Position numbers and translations under genes: made by a program. From Cytophagaceae bacterium (GTDB taxonomy: Bacteria; Bacteroidota; Bacteroidia; Cytophagales; Cytophagaceae): DNA of 64,000 nucleotides. This document shows positions 1-64,000 of the stretch, in pieces; the stretch's first letter is position 1; every line of letters starts with the position of its first letter. The stretch lies in NCBI GenBank assembly GCA_025455005.1, contig JALONH010000003.1, forward strand, positions 124,001 to 188,000, written 5' to 3'. The notes under the pieces are model-generated. The model searched no databases, was not told the origin of the DNA, and saw only the letters and a list, made by a program, of their open reading frames with translations.

Positions 1-2
1 CT

Positions 3-734
3 AAGTGCACTTACTTAGGGAACGGCTCTGTATCGATACTTTTTTTTGATGGTATTCTATCGCCGCAAGCCCATTCCAGTGGCGCTTCTAGAATTAAAGA
101 CCTTTTAGTGCAAAAGTATCCAAACACCGGAATACTTTACATACCTACCGATGCCGCTATTTCCAAAATTGAATATAAGGTATTAACGGATGAGTATTCC
201 GATGGAAAAGTTGAATTGGCAGATTCTTTACTATGTATAGGGTATAGCTTAGGTGCAAGAAGTGCTTATGCCTTCTACATGCACTACCCGCACCGTGTTC
301 GCCAGATGATTGGTATAAGTCCAGAATTTATTCGTCCTTCCGTCATGTTCACTTTTTTAACTCAACATAAAATGGGGAAAGCACTTTTAAACTATTGGGT
401 CCAGCACCCTACGATAGCAGTCAAATTGATACGCTTTTTTCTCCGACAAATAGATCCGGCTTTTATTTCTATTTATGAGGCTTTACAATCCTCGGATACC
501 TATCGACAGTATTGGTATACATCTTGGAAAAACATCGGTGTAGTGTTGTTGTATCCTGTGATAGATTCCAATAACCCCAATAAGTGCCTTATGGTATATG
601 CTCAAACGGAACGGTGGATACGTAAGCCGAAAAAAAAAGATTGTCTACGCTGGCAAATTCAAGTAGTCGAAGAGCCCGATACGCAGCACACCAACATTGC
701 CCGAGTGTGGTTACAAAAAAATAGTTTAAAGTGA
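3..734 (+). CDS. alpha/beta hydrolase fold protein (5' end outside window)
   Basis: The reading frame is open to the left edge of the window, so the true start lies upstream; an internal GTG at 108 is unlikely to be the start because residues before it already look like an alpha/beta hydrolase entry strand (YLGNGSVSILFFDG). The stretch GYSLGARSAYAFYMHYPHRV has the G-x-S-x-G nucleophile elbow followed by the usual helix, with Ser as the presumed nucleophile. A C-terminal His within DTQHTN is a plausible catalytic histidine. The visible portion is about 243 residues, close to a complete single-domain hydrolase. Substrate unknown. The 3' end overlaps the convergent BatE-like gene by 9 bp. Confidence 0.75.
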   Translation, partial: KCTYLGNGSVSILFFDGILSPQAHSSGASRIKDLLVQKYPNTGILYIPTDAAISKIEYKVLTDEYSDGKVELADSLLCIGYSLGARSAYAFYMHYPHRVRQMIGISPEFIRPSVMFTFLTQHKMGKALLNYWVQHPTIAVKLIRFFLRQIDPAFISIYEALQSSDTYRQYWYTSWKNIGVVLLYPVIDSNNPNKCLMVYAQTERWIRKPKKKDCLRWQIQVVEEPDTQHTNIARVWLQKNSLK

Positions 735-1472
735 ATTTCCTTGGCCTATAAGGAGCAATTCCAAATCCCGAACATATACTTTTTTATTGTTCCAATCGAT
801 TTGATACCAAGCACCCGCTTTTTCAATAACGCGCACACGGTGACCGGCACTGACAGTTTCTATATATTCTGAACCGGGAGAGGGCGCACTCATAAGTGTG
901 CAAGGGTTTGAAATAATACCCATTACCGGAGTGATGTCTACGTTATTGATATAAAATACAGATCCTAGTATGAGTAAGAAGAACAAAGGTCGAAAACCTA
1001 ATCGAAGGCCTTGTTTACGTCTGCGGTAGAGGTAAAAAATAAAGGGAACCCCTAGTCCTATCAAAGAGAAGATAATCCAGTGGTAATATTCTTTATAGAG
1101 GGAAACGAAGTATTCTAATTCGCTGTAACTATATCCTTTGAGTTTATACCGGTCGCCCATAATTTCCATTTTACGAATCACACGGGTGTCGGAGTAGTAG
1201 TAATAGAGCGTGGATAAATAATATAAAGAACGAATTATATTTTCGGAGGACTCCTCTATTTGCGCCATACGGGCTAGCGTGTGACGGGAGAAAACCTTCT
1301 CCGAATCGAGCGCATGCGCGTATAATTTTAATGCTTGATCAAAATCTTTTTTTTCGTACAAGGCATCGGCCTTTTTTATAGTCTTGTTTTCTAAGGCATT
1401 ACAGTCTAGTATCGGTAAAAATGCGATAAATAGGGAAATTGTGTATAATATTTTACGAAATACGTTTGGCAT
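726..1472 (-). CDS. BatE-like TPR and SH3 membrane protein
   Basis: 248 aa. An N-terminal hydrophobic signal segment (about residues 8-24) is followed by a TPR-like helical region (about 30-95, with KADALYEKKDFDQALKLYAH fitting the TPR consensus). Two membrane segments follow (about 132-150 and 162-177), then a C-terminal bacterial SH3-like region (about 185-243, with TLMSAPSPGSEYIETVSAG and VRVIEKAGAWYQIDWNN). This order resembles BatE of the Bacteroidota Bat aerotolerance operon, in which the protein sits at the inner membrane with its TPRs in the periplasm. The other Bat genes are not present here, so the match rests on architecture alone. ATG start. The gene points away from tRNA-Lys. Confidence 0.6.
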   Translation of the reverse strand: MPNVFRKILYTISLFIAFLPILDCNALENKTIKKADALYEKKDFDQALKLYAHALDSEKVFSRHTLARMAQIEESSENIIRSLYYLSTLYYYYSDTRVIRKMEIMGDRYKLKGYSYSELEYFVSLYKEYYHWIIFSLIGLGVPFIFYLYRRRKQGLRLGFRPLFFLLILGSVFYINNVDITPVMGIISNPCTLMSAPSPGSEYIETVSAGHRVRVIEKAGAWYQIDWNNKKVYVRDLELLLIGQGNSL

Positions 1473-1496
1473 TATGCCGAATACCTGTTACTTTTG
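1465..1496 (+). promoter_or_regulatory. Bacteroidota-type promoter of tRNA-Lys
   Basis: TTTG at 1465-1468 is separated by 20 bp from TACTTTTG at 1489-1496. This matches the Bacteroidota housekeeping consensus (TTTG, 19-21 bp, TAnnTTTG). The tRNA begins about 40 bp downstream. The -33 box lies inside the start of the divergent BatE-like gene. Confidence 0.75.
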
Positions 1497-1537
1497 CACT
1501 CGCAATTACGGAAAAAAACACCGTAAAAGCTAGTAAA

Positions 1538-1610
1538 GATTCCGTAGCTCAGTTGGTAGAGCATAACACTTTTAATGTTAGGGTCCTGGGTTCGAGTCCC
1601 AGCGGGATCA
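1538..1610 (+). tRNA. tRNA-Lys (anticodon TTT)
   Basis: A full cloverleaf can be read. The acceptor arms GATTCCG and CGGGATC pair with one G-U, and the discriminator base is A. The D-loop is AGCTCAGTTGGTAGAGC. The anticodon stem TAACA/TGTTA encloses CTTTTAA, giving anticodon TTT. The T-arm is CTGGG TTCGAGT CCCAG. CCA is not encoded. A Bacteroidota promoter lies upstream and a terminator downstream. Confidence 0.97.
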
Positions 1611-1623
1611 CATAATTTCAGAG

Positions 1624-1652
1624 AAGAGCAGGTAGTCCTGCTCTTTTTTTTT
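1624..1652 (+). terminator. intrinsic terminator of tRNA-Lys
   Basis: AGAGCAGG and CCTGCTCT form an 8-bp stem with a TAGT loop, followed directly by a run of eight T. It lies 14 bp after the tRNA. Confidence 0.9.
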
Positions 1653-1679
1653 ATTTTAGGGGTGTAAAGAAATCTCAAC

Positions 1680-2192
1680 ATGACCGGTTGGTTTGCCATT
1701 GTACTTATTTTTATTTCCATTCTTGTTTTATTGTATGGACTAGTACGATTGGTATTGGGTATAATAAAGAAGGATAAGGGACAGTGGTTGATGGGCAGTT
1801 GGTTGGCTGTAATCGGTGCAATGGCTTATTTAATGATAACGCAGTGGGTGTGGAAAGAAAAAGGTAATGCGATCGCCTTTCAACAATTAGTAGGCACATA
1901 TCGGATACAGTATGTGAGTCCGGAGTGGGAGATGGGCACGACAGATGTTTCACACTATCAATTAACGTTGGATGCCACCGGAAAATATCAACTGAGCGAT
2001 ACACTGCATTTAGGTGTAGGAGCAGAAGGAGAGTGGACGTATGACGGCAAGCGCAGTGGACAAGAGCTTTGTTTTACTTCAGTAAGGGGTAGTCGATGTT
2101 TTCCTTTAGATAAATCAACCCTTGAAGAGGGGGTAAAATGGTACCGAAATAGTGCCACCGCACCTACTCATATCTACTGGTCTAAAAAGTGA
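1680..2192 (+). CDS. small two-TM membrane protein, unknown function
   Basis: 170 aa; I do not recognise a family. Two hydrophobic segments lie at about residues 4-27 and 38-54, followed by a soluble domain of about 110 residues. The latter contains YHQL-like strand patterns, YQLTLDATGKYQLSD and GEWTYDGKRSGQELCF, suggesting a small lipocalin-like or beta-sandwich domain of the kind found in proteins that describe a formatted beta fold (GTYRI...GKY...G.W). The base composition is noticeably more GC-rich than that of the next three genes. ATG start; it lies 28 bp after the tRNA-Lys terminator and may have its own promoter. Confidence 0.7.
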   Translation: MTGWFAIVLIFISILVLLYGLVRLVLGIIKKDKGQWLMGSWLAVIGAMAYLMITQWVWKEKGNAIAFQQLVGTYRIQYVSPEWEMGTTDVSHYQLTLDATGKYQLSDTLHLGVGAEGEWTYDGKRSGQELCFTSVRGSRCFPLDKSTLEEGVKWYRNSATAPTHIYWSKK

Positions 2193-2301
2193 AAATTCCC
2201 ATTTTGGGAAAATCTTTAGGCGAAATACGGTAATTTTTGTTTTTAAAAAATAATCCCTTCATGTTTGTTGTATCGTTTATTCTATGTAATAAACTCAGTA
2301 T

Positions 2302-2334
2302 TTTGTTTGGGGATCTTTCGACTAGCTATCTTTA
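2302..2334 (+). promoter_or_regulatory. possible promoter of the three-gene secreted cassette
   Basis: TTTG (2302-2305), then 21 bp, then TATCTTTA (2327-2334), which differs from the TAnnTTTG consensus only in the last base. Transcription would begin near 2340, so the leader would consist almost entirely of the hairpin at 2354-2391. Confidence 0.4.
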
Positions 2335-2353
2335 TTCTCTACAGCAAAATGCT

Positions 2354-2391
2354 CAATAAGTGGTTAAGGGGTGTAACACACCCCCTTATTG
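2354..2391 (+). promoter_or_regulatory. leader hairpin just before the start codon
   Basis: Two nested arms pair perfectly: CAATAAG (2354-2360) with CTTATTG (2385-2391), and GGGGTGT (2368-2374) with ACACCCC (2378-2384) around an AAC loop. Only a 7-nt bulge (2361-2367) interrupts the 14 pairs. It ends 6 nt before the ATG at 2398 and has no T-run, so it is more likely a translational or RNA-stability element than a terminator. Confidence 0.6.
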
Positions 2392-2397
2392 AAGTAT

Positions 2398-5300
2398 ATG
2401 CAAAAACTTTTAATAGGATTTTATTTTCTAATGATCAGTGTCGTTCAGGCACAAGAATCGATTATTAGTATTCAGCAATATGTGGAACAAAATAATCGAC
2501 GAGAAGATCAATTATCGGCGGAAGATGCGAATGCATTACCTATTGGTGTCACCTTACATTCTACACCTTCTATCGAAATTCTAGTAAGGGATATCCAATT
2601 AACACCTACTCAATCTACCATTTCTATCAGTACTGTACTACCCATACCTATGACAGAGCAGGTAATGGCACTAGAAGCAGTAGATGTACCTTTGCAAAGT
2701 GGAGGGTATATAGAATCCAATACAAAATTATTTTTAAATGAACCCATTCATATTGTAATGGGTGAGAAAATGCGGTGTACGTTTACATCCGGAGTACAAG
2801 GGTGTTGTATTGAAATGGATTGTAATGGTCTTAAAAAAATTCGATTTAAAGGGACAATAGATTTTTGTAGAACAGTATTATTGCCTGAAAATAATTTGGG
2901 AGAAATTCTACCGGAACCCATTCGCGTAAAAGCGCATTTTGATATTATTGGTACATCATGGGATGATTTAATTACTACAATTACTATTTCACCTTTTCAA
3001 ATAGTAGGTATGCCGGATTGGGGATTTGAAGTGAAAGAAGCCGTGTTGGACAGAAGTGATAATCTCAATCCCAATGGAATAATTTTTCCAACAGGATACA
3101 CTGGTCCAACAGATTCCTTTTGGAAAGGGATATTTATTAAAAAAGTATCGGTACGATTACCGGAACTTTTTTCAAAAATGAATGGAAATACTGTTCCTGC
3201 AATACAATTAAATAATTTTATTATAGATCCCACAGGTGTATCCGGTAATATTCAATTAGCAGGATTGATTCCATTGAATACAACCAAAAGTTGGAGTATG
3301 AGTGTCGATACTTTAGAAATTGTATTACGATCGAATCGTATTATTAAAGGCACCTGTTCCGGATCGTTATTGATTCCCATTACTTCAAGTGACGATATTT
3401 TTTCTTATCAAGGTTGTATTGCAGAAAATAATAATTTTTTATTTAGAGTAAAACAAAAAAATAAAATTCAAATTCCATGTTGGTTGGCAAAAGCAGAAAT
3501 AGATTCTTCAAGTTCAGTATCGATTCATTATGTTGAAAAACAACTATTAATAAAATTACTCTTGAATGGAAGTTTATCTTTGAATACAACTAAACATAGT
3601 ATACCAACAAAAATAGTTAACTTAAATTTTCATAGTTTAATACTATCTAATACTGCACCGTATATAAGAGGTGGGTTTTTCTATGTTGATAAAATTACGG
3701 CTCAATTAAAAGGTTTTAATATCAGCATTCAAGATGTAGGTTTCATTACTAGATTAAATGAGACTATCTTAAAATTTAAGATTAAAATTCAATTTTGTAA
3801 TGTAAAAGATTTTGGATTTCAAGGGGAGGTAGGTTTGTTTTTTATATCAGAAACCTCAGATCGTTGGAAATTAAAGCAAATAACATTATCTGAAGTTAGT
3901 ATTGATATAGATAAAGGTATTTTTTCAGTTAAAGGACAAATAAAAGCACAACCCGATAAAGGGTTTGAAGGGCAAGTCCTATTAAGTGTATTCCCCGGTG
4001 TAAAAGTTGAAGCAAAGGCGGAGTTCTGTAAGTTAAATAATCATAATTATTGGTATGTTAATGCCAGCACTACGTTTAAAAAGGGAATCCCTATTTATCC
4101 TATTATAGGAATATATGGATTTTCAGGCGGAGTTTCATATGGAATGCGATTAGATACTGTCCTTCATTCAAATAATAAATGGAATTCCGAAAAAATATTT
4201 AAGTCTGATTCAACAGTGGGAATAGGAATTAGAGCAGGGATTTTAATAGGTAGTTTACCAATTCCTGAATTATACAATCTATCGGGAGAGTTATGTATTG
4301 AATTTGATAAGTCTTGGGGATTGAATAAAGCAATCCTATACGGTAAGTTAAATGTATTGCAGAATATTGATAAGTCATCAACCTCCTCTATTTATGGAAC
4401 TGTAATTTTAGAGTTTGATAATGTAAATAAATCCTTGCATGCAACGGCAGAAGTATTTATTAATTATACTCCTATACTTAAAGGTATAGGTAATAACAAT
4501 AGAGCCGGATACTTAACCTTACATATTGATTCTAAAGATTGGTATATACATATAGGTCATCCTAATGATAGGATAGGGGTTGAAGTATTAAGTCTAGCAA
4601 GGTTTGATGCATATTTGGTTGCAGGTTCAATTATACCGGAATTGCCGTCTCCAAGTCCACTTCTTCAGGAGATATTGGATATCGAGTCTCGATATCAAAC
4701 AAGCTCGGATTTATCAATTAGAAATGGTTCGGGTATAGGTTTTGGAGCCAGATGTAATATTCAAACAGGTAAAAAAAAGTGTCTTTTCTTTTATGGAGAA
4801 TTTAATGCTGGAATTGAATTTGATATTTTAATGAAAAACTATGGAAGTTCTACTCTATGCACAAACACGTCTAAACCTGTAGGTATAAATGGGTGGTACG
4901 CACAAGGAAAAATTGGGGCATTTGTTCAAGGAGAGATAGGATTGTTTATTGATCTTCCATTTTATAAAGGAGAGGCAGAAATATTAGAAATAGGTGCTGG
5001 AGTTTTATTAGAAGCTAAATTACCCAACCCTAGTTGGTTTTCAGGTACTTTAGGTGGATATTATTCAGTGTTTGGGGGTGTATTAGAAGGAGAAGTTAAG
5101 TTTAAATTAGAAATAGGTGAAGGCTGTGATTTTAGATCTTCACTTTTACAAAACAGAAAAAATATTATTAATTCTATAGACTGTAAAGGTGATATTACAA
5201 GTGTTTTGGTTGATGTAGACCCGGTTATACATTTTAATGTTCCGATTGATAAAGAGTTGAGTATATCCAATATGGATAGTCATGATGTTAAATTTAAAGT

Positions 5301-6375
5301 TGTTATCGACAGCTTTAAACTGTATTCTAATCAAGAGTCTGTTGATGTAGACTTTCTATGGAATGATAATAAAAATGAGTTAAAAATTAAATCTACTACT
5401 TTATTTAAAACGAATACTTTATATAAAGTGCACCTCGCAACTTCGATATATATTTATAACAATAATAATTGGGTAGTTTTTAATTCTAACATCATTGATG
5501 GAGATACTGTATTTCTCTTTAAGACAAGTCCTAAAACAGTTCAATTTTCTAAGAACTTGATAGCGTATTCTTATCCGGAAATCCATCAAAAATATTATTT
5601 AATAGATGAGCATCATCAAAATTATATAAAATTTAAAAAGCATCTGCCTTTATTTGATTCTTTACAATATTTGCAATTGTATATTCAACAAGATAAATCC
5701 TCGGATCAAAATCAAATTAATTTTACGTATATAAAAGACTCTTCTGTTTTTTATTTTGATTTACACGAACAATTAGCAGTAGATAAAAAATATACTCTAA
5801 GATTTATATATGAACACCATTCTGAATCTATAGATATTTTAGATATTTATTTTGAAACAGCCCTATATAATACGTTTGATAATTATATTAATAATTTATT
5901 TGTTAACTCTCCATATTTTGATGAAGGGAATCAGTATGTAGGGGGTACTAAAATTGTCTATCCCATCCGTTATTCAGAAATATTGAATCAATCAATGGTT
6001 GTAATGTCATTTGATATTTATCAAAATGAATGGTATAAAGCGTATTCTAAATGGTATGATTTTGCCAAGGAACTAAATTATGCATGTATTGATTGGAGAG
6101 TAGTAAATCATATAGAGCCACTTCAACGAGTATGTCTAATAAAGAATAATACAACAATCAATAATGTTATTTCCTATTATGTTTATTATGATGTATTACA
6201 GATTAAGTCTTTTATTTTACAATCGTACACTGATAACGAGGAAATATATAATTGGATATATGATAGTTTTACACCTATTAAAAAGGGGTTTTATAATATA
6301 GATATTTCGTATGTATTACCTGGAACAAATATTAAAACGACAAACATAAAACGAAAATGGCACGTCTCGTATTAA
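2398..6375 (+). CDS. very large exported protein of unknown family
   Basis: 1325 aa from the ATG at 2398; a TTG three codons upstream (2389) is disfavoured because it lies in the leader hairpin. Residues 1-19 form a signal peptide ending in VQAQ. The bulk is strand-rich, with recurring glycine-aromatic patterns such as IYGFSGGVSYGMRL and GWYAQGKIGAFVQGEIGLF. Near residues 935-1020 a stretch with VDVDPVIHFNVPIDKELS resembles a bacterial Ig-like (Big_5/SbsA) domain. No T9SS C-terminal domain is visible, so its final location (periplasm, outer membrane or surface) is unclear. Overlaps the next gene by 19 bp, implying co-translation. Extremely AT-rich. I do not recognise a named family. Confidence 0.85.
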   Translation: MQKLLIGFYFLMISVVQAQESIISIQQYVEQNNRREDQLSAEDANALPIGVTLHSTPSIEILVRDIQLTPTQSTISISTVLPIPMTEQVMALEAVDVPLQSGGYIESNTKLFLNEPIHIVMGEKMRCTFTSGVQGCCIEMDCNGLKKIRFKGTIDFCRTVLLPENNLGEILPEPIRVKAHFDIIGTSWDDLITTITISPFQIVGMPDWGFEVKEAVLDRSDNLNPNGIIFPTGYTGPTDSFWKGIFIKKVSVRLPELFSKMNGNTVPAIQLNNFIIDPTGVSGNIQLAGLIPLNTTKSWSMSVDTLEIVLRSNRIIKGTCSGSLLIPITSSDDIFSYQGCIAENNNFLFRVKQKNKIQIPCWLAKAEIDSSSSVSIHYVEKQLLIKLLLNGSLSLNTTKHSIPTKIVNLNFHSLILSNTAPYIRGGFFYVDKITAQLKGFNISIQDVGFITRLNETILKFKIKIQFCNVKDFGFQGEVGLFFISETSDRWKLKQITLSEVSIDIDKGIFSVKGQIKAQPDKGFEGQVLLSVFPGVKVEAKAEFCKLNNHNYWYVNASTTFKKGIPIYPIIGIYGFSGGVSYGMRLDTVLHSNNKWNSEKIFKSDSTVGIGIRAGILIGSLPIPELYNLSGELCIEFDKSWGLNKAILYGKLNVLQNIDKSSTSSIYGTVILEFDNVNKSLHATAEVFINYTPILKGIGNNNRAGYLTLHIDSKDWYIHIGHPNDRIGVEVLSLARFDAYLVAGSIIPELPSPSPLLQEILDIESRYQTSSDLSIRNGSGIGFGARCNIQTGKKKCLFFYGEFNAGIEFDILMKNYGSSTLCTNTSKPVGINGWYAQGKIGAFVQGEIGLFIDLPFYKGEAEILEIGAGVLLEAKLPNPSWFSGTLGGYYSVFGGVLEGEVKFKLEIGEGCDFRSSLLQNRKNIINSIDCKGDITSVLVDVDPVIHFNVPIDKELSISNMDSHDVKFKVVIDSFKLYSNQESVDVDFLWNDNKNELKIKSTTLFKTNTLYKVHLATSIYIYNNNNWVVFNSNIIDGDTVFLFKTSPKTVQFSKNLIAYSYPEIHQKYYLIDEHHQNYIKFKKHLPLFDSLQYLQLYIQQDKSSDQNQINFTYIKDSSVFYFDLHEQLAVDKKYTLRFIYEHHSESIDILDIYFETALYNTFDNYINNLFVNSPYFDEGNQYVGGTKIVYPIRYSEILNQSMVVMSFDIYQNEWYKAYSKWYDFAKELNYACIDWRVVNHIEPLQRVCLIKNNTTINNVISYYVYYDVLQIKSFILQSYTDNEEIYNWIYDSFTPIKKGFYNIDISYVLPGTNIKTTNIKRKWHVSY

Positions 6376-8258
6376 TACTATTTTTTTTGATTAACATTTA
6401 TTACTTATCAGCTGCACAGAAGCTACTTACTAAGTATTTTATTACAGATGACTCTGTATTTATAAAATGGTGTCCTAATGATTATAATCAATTTATATTG
6501 GCAAATAAGAAAGGATATAGGATAGAATTATACGATGTCTATAATGATAAAAATTTCAAAAGAGTAGAAAAAAGGATAGTTAAAACTATAAATCCATTTA
6601 CTTCGGAAGAGTGGGCACCTCTATCTAATGACACTTTTTCGATGATAGCAGCATATGCCATGTATAGAAAAAACATATCCAATAATTATATTCAACTTTA
6701 TCAAGAAAATAAACAATTGTTTGAATTAGCTATAATGGCATCGGATCAATCCATTTTAGCAGCAAATGGACTTGGATTATATTTTAGTATAGATAAATCT
6801 CAATCTATGTATAGTTTTTGTAAAATCTATATCCATCAATCAAAAGACACTTCGTGTATTTTTTTTGATAACCAAAACGGAAAATCGGTTATGTCTGAAA
6901 TAACCGATTATGATGTACGTTTATTTGGATCGAATAATTTAGATATTACTATAAATACTGTAGATTTAATATCGTATTACACTTCATTTGATATTGAGAT
7001 GTCGAATGATTCTATTCATTTTGAAAAAATAAATAACCATCCAATAGTCTTACAGAAATATACTACACAATACAGGGTTCCTATTTTATCAACTTGTAAT
7101 TATATTCGTATTAAACCTAAATCTTTCTTTTACAGAAGTACAAATTATTCAACCATTAAAAAAATTTGTTTACATTCTTGTGATACAAATAGAATAAGTA
7201 TAATTAACTATATAGATACTTCAGATGAAACACAACTTTTTGTTAACGGGAAATTAGATACATTACAAAATATATCCGTTTTATTCTCCGATGAACTTAA
7301 TTTTTCAAATCCTATCCCAACACCAATTACTATACTATCCGATTCTAGTTTATCCTACGCCAAAAAAACAACATCATACTATATTAAAATTAAATATTGT
7401 AATAAAGAATCTAATATATACTATATATTTTATCCCCTATCGTCTGCTGTACAAGACACTAATTGTACTATAAAGTTACGTTCTATCCATAGGGATACTT
7501 TAGTATTGAATTGGGATAAAAGTAAGAATTATAAGTTTGTAAATATATATTATAAATCCACTACTTCTGAATGGATTACAGTTAATCATACACCTATATC
7601 AGATACCTTTCATATATGGAATTCTATCCCTCTTTTTTCTGATTCTATTATGTTTGTTTTTCATTTTATGAATGAAAATTATTGTAAGGTTTATCAAAAA
7701 GTAATTTATTACCACATTAATCATTATGTAAAACCAATTCAAAGTGTTATTTATTCTTATGAACTGAAACAAGATTCTATTGTGCAGTTAAAGTATACCA
7801 ATACGAGTTCTGACTATTGCACTCAACGTTTAATACGAATTAATAATTCCGATACCACTGAAATTCTCTTGTCAAGAAATAGTTATGTGTTTTATGATAC
7901 ATTAATACACTCAGGGACATATTGTTATTCTATAAAGTCTATTGATAATCATCATAATTATTCTATTTCTACACCCATTTGTTTATACGTTAATAAATTG
8001 GAATTGGATAAGAAACCTATATTAAGAGCCCAATACTTTTTAGATTCCATTAGATTAACATGGAAGTTAGATGTACCTTTTAAATACATTCACATTTATA
8101 CTATTATTAATAACAGAAAAGTATGGTTGCTTTCATCTTCATATAAAACAGATCTTTATACATATATTATAAAAGAATTTAAGCCTACAATATTTTTTTG
8201 CTTCATAGAGGATTTTCAAGGTTTAATTAGTAAAGCATATTCCTTCAGTTATGAATAG
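6357..8258 (+). CDS. exported fibronectin type III-like protein
   Basis: 633 aa. The N-terminus MARLVLILFFLINIYYLSAA is a signal peptide. The C-terminal half reads as at least three FN3-like units, near residues 365-460, 465-550 and 555-633, each with the pattern strand, D-S-hydrophobic-x-L-x-W/Y, and later Y-C-Y-x-I or similar (for example GTYCYSIKSIDN and DSIRLTWKLDVP). The first 350 residues are not recognised. No T9SS sorting domain is seen. The gene overlaps both neighbours (19 bp and 8 bp), so the three products are probably made together and may form one complex. Same very AT-rich composition as its neighbours. Confidence 0.85.
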   Translation: MARLVLILFFLINIYYLSAAQKLLTKYFITDDSVFIKWCPNDYNQFILANKKGYRIELYDVYNDKNFKRVEKRIVKTINPFTSEEWAPLSNDTFSMIAAYAMYRKNISNNYIQLYQENKQLFELAIMASDQSILAANGLGLYFSIDKSQSMYSFCKIYIHQSKDTSCIFFDNQNGKSVMSEITDYDVRLFGSNNLDITINTVDLISYYTSFDIEMSNDSIHFEKINNHPIVLQKYTTQYRVPILSTCNYIRIKPKSFFYRSTNYSTIKKICLHSCDTNRISIINYIDTSDETQLFVNGKLDTLQNISVLFSDELNFSNPIPTPITILSDSSLSYAKKTTSYYIKIKYCNKESNIYYIFYPLSSAVQDTNCTIKLRSIHRDTLVLNWDKSKNYKFVNIYYKSTTSEWITVNHTPISDTFHIWNSIPLFSDSIMFVFHFMNENYCKVYQKVIYYHINHYVKPIQSVIYSYELKQDSIVQLKYTNTSSDYCTQRLIRINNSDTTEILLSRNSYVFYDTLIHSGTYCYSIKSIDNHHNYSISTPICLYVNKLELDKKPILRAQYFLDSIRLTWKLDVPFKYIHIYTIINNRKVWLLSSSYKTDLYTYIIKEFKPTIFFCFIEDFQGLISKAYSFSYE

Positions 8259-11200
8259 AATATTTACGGTTATTTTCTTTTTAATTTTGATTAGTACCTC
8301 TTTTGCTCAACCAATAAAAGTTATTATTCAATTTGTTTATGTATATCATCAATATGTATCTGAACGTGATAACTTGAGTGTTAATGTAGATAATAATGGT
8401 TATAATTTTAAGGATACAACTCAGTTTATAGACTATGGCGCATTTTATTCAAAATATACTCAGTATTCTAATGTTATAAATGAACAGTTTAACTATGATT
8501 ATTATGAAGTTATAAGAAATGATTTTACTCCCATTACTATTCAATTTTATGGATATACGGATAGATGTAAAGGAAATAATGGTCACTTTTATAAGTATAA
8601 TCCTAAATGTTATTGTGATTTTGGATTAAGATGTAGATCCCAAGACGATAATAATTTTGGGAGTGGTACCATTGCAATAAATTTTTGGGAGTTTAAGAAT
8701 GATGGTAGATTATCGTCTTATTATTACACAGATAACTTTTTACATGGATTTGCTATAAAGGTATTTTGGGAACCTATATTACCCAATTCTATTAATTTTA
8801 AAAATATTACTTCCACTTATTGTGGTAACGATAAAGTATTATATTCAATGAATTTTTCTAATAACATAACGAATAAGCTTACTGAACATGCTAAAGAAAA
8901 TATTAAAGTAGAAGTTTGTAAAATGAGATTAACCAATGGAGTTTGGAATGTTTTGGAAGTTTTATTCCGCCAGTTAAAAATTTCGGATTCTTTTTCAGTA
9001 TCAAACACTTCTACCCGAGAAGAGATATTTGTTTTAGGGTTTAGACTATCCTACAATGGGTATTACTCTTCCTATTTTATTCATCCCATTCCTATTACTA
9101 TTTTGCCCAATCCACCGGATTCACTATTACTCTCTGTACTTGATCCATTATGTTTTAATAGTGAGGATGGGCAAATTGTTATTCAACATATATCAGGTCT
9201 GTCAGATAATTATATAACTAGACTATATCGTGATTCTTTATTAATGAGTTCTTATATTTCAAATTATCCCTTTAATTTAAGTAATAGCACTTCTAATATT
9301 TATAACCTTAAAGGAGTTGGTTCCGGTATTTATGTTTTAAAAACCTACAATAATATAGGTAATAATATAGGTTGTTATAGAATTGATACAGTCGTTTTAC
9401 ATAATCCTACTCCATTAGTATTAGATACATTTTATATTTCAAATTATAATAATTACTCAATTCAATGTCCCGGATCGACTACCGGTTTTATATTTTCACG
9501 TGTTTCCGGTGGAACCGGTACTAAAAGAGTCTATATGGATTCTATCTTATACCATTTTGAGAATTCTCATTCTTTATTAGGTTTAAGAGAAGGCCAATAT
9601 CCCTATAAAATAGTGGATCAAAATAATTGTATGTTAATCGATACTATATTATCCTTAAATGCTCCTAATCCTTTACAATTTAATATTCAACTTAATCCTA
9701 TTGACTGTTTTAATTCAGCAAATGGCAGTATATCCTCCAAACCTATAGGTGGTCTTTCTCCATATTCATTCAATAATGGAATACCCGGACTACATTATAC
9801 TATAGACAATTTAGATTCCGGTGAGTATTCAATAACTATAAAAGACTTTAATAATTGTTATTTTGATACTAGTGTCGTTTTATTAAATCCTACTCCATTA
9901 ACTTTAAGTGTACAATCCATAAATCCTGCTACGTGTAATTATTCATCTGATGGTAGTGTACATTTATTTGTTCAAGGGGGGACTTCACCTTATACATTAA
10001 CTACCTTGCATAATGATACGTATACAGATTCTATTTACGTTAAAAATAATCTTTCCTCAGGAAACTATTCAACTTTTATAATGGATAGTCATCAATGTAA
10101 AGACACTATACTGTATACAATCACATCCTTATCCAATTTACAGTATTTAATTTATCCTCATCATGAAAAGTGTTCTACCGATAATTTTGGAACTGTTTCT
10201 TTTGAACTGTCATCCGGTATTCCTCCCTATACCACACTTTTGAATTCTATTATTACTCATGATTCAATACAGAACGTACCTATTGGTTGGAATTATTTTA
10301 TATTTACAGATGCTTTATATTGTGAATATATAGATTCTGTATTGATAGAAAATACTATTCCATTTTCTCTAGATAGTATACAAATTCTTTCGGAGAGTTG
10401 TAATAATACTTTTGATGGAGGTATTATGCCTTTCTTTTCAGGAGGTCACCTCCCATTTTCGTATTTTTTGAATTCTAAACCGATTGAAGGTGACTCCTTA
10501 ACCGAACTAACATCCGGTGGATATACTTTTTCTGTATCCGATACACATAACTGTCAAGTCGAAGAAAATATTTATATACCCCTTCAAAAAGATATTTCAT
10601 ATTCAAATCAAAAAACACATTATGTATGTAATGACAGTACATTTTTATTACGATATAAAAATGATTCCATAAATAGATATTTTGATATAGGACATCATTT
10701 TTATTTTAATAAAGATACGTTAATAACAATTCCTCAAGAATTATATCTTTATTCTACCTATTCAAATCTTTGTTTTAATATTGATACGTTACATTTTTTA
10801 TCCTCCTCTACCTCGGGTCCAGTACAATTATTTGTTTCAACAAATGTATATAAAGGTGACACTGTTGCCTTAATTGTCCTACACCCACAACTTATAGATT
10901 CTATAGCTATCGTATCGGATTTACAGTATCAATCTGATTTTCCTTATTATTATTTTAATGCCGATAGTAGTGGAGATTTCAATTTATACTATACGATATA
11001 TTCCGATAACTGTATAACCCATCATTATAAATCCTTACATGTTGACTTACTTCCTCAGTTTTCTTATTCTTTACCACAACTGGGTTATACGCTCATTCAA
11101 GATTTATCTGTTTTTCCAAACCCTTTTTCAAATTGTATTCAATATTCTTACAAGGTGAGCAATGATGCGATAGTTTTTGTAAACATCACAGATATGGTAG

Positions 11201-11340
11201 GTAATCTTTTTTTTGATACTATAAATGTTGGAAATCAGTTAAAAGGACAAATTGAAACTACATCCCTTCCTCCCGGATGTTATGTGTTAAATTTAATTAC
11301 TGATAGTGAAAGTATTAGGTTTAAACTAATCAAAGAGTAA
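8251..11340 (+). CDS. SprB-repeat surface protein with T9SS type A sorting domain
   Basis: 1029 aa. A signal peptide covers residues 1-20 (ends SFAQ). An unrecognised N-terminal region runs to about 285 and contains a Cys-rich patch near 105-128. About six SprB-like modules follow (near 290-385, 390-470, 475-547, 548-625, 626-700, 703-778), each with a Cys, a D/N-G turn and a GG.SPY.. core, for example NPIDCFNSANGSISSKPIGG. The C-terminal 80 residues (SVFPNPFSNCIQYSY, then SLPPGCYVLNL, ending FKLIKE) are a type A T9SS sorting domain. The protein is therefore expected on the cell surface. SprB itself is the gliding adhesin of Flavobacterium. Last gene of the cassette. Confidence 0.9.
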   Translation: MNRIFTVIFFLILISTSFAQPIKVIIQFVYVYHQYVSERDNLSVNVDNNGYNFKDTTQFIDYGAFYSKYTQYSNVINEQFNYDYYEVIRNDFTPITIQFYGYTDRCKGNNGHFYKYNPKCYCDFGLRCRSQDDNNFGSGTIAINFWEFKNDGRLSSYYYTDNFLHGFAIKVFWEPILPNSINFKNITSTYCGNDKVLYSMNFSNNITNKLTEHAKENIKVEVCKMRLTNGVWNVLEVLFRQLKISDSFSVSNTSTREEIFVLGFRLSYNGYYSSYFIHPIPITILPNPPDSLLLSVLDPLCFNSEDGQIVIQHISGLSDNYITRLYRDSLLMSSYISNYPFNLSNSTSNIYNLKGVGSGIYVLKTYNNIGNNIGCYRIDTVVLHNPTPLVLDTFYISNYNNYSIQCPGSTTGFIFSRVSGGTGTKRVYMDSILYHFENSHSLLGLREGQYPYKIVDQNNCMLIDTILSLNAPNPLQFNIQLNPIDCFNSANGSISSKPIGGLSPYSFNNGIPGLHYTIDNLDSGEYSITIKDFNNCYFDTSVVLLNPTPLTLSVQSINPATCNYSSDGSVHLFVQGGTSPYTLTTLHNDTYTDSIYVKNNLSSGNYSTFIMDSHQCKDTILYTITSLSNLQYLIYPHHEKCSTDNFGTVSFELSSGIPPYTTLLNSIITHDSIQNVPIGWNYFIFTDALYCEYIDSVLIENTIPFSLDSIQILSESCNNTFDGGIMPFFSGGHLPFSYFLNSKPIEGDSLTELTSGGYTFSVSDTHNCQVEENIYIPLQKDISYSNQKTHYVCNDSTFLLRYKNDSINRYFDIGHHFYFNKDTLITIPQELYLYSTYSNLCFNIDTLHFLSSSTSGPVQLFVSTNVYKGDTVALIVLHPQLIDSIAIVSDLQYQSDFPYYYFNADSSGDFNLYYTIYSDNCITHHYKSLHVDLLPQFSYSLPQLGYTLIQDLSVFPNPFSNCIQYSYKVSNDAIVFVNITDMVGNLFFDTINVGNQLKGQIETTSLPPGCYVLNLITDSESIRFKLIKE

Positions 11341-11358
11341 AAAATGGTATAATTTATA

Positions 11359-11366
11359 TATCTTTG
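11359..11366 (+). promoter_or_regulatory. -7 box of tRNA-Leu promoter
   Basis: TATCTTTG fits the Bacteroidota TAnnTTTG consensus and lies 11 bp before the tRNA. No clear TTTG -33 box is visible. Confidence 0.6.
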
Positions 11367-11377
11367 TACCCCTTACT

Positions 11378-11459
11378 GTCCATATGGTGGAATTGGTAGA
11401 CACGCCATCTTGAGGGGGTGGTGCCGCAAGGTGTGGGAGTTCGAATCTCCCTATGGACA
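11378..11459 (+). tRNA. tRNA-Leu (anticodon GAG)
   Basis: The acceptor arms GTCCATA and TATGGAC pair perfectly, with discriminator A. The anticodon stem CCATC/GGTGG encloses TTGAGGG, giving GAG. A long variable arm (TGCCGCAAGGTG region) marks a class II tRNA, and the T-arm is GGGAG TTCGAAT CTCCC. CCA is not encoded. Confidence 0.96.
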
Positions 11460-11533
11460 CTCTTTCTTTTTAATCAAAACCCTCAAGCCCTTATCCGATT
11501 TGCCTACTGTATAAACGGATCTCCGCTACCGCC

Positions 11534-12955
11534 ATGCCCGCAGATTACTTACTTCTCCACGCACTTGCGGAACGTTTATCTACCCGCCTTGTTCAAGCCT
11601 CTTTCCGAGAAGCCTTTGCCTGGTCAGACGAAGAAGTTTACCTCTGTTTTGATACTCCCACCGTTCCGGTCTACCTGAAATGTATTTACACTCCCTACCT
11701 GCAACTCCTCCTCCCGGTAGACGAAGTAGATAAACCCAGACACAACGTACGCCCTTATTTCTCCGCCGCCGCCGGCCTACCGGTAGAACGGGTGTACCAT
11801 CCCACCTACGACCGCTCCCTCGTCATCGAACTGATGGACGGCTCTGCTCTTGTCTTTAAACTCTATGGCTCCCGAGTAAATGTACTCTACGTCAAAAACG
11901 CCCTCATTCTGGAACGGGTGCAGCCCAAATTAGACAAAACCCCCACATTTGACCTGGAGCGACTGAATAAAACAACACCTCCTGAAGACCTGCAACATAT
12001 ACCTTTTCCCGCTACTACTTTTTACATCGACGTCATTGGTTCTGATATTCGTTGGGCTTACACGCCATCGCCCCACACCGTCTTCACCGGTACCGATATT
12101 GAAGAAGCACTGCAAGCCTATCAACGGTATTTCTTTTCTGTTGCCTATCTCCAGATTAGAAAAACAGATATCCTTCAACAACTTCAAAAAGACATCCACC
12201 AACACCGGAGCTTTATTCTTAAAACACAAGGTCACTACGACCAATTGAAAGCCTTACCACCGCCTAATCAACTAGCAGATGTTATCATGGCCAACCTACA
12301 CGCGTGGCAGGGTAGGGAACGGACGGCACGAGTGTATGACTTCTACTCGGATCAGGAAATAGAAATAGAAATAAAAGCACAGCTAACACCACAACGGTAC
12401 GCGGAACAATTATATAAAAAAAGTAAAAACAGACATTTACAATTTCAAAAATTAGAATCGCTGTTGACCGAAAGGGAACAAAAAATTCAAGCGTTACTTT
12501 CAGAAATGGAGGTTGTCCAACAGGCAGCCTCACATAAAGAATTAAGTGCCTATTCTACCCATAAAGTTAAAGTACAAAAGGTCCAGGCAGAACAGGAACT
12601 TCCATTTAAAACAACGATAGTGGATCACTTTCATATTTGGATAGGTAAAAATGCAGCGAATAATGAACTACTGACTTTAAAGTATGCACACAAAGAAGAT
12701 CTGTGGCTGCACGCTCGTGATGTAAGCGGCTCGCATGTGGTGATTAAACATCAACCGGGAAAATCCTTTCCTATGCATGTAATCGAACGCGCTGCACAGA
12801 TAGCCGCCTTTTATTCGCAAAGGAAAACAGATAGTTTGTGTCCGGTCAGTTATACGTTTAAAAAGTACGTACGAAAGGTGAAAGGAACTCCAATTGGTTC
12901 TGTCCGAGTAGAGCGGGAAGACGTTGTGATGGTGGTGCCTTCAGCAGAGATTTAG
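11534..12955 (+). CDS. rqcH: NFACT-family ribosome quality-control protein (RqcH/Rqc2-like)
   Basis: 473 aa. RqcH binds the 50S subunit carrying a stalled peptidyl-tRNA and directs untemplated C-terminal alanine tailing. The N-terminal NFACT-N domain (about 1-170) includes TYDRSLVIELMDGSALVFKL, with D93-R94 at the place of the conserved DR motif required for tRNA recruitment. A charged coiled-coil region spans about 205-335. The NFACT-R domain (about 355-465) has DLWLHARDVSGSHVVIKH, a helix with ERAAQIAAFYSQRKTD, and YVRKVKGTPIGSVRVE. It is shorter than the roughly 570 aa typical of Firmicutes, mainly in the middle region. Roughly the first 750 bp are clearly more C/G-rich than the rest of the gene and its surroundings. 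ATG chosen; nothing suitable lies upstream before the tRNA. Confidence 0.9.
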   Translation: MPADYLLLHALAERLSTRLVQASFREAFAWSDEEVYLCFDTPTVPVYLKCIYTPYLQLLLPVDEVDKPRHNVRPYFSAAAGLPVERVYHPTYDRSLVIELMDGSALVFKLYGSRVNVLYVKNALILERVQPKLDKTPTFDLERLNKTTPPEDLQHIPFPATTFYIDVIGSDIRWAYTPSPHTVFTGTDIEEALQAYQRYFFSVAYLQIRKTDILQQLQKDIHQHRSFILKTQGHYDQLKALPPPNQLADVIMANLHAWQGRERTARVYDFYSDQEIEIEIKAQLTPQRYAEQLYKKSKNRHLQFQKLESLLTEREQKIQALLSEMEVVQQAASHKELSAYSTHKVKVQKVQAEQELPFKTTIVDHFHIWIGKNAANNELLTLKYAHKEDLWLHARDVSGSHVVIKHQPGKSFPMHVIERAAQIAAFYSQRKTDSLCPVSYTFKKYVRKVKGTPIGSVRVEREDVVMVVPSAEI

Positions 12956-12995
12956 CTGATTAAGGTTATTAACTTATAGTTTTATAGTCGGTTAA

Positions 12996-13151
12996 TTTTT
13001 TCGTGTCGCATTCGGGTAGCAAACTATATTAAATACAGGAGAACAAATAGAAGGAGGGGTAGTACCTGATCAATTAGTATATATGTTACCTAAGGATGAA
13101 ACGAATGGAATCGACACCATAATAGAAATAGCCTTACAAGAGATTCGATGA
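12996..13151 (+). pseudogene. remnant of an S41 (C-terminal processing) peptidase
   Basis: Read in one frame, the stretch gives FFRVAFG, a stop (TAG at 13017), then QTILNTGEQIEGG, VVPDQLV and a tail ending in IALQEIR before TGA at 13149. This is the typical end of S41 peptidases (a short strand, a T/N-G segment, E-G-x-G/V-V-P-D, then D-x-x-x-E-x-A-L). The catalytic Ser/Lys region and PDZ domain are absent, and another in-frame stop lies at 12993. I infer a decayed 3' gene fragment of about 50 codons. Confidence 0.55.
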
Positions 13152-13155
13152 GCAT

Positions 13156-13629
13156 TTAATCGTGGTGGTATTTTTCACCTCTCAATATAGAATAAGCCCT
13201 ATACAATTGTTCAACAGCGAAAAGACGAACCATTTGATGGGAGAGAGTCATAGGAGATAAACTGATCTTTCCATTGGCACGTTGGTAAAGGGCTTCAGAA
13301 AATCCATACGCACCACCAATGAGTAATACACAAGTACCGTTAATGCTATTGCCCTTTTTTTGTAGGTATTGAGCAAATCCTTTAGAGCTCATGGTTTCTC
13401 CTTGTTCATCTAATAAGATCAAGTAATCGGAGGTTGATAGTTTAGATAAAATTAATTTTTCTTCTTCTTTCTTTAATAAATCGATACTTAGTTTCTCTCT
13501 GTTCTTTACATCCGGCCATTCTATATACTCAAAAGGAAGATAGTGGGGTAGTTTTTTACAGTATTGTTGAATACCTTCTTTTAAATAGGATTCATTTGTT
13601 TTGCCGATACACCAAAGGGAAAGTTTCAT
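13156..13629 (-). CDS. rlmH: 23S rRNA (pseudouridine1915-N3)-methyltransferase RlmH
   Basis: 157 aa, the normal length for this SPOUT methyltransferase. It methylates the pseudouridine at 1915 in helix 69 of 23S rRNA using S-adenosylmethionine. LLIGGAYGFSEALYQRA (GGAYGF at 105-110) is the SAM-binding knot motif, LSLSPMTLSHQMVR-type residues follow, and the C-terminus ends in RGEKYHHD (152-157), the signature Tyr-His tail. Last gene of the minus-strand run that begins with the hybrid histidine kinase; 7 bp after the DUF3307 gene. Confidence 0.95.
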   Translation of the reverse strand: MKLSLWCIGKTNESYLKEGIQQYCKKLPHYLPFEYIEWPDVKNREKLSIDLLKKEEEKLILSKLSTSDYLILLDEQGETMSSKGFAQYLQKKGNSINGTCVLLIGGAYGFSEALYQRANGKISLSPMTLSHQMVRLFAVEQLYRAYSILRGEKYHHD

Positions 13630-13636
13630 ATAAATT

Positions 13637-14017
13637 CTATATAACCCATTGTCCTATAATAAGGATTACAATAGTGTGAGCCAACTGGTCTGCGCCAAAT
13701 AACATCCAATAAGAGTTATGGGCGGAGTTACCTAAAGTTGAAGAAAAATGCAATGTTAATTTTCCTTTTACTATATCAATCAACCAATGGCTAATACCTT
13801 CAAACGCGATAATATAGAAAATAAGTACTAAAGGAACTTGAATCAGGAACAAAAAAAGCCCCATTAATACCGCATGAATAACTGCATGAAGACCAATGAT
13901 GGAGATAGGAGAACCTTTCGCTTTTGCCGCCAGCATACGAGGAGTGGAAAGGGGGGTAAAATCTCCCAACCAATGACAAAAAAAGAGACCTAGATAGATG
14001 TAGGTAAAAGAGCTCAT
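13637..14017 (-). CDS. DUF3307 family membrane protein
   Basis: 126 aa with about four hydrophobic helices. Conserved polar positions of the DUF3307 family are visible: H15-x-x-x-D19 in FFCHWLGDF, K32 and K34, H44 in GLHAVIHA, a D-x-x-K pair in HWLIDIVKGKL, and D-Q-x-x-H in FGADQLAHTIVI near the C-terminus. The family is of unknown biochemical function. Overlaps the upstream MBL hydrolase gene by 4 bp (translational coupling). Confidence 0.8.
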   Translation of the reverse strand: MSSFTYIYLGLFFCHWLGDFTPLSTPRMLAAKAKGSPISIIGLHAVIHAVLMGLFLFLIQVPLVLIFYIIAFEGISHWLIDIVKGKLTLHFSSTLGNSAHNSYWMLFGADQLAHTIVILIIGQWVI

Positions 14018-14778
14018 TCGATTCTAAGAGTTAAACCATCATAAGCTAAGCGAACATTATGGGGTAATTCTTTTTCAATATCGGAATGTTTGCCCATTCG
14101 ATGACTCATATGGGTAAAATATGCTGCTTGAGGTTGTACTTGTTCTACTATCTCTAATGCTTGTTCTAATGTAAAGTGCGAAACATGAGCTTCTTTTTGA
14201 AGGGCATTTAAGACCAATACCTTTGAACCCTTTATACGATCAAGTGCCTCCTGTCCTATAGCGTTAGCGTCTGTGATGTACGTAAAGTCTCCCAATCGAA
14301 AACCATGGGTTGGAAGTTTGTAATGCATCACCTCGATAGGAAGTATTGTTTCACCGTTTAGTTCAAAAGCATCAGAGGTGATTTCTTTTAAAGTAATTTG
14401 TGGTATGCCCGGGTATTTATAATCAGCAAAAGCATACGGGAATTCTCGACGAATCGCATCCAATACGCGGCTTCTTCCATAAACAGGCATATCTGTTTTT
14501 TGCCAAAAATTATACGCTCGCACATCATCCATACCGGCAATATGATCTTTGTGTTCATGTGTAATAAGAAGCGCGTCCAGTCGTTGAATTTTTGCCCGTA
14601 AGACTTGTTGTCTAAAGTCCGGTCCACTGTCTATAACAATAGAATTGAAATCAGTTTGAATATGGACCGAGGTGCGTAAACGTTTGTCTCTAAAATCTAA
14701 AGAGGTGCACACCGGACAACTGCACCCGATCATTGGTACACCTTGAGATGTTCCGGTGCCTAAAAATGTAACTTTCAA
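14014..14778 (-). CDS. MBL-fold metallohydrolase, PhnP-like
   Basis: 254 aa. It starts directly with MKVTFLGTGTSQGVPMIGC, typical of the PhnP/RNase Z-like branch. The metal-binding motif THEHKDH lies at 73-79, and further ligands are likely in the FTHMSHRMG region near residues 225-233 and D180-ish (YITDANAIG). G-C-S-C-P-V-C at 18-24 matches the Cys cluster that binds an extra zinc in PhnP. PhnP hydrolyses ribosyl cyclic phosphates in phosphonate metabolism, but no phn genes are near, so the substrate here is open. 4 bp after the 90-aa gene. Confidence 0.85.
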   Translation of the reverse strand: MKVTFLGTGTSQGVPMIGCSCPVCTSLDFRDKRLRTSVHIQTDFNSIVIDSGPDFRQQVLRAKIQRLDALLITHEHKDHIAGMDDVRAYNFWQKTDMPVYGRSRVLDAIRREFPYAFADYKYPGIPQITLKEITSDAFELNGETILPIEVMHYKLPTHGFRLGDFTYITDANAIGQEALDRIKGSKVLVLNALQKEAHVSHFTLEQALEIVEQVQPQAAYFTHMSHRMGKHSDIEKELPHNVRLAYDGLTLRIE

Positions 14779-14782
14779 TGGA

Positions 14783-15055
14783 CTATGCTATTGCCTTATC
14801 CGAAATTTCTTTATACAATTTGATATTTTTATCACTCATTTTTTCTGTACTTAATTCGACCACTTTTAAGATTTCCATCAATGAGTTAATTTTCCCTTCT
14901 AGGGTATAGTATTTATTTACAATAGCGATTTTAGTATCTTTTAATATACAATAACCCGAATTAAAATTACCTTTTTCATACCGGAGGACATAATCTGACT
15001 CGGCAAAGATATCTTCTAATCGACTTAAGAAATGGGTTGTATATTTAACTTCCAT
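14783..15055 (-). CDS. conserved-looking 90-aa protein, unknown function
   Basis: 90 aa, not recognised. It has mixed alpha/beta character: MEVKYTTHFLSRLEDIF, then YCILKDTKIAIVNKYYTLEGK as a probable strand pair, then a helix with KINSLMEILKVVELSTEKM. No signal peptide or membrane segment. It sits 10 bp from the lone receiver gene and 4 bp from the MBL hydrolase inside a tightly packed run. A role tied to the two-component genes upstream is possible but unproven. ATG start. Confidence 0.75.
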   Translation of the reverse strand: MEVKYTTHFLSRLEDIFAESDYVLRYEKGNFNSGYCILKDTKIAIVNKYYTLEGKINSLMEILKVVELSTEKMSDKNIKLYKEISDKAIA

Positions 15056-15065
15056 GTAAGATTAG

Positions 15066-15446
15066 TTATTCCGCGTTTGTATATTTTTTTACCACTAAAA
15101 CCAATTTGTCAAAATCTAATGGTTTCTGCATGTATTCATTTATACCTGCATTCTTAAAATCCTCATCGGAATAGTTTTTAGCATTTCCGGTTATGGCTAC
15201 GATTGGAACATTGGCTTTTGTGGTATCGCTTAATTTTCTAATTTCTGTAGCACAAGTCATACCATCCATTTGAGGCATATTGATGTCCATCAAGATGATA
15301 TCAAAATTACTTTTTTCTAATTCTTTTAACACTTCTTTGCCATTTTTAACAGCTGTAATATCAAAGTTTTGAAACTGTAAAATTCGTTTGGTTAACGTTT
15401 GAATAACCGAACTGTCTTCAGCGACTAACACTTTTTTTGTTGCCAT
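15066..15446 (-). CDS. single-domain response regulator (CheY-like)
   Basis: 126 aa containing only a receiver domain. It shows the acidic pair E10-D11 (VLVAEDSSVIQ), the phospho-acceptor D54 (DIILMDINMPQMDG), the Thr of VPIVAITGNAK and the Lys of MQKPLDFDKLV. There is no output domain, so it probably works as a phosphate shuttle or by protein contact. The gene lies 4 bp downstream of the hybrid kinase, which has its own receiver and HPt domains. The kinase's HPt is the obvious phosphodonor. Confidence 0.93.
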   Translation of the reverse strand: MATKKVLVAEDSSVIQTLTKRILQFQNFDITAVKNGKEVLKELEKSNFDIILMDINMPQMDGMTCATEIRKLSDTTKANVPIVAITGNAKNYSDEDFKNAGINEYMQKPLDFDKLVLVVKKYTNAE

Positions 15447-15450
15447 TGTT

Positions 15451-18400
15451 TTATTGTATTAATGTTGTAAATGTAGGGTAAATGTTTCTAAAGTGGTTCC
15501 ATTCGTTTTCTAACAAATGCAAATCATCTGCAATCGAATCGTACCAACCTTGTTCTTTTAACTTACTTTCGATACCTCGGGTGAAAGCTTCAATCCGCTT
15601 CAATCCTAAAGTTCCGGAAACACCTTTTAAAGTATGTAAATTATTTAATATTATACCAATGTCTTTATCCCCAATAGCATTTTTACAAGATTCTATTTGT
15701 GTAAAGCTTTCATTTTCAAACTCTTCATAAATTGCTAATGGCTGCTCCGGACCTGATAATTCGATTAATTTTTCCACAAGGGATTTGTCGTACATGGGAA
15801 TATCATTAGCTATACTAATCAGAGTCGTTTCAAATTGGCCTACGCTTTCATCCGGTTCCGGTAGTCGATTCACCCATCGATTGACTTTATCAACTAAACG
15901 CTCCGCTTTTATTGGTTTGGAAATATAATCATCCATGCCGGCAGCGAGGAATTTTTCTTTATCCTCTTTCATGGAATACGCGGTCATAGCGATGATAGGA
16001 GGAACAGTAGGGAGTCCGATAGTACGAATTCGTTTAGTAGCTTCAATACCATCCATATGAGGCATTTGAATATCCATCAAAATAAGTTGGTATACTCCGA
16101 TACTCGCTTTTTCAATCGCCTCTAGTCCGTTCCCTGCGGTATCTACAGTACATCCGGCTTTTTTTAATATCTCGGATGCTACAAATTGATTAATAGAGTT
16201 ATCATCTACCAATAAAATCCTTGGGTTACCCGGAATATTTTGTAAACGAAGTAAAGTAGAGGAGGTATCGGCTTTCACCGAAGAACTCCGTTTGCTCTCC
16301 TTGGCTTCAAATGTAAACCAAAAGGTACTTCCTTTACCGTCTTCTGTAAAAACGCCTATTTGTCCATTCATCAGTTGGCTTAATTCTTTTGAGATGGCTA
16401 GACCCAAACCTGTACCTGCATGTGTTTTTGTTGACGACGTATCTACCTGACTGAAATATTCAAATAACATGTTCAGTTTGTCTTGTGGTATGCCTATTCC
16501 CGTGTCTTGAATTTCCATTTTTAAGGTATACGTCGTATCCTTAACTTGAAGGACAGATAAGTACAAATGAACGGATCCTTTTTCAGTAAATTTTATAGCG
16601 TTGGATGTCAAATTCGACATGATTTGTAACAACCGTGTTTCGTCTGCTAATATGAAACCGGGTACATCGGCATCTATCGTATAATTTAATTCTATACTTT
16701 TTAATGCAGCTTGTTGGACAAATAAAGCGTATAGTTTTTCTACTGTATGTTCAACTGAAACAGATGTTAATCGCAATTGCATTTTACCTGCTTCTAGTTT
16801 CGACAAGTCTAGAATATCATTTAAAATGGTTAATAAGGTTTCGGACGATTTTTTAATGGTTTGAACATACCGCTTTTGTTCTTCGTGTAAGGGTGTGTCA
16901 TTTAGTAAGTCAATCATTCCTATGATACCGTTCATAGGTGTGCGAATTTCATGACTCATGTTCGCTAAAAATGTTTCTTTTACTTTTAATGACTTTTCTG
17001 CAATCTCTTTTGCATGTAATAACTCTTCGGATGCTTTTTTCAAATAGGTAATATCGCGCGCAACGCCATCAACTGCTATTGGCTTACCTTCATTATTGTA
17101 TATTAAACGAATATTTGAAATACATTGAATTATAGATCGGTCTTTTAATACAAGATTCGTTTCATAGTTTTTTACTTGACCTTTTTCGAGTAAATTTTTT
17201 ATTAAATTCCCTTGTTTACGAGGAATCATATAAAAATCACTAATATGTTTTCCAATGATTTCTGCTTCTGTATAACCACTCCATTCACAACCGGATGGAG
17301 AAATCATTGTGATGCGGCCGTGTAAATCTGTTCTATAATAAATATCTTGAAAGGACTCGAATATATTTCTAAACTTCTCCTCACTTTGTTGAATGGTTAA
17401 TTCCCATTGTTTTTTTTCAGTGATATCATGTGATATACCTGATACCTCATCTATTCGACCATCCGGAAGGTATATGGGATTTAAATATGTTTCTCTCCAC
17501 GTTTTATTACCGTTGGTGTCTGTATTGCTGGTTTCAAAATGTTGCTGAAGCCCTTTGAATGCAAGAGCATATTTTTCTTCAATAAAGCTATGGTAACGCT
17601 CATCGGACAATACCATTTTTCTGGGTGGTATTGTTTCATCATCTAATTCCGGAGGAACATCAAATTTTTGTTGAATGGCTTCAGCGTAATTATGGTTGAA
17701 TGAGGTGAGGCCTCTCCGTCTGTTTACAGACCAAATTAAATGGGAACTACTTTCAAAAATGGCGTTGAGTCGAGCGGTTTGTTCTACAATTTTTTCTTCA
17801 TTGCGTTTCCGTTCTATCACTAACGCTATTTGGCCGGATATAAAGTGTAATAAATCTAAGTGACGTTTTTTATATTTATTACGATCTGAATGACTTTTTA
17901 CACAAATTACACCTATCGTTCTATTTTCCAGTAAAAGAGGCACACCTAACCATAATTTAGGAATAGGCCCTAACAGTTCTACTTTCTTATCTTCCGCTAA
18001 CGTGACGATATCTTCTTCAAATAAAAAGGTAGGTTCAGGATTAAACAATGAATATTCTGTTAACCCTTTCCCTACTATACGTTTCATAGAAATAGGCTTA
18101 GTACCTATATTTTCATCCACATAATAGGGAAAATTTAAAAAATTATGGTCTTTATCGTACAATGCAACGTGAAAATTGTTAACAGCAATTAACGAACGTA
18201 ATTCGTTGTGTATATTGGCCAACAAAGATTCAAGATTAACACTATTGATGGCTAAGGTTGAAATTTTATAATATAGATTTTGCGCCCTTTCAGCACGCAT
18301 ATGTTCTGTATTATCATGAAAAATAGCCCTAAACGATACCGGTTTCTCTTTTTCATATCGTACGTTTACACTTCCGATCACATGTATGTTTCGTCCGGAC

Positions 18401-19158
18401 TTGCTACACAATAGTGTTTCAAATTTATCATCTTTGATACCGGCAATGATGTTATTAAGATGTTCGTGTGTAGATGACCTGTATTCTACCGGTAAAATAT
18501 CATTAAAGGTTAGATTTTGTATCTCATCATCAGAATAACCTAATGTTTCCTTCCATGCTCTATTGACAAATTGAATCTTGCCGTCTAAATCAAACACTTG
18601 GATTAAATCATTGGCATTTTCAAATAAATCTTGAAGTTGTTCATTACTTTCTTTTAAAGCTCGTACTACTTTTTTTCTATCGGTTATATCTTCTCCTATT
18701 AAAGTGGTTAAATGATTGTTTTCGTCAATTGGATGATGAATAACTACATTGAATTTAAAAGAACGATGACTTCCTTCTTTTGCTAAAAACTTGCGTTTTA
18801 ATCGGTCGATAAACCCATGTTTTTTAACTACTTGATAAATATGCTCTTCTGCTTGTTGGTCTAGAATGTATTGATTCCATTCGGTATGCAAAATAGATTC
18901 TTTGTCCCAGCCGGTAGCCTGAAGAAAGGAGTGATTGCAATATTGAATGATGCCATCTTGATCCAACGTAATCACCGGCAAGTTAATTTGTTCAAATGCT
19001 TGTTGTAGAATTTTTTCCGGTTGGAAACTCAAAATAGACGTTCGGAGTCGTTGTATTTCAGCGATTAAGGCATCTTTGGATAAAGATTCTAAGTCGACGG
19101 ATGAGCTTTTCATCATATTCGTTAGGATTTCTATTCCCTCTTGTGGAAAGGAATCCAC
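15451..19158 (-). CDS. hybrid sensor histidine kinase (PAS-PAS-GAF-PAS-PAS-HisKA-HATPase-REC-HPt)
   Basis: 1235 aa, no membrane segment, so a cytosolic sensor. Domains in order: PAS (about 47-165), PAS (171-290), GAF (305-450), PAS (460-585), PAS (590-710), HisKA (720-790) with H736 in LANMSHEIRTPMNG, HATPase_c (835-955) with an N box near 849-858 and DTGIGI and GTGLGL, REC (980-1095) with D1029 in LILMDIQMPHMDG, and HPt (1125-1220) with H1175 in NNLHTLKGVSGTLG. A full phosphorelay is thus contained in one chain, presumably passing to the lone receiver encoded next. GTG start; an ATG pair at codons 15-16 is an alternative and would leave a dyad (19141-19160) in the leader. Ligand unknown. Confidence 0.95.
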   Translation of the reverse strand: MDSFPQEGIEILTNMMKSSSVDLESLSKDALIAEIQRLRTSILSFQPEKILQQAFEQINLPVITLDQDGIIQYCNHSFLQATGWDKESILHTEWNQYILDQQAEEHIYQVVKKHGFIDRLKRKFLAKEGSHRSFKFNVVIHHPIDENNHLTTLIGEDITDRKKVVRALKESNEQLQDLFENANDLIQVFDLDGKIQFVNRAWKETLGYSDDEIQNLTFNDILPVEYRSSTHEHLNNIIAGIKDDKFETLLCSKSGRNIHVIGSVNVRYEKEKPVSFRAIFHDNTEHMRAERAQNLYYKISTLAINSVNLESLLANIHNELRSLIAVNNFHVALYDKDHNFLNFPYYVDENIGTKPISMKRIVGKGLTEYSLFNPEPTFLFEEDIVTLAEDKKVELLGPIPKLWLGVPLLLENRTIGVICVKSHSDRNKYKKRHLDLLHFISGQIALVIERKRNEEKIVEQTARLNAIFESSSHLIWSVNRRRGLTSFNHNYAEAIQQKFDVPPELDDETIPPRKMVLSDERYHSFIEEKYALAFKGLQQHFETSNTDTNGNKTWRETYLNPIYLPDGRIDEVSGISHDITEKKQWELTIQQSEEKFRNIFESFQDIYYRTDLHGRITMISPSGCEWSGYTEAEIIGKHISDFYMIPRKQGNLIKNLLEKGQVKNYETNLVLKDRSIIQCISNIRLIYNNEGKPIAVDGVARDITYLKKASEELLHAKEIAEKSLKVKETFLANMSHEIRTPMNGIIGMIDLLNDTPLHEEQKRYVQTIKKSSETLLTILNDILDLSKLEAGKMQLRLTSVSVEHTVEKLYALFVQQAALKSIELNYTIDADVPGFILADETRLLQIMSNLTSNAIKFTEKGSVHLYLSVLQVKDTTYTLKMEIQDTGIGIPQDKLNMLFEYFSQVDTSSTKTHAGTGLGLAISKELSQLMNGQIGVFTEDGKGSTFWFTFEAKESKRSSSVKADTSSTLLRLQNIPGNPRILLVDDNSINQFVASEILKKAGCTVDTAGNGLEAIEKASIGVYQLILMDIQMPHMDGIEATKRIRTIGLPTVPPIIAMTAYSMKEDKEKFLAAGMDDYISKPIKAERLVDKVNRWVNRLPEPDESVGQFETTLISIANDIPMYDKSLVEKLIELSGPEQPLAIYEEFENESFTQIESCKNAIGDKDIGIILNNLHTLKGVSGTLGLKRIEAFTRGIESKLKEQGWYDSIADDLHLLENEWNHFRNIYPTFTTLIQ

Positions 19159-19221
19159 AAAAGTTGATAGGTATTTCTAAATTTACCTATAAATTCGCTT
19201 TTCTACAAGAAATTATCTCGA

Positions 19222-20208
19222 GTGAAACTACTTTTGTCTTTTGATTATGAACTCTATTTTGGTGCTCCTACTGGCTCGGTAGAAAAGTGTTTGATTGAAC
19301 CTACAGATGCTTTACTTGCCATAGCTCAAAAGCATCAAGTGTATTTTAATTTTTTTATTGATACTAGTTTTATTCAGCAATTATATTATTACAAAAATCG
19401 ATATCCCGGCTTACGTCATAGTTCAAGAAGCATAGAAGAACAACTTAAAAAAATGACAGATGCCGGTCATGATATACAATTACATGTTCACCCACATTGG
19501 TTGGAAAGTTTTTATGATGGGAATAGTTGGCATTCCAATACCAATCGATACAGATTAGATCAATGGGAGCCGGCTTCAATTGATGATATGATTACCACGC
19601 AAGTAGACTTTTTACGTTCCTTTTCTTCTTCAAAAGTAAATGCGTATCGAGCCGGAGGTTGGTGTTTACCTGAATGGAAACTTCTTGCGCCTACTTTCAA
19701 AAAGAATGGCATCTCGATAGATAGTACAGTGTTTACCGGAGGTAGATTACAAGAGGAACCAATATCATTCGATTTTACATCTGCACCCAAAGAAAATCAA
19801 TGGAAGTTCACGGCTTCACCGCTCTTACCGGATGACAACGGAACATTTCTAGAAATTCCCATCACGTCCATTAGATTGTCCCCTTTATTTTATTGGAAAT
19901 TATTTGCCTCCGGTAAATGGAATAAAGCCTTGCACCAAACTATAGGTGATGGTAAACCCATGACTCAAACCTCCACTAAGAAAAAACTGTTAACGACTAC
20001 AACAATTCAAGCGCTCTCCACAGATGGTTATTATGCCGGTTTATTAGATAAAATTTACAAACAAGCAGATAAGAACCCTTCACAACGTATTACAACTATT
20101 GGTCATCCTAAGGCTTGTACTAAATATTCCCTTGCCACGTTAAATACGTTTATAGAATCCGTTCGTTCGGATGTTCTATTCGATCGGTATTCAGATATCC
20201 TTCATTAA
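19222..20208 (+). CDS. polysaccharide deacetylase-like (NodB fold) protein
   Basis: 328 aa, GTG start. The N-terminus LLLSFDYELYFG carries the acidic D8 and E10 typical of the first NodB motif. HDIQLHVHPHW (83-93) supplies the H-x-x-x-H type metal ligands, and YRAGGWCLPE resembles motif 3 (R-x-P/G). GHPKACTKYS near the end matches the late His motif. Such enzymes remove N- or O-acetyl groups from sugars; the members in glycan loci of Bacteroidota are of unknown exact substrate. No signal peptide. It is followed 2 bp later by the FemAB-like gene, starting a four-gene plus-strand glycan set. Confidence 0.8.
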   Translation: MKLLLSFDYELYFGAPTGSVEKCLIEPTDALLAIAQKHQVYFNFFIDTSFIQQLYYYKNRYPGLRHSSRSIEEQLKKMTDAGHDIQLHVHPHWLESFYDGNSWHSNTNRYRLDQWEPASIDDMITTQVDFLRSFSSSKVNAYRAGGWCLPEWKLLAPTFKKNGISIDSTVFTGGRLQEEPISFDFTSAPKENQWKFTASPLLPDDNGTFLEIPITSIRLSPLFYWKLFASGKWNKALHQTIGDGKPMTQTSTKKKLLTTTTIQALSTDGYYAGLLDKIYKQADKNPSQRITTIGHPKACTKYSLATLNTFIESVRSDVLFDRYSDILH

Positions 20209-20210
20209 AG

Positions 20211-21107
20211 ATGTTACAACGCATACAACCGACTAAACAACAAAAAGCGGCATGGGATCGCCTATTAATGCAACAATCCTATGCCGATGCTTTTTTGTAT
20301 AGCGATTGGTTGAATAGCGTTTTCCCCTCTTGGGAGTTACTTATGAAAGATGATTTTTCCGGTGGGATTCCTTTCTTTCATTCCTCCATTTTAGGTTATT
20401 CAAGGCTACTATTACCTAATTTTATTCAAGCCCTCGATTGGATAGGTGTACCACCTAATGAGCCGGAAAAAGAACAACTTTGTGGTATACTAGAACAATA
20501 CGATTGGTTGAGTATGCCCTATATTTTTAATCTTAAATTATCTGATGTAACACCTCAATTAAAAAGACATCAAATTTTAACGTTAACACCCGAACAGCGT
20601 TTCCCTACAAAAGTTTGGGGACGAAACATTCGTAAAGCGGAGAATGGTCCTGCCATACAAATTGCACCTATGCCTCTTGAACGTTTCATTACCGAATGGA
20701 AACGTGAAATGAAATCCAAAGGACAACCTTATTCGACTAAAGATTATACAGTGTTAAAACGAGCCGCAACCAAAGCTCTTCAACGTCAATCAGCCGAAAT
20801 TTTAGGTGTAATAAATGAAAAAGGAGAATGGTGGTGTGGGCAGCTTTTTTTGTATAGTCCTTCTTCCATGTATTTAGTGAATTGTTTTACTACGGCTGAA
20901 GGACGAGAATACAGTAGCTTGCATTATCTTTTATATGAAACCATAAAAAGAAAAGCAAAAGATACCGATTATTATAGAGTCCATTTTGGAGGATCAAATA
21001 TTCCTGTAATTGCTGATTTTAATAAGAATTTCGGAGCAGTGGATGAGTCCTATCAATATTTTAATAGAAATCGAATGCCTTGGTGGATAAAACTGTGGAG
21101 GGCTTAA
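20211..21107 (+). CDS. FemAB/GNAT-like acyltransferase
   Basis: 298 aa. The C-terminal part, HFGGSNIPVIADFNKNFGA, and the preceding LHYLLYETIKRKAK helix resemble FemAB-related GNAT-fold proteins often coded in exopolysaccharide clusters. The N-terminus (QQSYADAFLYSDWLNSV) matches the usual start of these proteins, where the substrate is located by a short helix. The acyl donor and acceptor cannot be told from the sequence. It lies between the deacetylase-like and GT4 genes with gaps of 2 and 7 bp, so a role in decorating a glycan is a reasonable inference. Confidence 0.65.
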   Translation: MLQRIQPTKQQKAAWDRLLMQQSYADAFLYSDWLNSVFPSWELLMKDDFSGGIPFFHSSILGYSRLLLPNFIQALDWIGVPPNEPEKEQLCGILEQYDWLSMPYIFNLKLSDVTPQLKRHQILTLTPEQRFPTKVWGRNIRKAENGPAIQIAPMPLERFITEWKREMKSKGQPYSTKDYTVLKRAATKALQRQSAEILGVINEKGEWWCGQLFLYSPSSMYLVNCFTTAEGREYSSLHYLLYETIKRKAKDTDYYRVHFGGSNIPVIADFNKNFGAVDESYQYFNRNRMPWWIKLWRA

Positions 21108-21114
21108 CGAATTT

Positions 21115-22257
21115 ATGCAAGCGCGTACCTATAAAATTTTAAATACTGTTACCACTGATTTGGTTACCGATCAAAGAGTACATAAAATTTCGTCTACTTT
21201 AACGGAATTAGGATTTGATGTACACGTTATCGGAAGAAAGAAAAAAGATAGTTTACCTTTAGTAAAACAAACCTATTCTACATATCGTTTTTCCCTCTTG
21301 TTTGAAAAAGGCCCTTTCTTTTATATTCAATATTCTATTCATTTATTTTTTTATTTACTGTTCCATCGCTCGGATATTATTATTGCTAACGATTTAGATA
21401 CCTTGTTGCCTTGTTATCTAGTTTCTAAGTTAAAAGGATCTATTTTAGTGTACGATAACCACGAATATTTTACCGGAGTTCCTGAATTGATAGAACGGCC
21501 ACGGATCCAGAAAATTTGGAAGACCATAGAAAAAAATATTTTTCATAAAGTTACATTTGTTTACACAGATAATTTTGCAAAAAAAGGATTGTTTGAAAAA
21601 GAATATCAACATCCGGTAGATGTAGTCATGAATGTTCCTTATTGGGATTATTTTCAAGATGTACCTCTTGAATTTGTTCAAGAGTCTTTTAAAAATAAAT
21701 TTGTACTACTATATCAAGGTACCGGAATCAATATTAAACGCGGAACAGAAGAGTTGACAGAAGCCATGCGCTATCTGGATGAACGGTTTTTGTTAGTTTT
21801 TATTGGAAGTGGAGATGTAATCGAACGTCTAAAGCAACTGGTGGATACTTATCAATTAAACCGAAAAGTACTTTTTATACCAAAAGTTCCCTTTCAAGAA
21901 CTAAAATATTATACCCGTCAGGCTTCATTAGGTATAACGATAGATAAAGCAATCAGCGAAAATTATATTTATAGCATGCCTAATAAATTATTTGATTATA
22001 TACACGCAGGTATTCCGGTATTAGCTTCTCATTTGCCGGAAGTAGACCGGATGGTACATCACTATCAAGTTGGAACGTTTATCGAAAAACACGATCCCAA
22101 ACATATAGCCGAACAAATTCAATGGATTTTCGATCATCCGGATGTTTATCAACAATGGAAGGCTAATACATTAAACGCTTCCAGAGAAGTAAATTGGTCT
22201 ACACAAGCAAAGGTTTTAGAAAATATATATTTAAAAATTAAAAAGGAATTGAAATGA
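21115..22257 (+). CDS. glycosyltransferase family 4-like (GT-B fold)
   Basis: 380 aa. The N-terminal half has NTVTTDLVTDQRVHKISSTL and LGFDVHVIGRKK, typical of the acceptor domain. The C-terminal half has ILLYQGTG-like KFVLLYQGTGINIKRG and the nucleotide-sugar binding region SMPNKLFDYIHAGIPVLAS, followed by LPEVDRMV and a terminal helix. No membrane segments apart from a hydrophobic stretch near 68-85 that may touch the membrane. Donor and acceptor unknown. The ATGA overlap with the FkbM gene downstream indicates co-translation. Confidence 0.85.
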   Translation: MQARTYKILNTVTTDLVTDQRVHKISSTLTELGFDVHVIGRKKKDSLPLVKQTYSTYRFSLLFEKGPFFYIQYSIHLFFYLLFHRSDIIIANDLDTLLPCYLVSKLKGSILVYDNHEYFTGVPELIERPRIQKIWKTIEKNIFHKVTFVYTDNFAKKGLFEKEYQHPVDVVMNVPYWDYFQDVPLEFVQESFKNKFVLLYQGTGINIKRGTEELTEAMRYLDERFLLVFIGSGDVIERLKQLVDTYQLNRKVLFIPKVPFQELKYYTRQASLGITIDKAISENYIYSMPNKLFDYIHAGIPVLASHLPEVDRMVHHYQVGTFIEKHDPKHIAEQIQWIFDHPDVYQQWKANTLNASREVNWSTQAKVLENIYLKIKKELK

Positions 22258-23132
22258 AACACTTCCTTAGCTATTGTTATTCGTTAATTCCGTTTAAAAA
22301 ATATATTTATTCTTGTTGTAAACGTTTTATTTCGTTACCGCCCTCCATATTTAGACATTTACATTTTAAGGGCGAATTTTCAATAGGTTTAGATAATGCT
22401 TCCACCCTTACCTTATATCATCCTGGTAAAGATTTTTCAATGGAATCCGATCATTTCTGGAAAGGAGAGGGGGCTTGTGAGCCATACTCTATAAAGGCTT
22501 GGACATTTTGGGCTAAAACAGCAACGCATATCCTGGATATTGGAGCGAACACCGGTACATATGCATTACTCGCAGCTGCGTATAATCCAACTGCTATTAT
22601 ACATGCTTTTGAACCTAATCCTTCTTTAGTTGAAATAATAAAACGAAATAATACACGCAATCAGTTTAACATCGATGTACATACAAAGGCTGTGGCAGAT
22701 ACAAAGGGGAAACTTTATTGGCAAACGAATCCTTCTACATATAATGATTATACTGCTCATAGAAGTAGTAGCCCCACCAATACTATCGTAGACGGAATTA
22801 CGTTAGCCGATTTTATTCGAGAGCATAAAATACCAATTTCCTCCATTATGTTAGTTAAAATAGATGTAGAAGGGTATGAAACGGAAGTGTTATTGGGAGG
22901 AGGTACTACGTTGTTTGAACTACAACCTATTTTTCTTATTGAAGTATTAAACGATAAACAGGCAAAACGGCTTCAGCTTTTACCCTATTGGGAAGGATAT
23001 TCTTTTTATACTATAGAAGAGCGCAAAGGATTTAAGCAGACTGACACTCTAGTAATGAGTCCATCTAATAATTGTATTGCAATTCCCCATAAATGGTATT
23101 CTTTATGGCTTGAATTTTTGAAACGGAATTAA
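22254..23132 (+). CDS. FkbM family methyltransferase
   Basis: 292 aa. The SAM-binding motif I is ILDIGANTGTYALLAA, followed by IIHAFEPNPSLVEII, and VKIDVEGYETEVLLGG with the Asp-x-Glu signature of FkbM proteins. These methylate hydroxyl groups, often on sugars in glycan clusters. The start overlaps the GT4 stop (ATGA), and the 3' end overlaps the convergent flippase gene by 30 bp. There is a second FkbM gene at 44728. Confidence 0.88.
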   Translation: MKHFLSYCYSLIPFKKYIYSCCKRFISLPPSIFRHLHFKGEFSIGLDNASTLTLYHPGKDFSMESDHFWKGEGACEPYSIKAWTFWAKTATHILDIGANTGTYALLAAAYNPTAIIHAFEPNPSLVEIIKRNNTRNQFNIDVHTKAVADTKGKLYWQTNPSTYNDYTAHRSSSPTNTIVDGITLADFIREHKIPISSIMLVKIDVEGYETEVLLGGGTTLFELQPIFLIEVLNDKQAKRLQLLPYWEGYSFYTIEERKGFKQTDTLVMSPSNNCIAIPHKWYSLWLEFLKRN

Positions 23133-24374
23133 AAAATACCACCGTAAATGGGGGTGAATTTTTTGAAAATGATAAAATAAATAAAAGGCATATACTATAT
23201 AACCTAAACTAGTGGATAAAGCAACATATAAAAGTTTGTTGTAATACAAGGATATAAGTATACCTACTATAGTTGTAATTAGGCCCAAGGTTGCACCCAT
23301 TGTATTGATTTTAAAGTTTCCTATACCTTGAAAATAATTCCAATATATTTTCCCTTGACTTAAAATTAGTGTACCGGGTAATAATAAATACAAATAGATT
23401 TGTATACCATCAAATTTAGAACCGAGAAGAAAGGAATAAAAAGAACCGGGTATACTATACAGAATCAAAGTGCAAATTAAACTTAGTAGCCAATTGATTC
23501 GAACCGTATCTAAAAATGGGACGAGATGTTTTTCTACCTGTGGTTGTTGAGATATTAAAGGTATTAAGGGAATGGCAAGTGCGTACGGAATGACCCACAC
23601 TAGCTCTGATACAAGGACAGAACTGGAATAAAATCCTATAATTGCTGAATTACCTAGAGCTGAAAATAGTAAATAATAGCTGGATCGAGTAGAGAAAAAG
23701 TTAATCCAATTGCTACCGGATGCTGCTAAACCTTTTTGTAAAAGTGTTTTCCAATCAATGTTAGTTTCCGTTGATTTAGGTAAAACAGGATTACTTAACT
23801 TTATTAGCCAAATACAAAGTACACAACTGATGGACTGACTAATAAAAAATAACTCTATTTGTGCTGAATAGAAAGTATTTAATACAATAAACGTAATCAA
23901 ATGAAGCAGTGGATATGCAATACTAAATAATGCATATGAAGTCCCTTTGTGTTGTATTCTTAAATCCAACAACAAACAAGTATATAAAGAAAAAAGAAAA
24001 CTATTTCCTATAAGCCAAAACATAGTTTGTGAAGTACAGAAATCCAAAATATATAAACTATACGTCATGCATATCGAGGTGAACACACTCCATAGAATAC
24101 CCTTTCGAACGATAGAATTTCTATTGTACTGTTGAACTAAATAAATATAAGCACTACCAAAAATGATTTCACTACAAAGTTGAAGTATGGTTTGATTCGC
24201 AATAAATATACTTATTTCCCCTCGTCCCTCAGGTCCTAAAAGTTGAGAAGTGAAGATAAATAGTAGAAACGTAGTGGCTAATTGCAAACCTCTACTACTT
24301 AATTGAATGATATGTTGATTATAACTAATCAATGGTTTGTAATATTGACACAATGCGTTCTCCAGCATGACCAT
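23103..24374 (-). CDS. polysaccharide flippase-like membrane protein (MATE/Wzx type)
   Basis: 423 aa with about 12 hydrophobic segments and no soluble domain. The opening helices with SRGLQLATTFLLFIFTSQLL, LGPEGRGEISIF and the pattern of paired TM helices match the MATE/MVF-superfamily flippases of surface-glycan loci, which move lipid-linked repeat units across the inner membrane. The first codons overlap the end of the upstream epimerase gene by 50 bp; an internal start would shorten the overlap, but the helix begins soon after, so the annotated start is retained. Convergent with the FkbM gene. Confidence 0.8.
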   Translation of the reverse strand: MVMLENALCQYYKPLISYNQHIIQLSSRGLQLATTFLLFIFTSQLLGPEGRGEISIFIANQTILQLCSEIIFGSAYIYLVQQYNRNSIVRKGILWSVFTSICMTYSLYILDFCTSQTMFWLIGNSFLFSLYTCLLLDLRIQHKGTSYALFSIAYPLLHLITFIVLNTFYSAQIELFFISQSISCVLCIWLIKLSNPVLPKSTETNIDWKTLLQKGLAASGSNWINFFSTRSSYYLLFSALGNSAIIGFYSSSVLVSELVWVIPYALAIPLIPLISQQPQVEKHLVPFLDTVRINWLLSLICTLILYSIPGSFYSFLLGSKFDGIQIYLYLLLPGTLILSQGKIYWNYFQGIGNFKINTMGATLGLITTIVGILISLYYNKLLYVALSTSLGYIVYAFYLFYHFQKIHPHLRWYFLIPFQKFKP

Positions 24375-25383
24375 CCCATAATTCAGGAATACGGCCTGTT
24401 TTTATTTCACCCTCTTTAAAACGTTGTAACGCAAGTATCAATTCATCTAAATCTTTTGCGAGTGTATTGGTACCAACATGAATCGTTTCCGGGCGCTCTG
24501 TAGTAGTTCTATAGGTAATACAGGGTATGTTCAAAACGGTCGATTCTTCTTGTATTCCTCCGGAGTCTGTGAGTATTAGAGCGGCCTGTTGAATTAAGTA
24601 AATAAAATCTATATAGCCACAAGGGTCTATAAAACGTATGCGGTTAAATACTTTGTGTTGGATATTTTTTTTAGTTCTAGGATGTACAGGAAATAGTATG
24701 GGTAAGTCGGTATTGTTCTCTACAATGTTTAGGATGGAAAGTAATGTATCTTGATCGTCAACATTAATAGGTCTATGAAGTGTAAGCAAAATAAAACTTT
24801 TCGGTGGAAGAATATCTGACTTGAACGATGTGGCTTTAGGAAGAATGCGCAACAGAGAGTCTATCATAGTATTACCTACCCAGAAGATTCGATTATGATC
24901 TTGTCCTTCGTTAATTAATTGTTTTTTTGCTTCTTCCGTGGTTGTGTAAAAATAATCACTGATTGAATCTGTTAATTTTCGGTTGATTTCTTCGGGCATT
25001 GTTAAATCAAAAGAGCGAAGACCCGCTTCAACATGATGCACTATTTTACAATATTGTTTAGCAACAGTAGCGGCTAATACAGTTGAATGTACATCACCTA
25101 ATACCATAACATGTTGAATCGTGGATTGTGAAAAGTATTCGTGTAATTGTTTGATGATGGAAAGTTGTATGTCGACAGATTGGTAAGAGGTATGGGTGAA
25201 CAATCGGTTTGGTTCAGGTATAGACAGGTCTTTAAAAAAATAATGAGACATTTGTTCATCGTAGTGCTGACCGGTATGAATCCATTCATACGAAATCGAA
25301 GGATGTGATTCTAAGGCTCGTATAATCGAAGCGAGTTTTATAAAGTTAGGTCGAGTGCCGGCGATAAGTGTTATTTTTTGCAT
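24325..25383 (-). CDS. wecB: UDP-N-acetylglucosamine 2-epimerase (non-hydrolysing)
   Basis: 352 aa. It interconverts UDP-GlcNAc and UDP-ManNAc. Seen: AGTRPNFIKLASIIRAL, HTGQHYDEQMS, VLGDVHSTVLAA, HHVEAGLRSFD, MPEEINRKLTD (catalytic acidic and Arg residues), TLHRPINVDD and DSGGIQEESTVL with TERPET, the complete signature of WecB/MnaA. UDP-ManNAc may be used by the neighbouring glycan genes. It differs from the hydrolysing LegG-type epimerase at 36839. Divergent from miaA, 48 bp apart. Confidence 0.93.
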   Translation of the reverse strand: MQKITLIAGTRPNFIKLASIIRALESHPSISYEWIHTGQHYDEQMSHYFFKDLSIPEPNRLFTHTSYQSVDIQLSIIKQLHEYFSQSTIQHVMVLGDVHSTVLAATVAKQYCKIVHHVEAGLRSFDLTMPEEINRKLTDSISDYFYTTTEEAKKQLINEGQDHNRIFWVGNTMIDSLLRILPKATSFKSDILPPKSFILLTLHRPINVDDQDTLLSILNIVENNTDLPILFPVHPRTKKNIQHKVFNRIRFIDPCGYIDFIYLIQQAALILTDSGGIQEESTVLNIPCITYRTTTERPETIHVGTNTLAKDLDELILALQRFKEGEIKTGRIPELWDGHAGERIVSILQTID

Positions 25384-25431
25384 GGTTACTGCAGCTAATG
25401 CGTTAGAATAACGTATTTTTAAGCATTAAAT

Positions 25432-26343
25432 ATGTCGCAAGTAAGTAAAAAATATTTGGTTTGTATAATAGGTCCTACAGCAGTGGGTAAAACAACATTG
25501 TCTATAGAATTGGCCAAATGGTATAATACGGAAATTATTTCGGCAGATTCTCGTCAATTGTTTAAAGAACTAACAATAGGAACCGCAAAACCATTGCCGC
25601 AGGAACAAAGGGGGATTCGACATCATTTCATAGATTCTCATTCTATAAGCGACTATTTCAGTGCCGGAATATTTGAACGGGAAGCCTCCGAAATTTTGAA
25701 AGAGCTGTTCAAACGAAATGATAGAGTTGTATTATGTGGTGGAACGGGACTGTATGTTCAAGCACTTATTAATGGACTCGATTCCATTCCGGAAGTAGAT
25801 CCTTCGGTTCGATTGAATTTGGAAGATGAACTGCAAAAGCATGGATTGGAGGCACTAGTAGAGCGATTAAGTACGTTTGATCCCTCAGCATTGGACACTA
25901 TTGATGTTCATAATCCAAGGCGTGTTCTACGAGCATTGGAAGTCTTTTATAGTACTGGATTACCCATCACTGCTTATCAAAAAGGGGAAAAGAAAAAATT
26001 GGATTATATACCCATTTTAATAGGTTTGACATTACCAAGAGAAGAACTGTACCAAAGAATTGACCAACGGATGGAACTTATGTTAGAAAGAGGATTAGAA
26101 GATGAAGTTCGTCAATGTTTACCCTACCGTACATTAAATGCACTTCAAACTGTAGGGTATAAGGAAGTATTTGACTACTTCGATGGAAACTATTCAAGAG
26201 AAGAAATGATTCGTTTGTTAAAACGAAATTCTAGACATTATGCCAAGAGACAATTGACTTGGTTTCGACGAATGGAAGGATTGCAATGGTTTCATCCACA
26301 GGAGATAGAAAAAATAAAACAATATATTGAATCGTTTCAGTGA
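25432..26343 (+). CDS. miaA: tRNA dimethylallyltransferase
   Basis: 303 aa. MiaA transfers a dimethylallyl group to N6 of A37 in tRNAs that read codons beginning with U. The P-loop GPTAVGKT (14-21) is followed by ISADSRQLFKELTIGTAKP, HHFIDSHSISDYFSAG, GGTGLYVQALINGLD and a late LKRNSRHYAKRQLTWFRR segment, all typical of the family. Length is standard. A strong bidirectional terminator follows. Confidence 0.96.
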   Translation: MSQVSKKYLVCIIGPTAVGKTTLSIELAKWYNTEIISADSRQLFKELTIGTAKPLPQEQRGIRHHFIDSHSISDYFSAGIFEREASEILKELFKRNDRVVLCGGTGLYVQALINGLDSIPEVDPSVRLNLEDELQKHGLEALVERLSTFDPSALDTIDVHNPRRVLRALEVFYSTGLPITAYQKGEKKKLDYIPILIGLTLPREELYQRIDQRMELMLERGLEDEVRQCLPYRTLNALQTVGYKEVFDYFDGNYSREEMIRLLKRNSRHYAKRQLTWFRRMEGLQWFHPQEIEKIKQYIESFQ

Positions 26344-26349
26344 CAGCAT

Positions 26350-26385
26350 AAAAAAGCCCTTCTGATTTCGGAAGGGCTTTTTTTT
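26350..26385. terminator. bidirectional terminator between miaA and pfkA
   Basis: AAAAAGCCCTTC (26351-26362) pairs with GAAGGGCTTTTT (26371-26382) around a TGATTTCG loop. A-rich and T-rich flanks allow it to serve both converging genes. It overlaps the pfkA stop codon. Confidence 0.9.
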
Positions 26386-27376
26386 AATTATCTTTTTTAT
26401 AGTTTCGACCGTTAAGCTTAGGTACAATCTCTACTAGATCCGTTCGGATAGGTTTTCTTTTTGTAATAGTTTCGATAAAAGGAGTATATACTATTTCATG
26501 ATCTATAATACCGGCCATAACATTTGCCTTTCCGGCTAATAAACCTTCAACCGCCGCAAGTCCTAATCTACTGGCTAAAACTCTATCCGCAGCTGTTGGA
26601 GCTCCACCTCTTTGAACGTGACCAAGTATAGTTACTTTAGAATCTAAAGCAGGTAATTCTTTTTTTACTTCATTAGCTATAATAGCGGCTCGTCCCGGTT
26701 GGTCACCTTCCGCTACGATAATGATATGAGAGGCTTTAGAATTACTGATTCCATTTTTGAGTCGATCCAAAATAGCTTGAATATTATTGTTATCTTCAGG
26801 AATAATAGCCATTTCAGCACCGCCGGCTATAGCAGATCGAACCGCAATATAACCTGTATCTCTACCCATTACTTCAATAAAAAATACACGTTCGTGTGCA
26901 TCAGCAGTATCTCTGATTTTATCGATTGCTGCCAAACAGGTATTTACAGCAGTATCATAACCTATTGTAAAGTCAGATCCATATAAATCGTTATCAATAG
27001 TACCCGGCGCACCTACAGTAGGTATTTGCCATTCTTTGTAAAACAACTCTGCTCCAGTAAAGGTACCATTTCCTCCTATAGCCACTAATCCGTCAATACC
27101 GAATTTTTTTACTTGTTCGTATGCTTTTTTACGTCCTTCAGGCGTACGAAATTCTTCACTTCGAGCAGATTTTAGAATGGTACCGCCTTTTTGGATTACA
27201 TTACTGACCGAGCGGTCATCCATTTCAATGAAATTTCCATTGATTAGGCCGTCATAACCGCGGACTACCCCGTATACCTCTAAGTCATAGTAATGACCGG
27301 CTCTAACTGCAGCACGAATACACGCATTCATGCCCGGGGCATCTCCACCTGATGTAAAAACTGCAATTTTTTTCAT
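26384..27376 (-). CDS. pfkA: ATP-dependent 6-phosphofructokinase
   Basis: 330 aa; phosphorylates fructose 6-phosphate in glycolysis. The ATP-site motif SGGDAPGMN (G10-G11-D12), RSEEFRTPEGR, GGNGTFTGA and the catalytic PGTIDNDLYGSDFTIGYDTA (D128 within TIDND) are all present, as is MGRDTGYIA and GHVQRGGAPTA with Arg for substrate binding. The TIDND form with GGNGT indicates the classical bacterial ATP type. ATG start. The upstream region to 27911 holds no recognisable gene. Confidence 0.96.
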   Translation of the reverse strand: MKKIAVFTSGGDAPGMNACIRAAVRAGHYYDLEVYGVVRGYDGLINGNFIEMDDRSVSNVIQKGGTILKSARSEEFRTPEGRKKAYEQVKKFGIDGLVAIGGNGTFTGAELFYKEWQIPTVGAPGTIDNDLYGSDFTIGYDTAVNTCLAAIDKIRDTADAHERVFFIEVMGRDTGYIAVRSAIAGGAEMAIIPEDNNNIQAILDRLKNGISNSKASHIIIVAEGDQPGRAAIIANEVKKELPALDSKVTILGHVQRGGAPTAADRVLASRLGLAAVEGLLAGKANVMAGIIDHEIVYTPFIETITKRKPIRTDLVEIVPKLNGRNYKKDN

Positions 27377-27911
27377 TTCTTCGTTCGTTTATTCTTATTG
27401 AACCAGGAAAGGGAGACCTGTCCAATACATATTATGAGCCCAATTTTACTAAAAAAAAGCCTCTTTCGGAAATGGAATTTGTATAATTCCTGTAGTCTAA
27501 GCCTTATTTTGTTTTTTAAATCCCTATTTATTAGATATAACAAGGCATTTTTAAGAATTTTTATAGTGAAAATTTGATAAGATTAAGATGATACCTCATA
27601 AAATCAATTGACACTTTAACCATTATATCAAAGATGAACGCTCATTATCTGTGGGGCACGTAATAGTCACTGTACAGCTTATATCTATTTTAAGTAAGAG
27701 GGCTATGCTCCACTGAATAGGGCTTAAAGCATAAGGTATCAAAAGGAATAACAGCATCCCTCTTGAAGGATTGGCTAATTACAAACATGAATAAGTACAT
27801 CTTTATACATTTTTTGTAACTTGTGAGTTGAATCTATAAAGTATAAATGGCTTTATTGTAATTAGGAGGTCATTTTAGTTTATATAGTATCTAATTTTAA
27901 AAATCGTTCTC
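27377..27911. other. 535-bp gene-free stretch with a possible structured RNA
   Basis: No reading frame of useful length is seen on either strand. Part of it must hold the promoters of the divergent pfkA and YfhO genes, but no clean TAnnTTTG box is visible. The segment 27660-27782 can fold (described separately). Nothing else recognised. Confidence 0.5.
27660..27782. ncRNA. candidate structured RNA (unassigned)
   Basis: AAGAGGG (27696-27702) plus ATGCT (27705-27709) pair with AGCAT plus CCCTCTT (27753-27764), a 12-bp helix with one 2-nt bulge closing a 43-nt loop. GTAATAG (27660-27666) can pair with CTAATTAC (27775-27782) with one bulged base, giving an outer helix. The nested arrangement is suggestive of an RNA gene or leader. 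No family match is recognised and no terminator follows, so this is a structural guess; the strand is undecided. Confidence 0.3.
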
Positions 27912-30323
27912 ATGAAGTTTAATTTTAAAAATCTACTTCCTCACCTAGGGTTTCACCTATTGTTTATTGTTCTTTTATTTGTTTACTATTCCCCCATATT
28001 GGATGGTAAAAAGCTGAATCAAAACGATGCCATTCAATCCGGAAGTGCCTTACACGAGGCGTTGGTATATGGTGAAAAAACCGGTGAAGAAATTTTATGG
28101 TCTAATTCCAGTTTTGCCGGTATGCCGGTTTGGAGAGGTTATACTACCAATGTTATGGTTTATGTTCACAAAGCTTTCTTAGCGGTATTTCCTCCTTCTG
28201 TGTATTTGGGATATTTAGCGTTTTTAGGTTTTTATATTTTAGCTTTGGTATTAGGTGCCAACGGTATCATTGCATTTGCAGTGTCCTCAGCCTTTTCATT
28301 AAGTTCCTTTACTATTATAAGTATTGAAGCAGGACACACGAACAAAGTCTTGAATATGGCGACTATGGCTCCCGTATTAGCCGGACTTATGTTATTGTAT
28401 AGAAAGAAATATGGAATAGGTACATTAATAACTTTACCCTTTTTGTCATTACATATTTTTTATGGGCATTATCAAATTGTGTATTATTTATTATTTGTTT
28501 TAGCATTCTTCGGGATATATGAATGTATTGATTCTATTCGAAAAAATACCATTAAAGATTTCCTTTTATCTACTTTAATAGCGCTAATAGTAGCCTCAAT
28601 TGCAGTATTGCCTAATATCTCTTCTATCTGGACTAATTATGTCTATTCCAAAAGTACTACTCGAGGTGGATCGGAACTGACACAGTATAAAAAAGATGGG
28701 GATGGATTGGATAAAGATTACGCCATGAGTTGGAGTAATGGAATTACAGAAGTTGGTACGTTTCTAGTTCCTTATTTGTATGGTGGTGCCAGTGGAGAAA
28801 ATATAGGGAAGTCGTCCTCTATGTATAAAGCATTAAAAAATGTGGAGCTGCCGTCTGCTACAAAAAATAATATTGTTAAAAATGCACCACTTTATTGGGG
28901 GGATCAACCTTTTACCAGTGGTCCAGTTTATTTAGGAGCCGGAATCATTTTCTTATTTGTATTAGGAATGATTTTATTAAGAGATGCTTCAAAATGGTGG
29001 ATTTTAGGTGTGTCTATTTTAGCTGTAATGATGAGTTGGGGAAAGAACTTAGAATGGTTCAGTGATCTATTGTTTTATCATTTTCCTTTATATAATAAAT
29101 TCAGATCGGTTACCATGGCTGTTGTCATCGTTCAATTAACTTTCCCATTATTAGCCACAAGTGTTTTGGTTAAAATTTGGAAAGAAGAATATACTAAAGA
29201 TGAAATTATTAGAGCCATTAAATGGAGTTTGATTTCGGTAGGTGGATTTCTTCTTATTTTATTCCTACTAGGTACGTCTTTTTTCGATTTTACATCCGAA
29301 AATGATTCTAAGTACCAGTTTCCGGATTGGTTGATAGAAGCCTTAATTGAAGATCGTATTGCCTTATTTAGAAAAGATGTGATGCGCTCCTTAGTTATAG
29401 TGCTTGTTTCAGCTGGTTTGATTCTCGCTTGGATAAAAAGTTGGTTGAAACCTTTGTATGTTATGTCTATTTTTGCCGGAGTATTTATTTTTGATTTGTA
29501 TATCGTAGACAAACGATACCTTAATGAAGATGATTTCATCCGATCAAAGAAAAGTTTATTGGAAAAAGTAGTTGCCCCTACCAGTGCCGATAAAGAGATA
29601 CTAAAAGATACTAGCTATTATCGAGTGATGAATGTAACGAAAAGTACCTTTAATGATGCTACTACTTCCTACCATCATAAATCGATTGGAGGATACAGTG
29701 CTATTAAACTTAGACGTTATCAAGACTTGATAGAACGACAAATTGGAAAAAATAACATGGAAGTGTTAAGTATGTTGAATACAAAATACTTTATCGTGTC
29801 CAATGAAAAGGATACAGACAATCCTTTTGTTCAAATCAATCCGGGTGCTCTAGGGAATGCTTGGTTTATTCAAAAAGTTAGTCTTGTGCAAAATGCAGAT
29901 GAAGAAATAGCGGCATTAGATTCTCTTAAAGCATCTGAAGAAGCTATCATGGATAAACAATTTCAATCTATCTTGACGGCAACTCAATATCCTAAAGATT
30001 CCTCAGCCCGTATTCAATTGATTCAATACCATCCTAATCGATTAAAGTATGTTTCAGAGACAAGTATGAAGCAATTAGCGGTATTTTCAGAAATTTACTA
30101 TCAACCTGGATGGAATGCTTATATCGATGGTAAAAAAGTAGAACATGTTCGATTGAATTATGTATTAAGAGGTTTAGAAATTCCGAGTGGCAAACATGAA
30201 ATAGATTTTAAATTTGAACCGGAACATTATTATACGGGTGAAAAAGTTTCTTTATTTGGATCGATTCTATTGTTGCTTCTAGTATTAGGAACAATGTTTA
30301 TGAGTCTAAAAGAAAAGAAATAA
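27912..30323 (+). CDS. YfhO family membrane protein
   Basis: 803 aa. About 12 hydrophobic helices occupy residues 8-520, with a large C-terminal soluble portion and one last TM segment (about 776-797). The pattern WSNSSFAGMPVWRG after the first helix, KFRSVTMAVVIVQL in the middle and YYQPGWNAYIDGKK near the end match the YfhO family of polytopic, GT-C-like proteins. In Firmicutes YfhO glycosylates lipoteichoic acid, but Bacteroidota members are uncharacterised; a lipid-linked sugar transfer is an inference. Monocistronic, followed by a terminator. Confidence 0.9.
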   Translation: MKFNFKNLLPHLGFHLLFIVLLFVYYSPILDGKKLNQNDAIQSGSALHEALVYGEKTGEEILWSNSSFAGMPVWRGYTTNVMVYVHKAFLAVFPPSVYLGYLAFLGFYILALVLGANGIIAFAVSSAFSLSSFTIISIEAGHTNKVLNMATMAPVLAGLMLLYRKKYGIGTLITLPFLSLHIFYGHYQIVYYLLFVLAFFGIYECIDSIRKNTIKDFLLSTLIALIVASIAVLPNISSIWTNYVYSKSTTRGGSELTQYKKDGDGLDKDYAMSWSNGITEVGTFLVPYLYGGASGENIGKSSSMYKALKNVELPSATKNNIVKNAPLYWGDQPFTSGPVYLGAGIIFLFVLGMILLRDASKWWILGVSILAVMMSWGKNLEWFSDLLFYHFPLYNKFRSVTMAVVIVQLTFPLLATSVLVKIWKEEYTKDEIIRAIKWSLISVGGFLLILFLLGTSFFDFTSENDSKYQFPDWLIEALIEDRIALFRKDVMRSLVIVLVSAGLILAWIKSWLKPLYVMSIFAGVFIFDLYIVDKRYLNEDDFIRSKKSLLEKVVAPTSADKEILKDTSYYRVMNVTKSTFNDATTSYHHKSIGGYSAIKLRRYQDLIERQIGKNNMEVLSMLNTKYFIVSNEKDTDNPFVQINPGALGNAWFIQKVSLVQNADEEIAALDSLKASEEAIMDKQFQSILTATQYPKDSSARIQLIQYHPNRLKYVSETSMKQLAVFSEIYYQPGWNAYIDGKKVEHVRLNYVLRGLEIPSGKHEIDFKFEPEHYYTGEKVSLFGSILLLLLVLGTMFMSLKEKK

Positions 30324-30351
30324 TCTAATTTAATATTAAAGAAGACGATAG

Positions 30352-30393
30352 AAGTGCCTAAGTAATTCAGTTTTTTAGGCACTTTATTTTTTT
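30352..30393 (+). terminator. terminator after the YfhO gene
   Basis: AAGTGCCTAA (30352-30361) pairs with TTAGGCACTT (30375-30384), followed by TATTTTTTTAT. The 3' arm runs into the stop codon of the convergent flippase gene. Confidence 0.85.
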
Positions 30394-31907
30394 ATCACTT
30401 TTGATAGAAGTGTATCCATTAAACTACTGATGTCTGAAGATAGATTGAATTTTCTAACGAAGAATAAAAACATTCCTCCTATAACAATACTACGTATACC
30501 TATACACAATATAGCTTTTAGCAAGGAATCCCCTTCCCATTGAAGGTATGGCGTAACTAAGAGGATAAATAGAACATACCCCCAAGGTGCCCACATAGCA
30601 TTTGTAAAAGGGTTTAACCCCATTTTAATGTAAATAAATAACGTTTTAACAAAGTTGAATATACAAATAGTGCTAAATAAGGCAATAGCCGCCCCGTTAA
30701 TACCGTGAATTGGAATTAGTATCCAACTAGTGATTACGGTGATGAATGAAAGTAATACTATACTAATCATATTAAAGCGATAGTGTGCTGAAAATTGAAT
30801 AATCTCGGTATTGATACTGGTTGTCATATCAACGAGTTTGGTTAAAGCTATAAACAGTATTACATATTTACCGGCTAAGTAAATCTCTCGATTTGGAATA
30901 AAAAGAAATAAGTCATCGATATTAATCCAAATTAATGAAAATAGAAGGGCACCGCTAATAAGCTGAATAATAGCATTTTTTTGATATAAGTTTTTTATAA
31001 GGGGTAAATCATTTTCTTTGAAGGCAGCAGATAAAATAGGAATGGAAATTTGAGCAATATTTTTTCTGGGAACTTCAACAACAGATCCTATAAAGTAAGC
31101 TATGCTATAGATAGCTACATTGGTAAGCCCTTCATTAAATCCACTACCACTAATGGCTGCAATCATAAGATTATCTATTTTATGTGCAATTATTCCACCA
31201 GCTGAGCCTGGGATAATATAAATCAAATAATCTCTGATTTCCTTCATTTTACTATGATTCCAAATAGACCAATTCGGTTTCCAATGAAATAACCCAATTT
31301 GAAATAAATAGTATGCAATAATCAGTAATATAATACCGTAACATCCACTATATAACCATACTAATACATCGAATCCTATCCAATTAAAAGCGAAAATGGT
31401 AATAGACAAAGTAAATAAAATCCTTAAAAAAACTTCCTTAAGAAAGTTGGAAAAGGAGATTTTTAAATGAACGCGCAAATACGATTCTATGATATCGGTG
31501 TACATCATAAAAAAGGTTAAAGGAATGATCAGAAAGAAATAATGAACCAATAAGGCAGACTTTTCTACATAAAGTGAGGCCCAAAAGTCATTAAAATACC
31601 AAAAGGAGAATAAAAATCCGATAAATCCCAACATAGGATAGGCTAAGATAAAAAAGAAAAAGCCATGGTGTCGGGAGTCCTCGTCCTTAAAATAACTAAA
31701 AAAACGGTCTACGACGCTAGTTGCTCCTAAGCGAACAAATAAAGCAAACAAAGAGGGTATATCTTGAAGAAGCCGCAATAATCCCACTTGTTCGGGAGAT
31801 AAGAACTTAGGGTATAGCCATAATACATTAAACGTACCTATGGCGATGCCAATATAGCTGATTATGGTACTTAAAATACTTTGGCGGATTACAACACCCA
31901 TTTTCAA
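30384..31907 (-). CDS. oligosaccharide flippase-like membrane protein
   Basis: 507 aa with about 14 hydrophobic segments. The N-terminus (QSILSTIISYIGIAIGTFNVLW, then LSPEQVGLLRLLQDI) matches the MVF/Wzx-like lipopolysaccharide-biosynthesis proteins common in Bacteroidota. R62 and D63-like charged residues in TM loops (ATSVVDRFFSYFKDE) are typical. It is divergent from the nonulosonic acid run, 98 bp away, and could export that glycan or another. It is distinct from the shorter flippase at 23103. Confidence 0.82.
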   Translation of the reverse strand: MKMGVVIRQSILSTIISYIGIAIGTFNVLWLYPKFLSPEQVGLLRLLQDIPSLFALFVRLGATSVVDRFFSYFKDEDSRHHGFFFFILAYPMLGFIGFLFSFWYFNDFWASLYVEKSALLVHYFFLIIPLTFFMMYTDIIESYLRVHLKISFSNFLKEVFLRILFTLSITIFAFNWIGFDVLVWLYSGCYGIILLIIAYYLFQIGLFHWKPNWSIWNHSKMKEIRDYLIYIIPGSAGGIIAHKIDNLMIAAISGSGFNEGLTNVAIYSIAYFIGSVVEVPRKNIAQISIPILSAAFKENDLPLIKNLYQKNAIIQLISGALLFSLIWINIDDLFLFIPNREIYLAGKYVILFIALTKLVDMTTSINTEIIQFSAHYRFNMISIVLLSFITVITSWILIPIHGINGAAIALFSTICIFNFVKTLFIYIKMGLNPFTNAMWAPWGYVLFILLVTPYLQWEGDSLLKAILCIGIRSIVIGGMFLFFVRKFNLSSDISSLMDTLLSKVIKK

Positions 31908-32005
31908 TAAAATTGGGTGAAATTACACATTTTAAGTTAAATTTACATCTTATTAAATTTGAATAACTTCCCATAAATATTGGGGGTTCTTAACGCCGTT
32001 CAGAC

Positions 32006-33019
32006 ATGATAGATTTTAATGGTAAAATAATTTTGATTACGGGAGGGACAGGAACATTTGGGGAGCATTTTGTATTATTTTTATTGGATCAATATCCTGA
32101 TATAAAAAAGATAAAAATTTTCTCACGAGATGAGTTTAAACAACATCAACTCAAAAAACGACTTTCTGAAAAAAGTATTCCAAAAGTACAATTTATTCTG
32201 GGTGATATTAGAGAAAGCGCTCCTTTGGTAACTGCTTGTAAAGGGGTCGACTATGTTTTACATACTGCTGCATTAAAACATGTAACATTCGGTGAAGAAA
32301 ATCCATCTGAATTTATTAAAACCAATATAGTAGGATCTGAAAATATAATTCAGGCTGCTTCTGTCGCGGGTGTAAAAAAAGTAATTGCTATGTCTACAGA
32401 TAAAGCTGTGGCTCCACTTAGTTTATATGGTGCTACAAAATTATGTGCGGACAAATTATTCGTATCTGCAAGTCAGCATTCTACCGATACTATTTTTTCC
32501 ATAGTTCGATTTGGTAATTTATTAGGATCGAGGGGTTCCGTTTTGTCTTACTTTGAATCACAATCGAAACAAGGAATAATACACATTACAGATGAACGGA
32601 TGACACGATTTCATATCGATAATAATGAATTAATACAACTGGTGTTATATGCTTTTGAAAATGCGCTTGGTGGTGAGATTTTTATTCCAAAACTTCCTTC
32701 CTATAAGGTGATTGATCTAGCCAAGTCGGTAGCTCCTTCAGCATCATTTCTCGTTACCGGTGTTCGTCCGGGAGAAAAAATTCATGAGGAACTGATTCAT
32801 GTTGCTGATTCAATAAACGTTATAGAAAGTGATAAATATTTTATCGTTTTACCATCAGGAAAGAAAGAAAAAAAGGAAAACTATACTTCTAAAACGCCCC
32901 TTAAATTTCGTTCAGAATTTTCGTATAGCTCAGATAAGAATGAAGATTGGTTAAGTAGCGAAGACTTTAAAGAAATTTTACAATCGGAGTTTTATAAAGA
33001 AAAAGAAATTAAATTATAA
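32006..33019 (+). CDS. FlaA1/PseB-like UDP-GlcNAc 4,6-dehydratase (SDR)
   Basis: 337 aa. Extended SDR with the NAD motif GGTGTFGEHFV (cf. GGTGSFG in PseB), IFSRDEFKQHQL, GDIRE, TAALKHV, STDKAVAPLSLYGATKL and VRFGNLLGSRGSV. These are hallmarks of the FlaA1/PseB/CapD family, which inverts or retains C5 during 4,6-dehydration of UDP-GlcNAc. The usual SDR Tyr is replaced by the family Lys (T-D-K). C-terminal GVRPGEKIHEELI is also diagnostic. First gene of the glycan run. The pseudaminic acid genes that would follow PseB are absent, so its product may feed another sugar in this glycan. Confidence 0.85.
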   Translation: MIDFNGKIILITGGTGTFGEHFVLFLLDQYPDIKKIKIFSRDEFKQHQLKKRLSEKSIPKVQFILGDIRESAPLVTACKGVDYVLHTAALKHVTFGEENPSEFIKTNIVGSENIIQAASVAGVKKVIAMSTDKAVAPLSLYGATKLCADKLFVSASQHSTDTIFSIVRFGNLLGSRGSVLSYFESQSKQGIIHITDERMTRFHIDNNELIQLVLYAFENALGGEIFIPKLPSYKVIDLAKSVAPSASFLVTGVRPGEKIHEELIHVADSINVIESDKYFIVLPSGKKEKKENYTSKTPLKFRSEFSYSSDKNEDWLSSEDFKEILQSEFYKEKEIKL

Positions 33020-33031
33020 TTATTGGTCATT

Positions 33032-34030
33032 GTGCATTTAGAAAATAAAAAAATATTAGTTACCGGTGCGGATGGATTTATAGGGAGCCACTTAGTAGAA
33101 ACACTAGTCTTACAAGGCTACTCTGTTAAGGCATTCGTATACTATAATTCCTTTAATTCTTGGGGATGGTTAGATACCCTACCTAAGGAAATATTGAGTA
33201 AAGTAGAAATATTTTCCGGAAATATCACAGATCCTAATGGTGTGCGTACCGCTGTAAAAGGAGTAGATATTATTTTCCATTTAGCAGCACTTATAGCTAT
33301 TCCGTATAGCTATCATTCTCCGGATAGCTATGTAGATACCAATATCAAGGGAACACTTAATGTACTTCAAGCGGCTAAAGAATTGGGAGTAGAAAAAGTA
33401 TTAGTGACTTCTACATCTGAAGTCTATGGTACGGCCTTATATGTTCCAATCGATGAAAAGCATCCCAAACAAGGTCAATCGCCCTATTCAGCTACTAAAA
33501 TTGGAGCCGATTTTTTGAGTGATTCCTTCTTTAGAAGTTTTAATTTACCGGTTACTATTGTACGCCCCTTCAATACATTTGGTCCTAGGCAATCGGCCCG
33601 AGCTGTTATACCTACTATCATAACTCAATTATTAGCCGGTAAAGAGGAGATAAAATTAGGTGCGTTACATCCTACACGTGATTTATTGTATGTAAAAGAT
33701 ACCGTAAATGGATTTATACAAATTGCGTTATCGGATAAGACTATAGGCGAAGAAATAAATATTGCGACCCAATCTGAAATTTCAATTGGTGAATTGGCAA
33801 ATTTAATCATCCAAAAAATAAATCCGAAAGCTAGAGTAATAACAGATGATATTCGATTAAGGCCGGCAAAAAGTGAAGTGGAGCGTTTATATGGCAGCAA
33901 CGAAAAAATACATACTCTTACTAATTGGAAACAACAATACAGCTTCACGGATGCTATAAGTGAAACTATAGAATGGTTTAAGCTGTCTTCTAATTTAAGT
34001 CAATACAAAACAGACATTTACAATGTTTGA
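33032..34030 (+). CDS. legB: nucleotide-sugar 4,6-dehydratase LegB
   Basis: About 332 aa from the GTG at 33032. An in-frame TTG at 33023 is the alternative; the GTG gives the canonical N-terminus a few residues before KKILVTGADGFIGSHLVE. The features YNSFNSWGWLDTLP, LAALIAIPYSYHSPDSYVD, STSEVYGTALYVP, SPYSATKIGADFL (Tyr-x-x-x-Lys) and RPFNTFGPRQSARAVIPT are those of LegB. LegB forms the 4-keto-6-deoxy intermediate from GDP-GlcNAc (Campylobacter) or UDP-GlcNAc (other species). Overlaps the LegC gene by 8 bp. Confidence 0.92.
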   Translation: MHLENKKILVTGADGFIGSHLVETLVLQGYSVKAFVYYNSFNSWGWLDTLPKEILSKVEIFSGNITDPNGVRTAVKGVDIIFHLAALIAIPYSYHSPDSYVDTNIKGTLNVLQAAKELGVEKVLVTSTSEVYGTALYVPIDEKHPKQGQSPYSATKIGADFLSDSFFRSFNLPVTIVRPFNTFGPRQSARAVIPTIITQLLAGKEEIKLGALHPTRDLLYVKDTVNGFIQIALSDKTIGEEINIATQSEISIGELANLIIQKINPKARVITDDIRLRPAKSEVERLYGSNEKIHTLTNWKQQYSFTDAISETIEWFKLSSNLSQYKTDIYNV

Positions 34031-35174
34031 TGAAATACTCACTTTTATTAGAACGATTAATGAAAAGGATGATTTTATTCCTTTGCATGAACCGGTCTTT
34101 CATGGAAATGAAAAAAAGTATTTAAATGAATGCATTGATAGCGGTTTCGTTTCCTCTGTGGGAGCTTTTGTGAATGAATTTGAAAAAGCAATTGCAAACT
34201 ATACCGGCGCTAAAAGAGCCGTAGTTGTGGTTAATGGAACTCAAGCCTTACATTTAGCTTGCGTTGTTGCCGGTATTCAACGCGGTGATGAAGTAATTAC
34301 ACAAGCCCTATCGTTTATCGCAACAGCTAATGCAATATCATACACTGGTGCGACATGCGTTTTTGTAGATGTAGACAAAGAAACACTTGGAATGAGTCCT
34401 TCATCCTTAGAGAATTTTCTACTTCAACATACGCAACTAAAGAATGGCATTTGTACGAATAAACATACAGGAAAACAAATCAAAGCCTGTATTCCTATGC
34501 ATACATTCGGTCATCCAACTAAAATAGATGACATCAAAGTTATATGTGATCGCCATAATATTATACTGATCGAAGATGCAGCAGAAAGCTTAGGGTCTTG
34601 GTATAAGGGGAAACATACGGGGAGGTTTGGTACTATAGGAGTGTTTAGCTTTAATGGAAATAAAATAATTACTACAGGTGGTGGCGGTGCTTTAATCACA
34701 GATGATGAATCACTGGCTGATAAGGCTAAACATTTGAGTACAACGGCTAAAATTCCGCATCCTTGGCAATATGAACATGATGCTGTCGGGTATAATTATC
34801 GCATGCCAAATCTGAATGCTGCCTTGGGTTTAGCTCAGTTGGAGAGCATTCAAGAATTATTAAATCAAAAAAGATCTTTATTTCAACTATATAAAACCTT
34901 TTTTAATAGAAAAAAAATTCAACTTATAGAAGAACCACTTAATTGTTCATCAAACTATTGGTTACAAGCTATTATTCTTAACAATAAAATTGAACGGGAT
35001 AATTTTCTAAATTATTCTAATGAAAACGGTGTTATGACTCGGCCTATTTGGAGTTTGCTTAATAAATCTACTATGTATAAAAATAGTTTCTATACAACGT
35101 TAGAAAATTCTGAATGGCTTGAAGATCGAGTTGTCAATATACCAAGTAGCAGTAAAATGTATAAAACAATATAA
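34023..35174 (+). CDS. legC: LegC-type aminotransferase (PLP, DegT/DnrJ family)
   Basis: 383 aa. It puts an amino group on C4 of the keto sugar made by LegB. Seen: HEPVFHGNEKKYLNECIDSG at the N-terminus, VNGTQALHLAC, ALSFIATANAISYTGA, IEDAAESLGSWYKGKHTG and FSFNGNKIITTGGGG with the presumed PLP lysine K214. The GNKIITTGGGG form is that of the LegC subgroup. The start overlaps legB; 11 bp separate it from the acetyltransferase gene, which fits the order of enzymatic steps. Confidence 0.92.
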   Translation: MFDEILTFIRTINEKDDFIPLHEPVFHGNEKKYLNECIDSGFVSSVGAFVNEFEKAIANYTGAKRAVVVVNGTQALHLACVVAGIQRGDEVITQALSFIATANAISYTGATCVFVDVDKETLGMSPSSLENFLLQHTQLKNGICTNKHTGKQIKACIPMHTFGHPTKIDDIKVICDRHNIILIEDAAESLGSWYKGKHTGRFGTIGVFSFNGNKIITTGGGGALITDDESLADKAKHLSTTAKIPHPWQYEHDAVGYNYRMPNLNAALGLAQLESIQELLNQKRSLFQLYKTFFNRKKIQLIEEPLNCSSNYWLQAIILNNKIERDNFLNYSNENGVMTRPIWSLLNKSTMYKNSFYTTLENSEWLEDRVVNIPSSSKMYKTI

Positions 35175-35185
35175 TTTCTATTGAT

Positions 35186-35824
35186 TTGAAAAACTTAGTT
35201 CTGATAGGAGGAGGAGGACATTGCAAGTCTTGTATTGAAGTAGTGCATTCTACAACAGCTTATAAAATTATAGGAATTGTAGATTCCACTTTACCGGTTG
35301 GGACTCACATTATGGGATATCCGGTATTAGGAGATGATACGTTAATCCCATCGTTGATTCAACAGGACTATGTTTTTTTAATTTCAATAGGGAAGTTGAA
35401 TACCTTCTCTCCAAGACAAAAAATATTTGACACCATAAAAGGACTTGGGGGGGCATTTGCCACAATAATAGCTTCTACAGCCTATGTTTCAAGCCATGCT
35501 ACTATTGGAGAAGGATCTATCATTATGCACGGTGCCTTTTTAAATGTAGATGCTGTGATAGAACAAAATTGTATTATAAATACACGGGCCATAATTGAAC
35601 ACGATACACGTGTAAAATCACACAGTCATATCTCTACGCATGTGGTGTTGAACGGAGGAGTCGAAATTGGATCGGATTGTTTTATCGGAAGCGGTAGTGT
35701 CGTCTTGCATAAAACTAAAATAGCTGATAATGTTATCGTAGGGTCACATTCTACTGTTGTGAAAGATCTATTGGAAGCAACAACATATGTTGGAACTCCC
35801 GCTAAACCTATTATAAATAATTAA
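35186..35824 (+). CDS. NeuD/PglD-type sugar acetyltransferase (LegH role)
   Basis: 212 aa, TTG start. The first 75 residues form a Rossmann-like half (LVLIGGGGHCKSCIEVV), followed by a left-handed beta-helix of hexapeptide repeats (IIASTAYVSSHATIGEGSI, VDAVIEQNCIIN, VEIGSDCFIGSG, IADNVIVGSHS). H-x-G/D near IEHDTRV is the catalytic His region. Such enzymes N-acetylate the 4-amino sugar; the position between legC and legI makes this the likely LegH step. Acetyl-CoA as donor follows from the family. Confidence 0.88.
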   Translation: MKNLVLIGGGGHCKSCIEVVHSTTAYKIIGIVDSTLPVGTHIMGYPVLGDDTLIPSLIQQDYVFLISIGKLNTFSPRQKIFDTIKGLGGAFATIIASTAYVSSHATIGEGSIIMHGAFLNVDAVIEQNCIINTRAIIEHDTRVKSHSHISTHVVLNGGVEIGSDCFIGSGSVVLHKTKIADNVIVGSHSTVVKDLLEATTYVGTPAKPIINN

Positions 35825-35825
35825 G

Positions 35826-36842
35826 ATGGAACCTGTATTAATCATAGCGGAAGCCGGAGTTAATCATAATGGAAGTATAGCATTAGCTGAAAAGTTAATA
35901 GACGCGGCTTTTAATGCAGGTGTAGATATAGTAAAATTTCAAACCTTCAAAGCATCTCAGCTTGTTACTCAAAACGCATCGAAGGCCTCTTATCAATTGA
36001 CTACTACTTCTGCTGAAGAATCTCAATATGAAATGTTAAAGAAATTGGAGTTAAACGTAGAGATGCATCAACATTTAATTGAGTATTGTCAACGTAAGCC
36101 GATTCAATTTTTATCTACTCCATTTGATGTAGAGAGTATTGATTTATTAAAAAGATTTGGCATAAATATAGGAAAAATACCCTCCGGTGAAATAACAAAC
36201 TTGCCTTACTTAGTCTATATGGCCAAAAATTTTGACCGTATTATTTTGTCTACCGGAATGTGCACCTTGCGAGAGGTAAAAGAGGCCTTAGATGTATTGC
36301 TAATCAATGGTGTAAAAAAAGAAAATATTACAGTATTGCATTGTAATACGGAATATCCTACACCTATGAAGGATGTTCATTTACATGCCATGTTAACATT
36401 GAAAAATTCCTTAGGTGTAGAAATTGGATACTCCGACCATACATTAGGAATAGAAATTCCGATTGCAGCAACTGCATTGGGTGCTCGTGTTATCGAAAAA
36501 CATTTTACTCTCGATAAAAGCATGGAAGGGCCGGATCATAAAGCTTCTTTAGAACCAAAAGAATTAAAAGAGATGGTTAATGCGATTCGCAATATAGAAC
36601 TAGCTTTGGGCAATGCAGATAAAACGCCATCCTCTTCCGAACTCAAAAACATTGTCATAGCGCGTAAAAGTATTCACCTTAAACACGATGTTTCTAAGGA
36701 TCATATATTATCAGCAGATGATTTAATTATGAAACGCCCGGGGGACGGAATTAGCCCAATGGTTTGGGAAAAGGTAATTGGACAAAAGACAAATCGTCCA
36801 CTTTCAGCTGATACTAAATTAAAATGGGAGGATTTACAATGA
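35826..36842 (+). CDS. legI: N-acylneuraminate/N,N'-diacetyllegionaminate synthase
   Basis: 338 aa. It condenses a 6-carbon N-acetyl sugar with phosphoenolpyruvate to a 9-carbon nonulosonate. The N-terminal TIM barrel (1-245) has IAEAGVNHNGSIALAEKLID, VKFQTFKASQLV, FLSTPFDVESIDLL, GKIPSGEITNLPYL, ILSTGMCTLREVKEAL and GYSDHTLG. The C-terminal SAF (antifreeze-like) domain is about 275-338 (ARKSIHL, RPGDGISP). The surrounding genes favour legionaminate over sialate. The stop codon overlaps the next start (ATGA). Confidence 0.93.
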   Translation: MEPVLIIAEAGVNHNGSIALAEKLIDAAFNAGVDIVKFQTFKASQLVTQNASKASYQLTTTSAEESQYEMLKKLELNVEMHQHLIEYCQRKPIQFLSTPFDVESIDLLKRFGINIGKIPSGEITNLPYLVYMAKNFDRIILSTGMCTLREVKEALDVLLINGVKKENITVLHCNTEYPTPMKDVHLHAMLTLKNSLGVEIGYSDHTLGIEIPIAATALGARVIEKHFTLDKSMEGPDHKASLEPKELKEMVNAIRNIELALGNADKTPSSSELKNIVIARKSIHLKHDVSKDHILSADDLIMKRPGDGISPMVWEKVIGQKTNRPLSADTKLKWEDLQ

Positions 36843-37936
36843 ATGTAGCCGTTTTAACCAGTTCTAGAGCTGAATATGGTATTTATTACCCGTTACTAAA
36901 GCGATTACAAGAAGACGACTATTTTAATTTAGAAATTATTGCCTTCGGTACACATCTCTCCAAAGATCATGGCCATACCATAGACTTTATTTTGTCCGAT
37001 GGTTTTGAAGTAAATCATAGATTATCTACAATTCCACAAGGCGATACGTCAAAGCACATAAGTTCTTCAATAGGAAATACCATTGATTTATTCTCTTCAT
37101 TCTGGTCGGAACATTCCTTTGATTTAATATTTGCATTGGGCGATCGATATGAAATGTTTGCAGCTGTTACAGCTGCATTTCCCTTCAATAAGAAAATAGC
37201 CCATATTTCAGGAGGTGAAACAACCCTAGGAGCGATAGATAATGCTTTTCGACACGCTATTTCGTTGATGTCCTCCTATCATTTCGCTTCTACAGAAATC
37301 TATAAAAACAGAATTATTCAAGTAATAGGTACAGATAAAAATGTATTTAATGTTGGGGCTTTAAATATTGAGAATTTTATTCGTCAGAAGTACTATACGC
37401 TAGAGGAGTTTTATACACATTTTAAAATTGATTTATCTAAGCCAAGTATACTCATCACCTTTCATCCGGAAACGGTTGCGCTCGAAAAAAATATTTCCTA
37501 TACAGAAGAATTGATTAAAGCTTTGGAATATTGTAGTCGATATCAATTGATTATAACAATGCCTAATTCTGATACCATGGGAAATGTAATTCGAAAATTG
37601 TTACATCAATTTATAGTCACACATCCTAACGCTATAGGTATTGAAAGTTTTGGTATGATAGGTTATATGACGTGTATGAAGTATTGTACCATGATGTTAG
37701 GGAATACATCCAGTGGTTTTGTAGAAGCAGCCTTTTTTCCGAAATATGTAATTAACATAGGAGATCGCCAAAAAGGACGAATACAGACTCCCAATATTTT
37801 GAATGTACCGGTTGAAAAAGATGCTATATTACAAGCCGTGCAACAAGTAGAAACTTCGGCCCCTCCTGAAAGAGTGGAAGTATATGGGAAAGGTGATACA
37901 GCTGAAAAAATTATAGAAATTATAAAACAACAATAA
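36839..37936 (+). CDS. legG: hydrolysing UDP-sugar 2-epimerase, LegG/NeuC type
   Basis: About 365 aa from the ATG at 36839, chosen because it forms an ATGA overlap with legI and starts the protein at the conserved strand VAVLTSSRAEYGIYYPLLK; an ATG at 36824 would add five residues. It releases the nucleotide and epimerises C2. Motifs: LGDRYEMFAAV, HISGGETTLGAIDNAFRHAI, FHPETVAL and MLGNTSSGFVEAAFF. In the legionaminate pathway this step precedes LegI, although the gene lies after it. Confidence 0.92.
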   Translation: MNVAVLTSSRAEYGIYYPLLKRLQEDDYFNLEIIAFGTHLSKDHGHTIDFILSDGFEVNHRLSTIPQGDTSKHISSSIGNTIDLFSSFWSEHSFDLIFALGDRYEMFAAVTAAFPFNKKIAHISGGETTLGAIDNAFRHAISLMSSYHFASTEIYKNRIIQVIGTDKNVFNVGALNIENFIRQKYYTLEEFYTHFKIDLSKPSILITFHPETVALEKNISYTEELIKALEYCSRYQLIITMPNSDTMGNVIRKLLHQFIVTHPNAIGIESFGMIGYMTCMKYCTMMLGNTSSGFVEAAFFPKYVINIGDRQKGRIQTPNILNVPVEKDAILQAVQQVETSAPPERVEVYGKGDTAEKIIEIIKQQ

Positions 37937-37949
37937 AATAGTAAATGAT

Positions 37950-38933
37950 ATGAATACAGTTGTTATTGTTGGTGCAGGTAATATTGGAAGTAGACATTTA
38001 CAAGCATTTATAAATTCGACATTATCAATTCAATTATATGTAGTTGACCCATCCGATGCAGCACTTCAAGCAGCATCCTTACTTTGGACCACTTCAGGTG
38101 GTGATGGTCATACAACGATAAAACCCGTCTTTGTTGACTCTTTTAATGCTTTACCTGATCATTTGGATGTTGTGATTATTGCCACGAACTCAAAAATCAG
38201 AAAAGAAGTATATGAGAGTATAGCATTAGGTCGAACGATTAAACATGTTGTTTTTGAAAAATTCCTATTTCAATGTTTGTCAGATTATACTTCGGTTGCA
38301 GAACAATTAAAACAAAATAATAGTACAGGATGGGTCAATTGCCCGCGCAGAATGTATCCGGCATATTCACTGGTGAAAGAAAAATTAAAATATGAATTGT
38401 CTTTTGATTGCAGAGTAATTGGATCGAATTGGGGTTTAGGTTGTAATAGCATTCATTTTTTAGATTTATTTTCCTATTTATCCGGCAAGTCCGATTTTTT
38501 TACCTCCTCCGCTTTGTTAGATAGTACTATTCAACTTTCTAAGAGAGATGGATATATTGAATTTACCGGTACAGTAGTAGGAAAGGATATAGATAACAAT
38601 GTCTTTGCTTTTTCGTCTGTACAAAAGGATCAGGTTCCTATTACTATTACATTGTTGACTCCCAACTATATTATTAAAATAGAAGAGAAGGGGTCGAATA
38701 GTTCTATCCATATTATTTCTACAGACAGTAAAGAATCAGAAGTAATTACTTTCGCAATGCCCTATCAATCTCAATTATCTCATTTATTCGTTGAGTCATT
38801 GTTGCAAACTAATAAATGTGCTTTGAGTACCTATACTGAATCTAGTAACTTACATATAAGTTTATTGAACGCTTTCATCGAACGTTTACAAACTACCACT
38901 CAAGACACTATTACATCATGTCCCATAACATAG
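37950..38933 (+). CDS. Gfo/Idh/MocA family oxidoreductase (1 of 3)
   Basis: 327 aa. The dinucleotide fold starts at VVIVGAGNIGSRHLQAF and continues with VVIIATNSKIRKEVY and VFEKFLFQCLSDY (the E-K-x motif). The C-terminal domain carries GWVNCPRRMYPAYSLV. The motif positions fit the NAD(P)-dependent sugar oxidoreductases, but the residues usually seen as H-D in the catalytic pair appear as NSIHFLDLFSY. Substrate unknown. Overlaps the next oxidoreductase gene by 16 bp, so the two are co-translated. In several bacterial nonulosonate loci such genes accompany PtmE and PtmA homologues. Confidence 0.8.
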   Translation: MNTVVIVGAGNIGSRHLQAFINSTLSIQLYVVDPSDAALQAASLLWTTSGGDGHTTIKPVFVDSFNALPDHLDVVIIATNSKIRKEVYESIALGRTIKHVVFEKFLFQCLSDYTSVAEQLKQNNSTGWVNCPRRMYPAYSLVKEKLKYELSFDCRVIGSNWGLGCNSIHFLDLFSYLSGKSDFFTSSALLDSTIQLSKRDGYIEFTGTVVGKDIDNNVFAFSSVQKDQVPITITLLTPNYIIKIEEKGSNSSIHIISTDSKESEVITFAMPYQSQLSHLFVESLLQTNKCALSTYTESSNLHISLLNAFIERLQTTTQDTITSCPIT

Positions 38934-39868
38934 AACAAATAGGAATTATAGGATTAGGTATAATGGCTCAAGATTATGCTAAAGTACTAAAGGGACTAAA
39001 TGTACCCTGTAGGGCTATAGGTAGATCTTCCTCTAAAATTGAAGCTTTTAAAGAAGCTACATCTATAGATGCTATAGCAGGAGGAATTGATGAATATTTT
39101 AATCATCATCCAGTTTTTAATACTTGTATTGTAGCAGTTGATCTCGAACAGTTAGCACCGGTTACACGAACACTAATAAATAAAGGAGTAAAAAATATTT
39201 TGTTAGAAAAGCCCGGTGGAATGAACTTGGAAGAATTATTGGAGATAAAAGAGTTGGCAAAAACATCTAATGTTAATGTATTTGTTGCTTACAATAGACG
39301 ATTTTATTCCTCAGTTTTAAAAGCTTCTGAAATAATAGAACAAGATGGTGGTATCACATCATTCCATTTTGAATTTACAGAGTGGAGTCATATTATTCGA
39401 ACTTTACCTAAACCGGTGGAGGTAAAAGAGAATTGGTTTTTAGCTAATTCTTCACACGTTATTGATTTAGCCTTCTTCTTGGGCGGGTCTCCAGTAAACA
39501 TGCAATGTTTTCAACGTGGTCAATTGGATTGGCATACAAAAGCATCTGTTTTTGGTGGTGCAGGTATAACTCAATCCGGAGCAGTATTTACATATCACGC
39601 AAATTGGGCATCAGCTGGAAGATGGAGTATGGAAATTATGACTCCCAAACGTAAATTAATATTTTCTCCATTGGAGAAATTAAAAGAAATGAAAGTGGGA
39701 GAAATAAAGATTTCAGACGTAGATATAGAGGATTTTGATGATGTGCAATTTAAACCGGGTTTAAAAAAACAAGTACAAGCTTTTTTGGCGTTAGATACTT
39801 CTCGATTATTATCGATTGCAGATCAATGTGATAATGTTCGGACTATTTATAATAAGATTCTAATTTAA
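38918..39868 (+). CDS. Gfo/Idh/MocA family oxidoreductase (2 of 3)
   Basis: 316 aa. N-terminal dinucleotide fold IGIIGLGIMAQDYAKVLKG, CIVAVDLEQLAPVTR and LLEKPGGMNLEELLEI with the E-K-P motif. The second domain has VAYNRRFYSSVLKA and SSHVIDLAFFLGGSP (His-x-x-Asp catalytic pair). This protein is a more canonical member of the family than the one before it. It overlaps the preceding gene by 16 bp and the following truncated GT2 by 1 bp. Function in the glycan pathway is unknown. Confidence 0.85.
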   Translation: MSHNIEQIGIIGLGIMAQDYAKVLKGLNVPCRAIGRSSSKIEAFKEATSIDAIAGGIDEYFNHHPVFNTCIVAVDLEQLAPVTRTLINKGVKNILLEKPGGMNLEELLEIKELAKTSNVNVFVAYNRRFYSSVLKASEIIEQDGGITSFHFEFTEWSHIIRTLPKPVEVKENWFLANSSHVIDLAFFLGGSPVNMQCFQRGQLDWHTKASVFGGAGITQSGAVFTYHANWASAGRWSMEIMTPKRKLIFSPLEKLKEMKVGEIKISDVDIEDFDDVQFKPGLKKQVQAFLALDTSRLLSIADQCDNVRTIYNKILI

Positions 39869-40350
39869 TGGGACCACTGTTTAGCATTTGCATACCTACT
39901 TATAATTCGGGAGCATTAGTACAGTATGCTATTGAGTCTGCTTTGAATCAGAATTTTAATGATTATGAAATCTTAATTGTAGATGATTGTTCTTCAGATA
40001 CAACGTTTGAAGAAGTAACGAAGTTTGCTACTTATGATAAAATTAGAATAGTTAAAAACGATATAAATTTAGGGCTGACAGCCAATTGGGAAAGATGTTT
40101 GCATTTAGCTAATGGGAAATATATTTCTTTTCTTCACCCCGATGATGAATGTGAGCCTACGTTTCTATCTTCTATTTATACAATTTTAACAGAAAACGAT
40201 TCTATTGGAATAGTAGCAGTAGATAACCAAAACGGTAAAACGAACGAAATCAAATCCGGTTTATTATCATATAATAGTTTTATTTCTACTTTATTTACTT
40301 TTAAGTATGCAACGGCTCCATCTCAATGTGTATTTGTAAAAGTTTATTAA
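39868..40350 (+). pseudogene. truncated family 2 glycosyltransferase (N-terminal half only)
   Basis: 160 aa. The N-terminal GT-A domain is intact: FSICIPTYNSGALVQYAIES, YEILIVDDCSSDTT, IVKNDINLGLTANWERCLHL and FLHPDDECEP with the metal-binding Asp pair. The frame stops at KVY after APSQCVFVK, before the acceptor-binding half that normally brings such proteins to about 280-330 aa. Only 19 bp separate the stop from the next start, so the missing half is gone rather than frameshifted. Probably inactive, but a short functional protein cannot be excluded. Confidence 0.65.
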
Positions 40351-40369
40351 CCTGTTCTAGAATTCACGT

Positions 40370-41416
40370 ATGAGTACTATAGAAAAATATACTATCAATA
40401 GACATGAAAAAGTAATTGAGGCGATCAAAAAAATCAATTCCGTCACTATTCTAACTTTATTTGTTGTAGATGACCAAAAAAAAATAGTTGGAACCTTAAC
40501 AGATGGTGATGTAAGAAGAGGATTTATAAATGGCTTATCATTAGAAGACGCAACTGAATTTTTTATGTTAAAGTCATTTAAGTCATTAAGATCTACCGAT
40601 CAAGATACTCTTCGTAGTATAATTGAGGCACGCAAAGCCAACATTAAGCTATTACCTTTAATTGATGAAGAGAATAATATTTTAGATATTCTAGATTTAA
40701 CGAAACAACAAAATCGCTTACCTATTGATGCCGTTTTAATGGCCGGAGGAAGAGGAGAGAGATTACGACCACTTACAGATGACCTGCCCAAACCGCTTCT
40801 AAAGTTAGGTAATAAGGCAATAATAGAATACAATATAGATGCTTTGAGCAGATTTGGTGTTCAAAATGTATATATTTCTGTAAAGTACTTATCTGAAAAA
40901 ATTATTTCCTATTTAGGCGATGGTACAAAATATCAGCTTCATATCCGTTATCTTAAAGAAACAATTCCTTTAGGAACCTTGGGTTCTGTTTCCTTAGTTG
41001 ATTCATTTGATTCAGATACTGTTTTAGTAATGAATTCTGATTTATTTACAAATATTAATTTAGAAGAATTTTATTTGCATTTTATAGAGTCAGGGGCAGA
41101 TATGGCTGTAGCGTCTTTCCCTTATGTAGTGGCTGTTCCCTATGGAGTCTTAAATACAGAAGAATCTAATGTTCAATCTTTCTCGGAAAAACCTACATAT
41201 ACCTACCAAGCCAGTGCCGGAATTTATTTGATTAAGAAGAGTGCACTGGAACTAGTTCCCAAGGATACTTTTTTTAATGCTACAGATTTAATGGATGTTT
41301 TACTGTCTAAGAATAAGAAAATATCCTATTTCCCAATAGTTGGATATTGGATAGATATAGGCAAACCGGATGATTACAAAAAGGCACAAGAATATATAAA
41401 ATATTTAAACATATAA
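40370..41416 (+). CDS. ptmE: PtmE-like CBS-domain sugar-1-phosphate nucleotidyltransferase
   Basis: 348 aa. Residues 1-115 form a CBS pair (VVDDQKKIVGTLTDGDVRRG; LPLIDEENNILDILDL). From residue 120 a nucleotidyltransferase domain begins with VLMAGGRGERLRPLTDDLPK (G126-G127-R128), then MNSDLFTNIN with the metal-binding Asp, VASFPYVVAVPYGVL and VGYWIDIGKPDDYKKAQEY. This is the architecture of Campylobacter PtmE, which makes GDP-glucosamine from GlcN-1-phosphate for legionaminate synthesis. The nucleotide preference here is not proven by sequence. Confidence 0.82.
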   Translation: MSTIEKYTINRHEKVIEAIKKINSVTILTLFVVDDQKKIVGTLTDGDVRRGFINGLSLEDATEFFMLKSFKSLRSTDQDTLRSIIEARKANIKLLPLIDEENNILDILDLTKQQNRLPIDAVLMAGGRGERLRPLTDDLPKPLLKLGNKAIIEYNIDALSRFGVQNVYISVKYLSEKIISYLGDGTKYQLHIRYLKETIPLGTLGSVSLVDSFDSDTVLVMNSDLFTNINLEEFYLHFIESGADMAVASFPYVVAVPYGVLNTEESNVQSFSEKPTYTYQASAGIYLIKKSALELVPKDTFFNATDLMDVLLSKNKKISYFPIVGYWIDIGKPDDYKKAQEYIKYLNI

Positions 41417-41424
41417 TCAGTCGA

Positions 41425-42150
41425 ATGCAACATCGAATACTTATTACTATTTGTGCCAGAGGGGGGTCTAAAGGTATTCCGGGAAAGAATATAAAGCCTA
41501 TTGGAAACAGGCCTTTAATTGATTATACTATTCAGAGAGCTAAACAATTTGCTGAACGGCATAAGGCTACCATTACGTTATCAACCGATTCATTAGAGAT
41601 CATACAAGTAGCTGCAGATTGTGGTTTAACATCCAATTATATACGTCCGGATTATTTAGCTTCAGACGATGCAGGTAAAATTGATGTAATAAAAGATATT
41701 CTGTTAACAGAAGAAAAATATCATGCTACAACATTTGATTATATACTTGACCTTGATGTTACGTCGCCCTTACGCACATTATCCGATTTAGAACAATCAT
41801 TTGAGATGATTAAAAATAATGCTGACATGATGACTTTATTTTCGGTTAACAAGGCTGCAAGAAATCCCTATTTTAATATGGTAGAACAACAAGAAAATGG
41901 CTTTTATGGATTAGTTAAAAAAGTACAACAATCTACACTTACAAGACAGTCTGCTCCGGCTGTATACGATTTAAATGCATCCTTTTATTGGTATAAACGT
42001 GCTTTTTTTGACTTAAATCTTACCACACCTATTACTTATGCAACTTCTATATTTATTATGGATCATATATGTTTTGATTTAGATCACCCCATAGATTTTG
42101 AATTTTTAAACTATCTCATCACAAACAATAAACTGAACTTCGAACTTTGA
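41425..42150 (+). CDS. legF: CMP-nonulosonate cytidylyltransferase (LegF/NeuA type)
   Basis: 241 aa. It activates the finished nonulosonate with CTP. The N-terminal signature ICARGGSKGIPGKNIKPIGN is the CTP-binding motif; LDLDVTSPLRTLSDLE and FYWYKRAFFDL are also typical, as is the late DHICFDLDHPIDFEF. By context the substrate is legionaminic acid or a derivative. It ends in a TTGA overlap with the third oxidoreductase, so the two are translated together. Confidence 0.92.
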   Translation: MQHRILITICARGGSKGIPGKNIKPIGNRPLIDYTIQRAKQFAERHKATITLSTDSLEIIQVAADCGLTSNYIRPDYLASDDAGKIDVIKDILLTEEKYHATTFDYILDLDVTSPLRTLSDLEQSFEMIKNNADMMTLFSVNKAARNPYFNMVEQQENGFYGLVKKVQQSTLTRQSAPAVYDLNASFYWYKRAFFDLNLTTPITYATSIFIMDHICFDLDHPIDFEFLNYLITNNKLNFEL

Positions 42151-43082
42151 AACTATTAATTATAGGATTAGGCTCCATTGCTCAAAAACATATACAGGTA
42201 CTCCGAGAATTGCAACCGGATGTAATACTATATGCGCTTCGATCCTCAATGGATAGTACGAATTATGACCATATTCATAATATTTTTTCGGTCGACACAA
42301 TAAATGAAATCCAACCCGATTTTATACTTATTAGCAATCCTACTGTATTACATGCTTCAACGTTATTATCGTTAACATCATTCAACATCCCTTTATTTAT
42401 AGAAAAACCTGTACTACATAACTTAGATTCAGCGCCCATTCTGTTAGATTGGATAACGAATAAATCTATCAAAAACTATATTGCTTGTAATTTAAGGTTT
42501 CTAGATAGTTTAGTATATGTTAAAAATGAAGTTTTAAAAAGTCCATCCGCATTAAACGAAGTAAATGTTTATGCCGGTTCTTATTTACCGGATTGGAGGC
42601 CAAATAAAAATTTCAGAAATACCTATAGCGCGAATGCTTCTATGGGAGGAGGTGTTCATTTAGATCTTATACATGAATTAGATTATATCTATTGGATGTT
42701 CGGTAAACCTAAACAGACGAATGCAGTTTTAAGAAGCGTTTCCTCTTTATCAATAGATGCGGTAGATTATGCGAATTATTCTTGTATGTATGATTCCTTT
42801 ACCGTTAATGTAATATTGAATTATTATAGAAAAGATTCTAAAAGGACATTGGAACTCGTGTTTAATGAGGGAACAATCCTTGTTGATTTACTTCTAAATA
42901 AAATTTCGTCATCAGATGGTACAGTATTATTTCAAAGTAATCAAACTGTTTTTGATACCTATAAAAGTCAAATGCGTTATTTCTTAGAGTATCTCAAATC
43001 AGATACTTTATATTCGATGAATGATTTTAATCAAGGATTAGACGTTTTAAAAATTGGATTAGAGAATGATATTAAAAGATAA
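42147..43082 (+). CDS. Gfo/Idh/MocA family oxidoreductase (3 of 3)
   Basis: 311 aa, TTG start that overlaps the legF stop. LLIIGLGSIAQKHIQVLREL is the dinucleotide motif, ILISNPTVLHASTLL and LFIEKPVLHNLDSAP (E-K-P) follow, then NLRFLDSLVYVKNEV and GGGVHLDLIHELDYIYWMFG with the His-x-x-Asp pair. It lies between legF and the PtmA-like SDR. Proteins of this type in the same position in other bacteria are found in nonulosonate loci, but the reaction is unknown. Confidence 0.85.
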   Translation: MKLLIIGLGSIAQKHIQVLRELQPDVILYALRSSMDSTNYDHIHNIFSVDTINEIQPDFILISNPTVLHASTLLSLTSFNIPLFIEKPVLHNLDSAPILLDWITNKSIKNYIACNLRFLDSLVYVKNEVLKSPSALNEVNVYAGSYLPDWRPNKNFRNTYSANASMGGGVHLDLIHELDYIYWMFGKPKQTNAVLRSVSSLSIDAVDYANYSCMYDSFTVNVILNYYRKDSKRTLELVFNEGTILVDLLLNKISSSDGTVLFQSNQTVFDTYKSQMRYFLEYLKSDTLYSMNDFNQGLDVLKIGLENDIKR

Positions 43083-43806
43083 AATAATTATTGTAACAGG
43101 AGGGAGTGGTTTATTAGGACGTTCTATCCTAAAGGACTTAGCTTCAAAGGGAGCTACCCCGGTGAATGTAGATATACTTCAACCTGATAAGGCCGATTAT
43201 CCCTTTGTATATGGCGATACTACGGATGCCAATAGTATAGCTACCATAATTCAAACGGTTCATTCTTCATTCGGACAAATTCATGGAATAGTAAACAATG
43301 CTTATCCAAGAACATCAGATTGGGGAATTGCTTTTGAAAACGATAATACGTTAACTTCTTGGAGAAAGAATATTGATTTACAATTAAATAGTTATGCAGC
43401 GGTTTGTCAAGAATATATTAAATATTGTAAGAGCTATAAAAGTGGAAGTATCGTTAATATGGCTTCGATATATGGAGTAGTAGGAAACGACTTTTCCATT
43501 TATAAAGGTACAGACATTCAACCTGTAGCTGCTTATTCAGCTATTAAAGGAGGTTTGATTAACTTTTCGCGTTATTTAGCCTCTTTATATGGTCAGGATG
43601 GAATACGCGTTAATGTTGTTTCTCCCGGTGGAATATTTGATCATCAAAATCCTATTTTCGTTGAACACTATGAAAATAAAGTACCCTTAAAACGAATGGG
43701 AACTCCTGAGGATATAGCTCCTGCGGTCAGCTTTTTATTGTCAGATGAGGCACGGTATATTACGGGACATAATTTAATGGTAGATGGCGGATGGACAGCA
43801 ATATAA
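43066..43806 (+). CDS. ptmA: PtmA-like short-chain dehydrogenase
   Basis: 246 aa. Classical SDR: VTGGSGLLGRSILKDLA for NAD(P), GIVNNAYPRTSDWG, IVNMASIYGVVGNDFSIY, YSAIKGGLINFSRYLA (Tyr-x-x-x-Lys) and RVNVVSPGGIFDHQNP. The NNAYPR and SIYGVV...Y-x-G-T sequence is characteristic of Campylobacter PtmA, a flagellin-glycosylation protein in the legionaminate route. It overlaps the oxidoreductase before it by 17 bp. The exact reaction of PtmA is not settled; supply of the GlcN precursor has been proposed. Confidence 0.82.
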   Translation: MILKDKIIIVTGGSGLLGRSILKDLASKGATPVNVDILQPDKADYPFVYGDTTDANSIATIIQTVHSSFGQIHGIVNNAYPRTSDWGIAFENDNTLTSWRKNIDLQLNSYAAVCQEYIKYCKSYKSGSIVNMASIYGVVGNDFSIYKGTDIQPVAAYSAIKGGLINFSRYLASLYGQDGIRVNVVSPGGIFDHQNPIFVEHYENKVPLKRMGTPEDIAPAVSFLLSDEARYITGHNLMVDGGWTAI

Positions 43807-43818
43807 TTTATATGTACC

Positions 43819-44703
43819 ATGAATTTATTTATTAATTTAGCATTACACATAAAGTCATTTGCACAGTTAATGATACAAACAGTAGTATCTTGTATAAAGA
43901 TAATACTGTTGTATAAAAGATGCTCACCACTTCCTACTTCCACACATTCCACTTGTATTGTTTTAGGAAATGGACCATCTTTAAGAAATACCTTAGAAGA
44001 GAGCTTGCCATTTCTTTCACAACATGAATTACTTTGTGTTAATGGATTTGTGTTCTCTGATTATTTTAAAAAACTACAGCCCACCAATTATATGTTGTTT
44101 GATCCTATCTTTTTTTCGGAAGAGGGTATTAAAAGAGATAATATAAAAGGTATTTATGATTCGTTGGCAAGCATAGTCGATTGGCCAATGAACTTATTGG
44201 TTCCCGTTCAAGCTAAAAAATCTGCTTTTTTTAATACATTTTTATTGAAAAACAAGCATATAAAAGCCGTTTATTTCAATTATATCGTTCTAGAAGGATT
44301 CAACTGGTTTAAACATTGGGCTTTCAAAAACAACTTAGGAATGATTCAATCACAATCCGTAGTTGTTGCCGGATTGTTCTTATCCATTAATCGTGGATAT
44401 AAAACAATTTATTTAGTTGGAGCAGATACCTCATGGCACGAAGAATTAAGAATCAATAATGAAAATCTATTAATACTAAAAGATACAAATTTTTATAACA
44501 CATCCGTTGCATCTCAAAAAGATATTCCATTATTACATCCTGAAAATAAGAATAAAATATCCATGTATACTCAATTCATGAGTACAGCTAAGGTTTTTAA
44601 AGGGTATGAAAATATATATCATTATGCGCGTTATAGGAGTATAGTCATTTATAATGCAAGTGTTAAATCCTATATTGATGCATTTGACCGGATAAAAATT
44701 TAA
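43819..44703 (+). CDS. candidate nonulosonic acid transferase (GT42/DUF115-like)
   Basis: 294 aa. After a hydrophobic N-terminus (about 4-32) the sequence has CIVLGNGPSLRNTL (GNGPSL at 50-55), LLCVNGFVFSDY, NYMLFDPIFFSEE and VVVAGLFLSINRGYKTIYLVGADTSWH (198-206). From memory this parallels CstII-type sialyltransferases (AGNGPSL, RCNQFYF, FFNPGLFFEQ, VYMCAVAIALGYKEIYLSGID) and DUF115/Maf proteins. The end IVIYNASVKSYIDAF resembles the ending of that family. It follows the complete CMP-legionaminate gene set, so it could transfer that sugar onto the glycan. Not confirmed by search. Confidence 0.6.
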   Translation: MNLFINLALHIKSFAQLMIQTVVSCIKIILLYKRCSPLPTSTHSTCIVLGNGPSLRNTLEESLPFLSQHELLCVNGFVFSDYFKKLQPTNYMLFDPIFFSEEGIKRDNIKGIYDSLASIVDWPMNLLVPVQAKKSAFFNTFLLKNKHIKAVYFNYIVLEGFNWFKHWAFKNNLGMIQSQSVVVAGLFLSINRGYKTIYLVGADTSWHEELRINNENLLILKDTNFYNTSVASQKDIPLLHPENKNKISMYTQFMSTAKVFKGYENIYHYARYRSIVIYNASVKSYIDAFDRIKI

Positions 44704-44727
44704 TGCAATTAAAACAAAACGTACAGT

Positions 44728-45531
44728 TTGAAAAAATTACTAAAAATTATCTATAGAAACCTTATTTACCTTTTTTATGGGAAAGGGATATCTTTTATAT
44801 CGAAGGTAGAATTAAAAACAAAAAAAAGATTTGAAAAGGGAACCCTTCGTTTTTATGGACAAAAATTTCGGTATACAGATGCCGCTTCCTTTGTGAGTAC
44901 CTATGAAGAAATATTTATTAAACGAATTTATCAGTTTAATTCAAAATCGAATCAGCCTTATATTATAGATTGTGGTGCAAATATTGGATTAAGTGTATTG
45001 GCTTTCAAACAACAATATCCCAATGCTACCATTTTAGCTTTTGAACCGGATACGAAAATTAGTTCTATGCTAATTGAAAATATTAAGTCTCTTCAGTTAA
45101 CGAACGTAGAGGTAGTTCCGAAAGCTGTTTGGACACATGAAGGCGAAATCCATTTTCATGAACAAGGAGGATTATCCGGATCTATTATTGAAGATAAAAA
45201 CACTGCTATATCAACGATTTCTTTACCTAGTATTCGGTTAAAGGATTATTTAAATAGGAAAATTGATTTTCTTAAAATAGACATTGAGGGTGCCGAATAT
45301 GAAGTTTTAAAAGACTGTAAAGATGCATTATTCCAGGTTGATTTTTTATTTATTGAGTACCATTCGATGTTGACATCAGAGCAACATTTGGATGAAATAT
45401 TAAGTATCATTAAAAACGCCGGCTTTCGTTATCATATTCAAGAAGCGGCTACCTCACCTCAGCCTTTCATTTATTTACATTCAGTACATGGAATGGATTT
45501 ACAATTAAATATATATTGTTATAGATCATAA
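44728..45531 (+). CDS. FkbM family methyltransferase
   Basis: 267 aa, TTG start; the next ATG is too far inside. Motif I is IIDCGANIGLSVLAFKQQYP, followed by ILAFEPDTKISSML and FLKIDIEGAEYEVLKD, the FkbM signature. A short hydrophobic N-terminus (LLKIIYRNLIYLFYG) may anchor it loosely. It probably O-methylates a sugar of the glycan built here. It is more distant from the FkbM protein at 22254 than a recent duplicate would be. Confidence 0.85.
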   Translation: MKKLLKIIYRNLIYLFYGKGISFISKVELKTKKRFEKGTLRFYGQKFRYTDAASFVSTYEEIFIKRIYQFNSKSNQPYIIDCGANIGLSVLAFKQQYPNATILAFEPDTKISSMLIENIKSLQLTNVEVVPKAVWTHEGEIHFHEQGGLSGSIIEDKNTAISTISLPSIRLKDYLNRKIDFLKIDIEGAEYEVLKDCKDALFQVDFLFIEYHSMLTSEQHLDEILSIIKNAGFRYHIQEAATSPQPFIYLHSVHGMDLQLNIYCYRS

Positions 45532-45538
45532 AGAAATA

Positions 45539-46261
45539 ATGAAGTCTGTTGCGATCGTAATACCTATTTATAAAACCAACTTGAATGGGAATGAAAAAAT
45601 TTCTTTATTTCGTTGCATAGAAGTATTTCAACATCGAGAAATAATTTTTGTCTATCCGGAAGGTTTGGATATTACAGTATATAAACAAGTAGTGGTTAAG
45701 GCGAATTTTATCTCTTTTGAAGCCGATTATTTTAAAAGTGTAGAAAAGTATAGTTTGTTGTTAAATCTTTCTTTGTTTTATAAGTCATTTTTAGACTATC
45801 AATACATTTTAATATATCAATTGGATGCTTATGTGTTTAGTGACCAATTAGATTATTGGATGGATAAACAATACGATTATATAGGTGCTCCTTGGATTAA
45901 TGCTTCATGGATTAAAGAATTAGGTTGGCTAGGAAAATGGGTATATCCCGTTGGAAATGGCGGATTTTCATTACGAAGAGTTAAGAAGTTTTATTATTCC
46001 TCTATACTTCTATATCCTATAGTTCGCTGGTTGTGGCGAAAGAAATGGAATGAAGATTTTTTTTGGACTTCCTTTGCCCATCGTGTTATACCCGGATTTA
46101 ACATACCAACGGTAGATACAGCACTTCAATTTGCATTTGAACAAAAGCCCTCGTATTGTTTTAAAAAGAATAACAGTATTTTACCAATGGGTTGTCATGC
46201 TTGGGAGAAGTATGAACCGGAATTTTGGGAAAAATATATACCTATGAAAGAAAATCAGTAA
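45539..46261 (+). CDS. DUF5672-type glycosyltransferase
   Basis: 240 aa. It begins VAIVIPIYKTNLNGNEKI, continues YQYILIYQLDAYVFSDQL (Asp-x-Asp-like LDAYVF), YDYIGAPWINA, VGNGGFSLRRVKKF and EDFFWTS, and ends LPMGCHAWEKYEPEFW. These are the landmarks of the DUF5672 proteins that occur in O-antigen and capsule loci and are thought to be GT-A glycosyltransferases. Donor and acceptor unknown. Small gaps of 7 and 4 bp on each side place it in the operon. Confidence 0.75.
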   Translation: MKSVAIVIPIYKTNLNGNEKISLFRCIEVFQHREIIFVYPEGLDITVYKQVVVKANFISFEADYFKSVEKYSLLLNLSLFYKSFLDYQYILIYQLDAYVFSDQLDYWMDKQYDYIGAPWINASWIKELGWLGKWVYPVGNGGFSLRRVKKFYYSSILLYPIVRWLWRKKWNEDFFWTSFAHRVIPGFNIPTVDTALQFAFEQKPSYCFKKNNSILPMGCHAWEKYEPEFWEKYIPMKENQ

Positions 46262-46265
46262 TACC

Positions 46266-47423
46266 ATGATAGAGACTAAAATTAAAGGAATTACTTTTTT
46301 AACAAGACATTATCCGCCAAGTTTAAATATAAACGGAGAATCGGTTAGTGATTTAGTTTCTTGGTTACAACAGCATAAAAATATTCCGTGTAGAATTTTA
46401 ACAATAGATCGAGAAGCCGATGGATTGGGAGGTGCTAAAAAAGAATCTGTGGGCGAAGTGATTCGTATAAAGACGTTATTTAATAACAAGAAATCTATAT
46501 TTAGATTTTTGAGTTTTTTATATGATGGATTTATATTAGCTAAAAAAGCAAAAAAGTATGAAGAGGACTTAATAGTCGTAACGACTAGTCCACCTTTATT
46601 ACCTATGTGGGCTTCTATTATATTTAAGAAAAATATGAGATGGGCTTTGTGGTCGTTGGATTTATTTCCGGAGGGTTTTATGGTAACAGGCAGAATTAAA
46701 GCATCTAATTTTTTTTATAAGTGGTGTCTTAAAAAGTCGTATTCTTTAGTTCCAGACCTACTAATTTCATTGGGCCCTAAACAAGGAGAGTATCTACAGC
46801 AAAATTATCAATCGAACATAACGGAAACTATTTTACCTTGTGGTGTTTTTTTCTTGCATGATATTAATACACAACCTCCGGAATGGTATGTGAAAGATAA
46901 AATTATAATAGGCTATTGTGGTAATGTTCATGATGCCCACAATCCTGATTTTCTAAAAAGGGTAATAGATCACATTCATCCGGATAAACATTTATTAGTA
47001 TTAGCCTTATATGGAAGCAAATCACAAGAAGTTCTTGATTATGCTAATGGAAAACAAGGTGTAAAGGTTACCTTAAATGTACCAAGAAATCAATTACATT
47101 TTATAGATATCCACATGGTTACATTGCGGAATGAATGGACGCATATTGCCGTGCCTTCTAAAGCGGTATCGGCTATAAGTATGGGTTGTCCGATTTTGTT
47201 TTGCGGAAATCCGGAAAGTGACAACTGGCATTTACTCCAAAATGCAGGTTGGCACATTCCGGAAAATAATTCCTTAGACATTTCAATTCAACGTTTTTTT
47301 GAAACGTTAACAATAGAGGCAATTCAATCCAAAAAATTGGCAGCACAATCGGAGTACATACGTTTGAAAAGTTTAGTTCATACCTCGTATGAGTTGATTG
47401 CTCAATTCAGCCAAAAAGAGTAG
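46266..47423 (+). CDS. GT-B glycosyltransferase
   Basis: 385 aa. The N-terminal domain reads ITFLTRHYPPSLNINGESVS, as in WbuB-like GT4 proteins, with VVTTSPPLLPMWASIIF and WALWSLDLFPEGFM. The C-terminal domain has IIGYCGNVHDAHNP (donor loop), VTLRNEWTHIAVPSKAV, SMGCPILFCG and the closing helix. It lacks the full E-x7-E motif in clear form, so family assignment is tentative. Last plus-strand gene of the locus; converges with the SDR gene, with stops adjacent. Confidence 0.8.
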   Translation: MIETKIKGITFLTRHYPPSLNINGESVSDLVSWLQQHKNIPCRILTIDREADGLGGAKKESVGEVIRIKTLFNNKKSIFRFLSFLYDGFILAKKAKKYEEDLIVVTTSPPLLPMWASIIFKKNMRWALWSLDLFPEGFMVTGRIKASNFFYKWCLKKSYSLVPDLLISLGPKQGEYLQQNYQSNITETILPCGVFFLHDINTQPPEWYVKDKIIIGYCGNVHDAHNPDFLKRVIDHIHPDKHLLVLALYGSKSQEVLDYANGKQGVKVTLNVPRNQLHFIDIHMVTLRNEWTHIAVPSKAVSAISMGCPILFCGNPESDNWHLLQNAGWHIPENNSLDISIQRFFETLTIEAIQSKKLAAQSEYIRLKSLVHTSYELIAQFSQKE

Positions 47424-48476
47424 TTATCGAATATTATTATAAATATCTACCAGTGTAGCTTCCAATGACCATTTTTGTTCCCATTCCGGATAGTGGTATT
47501 TGAATTTTGTTAAGTCTGAAACGTACCAAATATGATCGCCAATCCTATTTTGGTCACTTAATGTATATTGTAGTTTAGTACCGGATATATTTTCGCATAA
47601 TTTTATAGCTTCTAACATGGAGCAATTCGAAAATCTACCACCTCCTGCATTATAGACTTCACCTTGTTTAGGATTTAAATAAAACTGCCAAAACATTTCA
47701 ACTAAATCTTGACTATGGATATTATCTCGAACTTGTTTTCCTTTATATCCAAAAATAGTATAAGGTATTTTTTTTACGGTCGCTTTCATTAAATAGGAAA
47801 GAAAACCATGCAATGGAGCACCACTATGATTGGGCCCGGTTAGACATCCTCCGCGAAATACACCTGTATTCATTTGAAAATATTTTCCATATTCTTGAAC
47901 CATGATATCCGCCGCAACCTTAGAAGCACCGAATACGCTATGTTTTGTATTATCAATACTCATGGTTTCGTCTATTCCATTTTTAAAATAGGAATGGTTA
48001 GCATCAATTTCCCATCGTGTATCCGTTTCTACTAGAGGTAAATAATTGGGATTATCCCCATATACTTTATTGGTAGAAGTAAAGATAAACACAGATTGGG
48101 GACAATATATTCTAGTAAGTTCTAACAGATTTAAAGTTCCGGTTGCATTAACAGAAAAGTCCGTAATGGGTTCCTTTGCTGCCCAGTCGTGTGAAGGCTG
48201 AGCTGCTGTATGTACCACCATTTTAATATCTGAACCATAGGTTTTAAATAGGTTTTCCAAACTGTTAAAATCTCGTATATCGATTTCATGGTGTACATAA
48301 TTATCTATTGATTTTTCAATACGATTGATGTTCCAGTTGGTAGAGGCTTCATTACCAAAAAAGTATTTTCGCATATCATTATCTATCCCAATAACTTTAT
48401 CAAATTTATTGGAAAAGAAAGTAACGGATTCACTACCAATCAAGCCTCCAGATCCGGTAATTAGTGCAATATTCAT
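47424..48476 (-). CDS. CDP-paratose 2-epimerase-like SDR
   Basis: 350 aa. Extended SDR with [97 protein letters not shown] and [17 protein letters not shown]. These strongly resemble CDP-paratose 2-epimerase (tyvelose synthesis) and its relatives. No other CDP-dideoxyhexose genes are nearby, so it may act on a different nucleotide sugar. It is the only minus-strand gene at this end of the locus. Confidence 0.82.
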
Positions 48477-48732
48477 CTATATTTTTATTAATAGGGTATG
48501 ACGTTGATTAGAAAACAAAGATACTCAATTGTAAGTACACATAAACTTTATTCTGTGGATTCTGTATACAGTTGTTCTTGACTCTTTTTTTCACTGTATT
48601 GAAATGAATGGTGTGATATTTTTATGGGGGCTAATTAAAAACTAATTTAAGTATTTGTATTTCAATAGGCTACTTGTACTACAGGTAAGGATAAGAGGAA
48701 ACATTTTACTACATTAAATACCAAAAAAAATG

Positions 48733-48740
48733 TACTTTTG
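48733..48740 (+). promoter_or_regulatory. -7 box of the ffh promoter
   Basis: TACTTTTG fits the TAnnTTTG consensus and lies 28 bp before the ffh start codon. The 291-bp gap upstream (48477-48767) holds nothing else recognised. Confidence 0.65.
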
Positions 48741-48767
48741 TACTCCTGTTAAAAGGATGTTAACCCT

Positions 48768-50099
48768 ATGTTTGAGAATTTAAGTCAGAAACTCGATAAG
48801 GCCTTTAAAACTTTAAAAGGACAAGGCAAAATAACTGAAATAAACGTTGCAACTACCGTTAAGGAAATTCGAAAAGCCTTAATAGACGCAGACGTTAATT
48901 ATAAGGTTGCTAAAACAGTTACAGATGCTATTAAAGAAAAAGCATTAGACCGAGAGGTATTGATATCGGTTTCTCCGGGTCAGCTCTTTGTGAAAATCAC
49001 GCATGAAGAACTATCAGGATTAATGGGAGGGGAGAAAGTAGACATCAACCTGAAAGGTGATCCATCCATTCTTCTTATAGCGGGGTTACAAGGTTCCGGT
49101 AAGACTACTTTTTCCGGTAAACTGGCAGCTTATATCAAAAAACAAGGTAAGAACGTGTTATTAGTTGCTGGAGACGTATACCGTCCGGCGGCTATTGACC
49201 AATTAAAGGTATTAGGGGAACAAGTAGGAGTAGAGGTATACGCAGAACCGGAGAATAAAAAACCGGTTCAAATCGCCTTAAATGCCCTAGATTATGCCAA
49301 AAAGAATAATAAGAAAGTAGTAATTGTTGATACAGCCGGACGCTTAGCTGTAGATGAGGAAATGATGGAAGAAATTGCTCAGGTTAAAAAAGCAATTAAT
49401 CCTTCTGAAACCCTTTTTGTTGTCGACTCCATGACCGGCCAGGACGCAGTTAATACGGCAAAAGCATTTAACGATCGAATCAATTTTGATGGTGTTGTAT
49501 TGACCAAGTTAGATGGGGATACTCGAGGTGGAGCGGCCCTTTCCATTAGAACGGTCGTGGAGAAGCCTATCAAATTTATCTCTACAGGAGAAAAAATGGA
49601 TGCTTTGGATGTCTTTTATCCGGAGCGTATGGCTAGTAGAATCTTGGGAATGGGGGATGTGATTTCTTTGGTTGAGCGAGCGCAACAAGTATTCGACGAA
49701 GAAGAGGCCAAAAAATTAAATCAAAAGCTCAGAAAGAACCAGTTTAATTTTGAAGACTTTTTAGGTCAAATCCAGCAAATCAAAAAAATGGGTAGTATTA
49801 AGGATTTGATGGGAATGATACCGGGAATGGGCAAAATGATGAAAGACGTGGAGTTGGATGATGATGCATTTAAGCCCATTGAAGCTATTATTTTTTCTAT
49901 GACCAAGGAAGAAAGAGAAAATCCGGACTTAATAAATGGAAGTCGTAGAGCTCGTATTGCAAGAGGATCCGGAACATCAATACAACAAGTAAACAACTTG
50001 ATGAAGCAGTTTGAAGACATGCGAAAAATGATGAAGACAATGAATAAAATGCAAGGAAAAGGACTTCCGCCTAACATGAAACAAATGATGCGACGATAA
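48768..50099 (+). CDS. ffh: signal recognition particle protein Ffh (SRP54)
   Basis: 443 aa. GTPase that binds signal sequences and SRP RNA and delivers ribosomes to FtsY. N domain 1-88; G domain with GLQGSGKTTFSGKLA (P-loop 106-113), GDVYRPAAIDQLKVLG, VDTAGRLAVDEEMMEE, LTKLDGDTRGGAALSI; and a Met-rich M domain from about 325 with MGMIPGMGKMMKDVEL and SRRARIARGSGTSIQQVNN (RNA-binding helix). Full length. Followed by a strong terminator. Confidence 0.97.
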   Translation: MFENLSQKLDKAFKTLKGQGKITEINVATTVKEIRKALIDADVNYKVAKTVTDAIKEKALDREVLISVSPGQLFVKITHEELSGLMGGEKVDINLKGDPSILLIAGLQGSGKTTFSGKLAAYIKKQGKNVLLVAGDVYRPAAIDQLKVLGEQVGVEVYAEPENKKPVQIALNALDYAKKNNKKVVIVDTAGRLAVDEEMMEEIAQVKKAINPSETLFVVDSMTGQDAVNTAKAFNDRINFDGVVLTKLDGDTRGGAALSIRTVVEKPIKFISTGEKMDALDVFYPERMASRILGMGDVISLVERAQQVFDEEEAKKLNQKLRKNQFNFEDFLGQIQQIKKMGSIKDLMGMIPGMGKMMKDVELDDDAFKPIEAIIFSMTKEERENPDLINGSRRARIARGSGTSIQQVNNLMKQFEDMRKMMKTMNKMQGKGLPPNMKQMMRR

Positions 50100-50100
50100 C

Positions 50101-50130
50101 AAAAAAGCCGAGATAATCTCGGCTTTTTTT
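50101..50130. terminator. terminator between ffh and pdhB
   Basis: GCCGAG (50107-50112) and CTCGGC (50118-50123) with an ATAAT loop, flanked by six A and seven T. It can serve both converging genes. Confidence 0.9.
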
Positions 50131-50147
50131 ATTGAATATAAGATGTT

Positions 50148-51125
50148 TTATTTATAGGTTACTGTTTTAACAGCATCTATTGTTCTACGTACACTAGGTA
50201 GAATCTCTTGAATTAACGTAGGCGCATAAGGTAATGGTAAGTCTTTGCTTGCAACTCGTACTATAGGCGCATCTAAATAATCAAACGCAAAACGTTGTAC
50301 GTGGTACGAAATTTCAGAAGATATACTTGCTAAAGGCCATGCTTCTTCTACAATAACTAAACGATTCGTTTTCTTTACAGAAGCTATAATGGCAGCATAA
50401 TCTATAGGACGTACCGTTCTTAAATCGATTATTTCACACGAGATACCTTCTTTAGCTAACTCTTCTGCAGCCTGATAGGCTACTTTTATAATTTTCCCAA
50501 ACGATACAATAGTAACGTCTGTTCCTTCTCTTTTCACGTCAGCAACTCCAATCGGCAATAAATATTCGCCTTCCGGAACAGGTCCTTTATCTCCATACAT
50601 TAACTCGGATTCCATGAATATTACAGGATCGTCATCACGGATGGCAGCTTTTAATAAGCCTTTAGCATCGTATGGATTTGATGGAACAATTACTTTTAAA
50701 CCGGGGGTATTGGCATACCAATTTTCAAAATTTTGAGAGTGCTGTGAACTTAACTGACCTGCATTTCCGGTAGGACCTCTAAAAACGATAGGACAAGAAT
50801 ATTGACCACCGGACATGGACATCATTTTAGCTGCTCCATTTATGATTTGATCGATTGCAACTAATGAAAAGTTAAAGGTCATGTATTCTACGATAGGGCG
50901 TAAGCCATTCATTGAAGCACCTATACCTATACCGGATACACCTAATTCGGAAATAGGAGTATCTTTAACACGCTTTGGACCAAATTCGGCGAGCATGCCT
51001 TGACTTACTTTGTAAGCCCCATTATATTCAGCAACTTCTTGACCCATTAAGAACACGTTTTCATCGCGTCTCATTTCTTCAGACATCGCTTCACGAAGCG
51101 CTTCTCGAAATTGTATCTCTCTCAT
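50148..51125 (-). CDS. pdhB: pyruvate dehydrogenase E1 component, beta subunit
   Basis: 325 aa. Together with an alpha subunit (not in this window) it decarboxylates pyruvate with thiamine diphosphate. Seen: REALREAMSEEMRRDENVFL, MGQEVAEYNGAYKVSQGML, DTPISELGVSGIGIGASM, EYMTFNFSLVAIDQIINGAA, FRGPTGNAGQLSSQHSQNFE and the C-terminal LRTVRPIDYAAI and VRVASKDLPLPYAP. It is the Bacteroidota version, separate from the alpha gene. It probably has its own promoter, with a TAATTTTG box on the minus strand. Confidence 0.94.
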   Translation of the reverse strand: MREIQFREALREAMSEEMRRDENVFLMGQEVAEYNGAYKVSQGMLAEFGPKRVKDTPISELGVSGIGIGASMNGLRPIVEYMTFNFSLVAIDQIINGAAKMMSMSGGQYSCPIVFRGPTGNAGQLSSQHSQNFENWYANTPGLKVIVPSNPYDAKGLLKAAIRDDDPVIFMESELMYGDKGPVPEGEYLLPIGVADVKREGTDVTIVSFGKIIKVAYQAAEELAKEGISCEIIDLRTVRPIDYAAIIASVKKTNRLVIVEEAWPLASISSEISYHVQRFAFDYLDAPIVRVASKDLPLPYAPTLIQEILPSVRRTIDAVKTVTYK

Positions 51126-51152
51126 AATAAGACTTAAATTCTTTTAAGGTAA

Positions 51153-51160
51153 CAAAATTA
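51153..51160 (-). promoter_or_regulatory. -7 box of the pdhB promoter
   Basis: The plus-strand sequence CAAAATTA reads TAATTTTG on the minus strand, matching TAnnTTTG, 27 bp before the pdhB start. Confidence 0.5.
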
Positions 51161-51226
51161 ATCAATATGACGCCAAATGCAAATAGATTATTTATCTAAT
51201 CCTAAAAATACTACTGATCGAACTCA

Positions 51227-51260
51227 TAAAAAAAGCCCTTATAAAAGGGCTCTTTTTTTA
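51227..51260 (-). terminator. terminator after the OmpA/TPR lipoprotein gene
   Basis: AGCCCTT (51234-51240) and AAGGGCT (51245-51251) with an ATAA loop. Read on the minus strand it is followed by TTTTTTTATG. It lies just after the stop at 51275. Confidence 0.85.
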
Positions 51261-51274
51261 TGCGGAAATACGAA

Positions 51275-53089
51275 TTATTTTAAAACATTTTTGAAATTTT
51301 CAGAATTCCAATATTCATAGAATTCCATATCTACAGCAGCTCTTTCTTTTGCTTTTGCATTTAGGCTAACCGCTTTAGTTAGATTACTTACAAGAGCCGT
51401 TTCATCTTTTTGACGAGCCGCCAGTACTGCAGATAGGTAGAAACCATAAGCATCAGCTGGTGCTTTTGCATTGTAGTTGCTTAATTGAGATTTGGCAGTT
51501 CCAAAATCTTTCTTCAATAAATTAGTTAATGCAGTATTATAAAGAATTTCTAATGAGTCTGTAGACTTAGATAAATCAGATAATGCCATGTCGTATTTGC
51601 CATCTTTAATATCTAAAACACCAAGAACGCCGGAAGCACCTTTCTTTACATTATCACCTGCTTTAGATGCGATGGCTTTGTTCGCTTCATCACGAGCGGA
51701 GATACGAACGCCTTTCATAAGGTAAGCAGAAGCAAGATTTAAATGAGCTTCTCCACTATCTTGTTTTTTAAGAGACATTTCTAAATAGTTTGTTGCACGT
51801 GAAATTAGATCTGATTTTTTGTTTTGATCGATTTCTGTTTTAGCTAATTCTAGCAAGGCAGCACCTAAATTGTTATATGCAACCCAGTTATCAGCTTTTT
51901 TAACTAATGCTTCATATATACGAACTTTCTCAGAAGGAAGTGAAGTAAGCGTTGCAGCATAACCTAATTCTTCGATAGATAAAGTATCTAATTTAACTGT
52001 ACCATCACAAATTTGTTTTGCTAATACTGAAATTTCAGCATCTGTTTTTTTCTTTTTTACAGACCATAATTCTGTACGAGCTGTACGCAATTTTGGGTAA
52101 ATTCCGTTTAATAATTCCTTTTTGAAATAAGGTAATTTTTCTAATTGTTTTTCTTTGCTGATAAAGTCACCTGAACCGTTAATAATATTTAATATTTCAG
52201 ATTTCTGAGTAGCGCTTAAAGAAGATGAATCTAATTGAGCTTTAAAGCCGGCCCAATCCATATAAATACCTTTTGTTACATATTGAGACAAAGCAACGAC
52301 AGAGTCTTTATTTTTAACTCCTTTTGGGATATAATACTTAACTCTTTCTTGAATATACTTTTGTATAACTTGGGAACGTTCATTAGCCAAATTTGTATTA
52401 GCCGTTTCAGAACCTTCGGGTGAGTGTTGACCTACAATAGATACGTTACGCGTAACGGGTTTTGATAAGATGAAGGCATCTAAAAATTTACCATTTTGGC
52501 CGGTCATCTCTGTTTTTCTTAATTTGGAAGAACCTTGTTCGAAATAAAAGTTAACATAAGTTGGAACTAATTCTTCTTTGTTATTATAACCATGGTCAGC
52601 ATATGCTATAGCATAATAGTCCTTAACTAAGCGAGATGTTGTAATGATTCCTTTAGCAATTGGGAATTCATCTGTTGATTTAGATTTTGTTTTCTCTAAG
52701 TTAGAGGCTGTTCCTATAATGACTAGATCACCATTTCCGATTTCAGGCTTATAGAAATACGAGTAATGTTTGGTCATTTTAGGATTTGTTGTTTTAGCAT
52801 CCGGATATTCTGTGGATACAAAATCAAATGCACCTAAATCTAACTTCTCAGTTCCATATTTGTAAAACGTATTTACGGAGTAGATTTTATTTTTCTTTAA
52901 CATTTTAAGAGGTAAAATAGCTGACACGTCAAACGCAACGCTATCTCCGTGTACTTCCAGCGGGGACGGTGTTACAGTAAGCTCTTGGTCTTTTGCCATT
53001 TTGACCATTTGTTTTAAAGAACATGCATTTATCAATAGGATCGATCCTAAGGCTAACGCTTTTAATCCATTTTTTCTGTTTAAGATCAT
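51275..53089 (-). CDS. lipoprotein with central OmpA-like domain and C-terminal TPRs
   Basis: 604 aa. The N-terminus ends in a lipobox, LLINAC with C23, so it should be anchored in the outer membrane. An N-terminal unknown region (about 24-170) is followed by an OmpA-like region (175-255) with VNFYFEQGSSKLR and VSIVGQHSPEGSETANTNLA, NERSQVIQKYI, then a linker and TPR repeats (about 380-600: NWVAYNNLGAALLELAKTEI, GEAHLNLASAYLMKGV, SLEILYNTALTNLL). The OmpA region is central rather than C-terminal, unlike PorE or classical OmpA. Function unknown; peptidoglycan contact is inferred. Confidence 0.75.
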   Translation of the reverse strand: MILNRKNGLKALALGSILLINACSLKQMVKMAKDQELTVTPSPLEVHGDSVAFDVSAILPLKMLKKNKIYSVNTFYKYGTEKLDLGAFDFVSTEYPDAKTTNPKMTKHYSYFYKPEIGNGDLVIIGTASNLEKTKSKSTDEFPIAKGIITTSRLVKDYYAIAYADHGYNNKEELVPTYVNFYFEQGSSKLRKTEMTGQNGKFLDAFILSKPVTRNVSIVGQHSPEGSETANTNLANERSQVIQKYIQERVKYYIPKGVKNKDSVVALSQYVTKGIYMDWAGFKAQLDSSSLSATQKSEILNIINGSGDFISKEKQLEKLPYFKKELLNGIYPKLRTARTELWSVKKKKTDAEISVLAKQICDGTVKLDTLSIEELGYAATLTSLPSEKVRIYEALVKKADNWVAYNNLGAALLELAKTEIDQNKKSDLISRATNYLEMSLKKQDSGEAHLNLASAYLMKGVRISARDEANKAIASKAGDNVKKGASGVLGVLDIKDGKYDMALSDLSKSTDSLEILYNTALTNLLKKDFGTAKSQLSNYNAKAPADAYGFYLSAVLAARQKDETALVSNLTKAVSLNAKAKERAAVDMEFYEYWNSENFKNVLK

Positions 53090-53224
53090 AATTCGTATAG
53101 AAAAGTTTATTTCCTACCGCTAAAATAGTGTATATCATAGGTTATTACAAAAAATATATACTATTGTATTGTTTTTTTTGTAAATATTTACTATTTATGT
53201 CTGATAATCAAATGATTGAATTAG

Positions 53225-53440
53225 ATGCAACTTAAATCTTTTGTAGAAACGAGAGCTTTTGGTGTTTTTACTTACTGGGGTAAACACTGGGGTATATCTA
53301 TTGAGGATATACGATTGTATTTTATCTACCTTTCGTTTATAACGTTGGGCTCACCTGTTCTGATTTATTTAATTGTTGCGTTTGTAATGAATATACACCG
53401 TTATTTAAGACGAAGTCGGAAGCCTGTTTGGGACTTTTAA
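53225..53440 (+). CDS. PspC domain protein
   Basis: 71 aa. RAFGVFTYWGKHWGISIEDI followed by the membrane segment LYFIYLSFITLGSPVLIYLI and a basic end (MNIHRYLRRSRKPVWDF) match the PspC domain as found alone in Bacteroidota, where it is a small inner-membrane protein. The last 4 bp overlap the stop of the convergent GT2 gene. Confidence 0.85.
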   Translation: MQLKSFVETRAFGVFTYWGKHWGISIEDIRLYFIYLSFITLGSPVLIYLIVAFVMNIHRYLRRSRKPVWDF

Positions 53441-54471
53441 AAAACCTCTGAAAATTTTTTCCTTTTCTTAACGAAATAGGCAAAAGCAATGTGAACGTTT
53501 TTATATCCGCCGATACCACTAGGTGTTAGGTAGGGTAAATGGCTAAATCTATTTCGTAGTTCCATTTTATTACGTTTAAAATAAAAGTGAATATGTCCTT
53601 TAATGATAGCCCAAGTAGAGGACCATTTGCCGAGTAAAAAAAATTGTATACCGGCTAATCCATCCAAACATAGGCGCAGGATAAGGGTTTTCAAAAGTAG
53701 TTTTGGATGTACATTTTTATGTATCGTCCACAAGCTATTGCGAACGTTTAAATACAATTTTTTAGGATTTGATTTATGAAGGGTAGCGCCTCCTATATGA
53801 TACACCGTACTTCTGGGAGTATAAAGTATAGAATACCCTGATCGATGCATACGCCAACATAAATCAATTTCTTCCATGTGAGCAAAATAATCACTATCAA
53901 ATCCCCCAACTTCAAAAAAAACGGATGTTCGAATAAACATACAGGCTCCGGAAGCCCAAAAAATATTAGATTCAAGGGCATATTGTCCTTCATCGTTTTC
54001 AATGGTATGGAATAGTCTCCCTCTACAAAAGGGGATACCTAAACGGTCGATATACCCCCCAGCTGCGCCGGCATATTCAAATTGGTTTCGATGGTAATAG
54101 TCTAAAATCGTAGGTTGCACAGCACCTATGGAGGAATTATTTTTTAATAGGAATAAGGGAGCATCCATCCAACCCTTTGTAACTTCTACGTCTGAATTTA
54201 ATAGTACACATGTAGTTTCTTGTATATGACGTAATCCTTCATTATAACCACCGGTAAACCCTAGATTATGTTCTAACTTTATAATTTTTATTGAAGGGTA
54301 ATGTGTTTGTACCCACTCGATCGAATCATCGGTACTAGCATTATCGATGATATAAATTACAGCTTCGGTAGAATGTTCCACTACCGATGGAAGACAAAGT
54401 TGTAGTGGACGTATTCCATTATAGTTTAAGATTGCTACTGCCGTATCCACATTAGTAAGCTTATAATCCAC
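53437..54471 (-). CDS. family 2 glycosyltransferase (rhamnosyltransferase-like)
   Basis: 344 aa. The GT-A domain shows VAILNYNGIRPLQLCLPSV, IYIIDNASTDDSIEWV, LEHNLGFTGGYNEGLRHI, CVLLNSDVEVTKGWM (D-x-D/E metal site) and FWASGACMFIRTSVFFEVGG, MEEIDLCWRMHRSGYSI. This is the WcaA/RfbF type that is thought to transfer rhamnose or related sugars. A basic C-terminus may sit at the membrane. The start overlaps ybaB by 11 bp, so this gene is the last of the hisS operon. Confidence 0.88.
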   Translation of the reverse strand: MDYKLTNVDTAVAILNYNGIRPLQLCLPSVVEHSTEAVIYIIDNASTDDSIEWVQTHYPSIKIIKLEHNLGFTGGYNEGLRHIQETTCVLLNSDVEVTKGWMDAPLFLLKNNSSIGAVQPTILDYYHRNQFEYAGAAGGYIDRLGIPFCRGRLFHTIENDEGQYALESNIFWASGACMFIRTSVFFEVGGFDSDYFAHMEEIDLCWRMHRSGYSILYTPRSTVYHIGGATLHKSNPKKLYLNVRNSLWTIHKNVHPKLLLKTLILRLCLDGLAGIQFFLLGKWSSTWAIIKGHIHFYFKRNKMELRNRFSHLPYLTPSGIGGYKNVHIAFAYFVKKRKKFSEVF

Positions 54472-54808
54472 CCATTAAGTTGCCTAAATCCATTCCCGGT
54501 ATGGAAGGAATTAAACCTTCTGTTTTTTGTTTGAATTCTGTTTTAATTTTTTCATCAATATTTTCTAATGCTTTGTTGATGGCCGCAACTGTTAAATCTT
54601 GTACAACATTTTTATCTGCCGAATTCAATAGTGCGGTATCTATATCAACACTTAGTACTTGTCGATTTCCATTAACTTTCACTTTTACCATTCCTGCACC
54701 GGCTTCACCCTCTGCGGTTAAGTGAACCATTCCTTCTTTTACTTCTTTAATTTTGGACTGTAGTTCTTTTACTTTGCCCATCATTCCCATTAAGTCAAAC
54801 ATATTCAT
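54461..54808 (-). CDS. ybaB: YbaB/EbfC family nucleoid-associated protein
   Basis: 115 aa. The helix MGKVKELQSKIKEVKEGM, LTAEGEAGAGMVKVKVNGNR and LSVDIDTALLNSADKNVVQD followed by a C-terminal helix are typical of YbaB/EbfC DNA-binding proteins. Overlaps the T9SS gene upstream by 4 bp and the GT2 gene downstream by 11 bp. In many bacteria ybaB pairs with dnaX and recR; here it does not. Confidence 0.92.
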   Translation of the reverse strand: MNMFDLMGMMGKVKELQSKIKEVKEGMVHLTAEGEAGAGMVKVKVNGNRQVLSVDIDTALLNSADKNVVQDLTVAAINKALENIDEKIKTEFKQKTEGLIPSIPGMDLGNLMGGL

Positions 54809-56718
54809 CGTTCTAAAGTTATTGTTCCTGTTTTAATAATTTCTCTACCTGCAGTATCCTTAGCCACAACTTTCCATGTATAAACTCCGGAAGGAGCAGT
54901 GGCATTATTGATCTCTCCATTCCATCCATCCCCCCACGTTGAAGTAAAGAAGATGGCTTCACCCCATCGATTAAATATATATAAATTAAATTCTTGAATA
55001 AATTTCCCTTTTATAATGAATTGATCATTCACTCCATCTTGATTAGGTGTAAAGATCGTAGGTGCAGCTATATTTCCTTGAAAGGAAACGGTTTGTATAT
55101 TGGAAAAACTAAAGGTAAAGTTATTATCTACAGGAATTACTCGTATTCTAAAACGAAGGTCCGGTCCTGTTGGGTCGATAGGTTCTGTATAACTGAAGGA
55201 TAAACCGACAGGAATGGATTGAATCACACTTCCGAATCCGTCCAGTTTTTCAACAACATAGCCTTGAATGCCACTTCCGTTGAAACCTGTATAGGGATTC
55301 CATTGTAACGTAATGTCGGTAGCTGACTCCGTAAGGAGTAGTTCAACCGGACATACAGAGACAGATGCCGGAGCGTTATTGCCACAAGCGTCTTGATAGT
55401 CGACTCGATAACACGGCAGTTGCCCGATAGTCCATGAACCATCGATATAAGAATTAGTAGATGAATTACCAATCGTAGTATAAGTAGAATTCTGAATGGA
55501 TTTTTGTATTCGAGTGGAGATAGGAGGACTTAAGGTCCAACTGACTAATACTGTATTATTAGGATTAAAACTAGCTTGTACTTGTGTGACGGCCGGAGGA
55601 ATTGAAGTAGAAATGGACGTCAAGCAAAAAGGGGCGGAATAGGATTTATGGGGTACTCCTAATGGACCAAGTGTTTGTAAAGTGGACGAAATAGTATAAC
55701 AATAATTAGAGCCACATACTACAGCTCCGTCTAAATAGGTGTTCGTATTTTGATTCGGAACCAACGTACTATTGTTTCGTTCTATTGTGTAATAATCAAA
55801 ATCAGTACCATTTGTGGTATAATCAGACCATGTCAAACTGTTCGATTGATTTAATGCTGAACCGGAAGCGATTATACTACAAATATCTTCGGATAGTTGC
55901 TGGTTAGAACAGTCGTCCCGTTCTACAATTCGATAACAATAGATATTCGATGCGGTGTTGATAGAAGTATGAATATAGGATGTAGTATCTGTCGAAGTAG
56001 AACGATAACTATGAAGAGGGGTATAGGCTCCGTTATTTACAGAAACTTGTATTTCGTATTGAAGATCTTTTCTATGTGCATATCGCAGAAGAGTAGAACC
56101 GGATGCAGTTTGAGTTAAGACTCGTAGGTCTCTAATTTCAGGAATAGATAAGGTGGTATACACTTCAACCGTTTGACTAGTGGTGGCACATATACCACCA
56201 ACGTTAAAGCCTCCTTGAATCGTAACAGCATAAGATCCTGAACTTGAATAAAGGTGCGGAACTGTAGAGTTGCCCGGACTTGTAGAAGTAGGACTACCAT
56301 CGCCCCAATGAATTACATAATAATCATAGGTGGTATTTAAAAGTTGTATACTTAATTGATTGCCGATACAATTCAGTATAGAATACACCGGATTGGGAGA
56401 TGCCTCTACGGTGACTAAATCTGTCTTTACAACAATATCAAACCCGGTTAAACCATTATCAACTCGTTGAGTTATCGTATACGTACCGGGGCTAGTGTAC
56501 GTAAATACAGAATCATTGGTAAAAACACTATTGACTCCAAAATTATATTGAGGTTGTTGTACACTTGGGTTGTTATTCGTTCCGGAACAATCCGATAGGC
56601 GAATGGTAAAGGGAACGCAACCCCGTACAGCGTTCTCTGTAAAACAGGCATTATAAGGTTGTGCCGTCAACAAGAAGGAGGTTAAATAGAAAAATATAAA
56701 ATGGAGATATAATCGCAT
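54805..56718 (-). CDS. surface protein with PKD and FN3-like domains and T9SS type B sorting domain
   Basis: 637 aa. Signal peptide 1-19 (ends LLTAQ). A PKD-like stretch near 25-110 contains YTSPGTYTITQRVDNG, and another near 130-170 contains VIHWGDGSPTS and SSSGSYAVTIQGG. FN3-like repeats follow (for example VLVSWTLSPPI and ITLQWNPYTGF). The C-terminal 80 residues, IFTPNQDGVNDQFIIKG, FNLYIFNRWGEAIF and APSGVYTWKVVAKD, form the gliding-motility-associated (type B) sorting domain. Thus it is exported by T9SS and probably stays at the surface. Encoded between hisS and ybaB with 4-bp spacing on each side. Confidence 0.93.
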   Translation of the reverse strand: MRLYLHFIFFYLTSFLLTAQPYNACFTENAVRGCVPFTIRLSDCSGTNNNPSVQQPQYNFGVNSVFTNDSVFTYTSPGTYTITQRVDNGLTGFDIVVKTDLVTVEASPNPVYSILNCIGNQLSIQLLNTTYDYYVIHWGDGSPTSTSPGNSTVPHLYSSSGSYAVTIQGGFNVGGICATTSQTVEVYTTLSIPEIRDLRVLTQTASGSTLLRYAHRKDLQYEIQVSVNNGAYTPLHSYRSTSTDTTSYIHTSINTASNIYCYRIVERDDCSNQQLSEDICSIIASGSALNQSNSLTWSDYTTNGTDFDYYTIERNNSTLVPNQNTNTYLDGAVVCGSNYCYTISSTLQTLGPLGVPHKSYSAPFCLTSISTSIPPAVTQVQASFNPNNTVLVSWTLSPPISTRIQKSIQNSTYTTIGNSSTNSYIDGSWTIGQLPCYRVDYQDACGNNAPASVSVCPVELLLTESATDITLQWNPYTGFNGSGIQGYVVEKLDGFGSVIQSIPVGLSFSYTEPIDPTGPDLRFRIRVIPVDNNFTFSFSNIQTVSFQGNIAAPTIFTPNQDGVNDQFIIKGKFIQEFNLYIFNRWGEAIFFTSTWGDGWNGEINNATAPSGVYTWKVVAKDTAGREIIKTGTITLER

Positions 56719-56722
56719 AATT

Positions 56723-58096
56723 TCATTTTATAGAACGAAGAAAGGATACCATTTCGTCTAGAGATAAGTTTTTTTGTTCACCACTTGTTAAATTTTTGAA
56801 CGTATAAACGTTTTGTTGACGTTCATTTTCCCCAATTAACAGAGCATAAGGGATTTGCTTGGCATCTGCATAGCTTAATTGTTTCTTTAATTTACTGGTG
56901 TCCGGATATAATTCGGATGGAATATTTTGTGCTCTAAATTCCTTTAATAGGGGTAATGCATGTAAGAAAGAGAGTTCATCCATTGCACACAATAAAACCA
57001 TGGAGCTATCCAGAACAGAACCAGGAAAGAGTTTCAATTCTTCCAGAACATCATAAATACGGTCGATTCCAAATGAAATCCCGACACCGGAAACATTCGG
57101 CATACCAAAAACGCCTGTTAAATTATCGTAACGGCCACCTCCGCAGATGCTACCCATGCTTACAGTAGTGGATTTTACTTCGAAAATAGCACCTGTATAA
57201 TAAGATAAACCACGTGCTAATGTCAAATCAATTTCTACCGTTGACGCGTCAGCATTTAATTGTTCCGCTAAGTTTAATATGGTTTTAATTTCTTCTATTC
57301 CTTGTAATCCAATATCACTATTTTTTAAGTAAGAACTTAATACATGTAGTTTTTCTTGATTACTGCCTGTTAATAGAACTATTGGTAAAAGTTGGTCTAT
57401 TTGTTCTGCGGTAAAATGACGGACTTCCAATTCTTTCTTAACCCCTTCTATTCCTATTTTATCCAACTTATCGATAGCGATACACAAATCCGTTTCACTA
57501 CCCGATTTGCCAATACTTTCTGTTATGCCGGTTAAAATCTTCCTGTTATTTAATTTTATAATATAATTAGGGTGTAGATTTAGACGTTTGAATACTTCTT
57601 GTACCATGCAGATGATTTCAGCTTCACACAATAGGGATTCAGTACCTACAATATCTGCATCACATTGATAAAATTCACAGTAGCGACCTTTTTGAGGACG
57701 GTCGGCCCGCCAAACCGGTTGTATTTGATACCGTTTAAATGGGAACGAAATAGCGTGTCGGTTCATCACCACATAACGGGCAAAAGGAACCGTTAAATCA
57801 TATCGAAGGGCTTTTTTGGAAATTCTAGGCAATAGTTTTTTAGACCCTTCTTCGATTTGTTCCGAACTTAAATCTGATAAAAAATCCCCTGAATTTAATA
57901 TTTTAAATATAAGCTGATCACCTTCGTCCCCGTATTTACCGGTTAATACTTGAAGGTTTTCCATCGAGGGTGTTTCAAGAGGAAGAAAACCGAATTTTTT
58001 GAAAATCAGTTTAATAGTATCGATTAAATACGTCCGTTGTAGCATTTGTGCCGGACCAAAATCGCGCGTTCCTTTCGGTAAGGAGGGTTTTTCCAT
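56723..58096 (-). CDS. hisS: histidine-tRNA ligase
   Basis: 457 aa class II aminoacyl-tRNA synthetase. Motif 1 region FGFLPLETPSMENLQVL, motif 2 RYQIQPVWRADRPQKGR and YCEFYQCDADIVG, the HisA motif ARGLSYYTGAIFEV, motif 3 GVGISFGIDRIYDV, and a C-terminal anticodon-binding domain (about 360-457). Full length. First gene of a four-gene minus-strand operon. Confidence 0.96.
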   Translation of the reverse strand: MEKPSLPKGTRDFGPAQMLQRTYLIDTIKLIFKKFGFLPLETPSMENLQVLTGKYGDEGDQLIFKILNSGDFLSDLSSEQIEEGSKKLLPRISKKALRYDLTVPFARYVVMNRHAISFPFKRYQIQPVWRADRPQKGRYCEFYQCDADIVGTESLLCEAEIICMVQEVFKRLNLHPNYIIKLNNRKILTGITESIGKSGSETDLCIAIDKLDKIGIEGVKKELEVRHFTAEQIDQLLPIVLLTGSNQEKLHVLSSYLKNSDIGLQGIEEIKTILNLAEQLNADASTVEIDLTLARGLSYYTGAIFEVKSTTVSMGSICGGGRYDNLTGVFGMPNVSGVGISFGIDRIYDVLEELKLFPGSVLDSSMVLLCAMDELSFLHALPLLKEFRAQNIPSELYPDTSKLKKQLSYADAKQIPYALLIGENERQQNVYTFKNLTSGEQKNLSLDEMVSFLRSIK

Positions 58097-58121
58097 GGAA
58101 TTATACTTACACTAGATACCT

Positions 58122-58129
58122 CAAAATTA
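58122..58129 (-). promoter_or_regulatory. -7 box of the hisS promoter
   Basis: CAAAATTA on the plus strand reads TAATTTTG on the minus strand, 25 bp before the hisS start. Confidence 0.5.
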
Positions 58130-58192
58130 CAAAATCGAGTCGTATAACCACCTATTTTTAAGAGTTTCATTGTAATTTCCGTTAAATTATAT

Positions 58193-58200
58193 TAATTTTG
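58193..58200 (+). promoter_or_regulatory. -7 box of the small protein's promoter
   Basis: TAATTTTG, 29 bp before the ATG at 58230. A TTTC lies 24 bp upstream in place of TTTG. Confidence 0.55.
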
Positions 58201-58229
58201 TCGTCCTTTGAATTTAAAGACTTATCACC

Positions 58230-58367
58230 ATGGGCGTTACTAGATTAAAAAGAAAAGACAAAAGAAACAGAGCGGTGGCCACAAATGAAGTTAATCGTAT
58301 CAAGCAATTGACTAAAACTCCGGTTATTCGCAAAGTAGACGTAGAAGAATTAAAGAAACAAGCTTAA
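58230..58367 (+). CDS. small basic protein (45 aa)
   Basis: 45 aa starting MGVTRLKRKDKRNRAVATNE and ending KVDVEELKKQA; about a third of the residues are Lys or Arg. ATG start 29 bp after a TAnnTTTG box, and a good terminator at 58392-58418, so it is an independent transcription unit. I believe similar short proteins exist widely in Bacteroidota but do not know a named family. The basic, helix-prone composition would suit binding to RNA or to the ribosome; this is inference. Too short for most gene callers. Confidence 0.75.
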   Translation: MGVTRLKRKDKRNRAVATNEVNRIKQLTKTPVIRKVDVEELKKQA

Positions 58368-58391
58368 TTCTTGTTCTAACGATATGTATGT

Positions 58392-58418
58392 AAGACAGCT
58401 TTACCGGCTGTCTTTTTT
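58392..58418 (+). terminator. terminator after the 45-aa gene
   Basis: AAGACAGC (58392-58399) and GCTGTCTT (58407-58414), loop TTTACCG, T-run after it. It lies just before the phosphodiesterase start. Confidence 0.85.
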
Positions 58419-58424
58419 ATTTAT

Positions 58425-58928
58425 ATGAAGATTTTATTGTTATCCGACACTCACGGATGGTTAGATCCTCAGATTGTCTCTATAGCGGAAACACAGGACG
58501 AAATTTGGCATGCAGGAGATATTGGCACCGTGGAGGTTTGGGAAACCTTAACAGCTTTAAAACCAACTCGAATTATATTAGGGAATATAGATGCTCCTTC
58601 TGCCTTTCAAGGAGTTGAAGTAACCCAAGTATGGGAGACAGAAGGGATACGTTTTTTAATGCATCACATTGCTGGGAAACCTGGAAAATATTCGGCTACT
58701 GTACAAAAGTTAATTCGAAAACACGAACCGCAAGTATTGATATGTGGCCATTCTCACATTCCCTTGGTAACAAAAGATACTTCTATCCTACCTCTATGGC
58801 ATCTAAATCCCGGTGCAGCGGGTAAAGAAGGTTTTCACTTAATGCGAACCTGTATACAACTGGAAGTAAATGCGGGCAAAATTACTCAGCTACAATTAGT
58901 GGAGTTAGGTAAAAGAGGGAAACTTTAA
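58425..58928 (+). CDS. YfcE/MJ0936-type metallophosphoesterase
   Basis: 167 aa. The calcineurin-like motifs are KILLLSDTHGWL (D-x-H), WHAGDIGTVE (G-D), ILGNIDAPSA (G-N-x-D), HHIAGKPGKY and CGHSHIPLV (G-H-x-H). Length and order fit the YfcE family of phosphodiesterases, with two metal ions. Natural substrate unknown. ATG at 58425 lies 7 bp after the terminator T-run, so transcription may read through or start nearby. The end overlaps the convergent gene by 4 bp. Confidence 0.9.
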   Translation: MKILLLSDTHGWLDPQIVSIAETQDEIWHAGDIGTVEVWETLTALKPTRIILGNIDAPSAFQGVEVTQVWETEGIRFLMHHIAGKPGKYSATVQKLIRKHEPQVLICGHSHIPLVTKDTSILPLWHLNPGAAGKEGFHLMRTCIQLEVNAGKITQLQLVELGKRGKL

Positions 58929-59539
58929 TGTTTTCGTTTAAAATATAACGTATACCATTTTTGTTGAATTTTAGCTTCTTCACAAATCCCGTTTACATAA
59001 GTATAAGTATTGGTATTTCCGTCCGGAAACGTGATGCTATAGGTATGATTTATACCACTGATAGCACAACTTTGTAAAAAATTTTCTGTGAATAACCGCT
59101 GTCCTGTTTTCGGTTCTTTATGGTAAAGACAAGCTACAGAATAGTCGATCATGGTGTCTTTTGTTATTCGTAGATTATCTTTTTCTTGAAATCTATAAAA
59201 GCGGTCTGCCCCAAGAGTTACTTGATTAAAACGTTGAGTGTCGGAATTTACTACGTTGATTAATTTTGAATAATATAATTTTGAACCGGAATACTTTGAA
59301 TATAAGGTATAGTGTACGTTAATTTTCTTTATAACTTGAACGTCTACTTTAGAATCTATAATATAAACCATCATGCCGGATGCGGTATAATTTCGTTGTA
59401 TGCATTTTAAATACCCAATAGTAGAATTACCTAACACAATATCATAATTTAATATGGACTCTTCATAGGGTGATGGATTGGAAGAGCAAAGTAGGAACAT
59501 ACCAATAGTAATTAAAAAAATACGAAAACAGTTTACCAT
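58925..59539 (-). CDS. DUF6134-like exported protein
   Basis: 204 aa. Signal segment at about residues 4-19 (LITIGMFLLCSS), then a strand-rich domain: ILNYDIVLGNSTIGYLKC, MVYIIDSKVDV, VHYTLYSKYSGSKLYYSKL. This resembles the DUF6134 family (periplasmic, unknown function) of Bacteroidota. The signal peptide contains a Cys after LLCSS, but a lipobox is not convincing. Divergent from the AsmA gene, with about 60 bp between them. Confidence 0.6.
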   Translation of the reverse strand: MVNCFRIFLITIGMFLLCSSNPSPYEESILNYDIVLGNSTIGYLKCIQRNYTASGMMVYIIDSKVDVQVIKKINVHYTLYSKYSGSKLYYSKLINVVNSDTQRFNQVTLGADRFYRFQEKDNLRITKDTMIDYSVACLYHKEPKTGQRLFTENFLQSCAISGINHTYSITFPDGNTNTYTYVNGICEEAKIQQKWYTLYFKRKH

Positions 59540-59599
59540 ACTAAAGGGACTATTTTATTTTTAAATGTATATTGTAAAGATATAAAAATATACGAAGGG

Positions 59600-61993
59600 A
59601 TGAAATGGTATATAAAAGTAGGCATAACAATACTTGCACTAGTCGTTCTTCTCACATTAGGTATAACATATTTTGTACACCAATATAAAAATGAACTAAT
59701 AGAAAAAAGTGTTACGGCTATCAACGCTACACTCGTTCAACCTATACAATTGGATACAGTAGAAGTGACTTTTTGGAAGCATTTTCCTAATATTGAAATC
59801 CAGTTATCAGGCGTTCGTATTCCAAAATCGAACTCTGACACTCGGATGTTGGCTTCTATTGGAAACTTAGTTGTACGCATTAAAACCATACCATTTATTT
59901 TTAAAAAAATTGAAGTAGCTAAAGTGACCCTTCAAAGGGCCGATTTCCATTTGACAATAGATAAAGAAGGCACTTCGGATTTTGCAATTTTTAAAAAACG
60001 ATCAACACCTAAAGACTCTATCGCCAAAACTGTATTACCGGATGTGGCATTCGATAAAATAGTAATAGAGAAGGTACATTTTGTATTTTTAGATGCCTTC
60101 AAACCTAAACAAATAGATACATATATAGCTAAAGGCAATCTATCTTTACATATCAATACGGATAGTATAACAGGGGATTGGAAAAGTAAAACCCGAATCA
60201 ATCAGTTTCAACTAAAACCCGGTTCATTTTTAACACAAGCATTAGTAGATGTACAAACACATTTTAATTATAATTTATTTCAACCATCTCTTGATTTAAA
60301 CTCTGTAAAAATAATAGATGAAAAAAATGCTATTTTGGGGTCCATGCATTTTGATTTTGGTCAGCATCCACACTTAAATCTGAACTTACAAAGCAAACAA
60401 TCAGATGTAATTTCTTTGTTAAACTGGTTGCCTAGAAAATGGACAAAGGTTATGGATAGTATTTCGTTAGAAGGAAAAATGACCTTTACTACTTCAATTC
60501 AGACATACTTACAACAAGGTAGTCAACCCAAAATTAAGGTGTCATTCCAATTGAAAGAGGCAAAAATAAAACCATTAGCGTTTCAGCTTCCTTTACAAGA
60601 TGTAGAATTAATGGGAGAACTTCAGAATGATAGCAGCGGACGATTAGAAAGTTTTGAATTAAATATTAAAAAGTTGACAGCTCAATTTGGAAAAACCGGA
60701 AAGTTTTTATCCAGCAATTGTTATGTTAAAAATTTTAAAGAACCCTATATTCAACTTTCAACTCAACTAACGTCAGATTTGAATGATTTATTTCTATTCA
60801 CTCATTTAAAGGAATATAAACAAGCAAAAGGATTGGTAAAAGTACATCTAACGTACGATGGAGATGTCAGCTATTGGATGAAACAAAAGGTAGGCAAGGG
60901 GGTATTTGGAGGATCTATACAATTTTCCAATGTGCTGTTTCAACTTAAAAATATGCAACAACCTGTAGAAAATATGAATGGTCAATTATTAATAGGCGAT
61001 CGACAGGTAGTGCTTAAAAATATTCAAATAAAAAAAGGGTCGTCTGATATAACGTTAAATGGAACCTGTAAAAACTTATATCGATCGATATATAAAAACA
61101 TCCCGGGATTAGAAGTACAACTATCCGGTTATTCAAATGAACTTACATGGACAGACTTTGTTTCGCCATCCGGTAAATCTAAAAAGGATTCGAATCAATC
61201 GGTTCCTTTACAACATTTAATCCAATGGAATAAGGATAGTCTTCAGATGCCGTATGGATTGACAGGTACTATCGATTTGTATTTTAAAAAAGTTAAAGCA
61301 TATCGATTTAATGCAAGTGATTTAAGCATTCGCCTTAAGGTTACACCTCAAAAAATTGATTTAGTAGAATCCATGAAGACAATGAAAGGGTCGATTGCTA
61401 TAACGTCATTGATACAGCCCCAAAAGCAATTTTTAAAGTATCAAACACAGATGACATTTAAACATGTAGTGTTACCTGAATTATTTAAAGCATTTAATTC
61501 TTTTAAACAAAAAATAATTACACCGGACAATATTCTTGGCCGTATGAGTGGAAATTATTCATTTGTATTTTATATGAATCATAAACTGGAGATAGATACT
61601 TCATTATTTAGTGGGAAAGGTTCGTGTTCCATTAAAGGACTTGTCCTTAAAAATGTAGAACCTCTTGTCAAAGCAGGGCAGTTTGTTCCGGGTAAACGGG
61701 ATTTTAGTAATGTAACATCAGAAGAAATTAAAAACAGTCTTCGGATGTCGGGAAATACAATTTATATAGATCGTACTTTAATTCATACCAATATTGCTGT
61801 CATTTATATTGAGGGAAAACTTCCGTTAAAAGGAATAGCCACGTTTGATTTAAGAATACCTATTAAAAATTTAGTAGGGTTTAAGTCAAAAGATGTAGTG
61901 TTAACCAACGATTCGAAAGCCGGTATTTCCATTCCTGTTCACATCGAAGGACAGCCGGGGAAAATGAGCGGAACATCAAAACCGACGAAGTAA
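59600..61993 (+). CDS. AsmA family protein
   Basis: 797 aa. One N-terminal membrane helix (about 6-26) and then a long repetitive beta-rich periplasmic region. WKHFPNIEIQLSGVRIPKS and LASIGNLVVRIKTIPFIFKK, VAKVTLQRADFHLTIDKEG match the AsmA N-terminal domain; the C-terminal region with MSGNTIYIDRTLIHTNIAVI matches the AsmA-like C-terminal domain. These proteins are inferred to bridge inner and outer membranes and to affect lipid transport. ATG start. Convergent with pyrE. Confidence 0.88.
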   Translation: MKWYIKVGITILALVVLLTLGITYFVHQYKNELIEKSVTAINATLVQPIQLDTVEVTFWKHFPNIEIQLSGVRIPKSNSDTRMLASIGNLVVRIKTIPFIFKKIEVAKVTLQRADFHLTIDKEGTSDFAIFKKRSTPKDSIAKTVLPDVAFDKIVIEKVHFVFLDAFKPKQIDTYIAKGNLSLHINTDSITGDWKSKTRINQFQLKPGSFLTQALVDVQTHFNYNLFQPSLDLNSVKIIDEKNAILGSMHFDFGQHPHLNLNLQSKQSDVISLLNWLPRKWTKVMDSISLEGKMTFTTSIQTYLQQGSQPKIKVSFQLKEAKIKPLAFQLPLQDVELMGELQNDSSGRLESFELNIKKLTAQFGKTGKFLSSNCYVKNFKEPYIQLSTQLTSDLNDLFLFTHLKEYKQAKGLVKVHLTYDGDVSYWMKQKVGKGVFGGSIQFSNVLFQLKNMQQPVENMNGQLLIGDRQVVLKNIQIKKGSSDITLNGTCKNLYRSIYKNIPGLEVQLSGYSNELTWTDFVSPSGKSKKDSNQSVPLQHLIQWNKDSLQMPYGLTGTIDLYFKKVKAYRFNASDLSIRLKVTPQKIDLVESMKTMKGSIAITSLIQPQKQFLKYQTQMTFKHVVLPELFKAFNSFKQKIITPDNILGRMSGNYSFVFYMNHKLEIDTSLFSGKGSCSIKGLVLKNVEPLVKAGQFVPGKRDFSNVTSEEIKNSLRMSGNTIYIDRTLIHTNIAVIYIEGKLPLKGIATFDLRIPIKNLVGFKSKDVVLTNDSKAGISIPVHIEGQPGKMSGTSKPTK

Positions 61994-61995
61994 AT

Positions 61996-62625
61996 TTATT
62001 TTCTCCAAACAGAAGGATTGGCTCTCCAGTCTTGTAAAGTTTGTAAGTCCTTCGTATTTACGTAACCTAAGCCTATGGCTTCTTGAAGTAAGCTTTCATA
62101 ATTCGATAAGGTGACTAAAGGTACAGAAGCTGAAGTAAAGTTTTCTGTAGCAATATCAAAGCCGTATGTAAAAATAGCTACCATCCCTAAAACCTCTACA
62201 CCTGCTGAACGAAGCGCCTCAATTGCTTTCAAAGAAGAGCCACCGGTAGAGACTAAGTCTTCAATAACCACAACCTTTTGACCAGGGTGCACTTTCCCTT
62301 CAATTTGATTTCCCATTCCATGGTCTTTGGGTTTAGGACGAACATAAAACATAGGCAAGTTTAATAGATCCGCAACTAAAGCACCTTGAGGTATCCCTGC
62401 TGTTGCTACCCCTGCTATACCTTCTACTGTTGGGAAATGTTTTTGAATGGCTTTGGCCAATCCTTCTTTAATGAGCGTTCTAGCTTTGGGTGAAGACAAT
62501 GTTAATCGGTTATCACAATAGATAGGTGAATTCCATCCGGAAGCCCATTGAAAAGGTTGGTCCGGTCTTAATTGGACAGCTTTTAAATCTAATAGAGCTT
62601 TAGCAATTTCTGAAGCGTAGTTCAT
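61996..62625 (-). CDS. pyrE: orotate phosphoribosyltransferase
   Basis: 209 aa. It forms OMP from orotate and PRPP in pyrimidine synthesis. FQWASGWNSPIYCDNRLTLS, GVATAGIPQGALVADLLNLP, YVRPKPKDHGMGNQIEG and the PRPP motif VVVIEDLVSTGGSSLKAIEA are all present. Length is normal. It is divergent from the NUDIX gene. Confidence 0.96.
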   Translation of the reverse strand: MNYASEIAKALLDLKAVQLRPDQPFQWASGWNSPIYCDNRLTLSSPKARTLIKEGLAKAIQKHFPTVEGIAGVATAGIPQGALVADLLNLPMFYVRPKPKDHGMGNQIEGKVHPGQKVVVIEDLVSTGGSSLKAIEALRSAGVEVLGMVAIFTYGFDIATENFTSASVPLVTLSNYESLLQEAIGLGYVNTKDLQTLQDWRANPSVWRK

Positions 62626-62640
62626 ACCTGAAGATTTTTA

Positions 62641-62648
62641 CAAAAATA
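62641..62648 (-). promoter_or_regulatory. -7 box of the pyrE promoter
   Basis: CAAAAATA on the plus strand reads TATTTTTG on the minus strand, 15 bp before the pyrE start; the short leader makes it plausible but not certain. Confidence 0.45.
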
Positions 62649-62748
62649 CTAGATTTTAACAAGTTTATATTCGTTGTTTATAATTCTTTAGTCAGCAGCA
62701 TAGTTTTATTCATATACTTTACTAATTTGTCCACTCATACGCTCTGGC

Positions 62749-63429
62749 ATGAAACTGTTTTTAAACGATAAACCCATTAAGGTAATAGCTTTTATTCCTA
62801 ACGTACCCTTGTATTCCTATCAGGAAATCATTCGACAAGGGGAGGAGGTTTTATCGTCACGTTTGAAAGGGGACGTCTATATAGAAAATGTCACTCCCAG
62901 ACAAATTGAACGAATCATTGCTTTATTGGAAATAAAAAAATTAAAAGACTTAACATCCATTACTCTAGCAGCCGAAGATTATACCTTCACCACTAGCTTT
63001 ATAAAAGATCAGTTTAAAATAATCAAAGCTTCCGGAGGTGTTGTTCGTAAGAATGATAAAATATTAATGATTTATCGATTAGGTAAATGGGATTTACCAA
63101 AAGGTAAGTTGAAGAAGAAAGAAGACTCTTTAAAAGGCGCCAAACGTGAGGTAGAGGAAGAGTGCAGTATTCGGGTTGAAGTTAAAGAAAAACTATGCTC
63201 TACGTGGCATTCCTATATACGAAAAGGTAAGCGGCTACTTAAAAAAACAGATTGGTATATTATGTATTGCACAGACGATAGTAATATGCAACCTCAAGTA
63301 GAAGAGTTTATTGATGAAGTGAAATGGATGTCTTATAAAGAAGTACAGAAGGTTGTACGAGAGTCTTATGCCTCTATTCGAGAAGTTTCGGAAGAATTTT
63401 ATAGGTTACATTCCGATTTGGTAAGGTAA
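62749..63429 (+). CDS. NUDIX hydrolase
   Basis: 226 aa. The first 90 residues are a Bacteroidota-specific N-terminal part (IKVIAFIPNVPLYSYQEII). The Nudix box runs from G119 through E125 to R133-E134-V135-x-E137-E138, with Ser at the usual last Gly. It hydrolyses a nucleoside diphosphate linked to an unknown group. The order pyrE, NUDIX, coaD is common in Bacteroidota. Its 3' end overlaps the convergent coaD gene by 24 bp. Confidence 0.9.
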   Translation: MKLFLNDKPIKVIAFIPNVPLYSYQEIIRQGEEVLSSRLKGDVYIENVTPRQIERIIALLEIKKLKDLTSITLAAEDYTFTTSFIKDQFKIIKASGGVVRKNDKILMIYRLGKWDLPKGKLKKKEDSLKGAKREVEEECSIRVEVKEKLCSTWHSYIRKGKRLLKKTDWYIMYCTDDSNMQPQVEEFIDEVKWMSYKEVQKVVRESYASIREVSEEFYRLHSDLVR

Positions 63430-63867
63430 AAAACCTTCTACGTTTCCATTGTGTTTATGTATATCTCGAACTAAACTGGAACTGATGTGAGCCAAAGATG
63501 GATTGGTTATTATAAAAATAGTTTCCAATTCTGACCATAAATATTTATTGGCTTGACAGATGGTATTTTCATATTCAAAGTCTGTCGTGTTCCGCAAACC
63601 TCTAATTAGGTAATGGGCCTCTTGTTCTTTAGCAAAAGTTGCCGTTAAACCACTAAAGACTTTTACTTTTACTTGAGGAGCGTGTTTGAAGCATGACTCT
63701 ATTTTAGGAATTATAAACTCTGTTGAGAAGTATCGTTGTTTGTTACTATTAGTTCCAATTCCAATAATAATCTCATCGAATAAAGGTAAGGCTCTACGAA
63801 CAATATCCTCATGGCCTAGAGTAAATGGATCAAAAGAACCCGGGAATATGGCTTTTCGTGGTATCAT
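63406..63867 (-). CDS. coaD: phosphopantetheine adenylyltransferase
   Basis: 153 aa. It makes dephospho-CoA from 4'-phosphopantetheine and ATP. Motifs FPGSFDPFTLGHEDIVRRAL (with the T/H-x-G-H site), YLIRGLRNTTDFEYE and ISSSLVRDI are diagnostic. Length is standard. Its ATG overlaps the stop of the gene upstream (TAATG). Confidence 0.96.
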   Translation of the reverse strand: MIPRKAIFPGSFDPFTLGHEDIVRRALPLFDEIIIGIGTNSNKQRYFSTEFIIPKIESCFKHAPQVKVKVFSGLTATFAKEQEAHYLIRGLRNTTDFEYENTICQANKYLWSELETIFIITNPSLAHISSSLVRDIHKHNGNVEGFLPYQIGM

Positions 63868-64000
63868 TATGCGCTACATAAGTGCATGGAAAATAAATCA
63901 AAATATCGATGTTCAAAGATGTCATCAAATTGGTAACTAAAACGCAAAGAGGACGGTTTGTCACCAAATGAGATGTGTCGGATGTACCGATATAATTTAC
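63867..64000 (-). CDS. C-terminal end of a DUF3822-like protein (5' end outside window)
   Basis: The minus strand has an open frame from the window edge ending in TAA that overlaps the coaD ATG by one base (TAATG). It gives 43 residues with KLYRYIRHISFGDKPSSLRF and a tail ending in FSMHLCSA. From memory this resembles the end of the DUF3822 proteins coded before coaD (often with rsmD) in Bacteroidota. The tight junction supports a real gene; family assignment is tentative. Confidence 0.5.
   Translation of the reverse strand, partial: KLYRYIRHISFGDKPSSLRFSYQFDDIFEHRYFDLFSMHLCSA

What the first reader, a model, noticed from the sequence alone, without database searches (positions are those of the whole stretch)
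2302..11340. Unrecognised three-gene cassette for large exported proteins
Three genes (1325, 633 and 1029 aa) overlap by 19 and 8 bp, all begin with signal peptides, and all are visibly more AT-rich than the flanking genes. Only the third has a T9SS sorting domain. The first is a strand-rich protein with glycine/aromatic repeats and an Ig-like region, the second is FN3-like, and the third has SprB-like repeats. The size order and coupling suggest one surface assembly. I know no named system with this layout.
Basis: partly seen in the sequence, partly recalled or inferred. Interest (0 to 1): 0.65.

Follow-up and report, generated by a model that had tools for sequence, protein, structure and literature searches.

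The report
Orphan surface module of TANFOR toxin loci
These three genes are a real and widely conserved unit of cell-surface proteins that, in other Bacteroidota and at a second site in this same genome, sits beside a poorly understood family of toxin genes; here the unit stands alone without any toxin, and its first protein may be the missing outer-membrane part of that toxin system.

Summary
In detail: three overlapping signal-peptide ORFs (1325, 633, 1029 aa), AT-rich, and only the third ends in a T9SS type A sorting domain. The trio is not unique. Among 94 gene-1 relatives with room downstream, 82 have a gene-2 relative within three genes. Gene 1 and gene 2 share 27 of 28 genomes in a 98-genome set (p about 1e-21). 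Of 41 complete third genes, 35 end in a type A CTD and 33 carry SprB repeats. The trio is part of a larger locus that the literature has only half described, the TANFOR polymorphic-toxin neighbourhood (Jana 2020). The fullest loci read gene1-gene2-gene3-(outer-membrane barrel)-TANFOR protein-small ORF; some TANFOR proteins are fused to gene 1. 27 of 28 gene-1 genomes have TANFOR. PT-HINT, an AHH nuclease and Imm49 occur in these loci, Imm49 in this genome's own second copy. The window copy is an orphan: no TANFOR, barrel, toxin or immunity gene in 64 kb. Gene 2 is a row of FN3 domains. Gene 1 has no family name; its model has an 18-strand, amphipathic, barrel-like region plus Ig domains. Best reading: surface/outer-membrane module of TANFOR loci. 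That gene 1 is a dedicated conduit is possible but unproven.

The parts
2302..2397 (+). Upstream region with a loose Bacteroidota-type promoter match (TTTG...TATCTTTA at 2302-2334)
   Evidence: Pattern match only; not evidence of function
2398..6375 (+). Gene 1 (g1), 1325 aa: signal peptide, N-terminal beta-rich region, barrel-like region (about residues 506-910), Ig/CopC-like and FN3-like domains (about 920-1155), conserved C-terminus with YxLPG motif
   Evidence: family in 28/98 relatives and 26/247 phylum genomes; AlphaFold2 model pLDDT 79, pTM 0.43, fold search, amphipathy
6357..8258 (+). Gene 2 (g2), 633 aa: signal peptide and tandem FN3-like domains, the first with a helical insert; most diverged member of its family
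   Evidence: keeps 43% of near-invariant family residues, the lowest of 31 compared
8251..11340 (+). Gene 3 (g3), 1029 aa: signal peptide, SprB repeats, C-terminal T9SS type A sorting domain (residues about 954-1029)
   Evidence: same architecture in most loci

Best explanation
The trio is the surface/outer-membrane module of TANFOR-type polymorphic toxin loci of Bacteroidota, present here as a stand-alone (orphan) copy. SHOWN: conserved gene order, co-occurrence of g1/g2/g3 homologues, linkage to TANFOR, PT-HINT, nuclease and immunity genes elsewhere, a T9SS sorting signal on g3, a T9SS translocon gene in the genome. INFERRED: all three proteins are exported by Sec; g3 crosses the outer membrane through the T9SS (type A signal, PorV route) and is fixed to or released from the surface as a repeat adhesin; g1 sits in or on the outer membrane as a barrel-like platform with Ig tails; g2 is an extended FN3 stalk that joins the other two. 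In complete loci this platform holds or passes the TANFOR protein, which carries a toxin or is encoded next to one, towards a target cell, while small neighbouring ORFs give immunity. In the window the payload is missing, so this copy either serves TANFOR proteins encoded elsewhere in the genome (contigs C2, C26, C28) or works only as an adhesion complex.
For: g2 follows g1 within three genes in 82 of 94 loci, directly in 73. g1 and g2 share 27 of 28 genomes each, Fisher p 8e-22. Third genes: 35/41 type A CTD, 33/41 SprB. TANFOR is in 27 of 28 g1 genomes (p 3e-17) and within 25 kb of 31 of 41 g1 loci. TANFOR is fused N-terminally to g1 in at least 13 proteins. Full order g1-g2-g3-barrel-TANFOR-small ORF in G012, G004, G079, G007. 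PT-HINT in trio loci L051, L173, L062, L196, and with an AHH nuclease in L170. This genome's other g1-g2 pair lies in a barrel-TANFOR-934 aa-Imm49-g1-g2 locus. SprA in own genome and in 25/25 g1-positive genomes spread over the phylum. A published survey found SprB, FN3 (COG3401) and CTD enriched around TANFOR genes (PMC7073777).
Against: No TANFOR, barrel, toxin or immunity gene lies in the window or in the 7.5 kb before it, so a toxin role of this copy is by analogy. Neither g1 nor g2 has a known T9SS signal, so how they would reach the surface is not explained. The window g2 has lost more than half of the near-invariant residues, which may mean a changed or lost function. The TANFOR profile used for the strong co-occurrence was built partly from TANFOR proteins near trio loci, so it is tuned to them; the independent NCBIfam model gives a weaker link (10 of 13 TANFOR genomes have g1, p 1e-4). 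No experiment shows TANFOR export by any route.
Confidence: 0.6

Rival explanations
1. A general surface adhesion complex: g3 is a T9SS-anchored repeat adhesin, g1 and g2 are its scaffold, and TANFOR toxins are only one of several proteins that use it. The window copy is then a normal, complete member.
For: SprB, PKD, FN3 and beta-helix content of third genes; the window copy has intact frames without a toxin; G018:C8 is another trio on a longer contig without TANFOR on it.
Against: Of g1 loci on long contigs almost all have TANFOR nearby, and TANFOR-g1 fusions point to a joint function.
Confidence: 0.25
2. A decaying paralogue: the trio was left behind after the toxin, immunity and barrel genes were lost, and is drifting.
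For: Orphan state; lower GC than flanks; window g2 is the most diverged g2 of 31 compared.
Against: Three intact, overlapping frames over 9 kb at 29% GC; g1 keeps 71% of near-invariant residues, within the range of other intact relatives; the T9SS signal of g3 is intact.
Confidence: 0.12
3. Gliding-motility adhesin operon of the SprB/RemA type, with g1 and g2 as accessory parts.
For: SprB repeats and T9SS signal on g3.
Against: The signal is type A, not the type B of SprB, and no SprF-like shuttle gene is adjacent; a published swap shows that type A signals give static anchoring or release, not SprB-like movement (PMC12618676).
Confidence: 0.03

Closest known systems
TANFOR polymorphic toxins of Bacteroidetes (Jana, Salomon and Bosis 2020, PMC7073777; TIGR02542)
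   Same: Same neighbourhood: FN3, SprB and T9SS type A CTD genes next to TANFOR genes, PT-HINT or nuclease toxins and Imm49-type immunity; g1 homologues are in some cases part of TANFOR proteins.
   Different: The window trio has no TANFOR domain, toxin or immunity gene. g1 as a family, its fixed pairing with g2, and the outer-membrane barrel gene (U1) are not described in the parts of the paper that were read.
T9SS type A cargo adhesins such as RemA of Flavobacterium johnsoniae
   Same: Sec signal, repeat region and TIGR04183 sorting domain on g3.
   Different: g3 is encoded with two partners that lack any sorting domain; no lectin domain was found.
SprB of Flavobacterium johnsoniae
   Same: SprB repeats.
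   Different: SprB has a type B signal and an adjacent SprF shuttle; g3 has a type A signal and no shuttle gene next to it.
Outer-membrane ushers, LptD and large porins (structure only)
   Same: g1 model residues 486-890 align to OccD2 (Z 13.6), PapC usher (Z 10.7), BtuB, BamA and LptD; Ig-like domains follow, as in ushers.
   Different: rmsd is 12-16 A over 240-300 residues and TM-scores are near 0.1, so this is a shared arrangement of strands at most; no sequence similarity to any solved structure.

Membership tests
TANFOR polymorphic toxin | N-terminal TANFOR domain in the protein | tested here: not met
   No hit in the window with TIGR02542 or a wider TANFOR profile; own-genome hits are on C2, C26 and C28 only
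TANFOR polymorphic toxin | C-terminal toxin domain in the protein or next gene, with immunity gene | tested here: not met
   Pfam and NCBIfam on g1-g3 and three neighbours show none
TANFOR-locus surface module (g1-g2-g3, defined here) | g1, g2 and a type A CTD/SprB gene adjacent in this order | tested here: met
TANFOR-locus surface module (g1-g2-g3, defined here) | TANFOR gene within 25 kb (frequent, not universal) | tested here: not met
   None on contig C19; present at 31 of 41 g1 loci
T9SS type A cargo (g3 only) | TIGR04183 sorting domain at the C-terminus | tested here: met
   E 5.3e-9, 35.9 bits against cut-off 23
T9SS type A cargo (g3 only) | T9SS translocon SprA in the genome | tested here: met
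   G000:C31, 2584 bits
T9SS type A cargo (g1 and g2) | Type A or type B sorting domain | tested here: not met
   No match in NCBIfam; none with a local type A CTD profile
SprB-type gliding adhesin | Type B CTD and adjacent SprF-like gene | tested here: not met
   g3 has a type A CTD; g3 is followed by tRNA-Leu and an NFACT-domain gene
Outer-membrane beta-barrel (g1 region 506-910) | Closed membrane-spanning barrel | tested here: inconclusive
   18 strands, strong two-face pattern (3.1 against 1.8-1.9 hydropathy units elsewhere) and barrel-like matches, but pTM is 0.43 and coordinates could not be inspected
FN3 tandem protein (g2) | FN3 folds in series | tested here: met
   Model matches FN3 tandems, e.g. 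7y6e Z 13.1 and 3mtr Z 11.9 at rmsd 2.0 over 90 residues; homologues hit PF00041

The most novel reading that the evidence does not exclude
g1 is a dedicated outer-membrane conduit (an 18-strand barrel with Ig tails) that, with the barrel U1, the FN3 protein g2 and the T9SS-exported adhesin g3, forms an unrecognised apparatus that exports or delivers TANFOR toxins, instead of these toxins being T9SS cargo themselves. Fusion of TANFOR to the front of g1 would then be a single-chain version of the same machine.
Probability: 0.2. Interest if true: 0.85.

Novelty: new variant of a known kind. Interest (0 to 1): 0.6.

Why it matters
TANFOR toxins have been known since 2020, but how they leave the cell is open: no sorting signal has been described on them and T9SS export is only a hypothesis. 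A conserved partner set in about a tenth of sampled Bacteroidota, including a large unnamed family with a barrel-like model, gives concrete genes to delete and makes that question testable. The orphan copy in the window shows that the partner set can also exist without a payload nearby, which bears on whether it is a toxin device or a general surface platform.

Tried and rejected
Single-protein scan of genome contigs with P0001 found nothing because the window copy is too diverged; an alignment of closer relatives worked. No g1 relative in IMG/VR or phage records, so a phage origin has no support. A horizontally acquired island was considered because of the low GC and two flanking tRNA genes (tRNA-Lys 1538-1611, tRNA-Leu 11378-11460), but no direct repeat of 13 or more bases to the tRNA-Leu region was found and no integrase was seen near it, and cassettes elsewhere are not AT-rich. 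The idea that the window trio is clearly decaying was weakened when relatives found without the conserved-motif filter were used for comparison: g1 is within the family range, only g2 is an outlier. PDB sequence search with the g1 profile found no match, and with the U1 profile only chance matches. BFVD fold matches for g1 are low-TM Ig or fibre proteins and were not used. T9SS co-occurrence within the order is not informative, as 94 of 98 genomes have SprA. Small ORFs next to the trios of the closest relatives gave no known immunity family.

Full report
What is there. Three overlapping plus-strand ORFs lie at 2398-6375 (g1, 1325 aa), 6357-8258 (g2, 633 aa) and 8251-11340 (g3, 1029 aa), with overlaps of 19 and 8 bases. 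All start with a signal peptide by inspection. Only g3 has a T9SS type A sorting domain (35.9 bits, cut-off 23) and SprB repeats (39.6 bits, cut-off 28). g1 has no curated match; its homologues give a borderline Big_5 Ig-like hit. g2 has none, but homologues hit fn3 and its model is a row of FN3 domains. GC is 26-31%, below both flanks.

The trio is conserved. g1 has relatives in 28 of 98 related genomes and 26 of 247 genomes drawn across the phylum, often in two or more copies. A motif scan of named genomes found loci in Cytophagales, Chitinophaga, Saprospiraceae, Bacteroidales and Flavobacteriales. Over 109 distinct g1 genes, 94 have more than 2.5 kb of sequence downstream; g2 is within three genes in 82 of them and directly next in 73, mostly overlapping or a few bases apart. 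In the 98 genomes g1 and full-length g2 coincide in 27 of 28 (p 8e-22). The gene after g2 is usually large (about 900 to over 3400 aa); of 41 with a complete end, 35 have the type A CTD and 33 SprB repeats.

The wider locus. A literature search led to Jana et al. 2020 (PMC7073777), who found SprB, FN3, PKD and CTD domains enriched around TANFOR polymorphic toxin genes. With TIGR02542, TANFOR lies in the same ORF as g1 in G086, G046 and G038 and near the trio in several other genomes. A wider TANFOR profile, built here, finds TANFOR in 33 of 98 genomes, which include 27 of the 28 with g1 (p 3e-17), and within 25 kb of 31 of 41 g1 loci; most of the ten exceptions are on short contigs. That profile was built partly from TANFOR proteins found near trios, so the figure is tuned to them; the NCBIfam model alone gives p 1e-4. 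At least 13 proteins fuse TANFOR to the front of g1. Where enough flank is held, the order is g1-g2-g3-U1-TANFOR-small ORF (G012, G004, G079, G007). U1 is a protein of about 570 aa with alternating strands and, in 16 of 25 cases, a terminal F, as in outer-membrane barrels. Payload evidence: PT-HINT in L051, L173, L062 and the Persicobacter plasmid locus L196, PT-HINT plus AHH nuclease in L170, and a deaminase-domain gene in a Bergeyella plasmid locus. In the 98 genomes PT-HINT occurs in nine, and in four of these a match lies near a g1.

The window's own genome. It has a second g1-g2 pair on contig C2, in the order U1 - TANFOR (1063 aa, with FN3) - 934 aa - Imm49 (E 1e-14) - 125 aa - g1 - g2. 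Two more TANFOR proteins are on C26 and C28, and a U1 with a g2-like gene is on C27. The window contig C19 has no TANFOR. The window copy is therefore an orphan trio. Its g1 is about as diverged as other intact relatives, but its g2 keeps only 43% of near-invariant residues, the lowest of 31.

What g1 might be. The model of residues 21-1215 (pLDDT 79, pTM 0.43, 58 sequences) is almost all strand. Model residues 486-890 form 18 strands of seven or more residues, of mean length 13, with a marked hydrophobic/polar alternation (3.1 hydropathy units, against 1.8-1.9 in the other regions). Their best structural matches are outer-membrane barrels: OccD2 Z 13.6 (rmsd 13.8 A, 281 residues), maltoporin, PapC usher, BtuB, BamA, LptD. 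The large rmsd and TM-scores near 0.1 mean that barrel closure is not shown. Two Ig/FN3-like domains follow (CopC Z 10.7, rmsd 2.7 A over 90 residues).

Mechanism. Shown: co-conservation, gene order, linkage to TANFOR and toxin/immunity genes, a sorting signal on g3, and SprA in the genome and in 25 of 25 g1-positive genomes across the phylum. From the literature: type A signals use PorV and give static anchoring or release (PMC12618676). Inferred: g3 is a surface adhesin, g2 a stalk, g1 an outer-membrane-associated platform, and together they display or pass a TANFOR protein. For the window copy, lacking payload, either it serves TANFOR proteins from other loci or it is an adhesion complex only. 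g1 and g2 have no known outer-membrane export signal, which is the main gap.

Verdict. Real, conserved, and a so far undescribed part of a partly described system. It is not a TANFOR toxin itself (defining domain tested and absent). I rate it a new variant of a known kind, with moderate to high interest because the export route of TANFOR toxins is unknown and these genes are the natural candidates. Literature coverage is limited to open-access papers, so a description in a subscription journal or preprint cannot be excluded.

Noticed in passing
1538-1611 and 11378-11460: tRNA-Lys lies upstream and tRNA-Leu directly downstream of the trio; with the low GC this looks like a possible insertion hot spot, but no flanking repeat of 13 or more bases and no integrase was seen.
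   Followed up: partly
L205 9558-18811 and L033 6026-11484 (G000:C2:130000-162000): A full TANFOR locus in the same genome: U1, TANFOR 1063 aa, 934 aa with weak TPM domain, Imm49, g1, g2. Upstream, three CTD-profile ORFs (766, 613, 303 aa) may be a broken third gene.
   Followed up: partly
L166 5729-10726, G000:C28:37620-38000, L167 1611-8805: Scattered parts in the same genome: lone TANFOR proteins on C26 and C28, and on C27 a CTD ORF, U1, g2-like gene and a sulfatase.
   Followed up: no
98 related genomes: NCBIfam TIGR02542 finds TANFOR in 13 of 98 genomes, a profile from trio loci finds it in 33 of 98, so the published family is probably much larger than counted.
   Followed up: partly
A9 (U1 family), e.g. 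L084:8077-9837: Unnamed family of about 570 aa, many members ending in F, likely outer-membrane barrel, next to TANFOR or g1 in many loci; no Pfam or PDB match.
   Followed up: partly
L196 (Persicobacter plasmid), L197 (Bergeyella porcorum plasmid): The locus occurs on plasmids; the Bergeyella copy has a split g1, TANFOR-like ORFs and a deaminase-domain gene.
   Followed up: partly
1680-2192: 170-aa ORF upstream of the trio, apparently membrane-anchored, without a convincing family match; whether it belongs to the cassette is unknown.
   Followed up: no
32006-47423: Run of co-directional genes not examined here.
   Followed up: no
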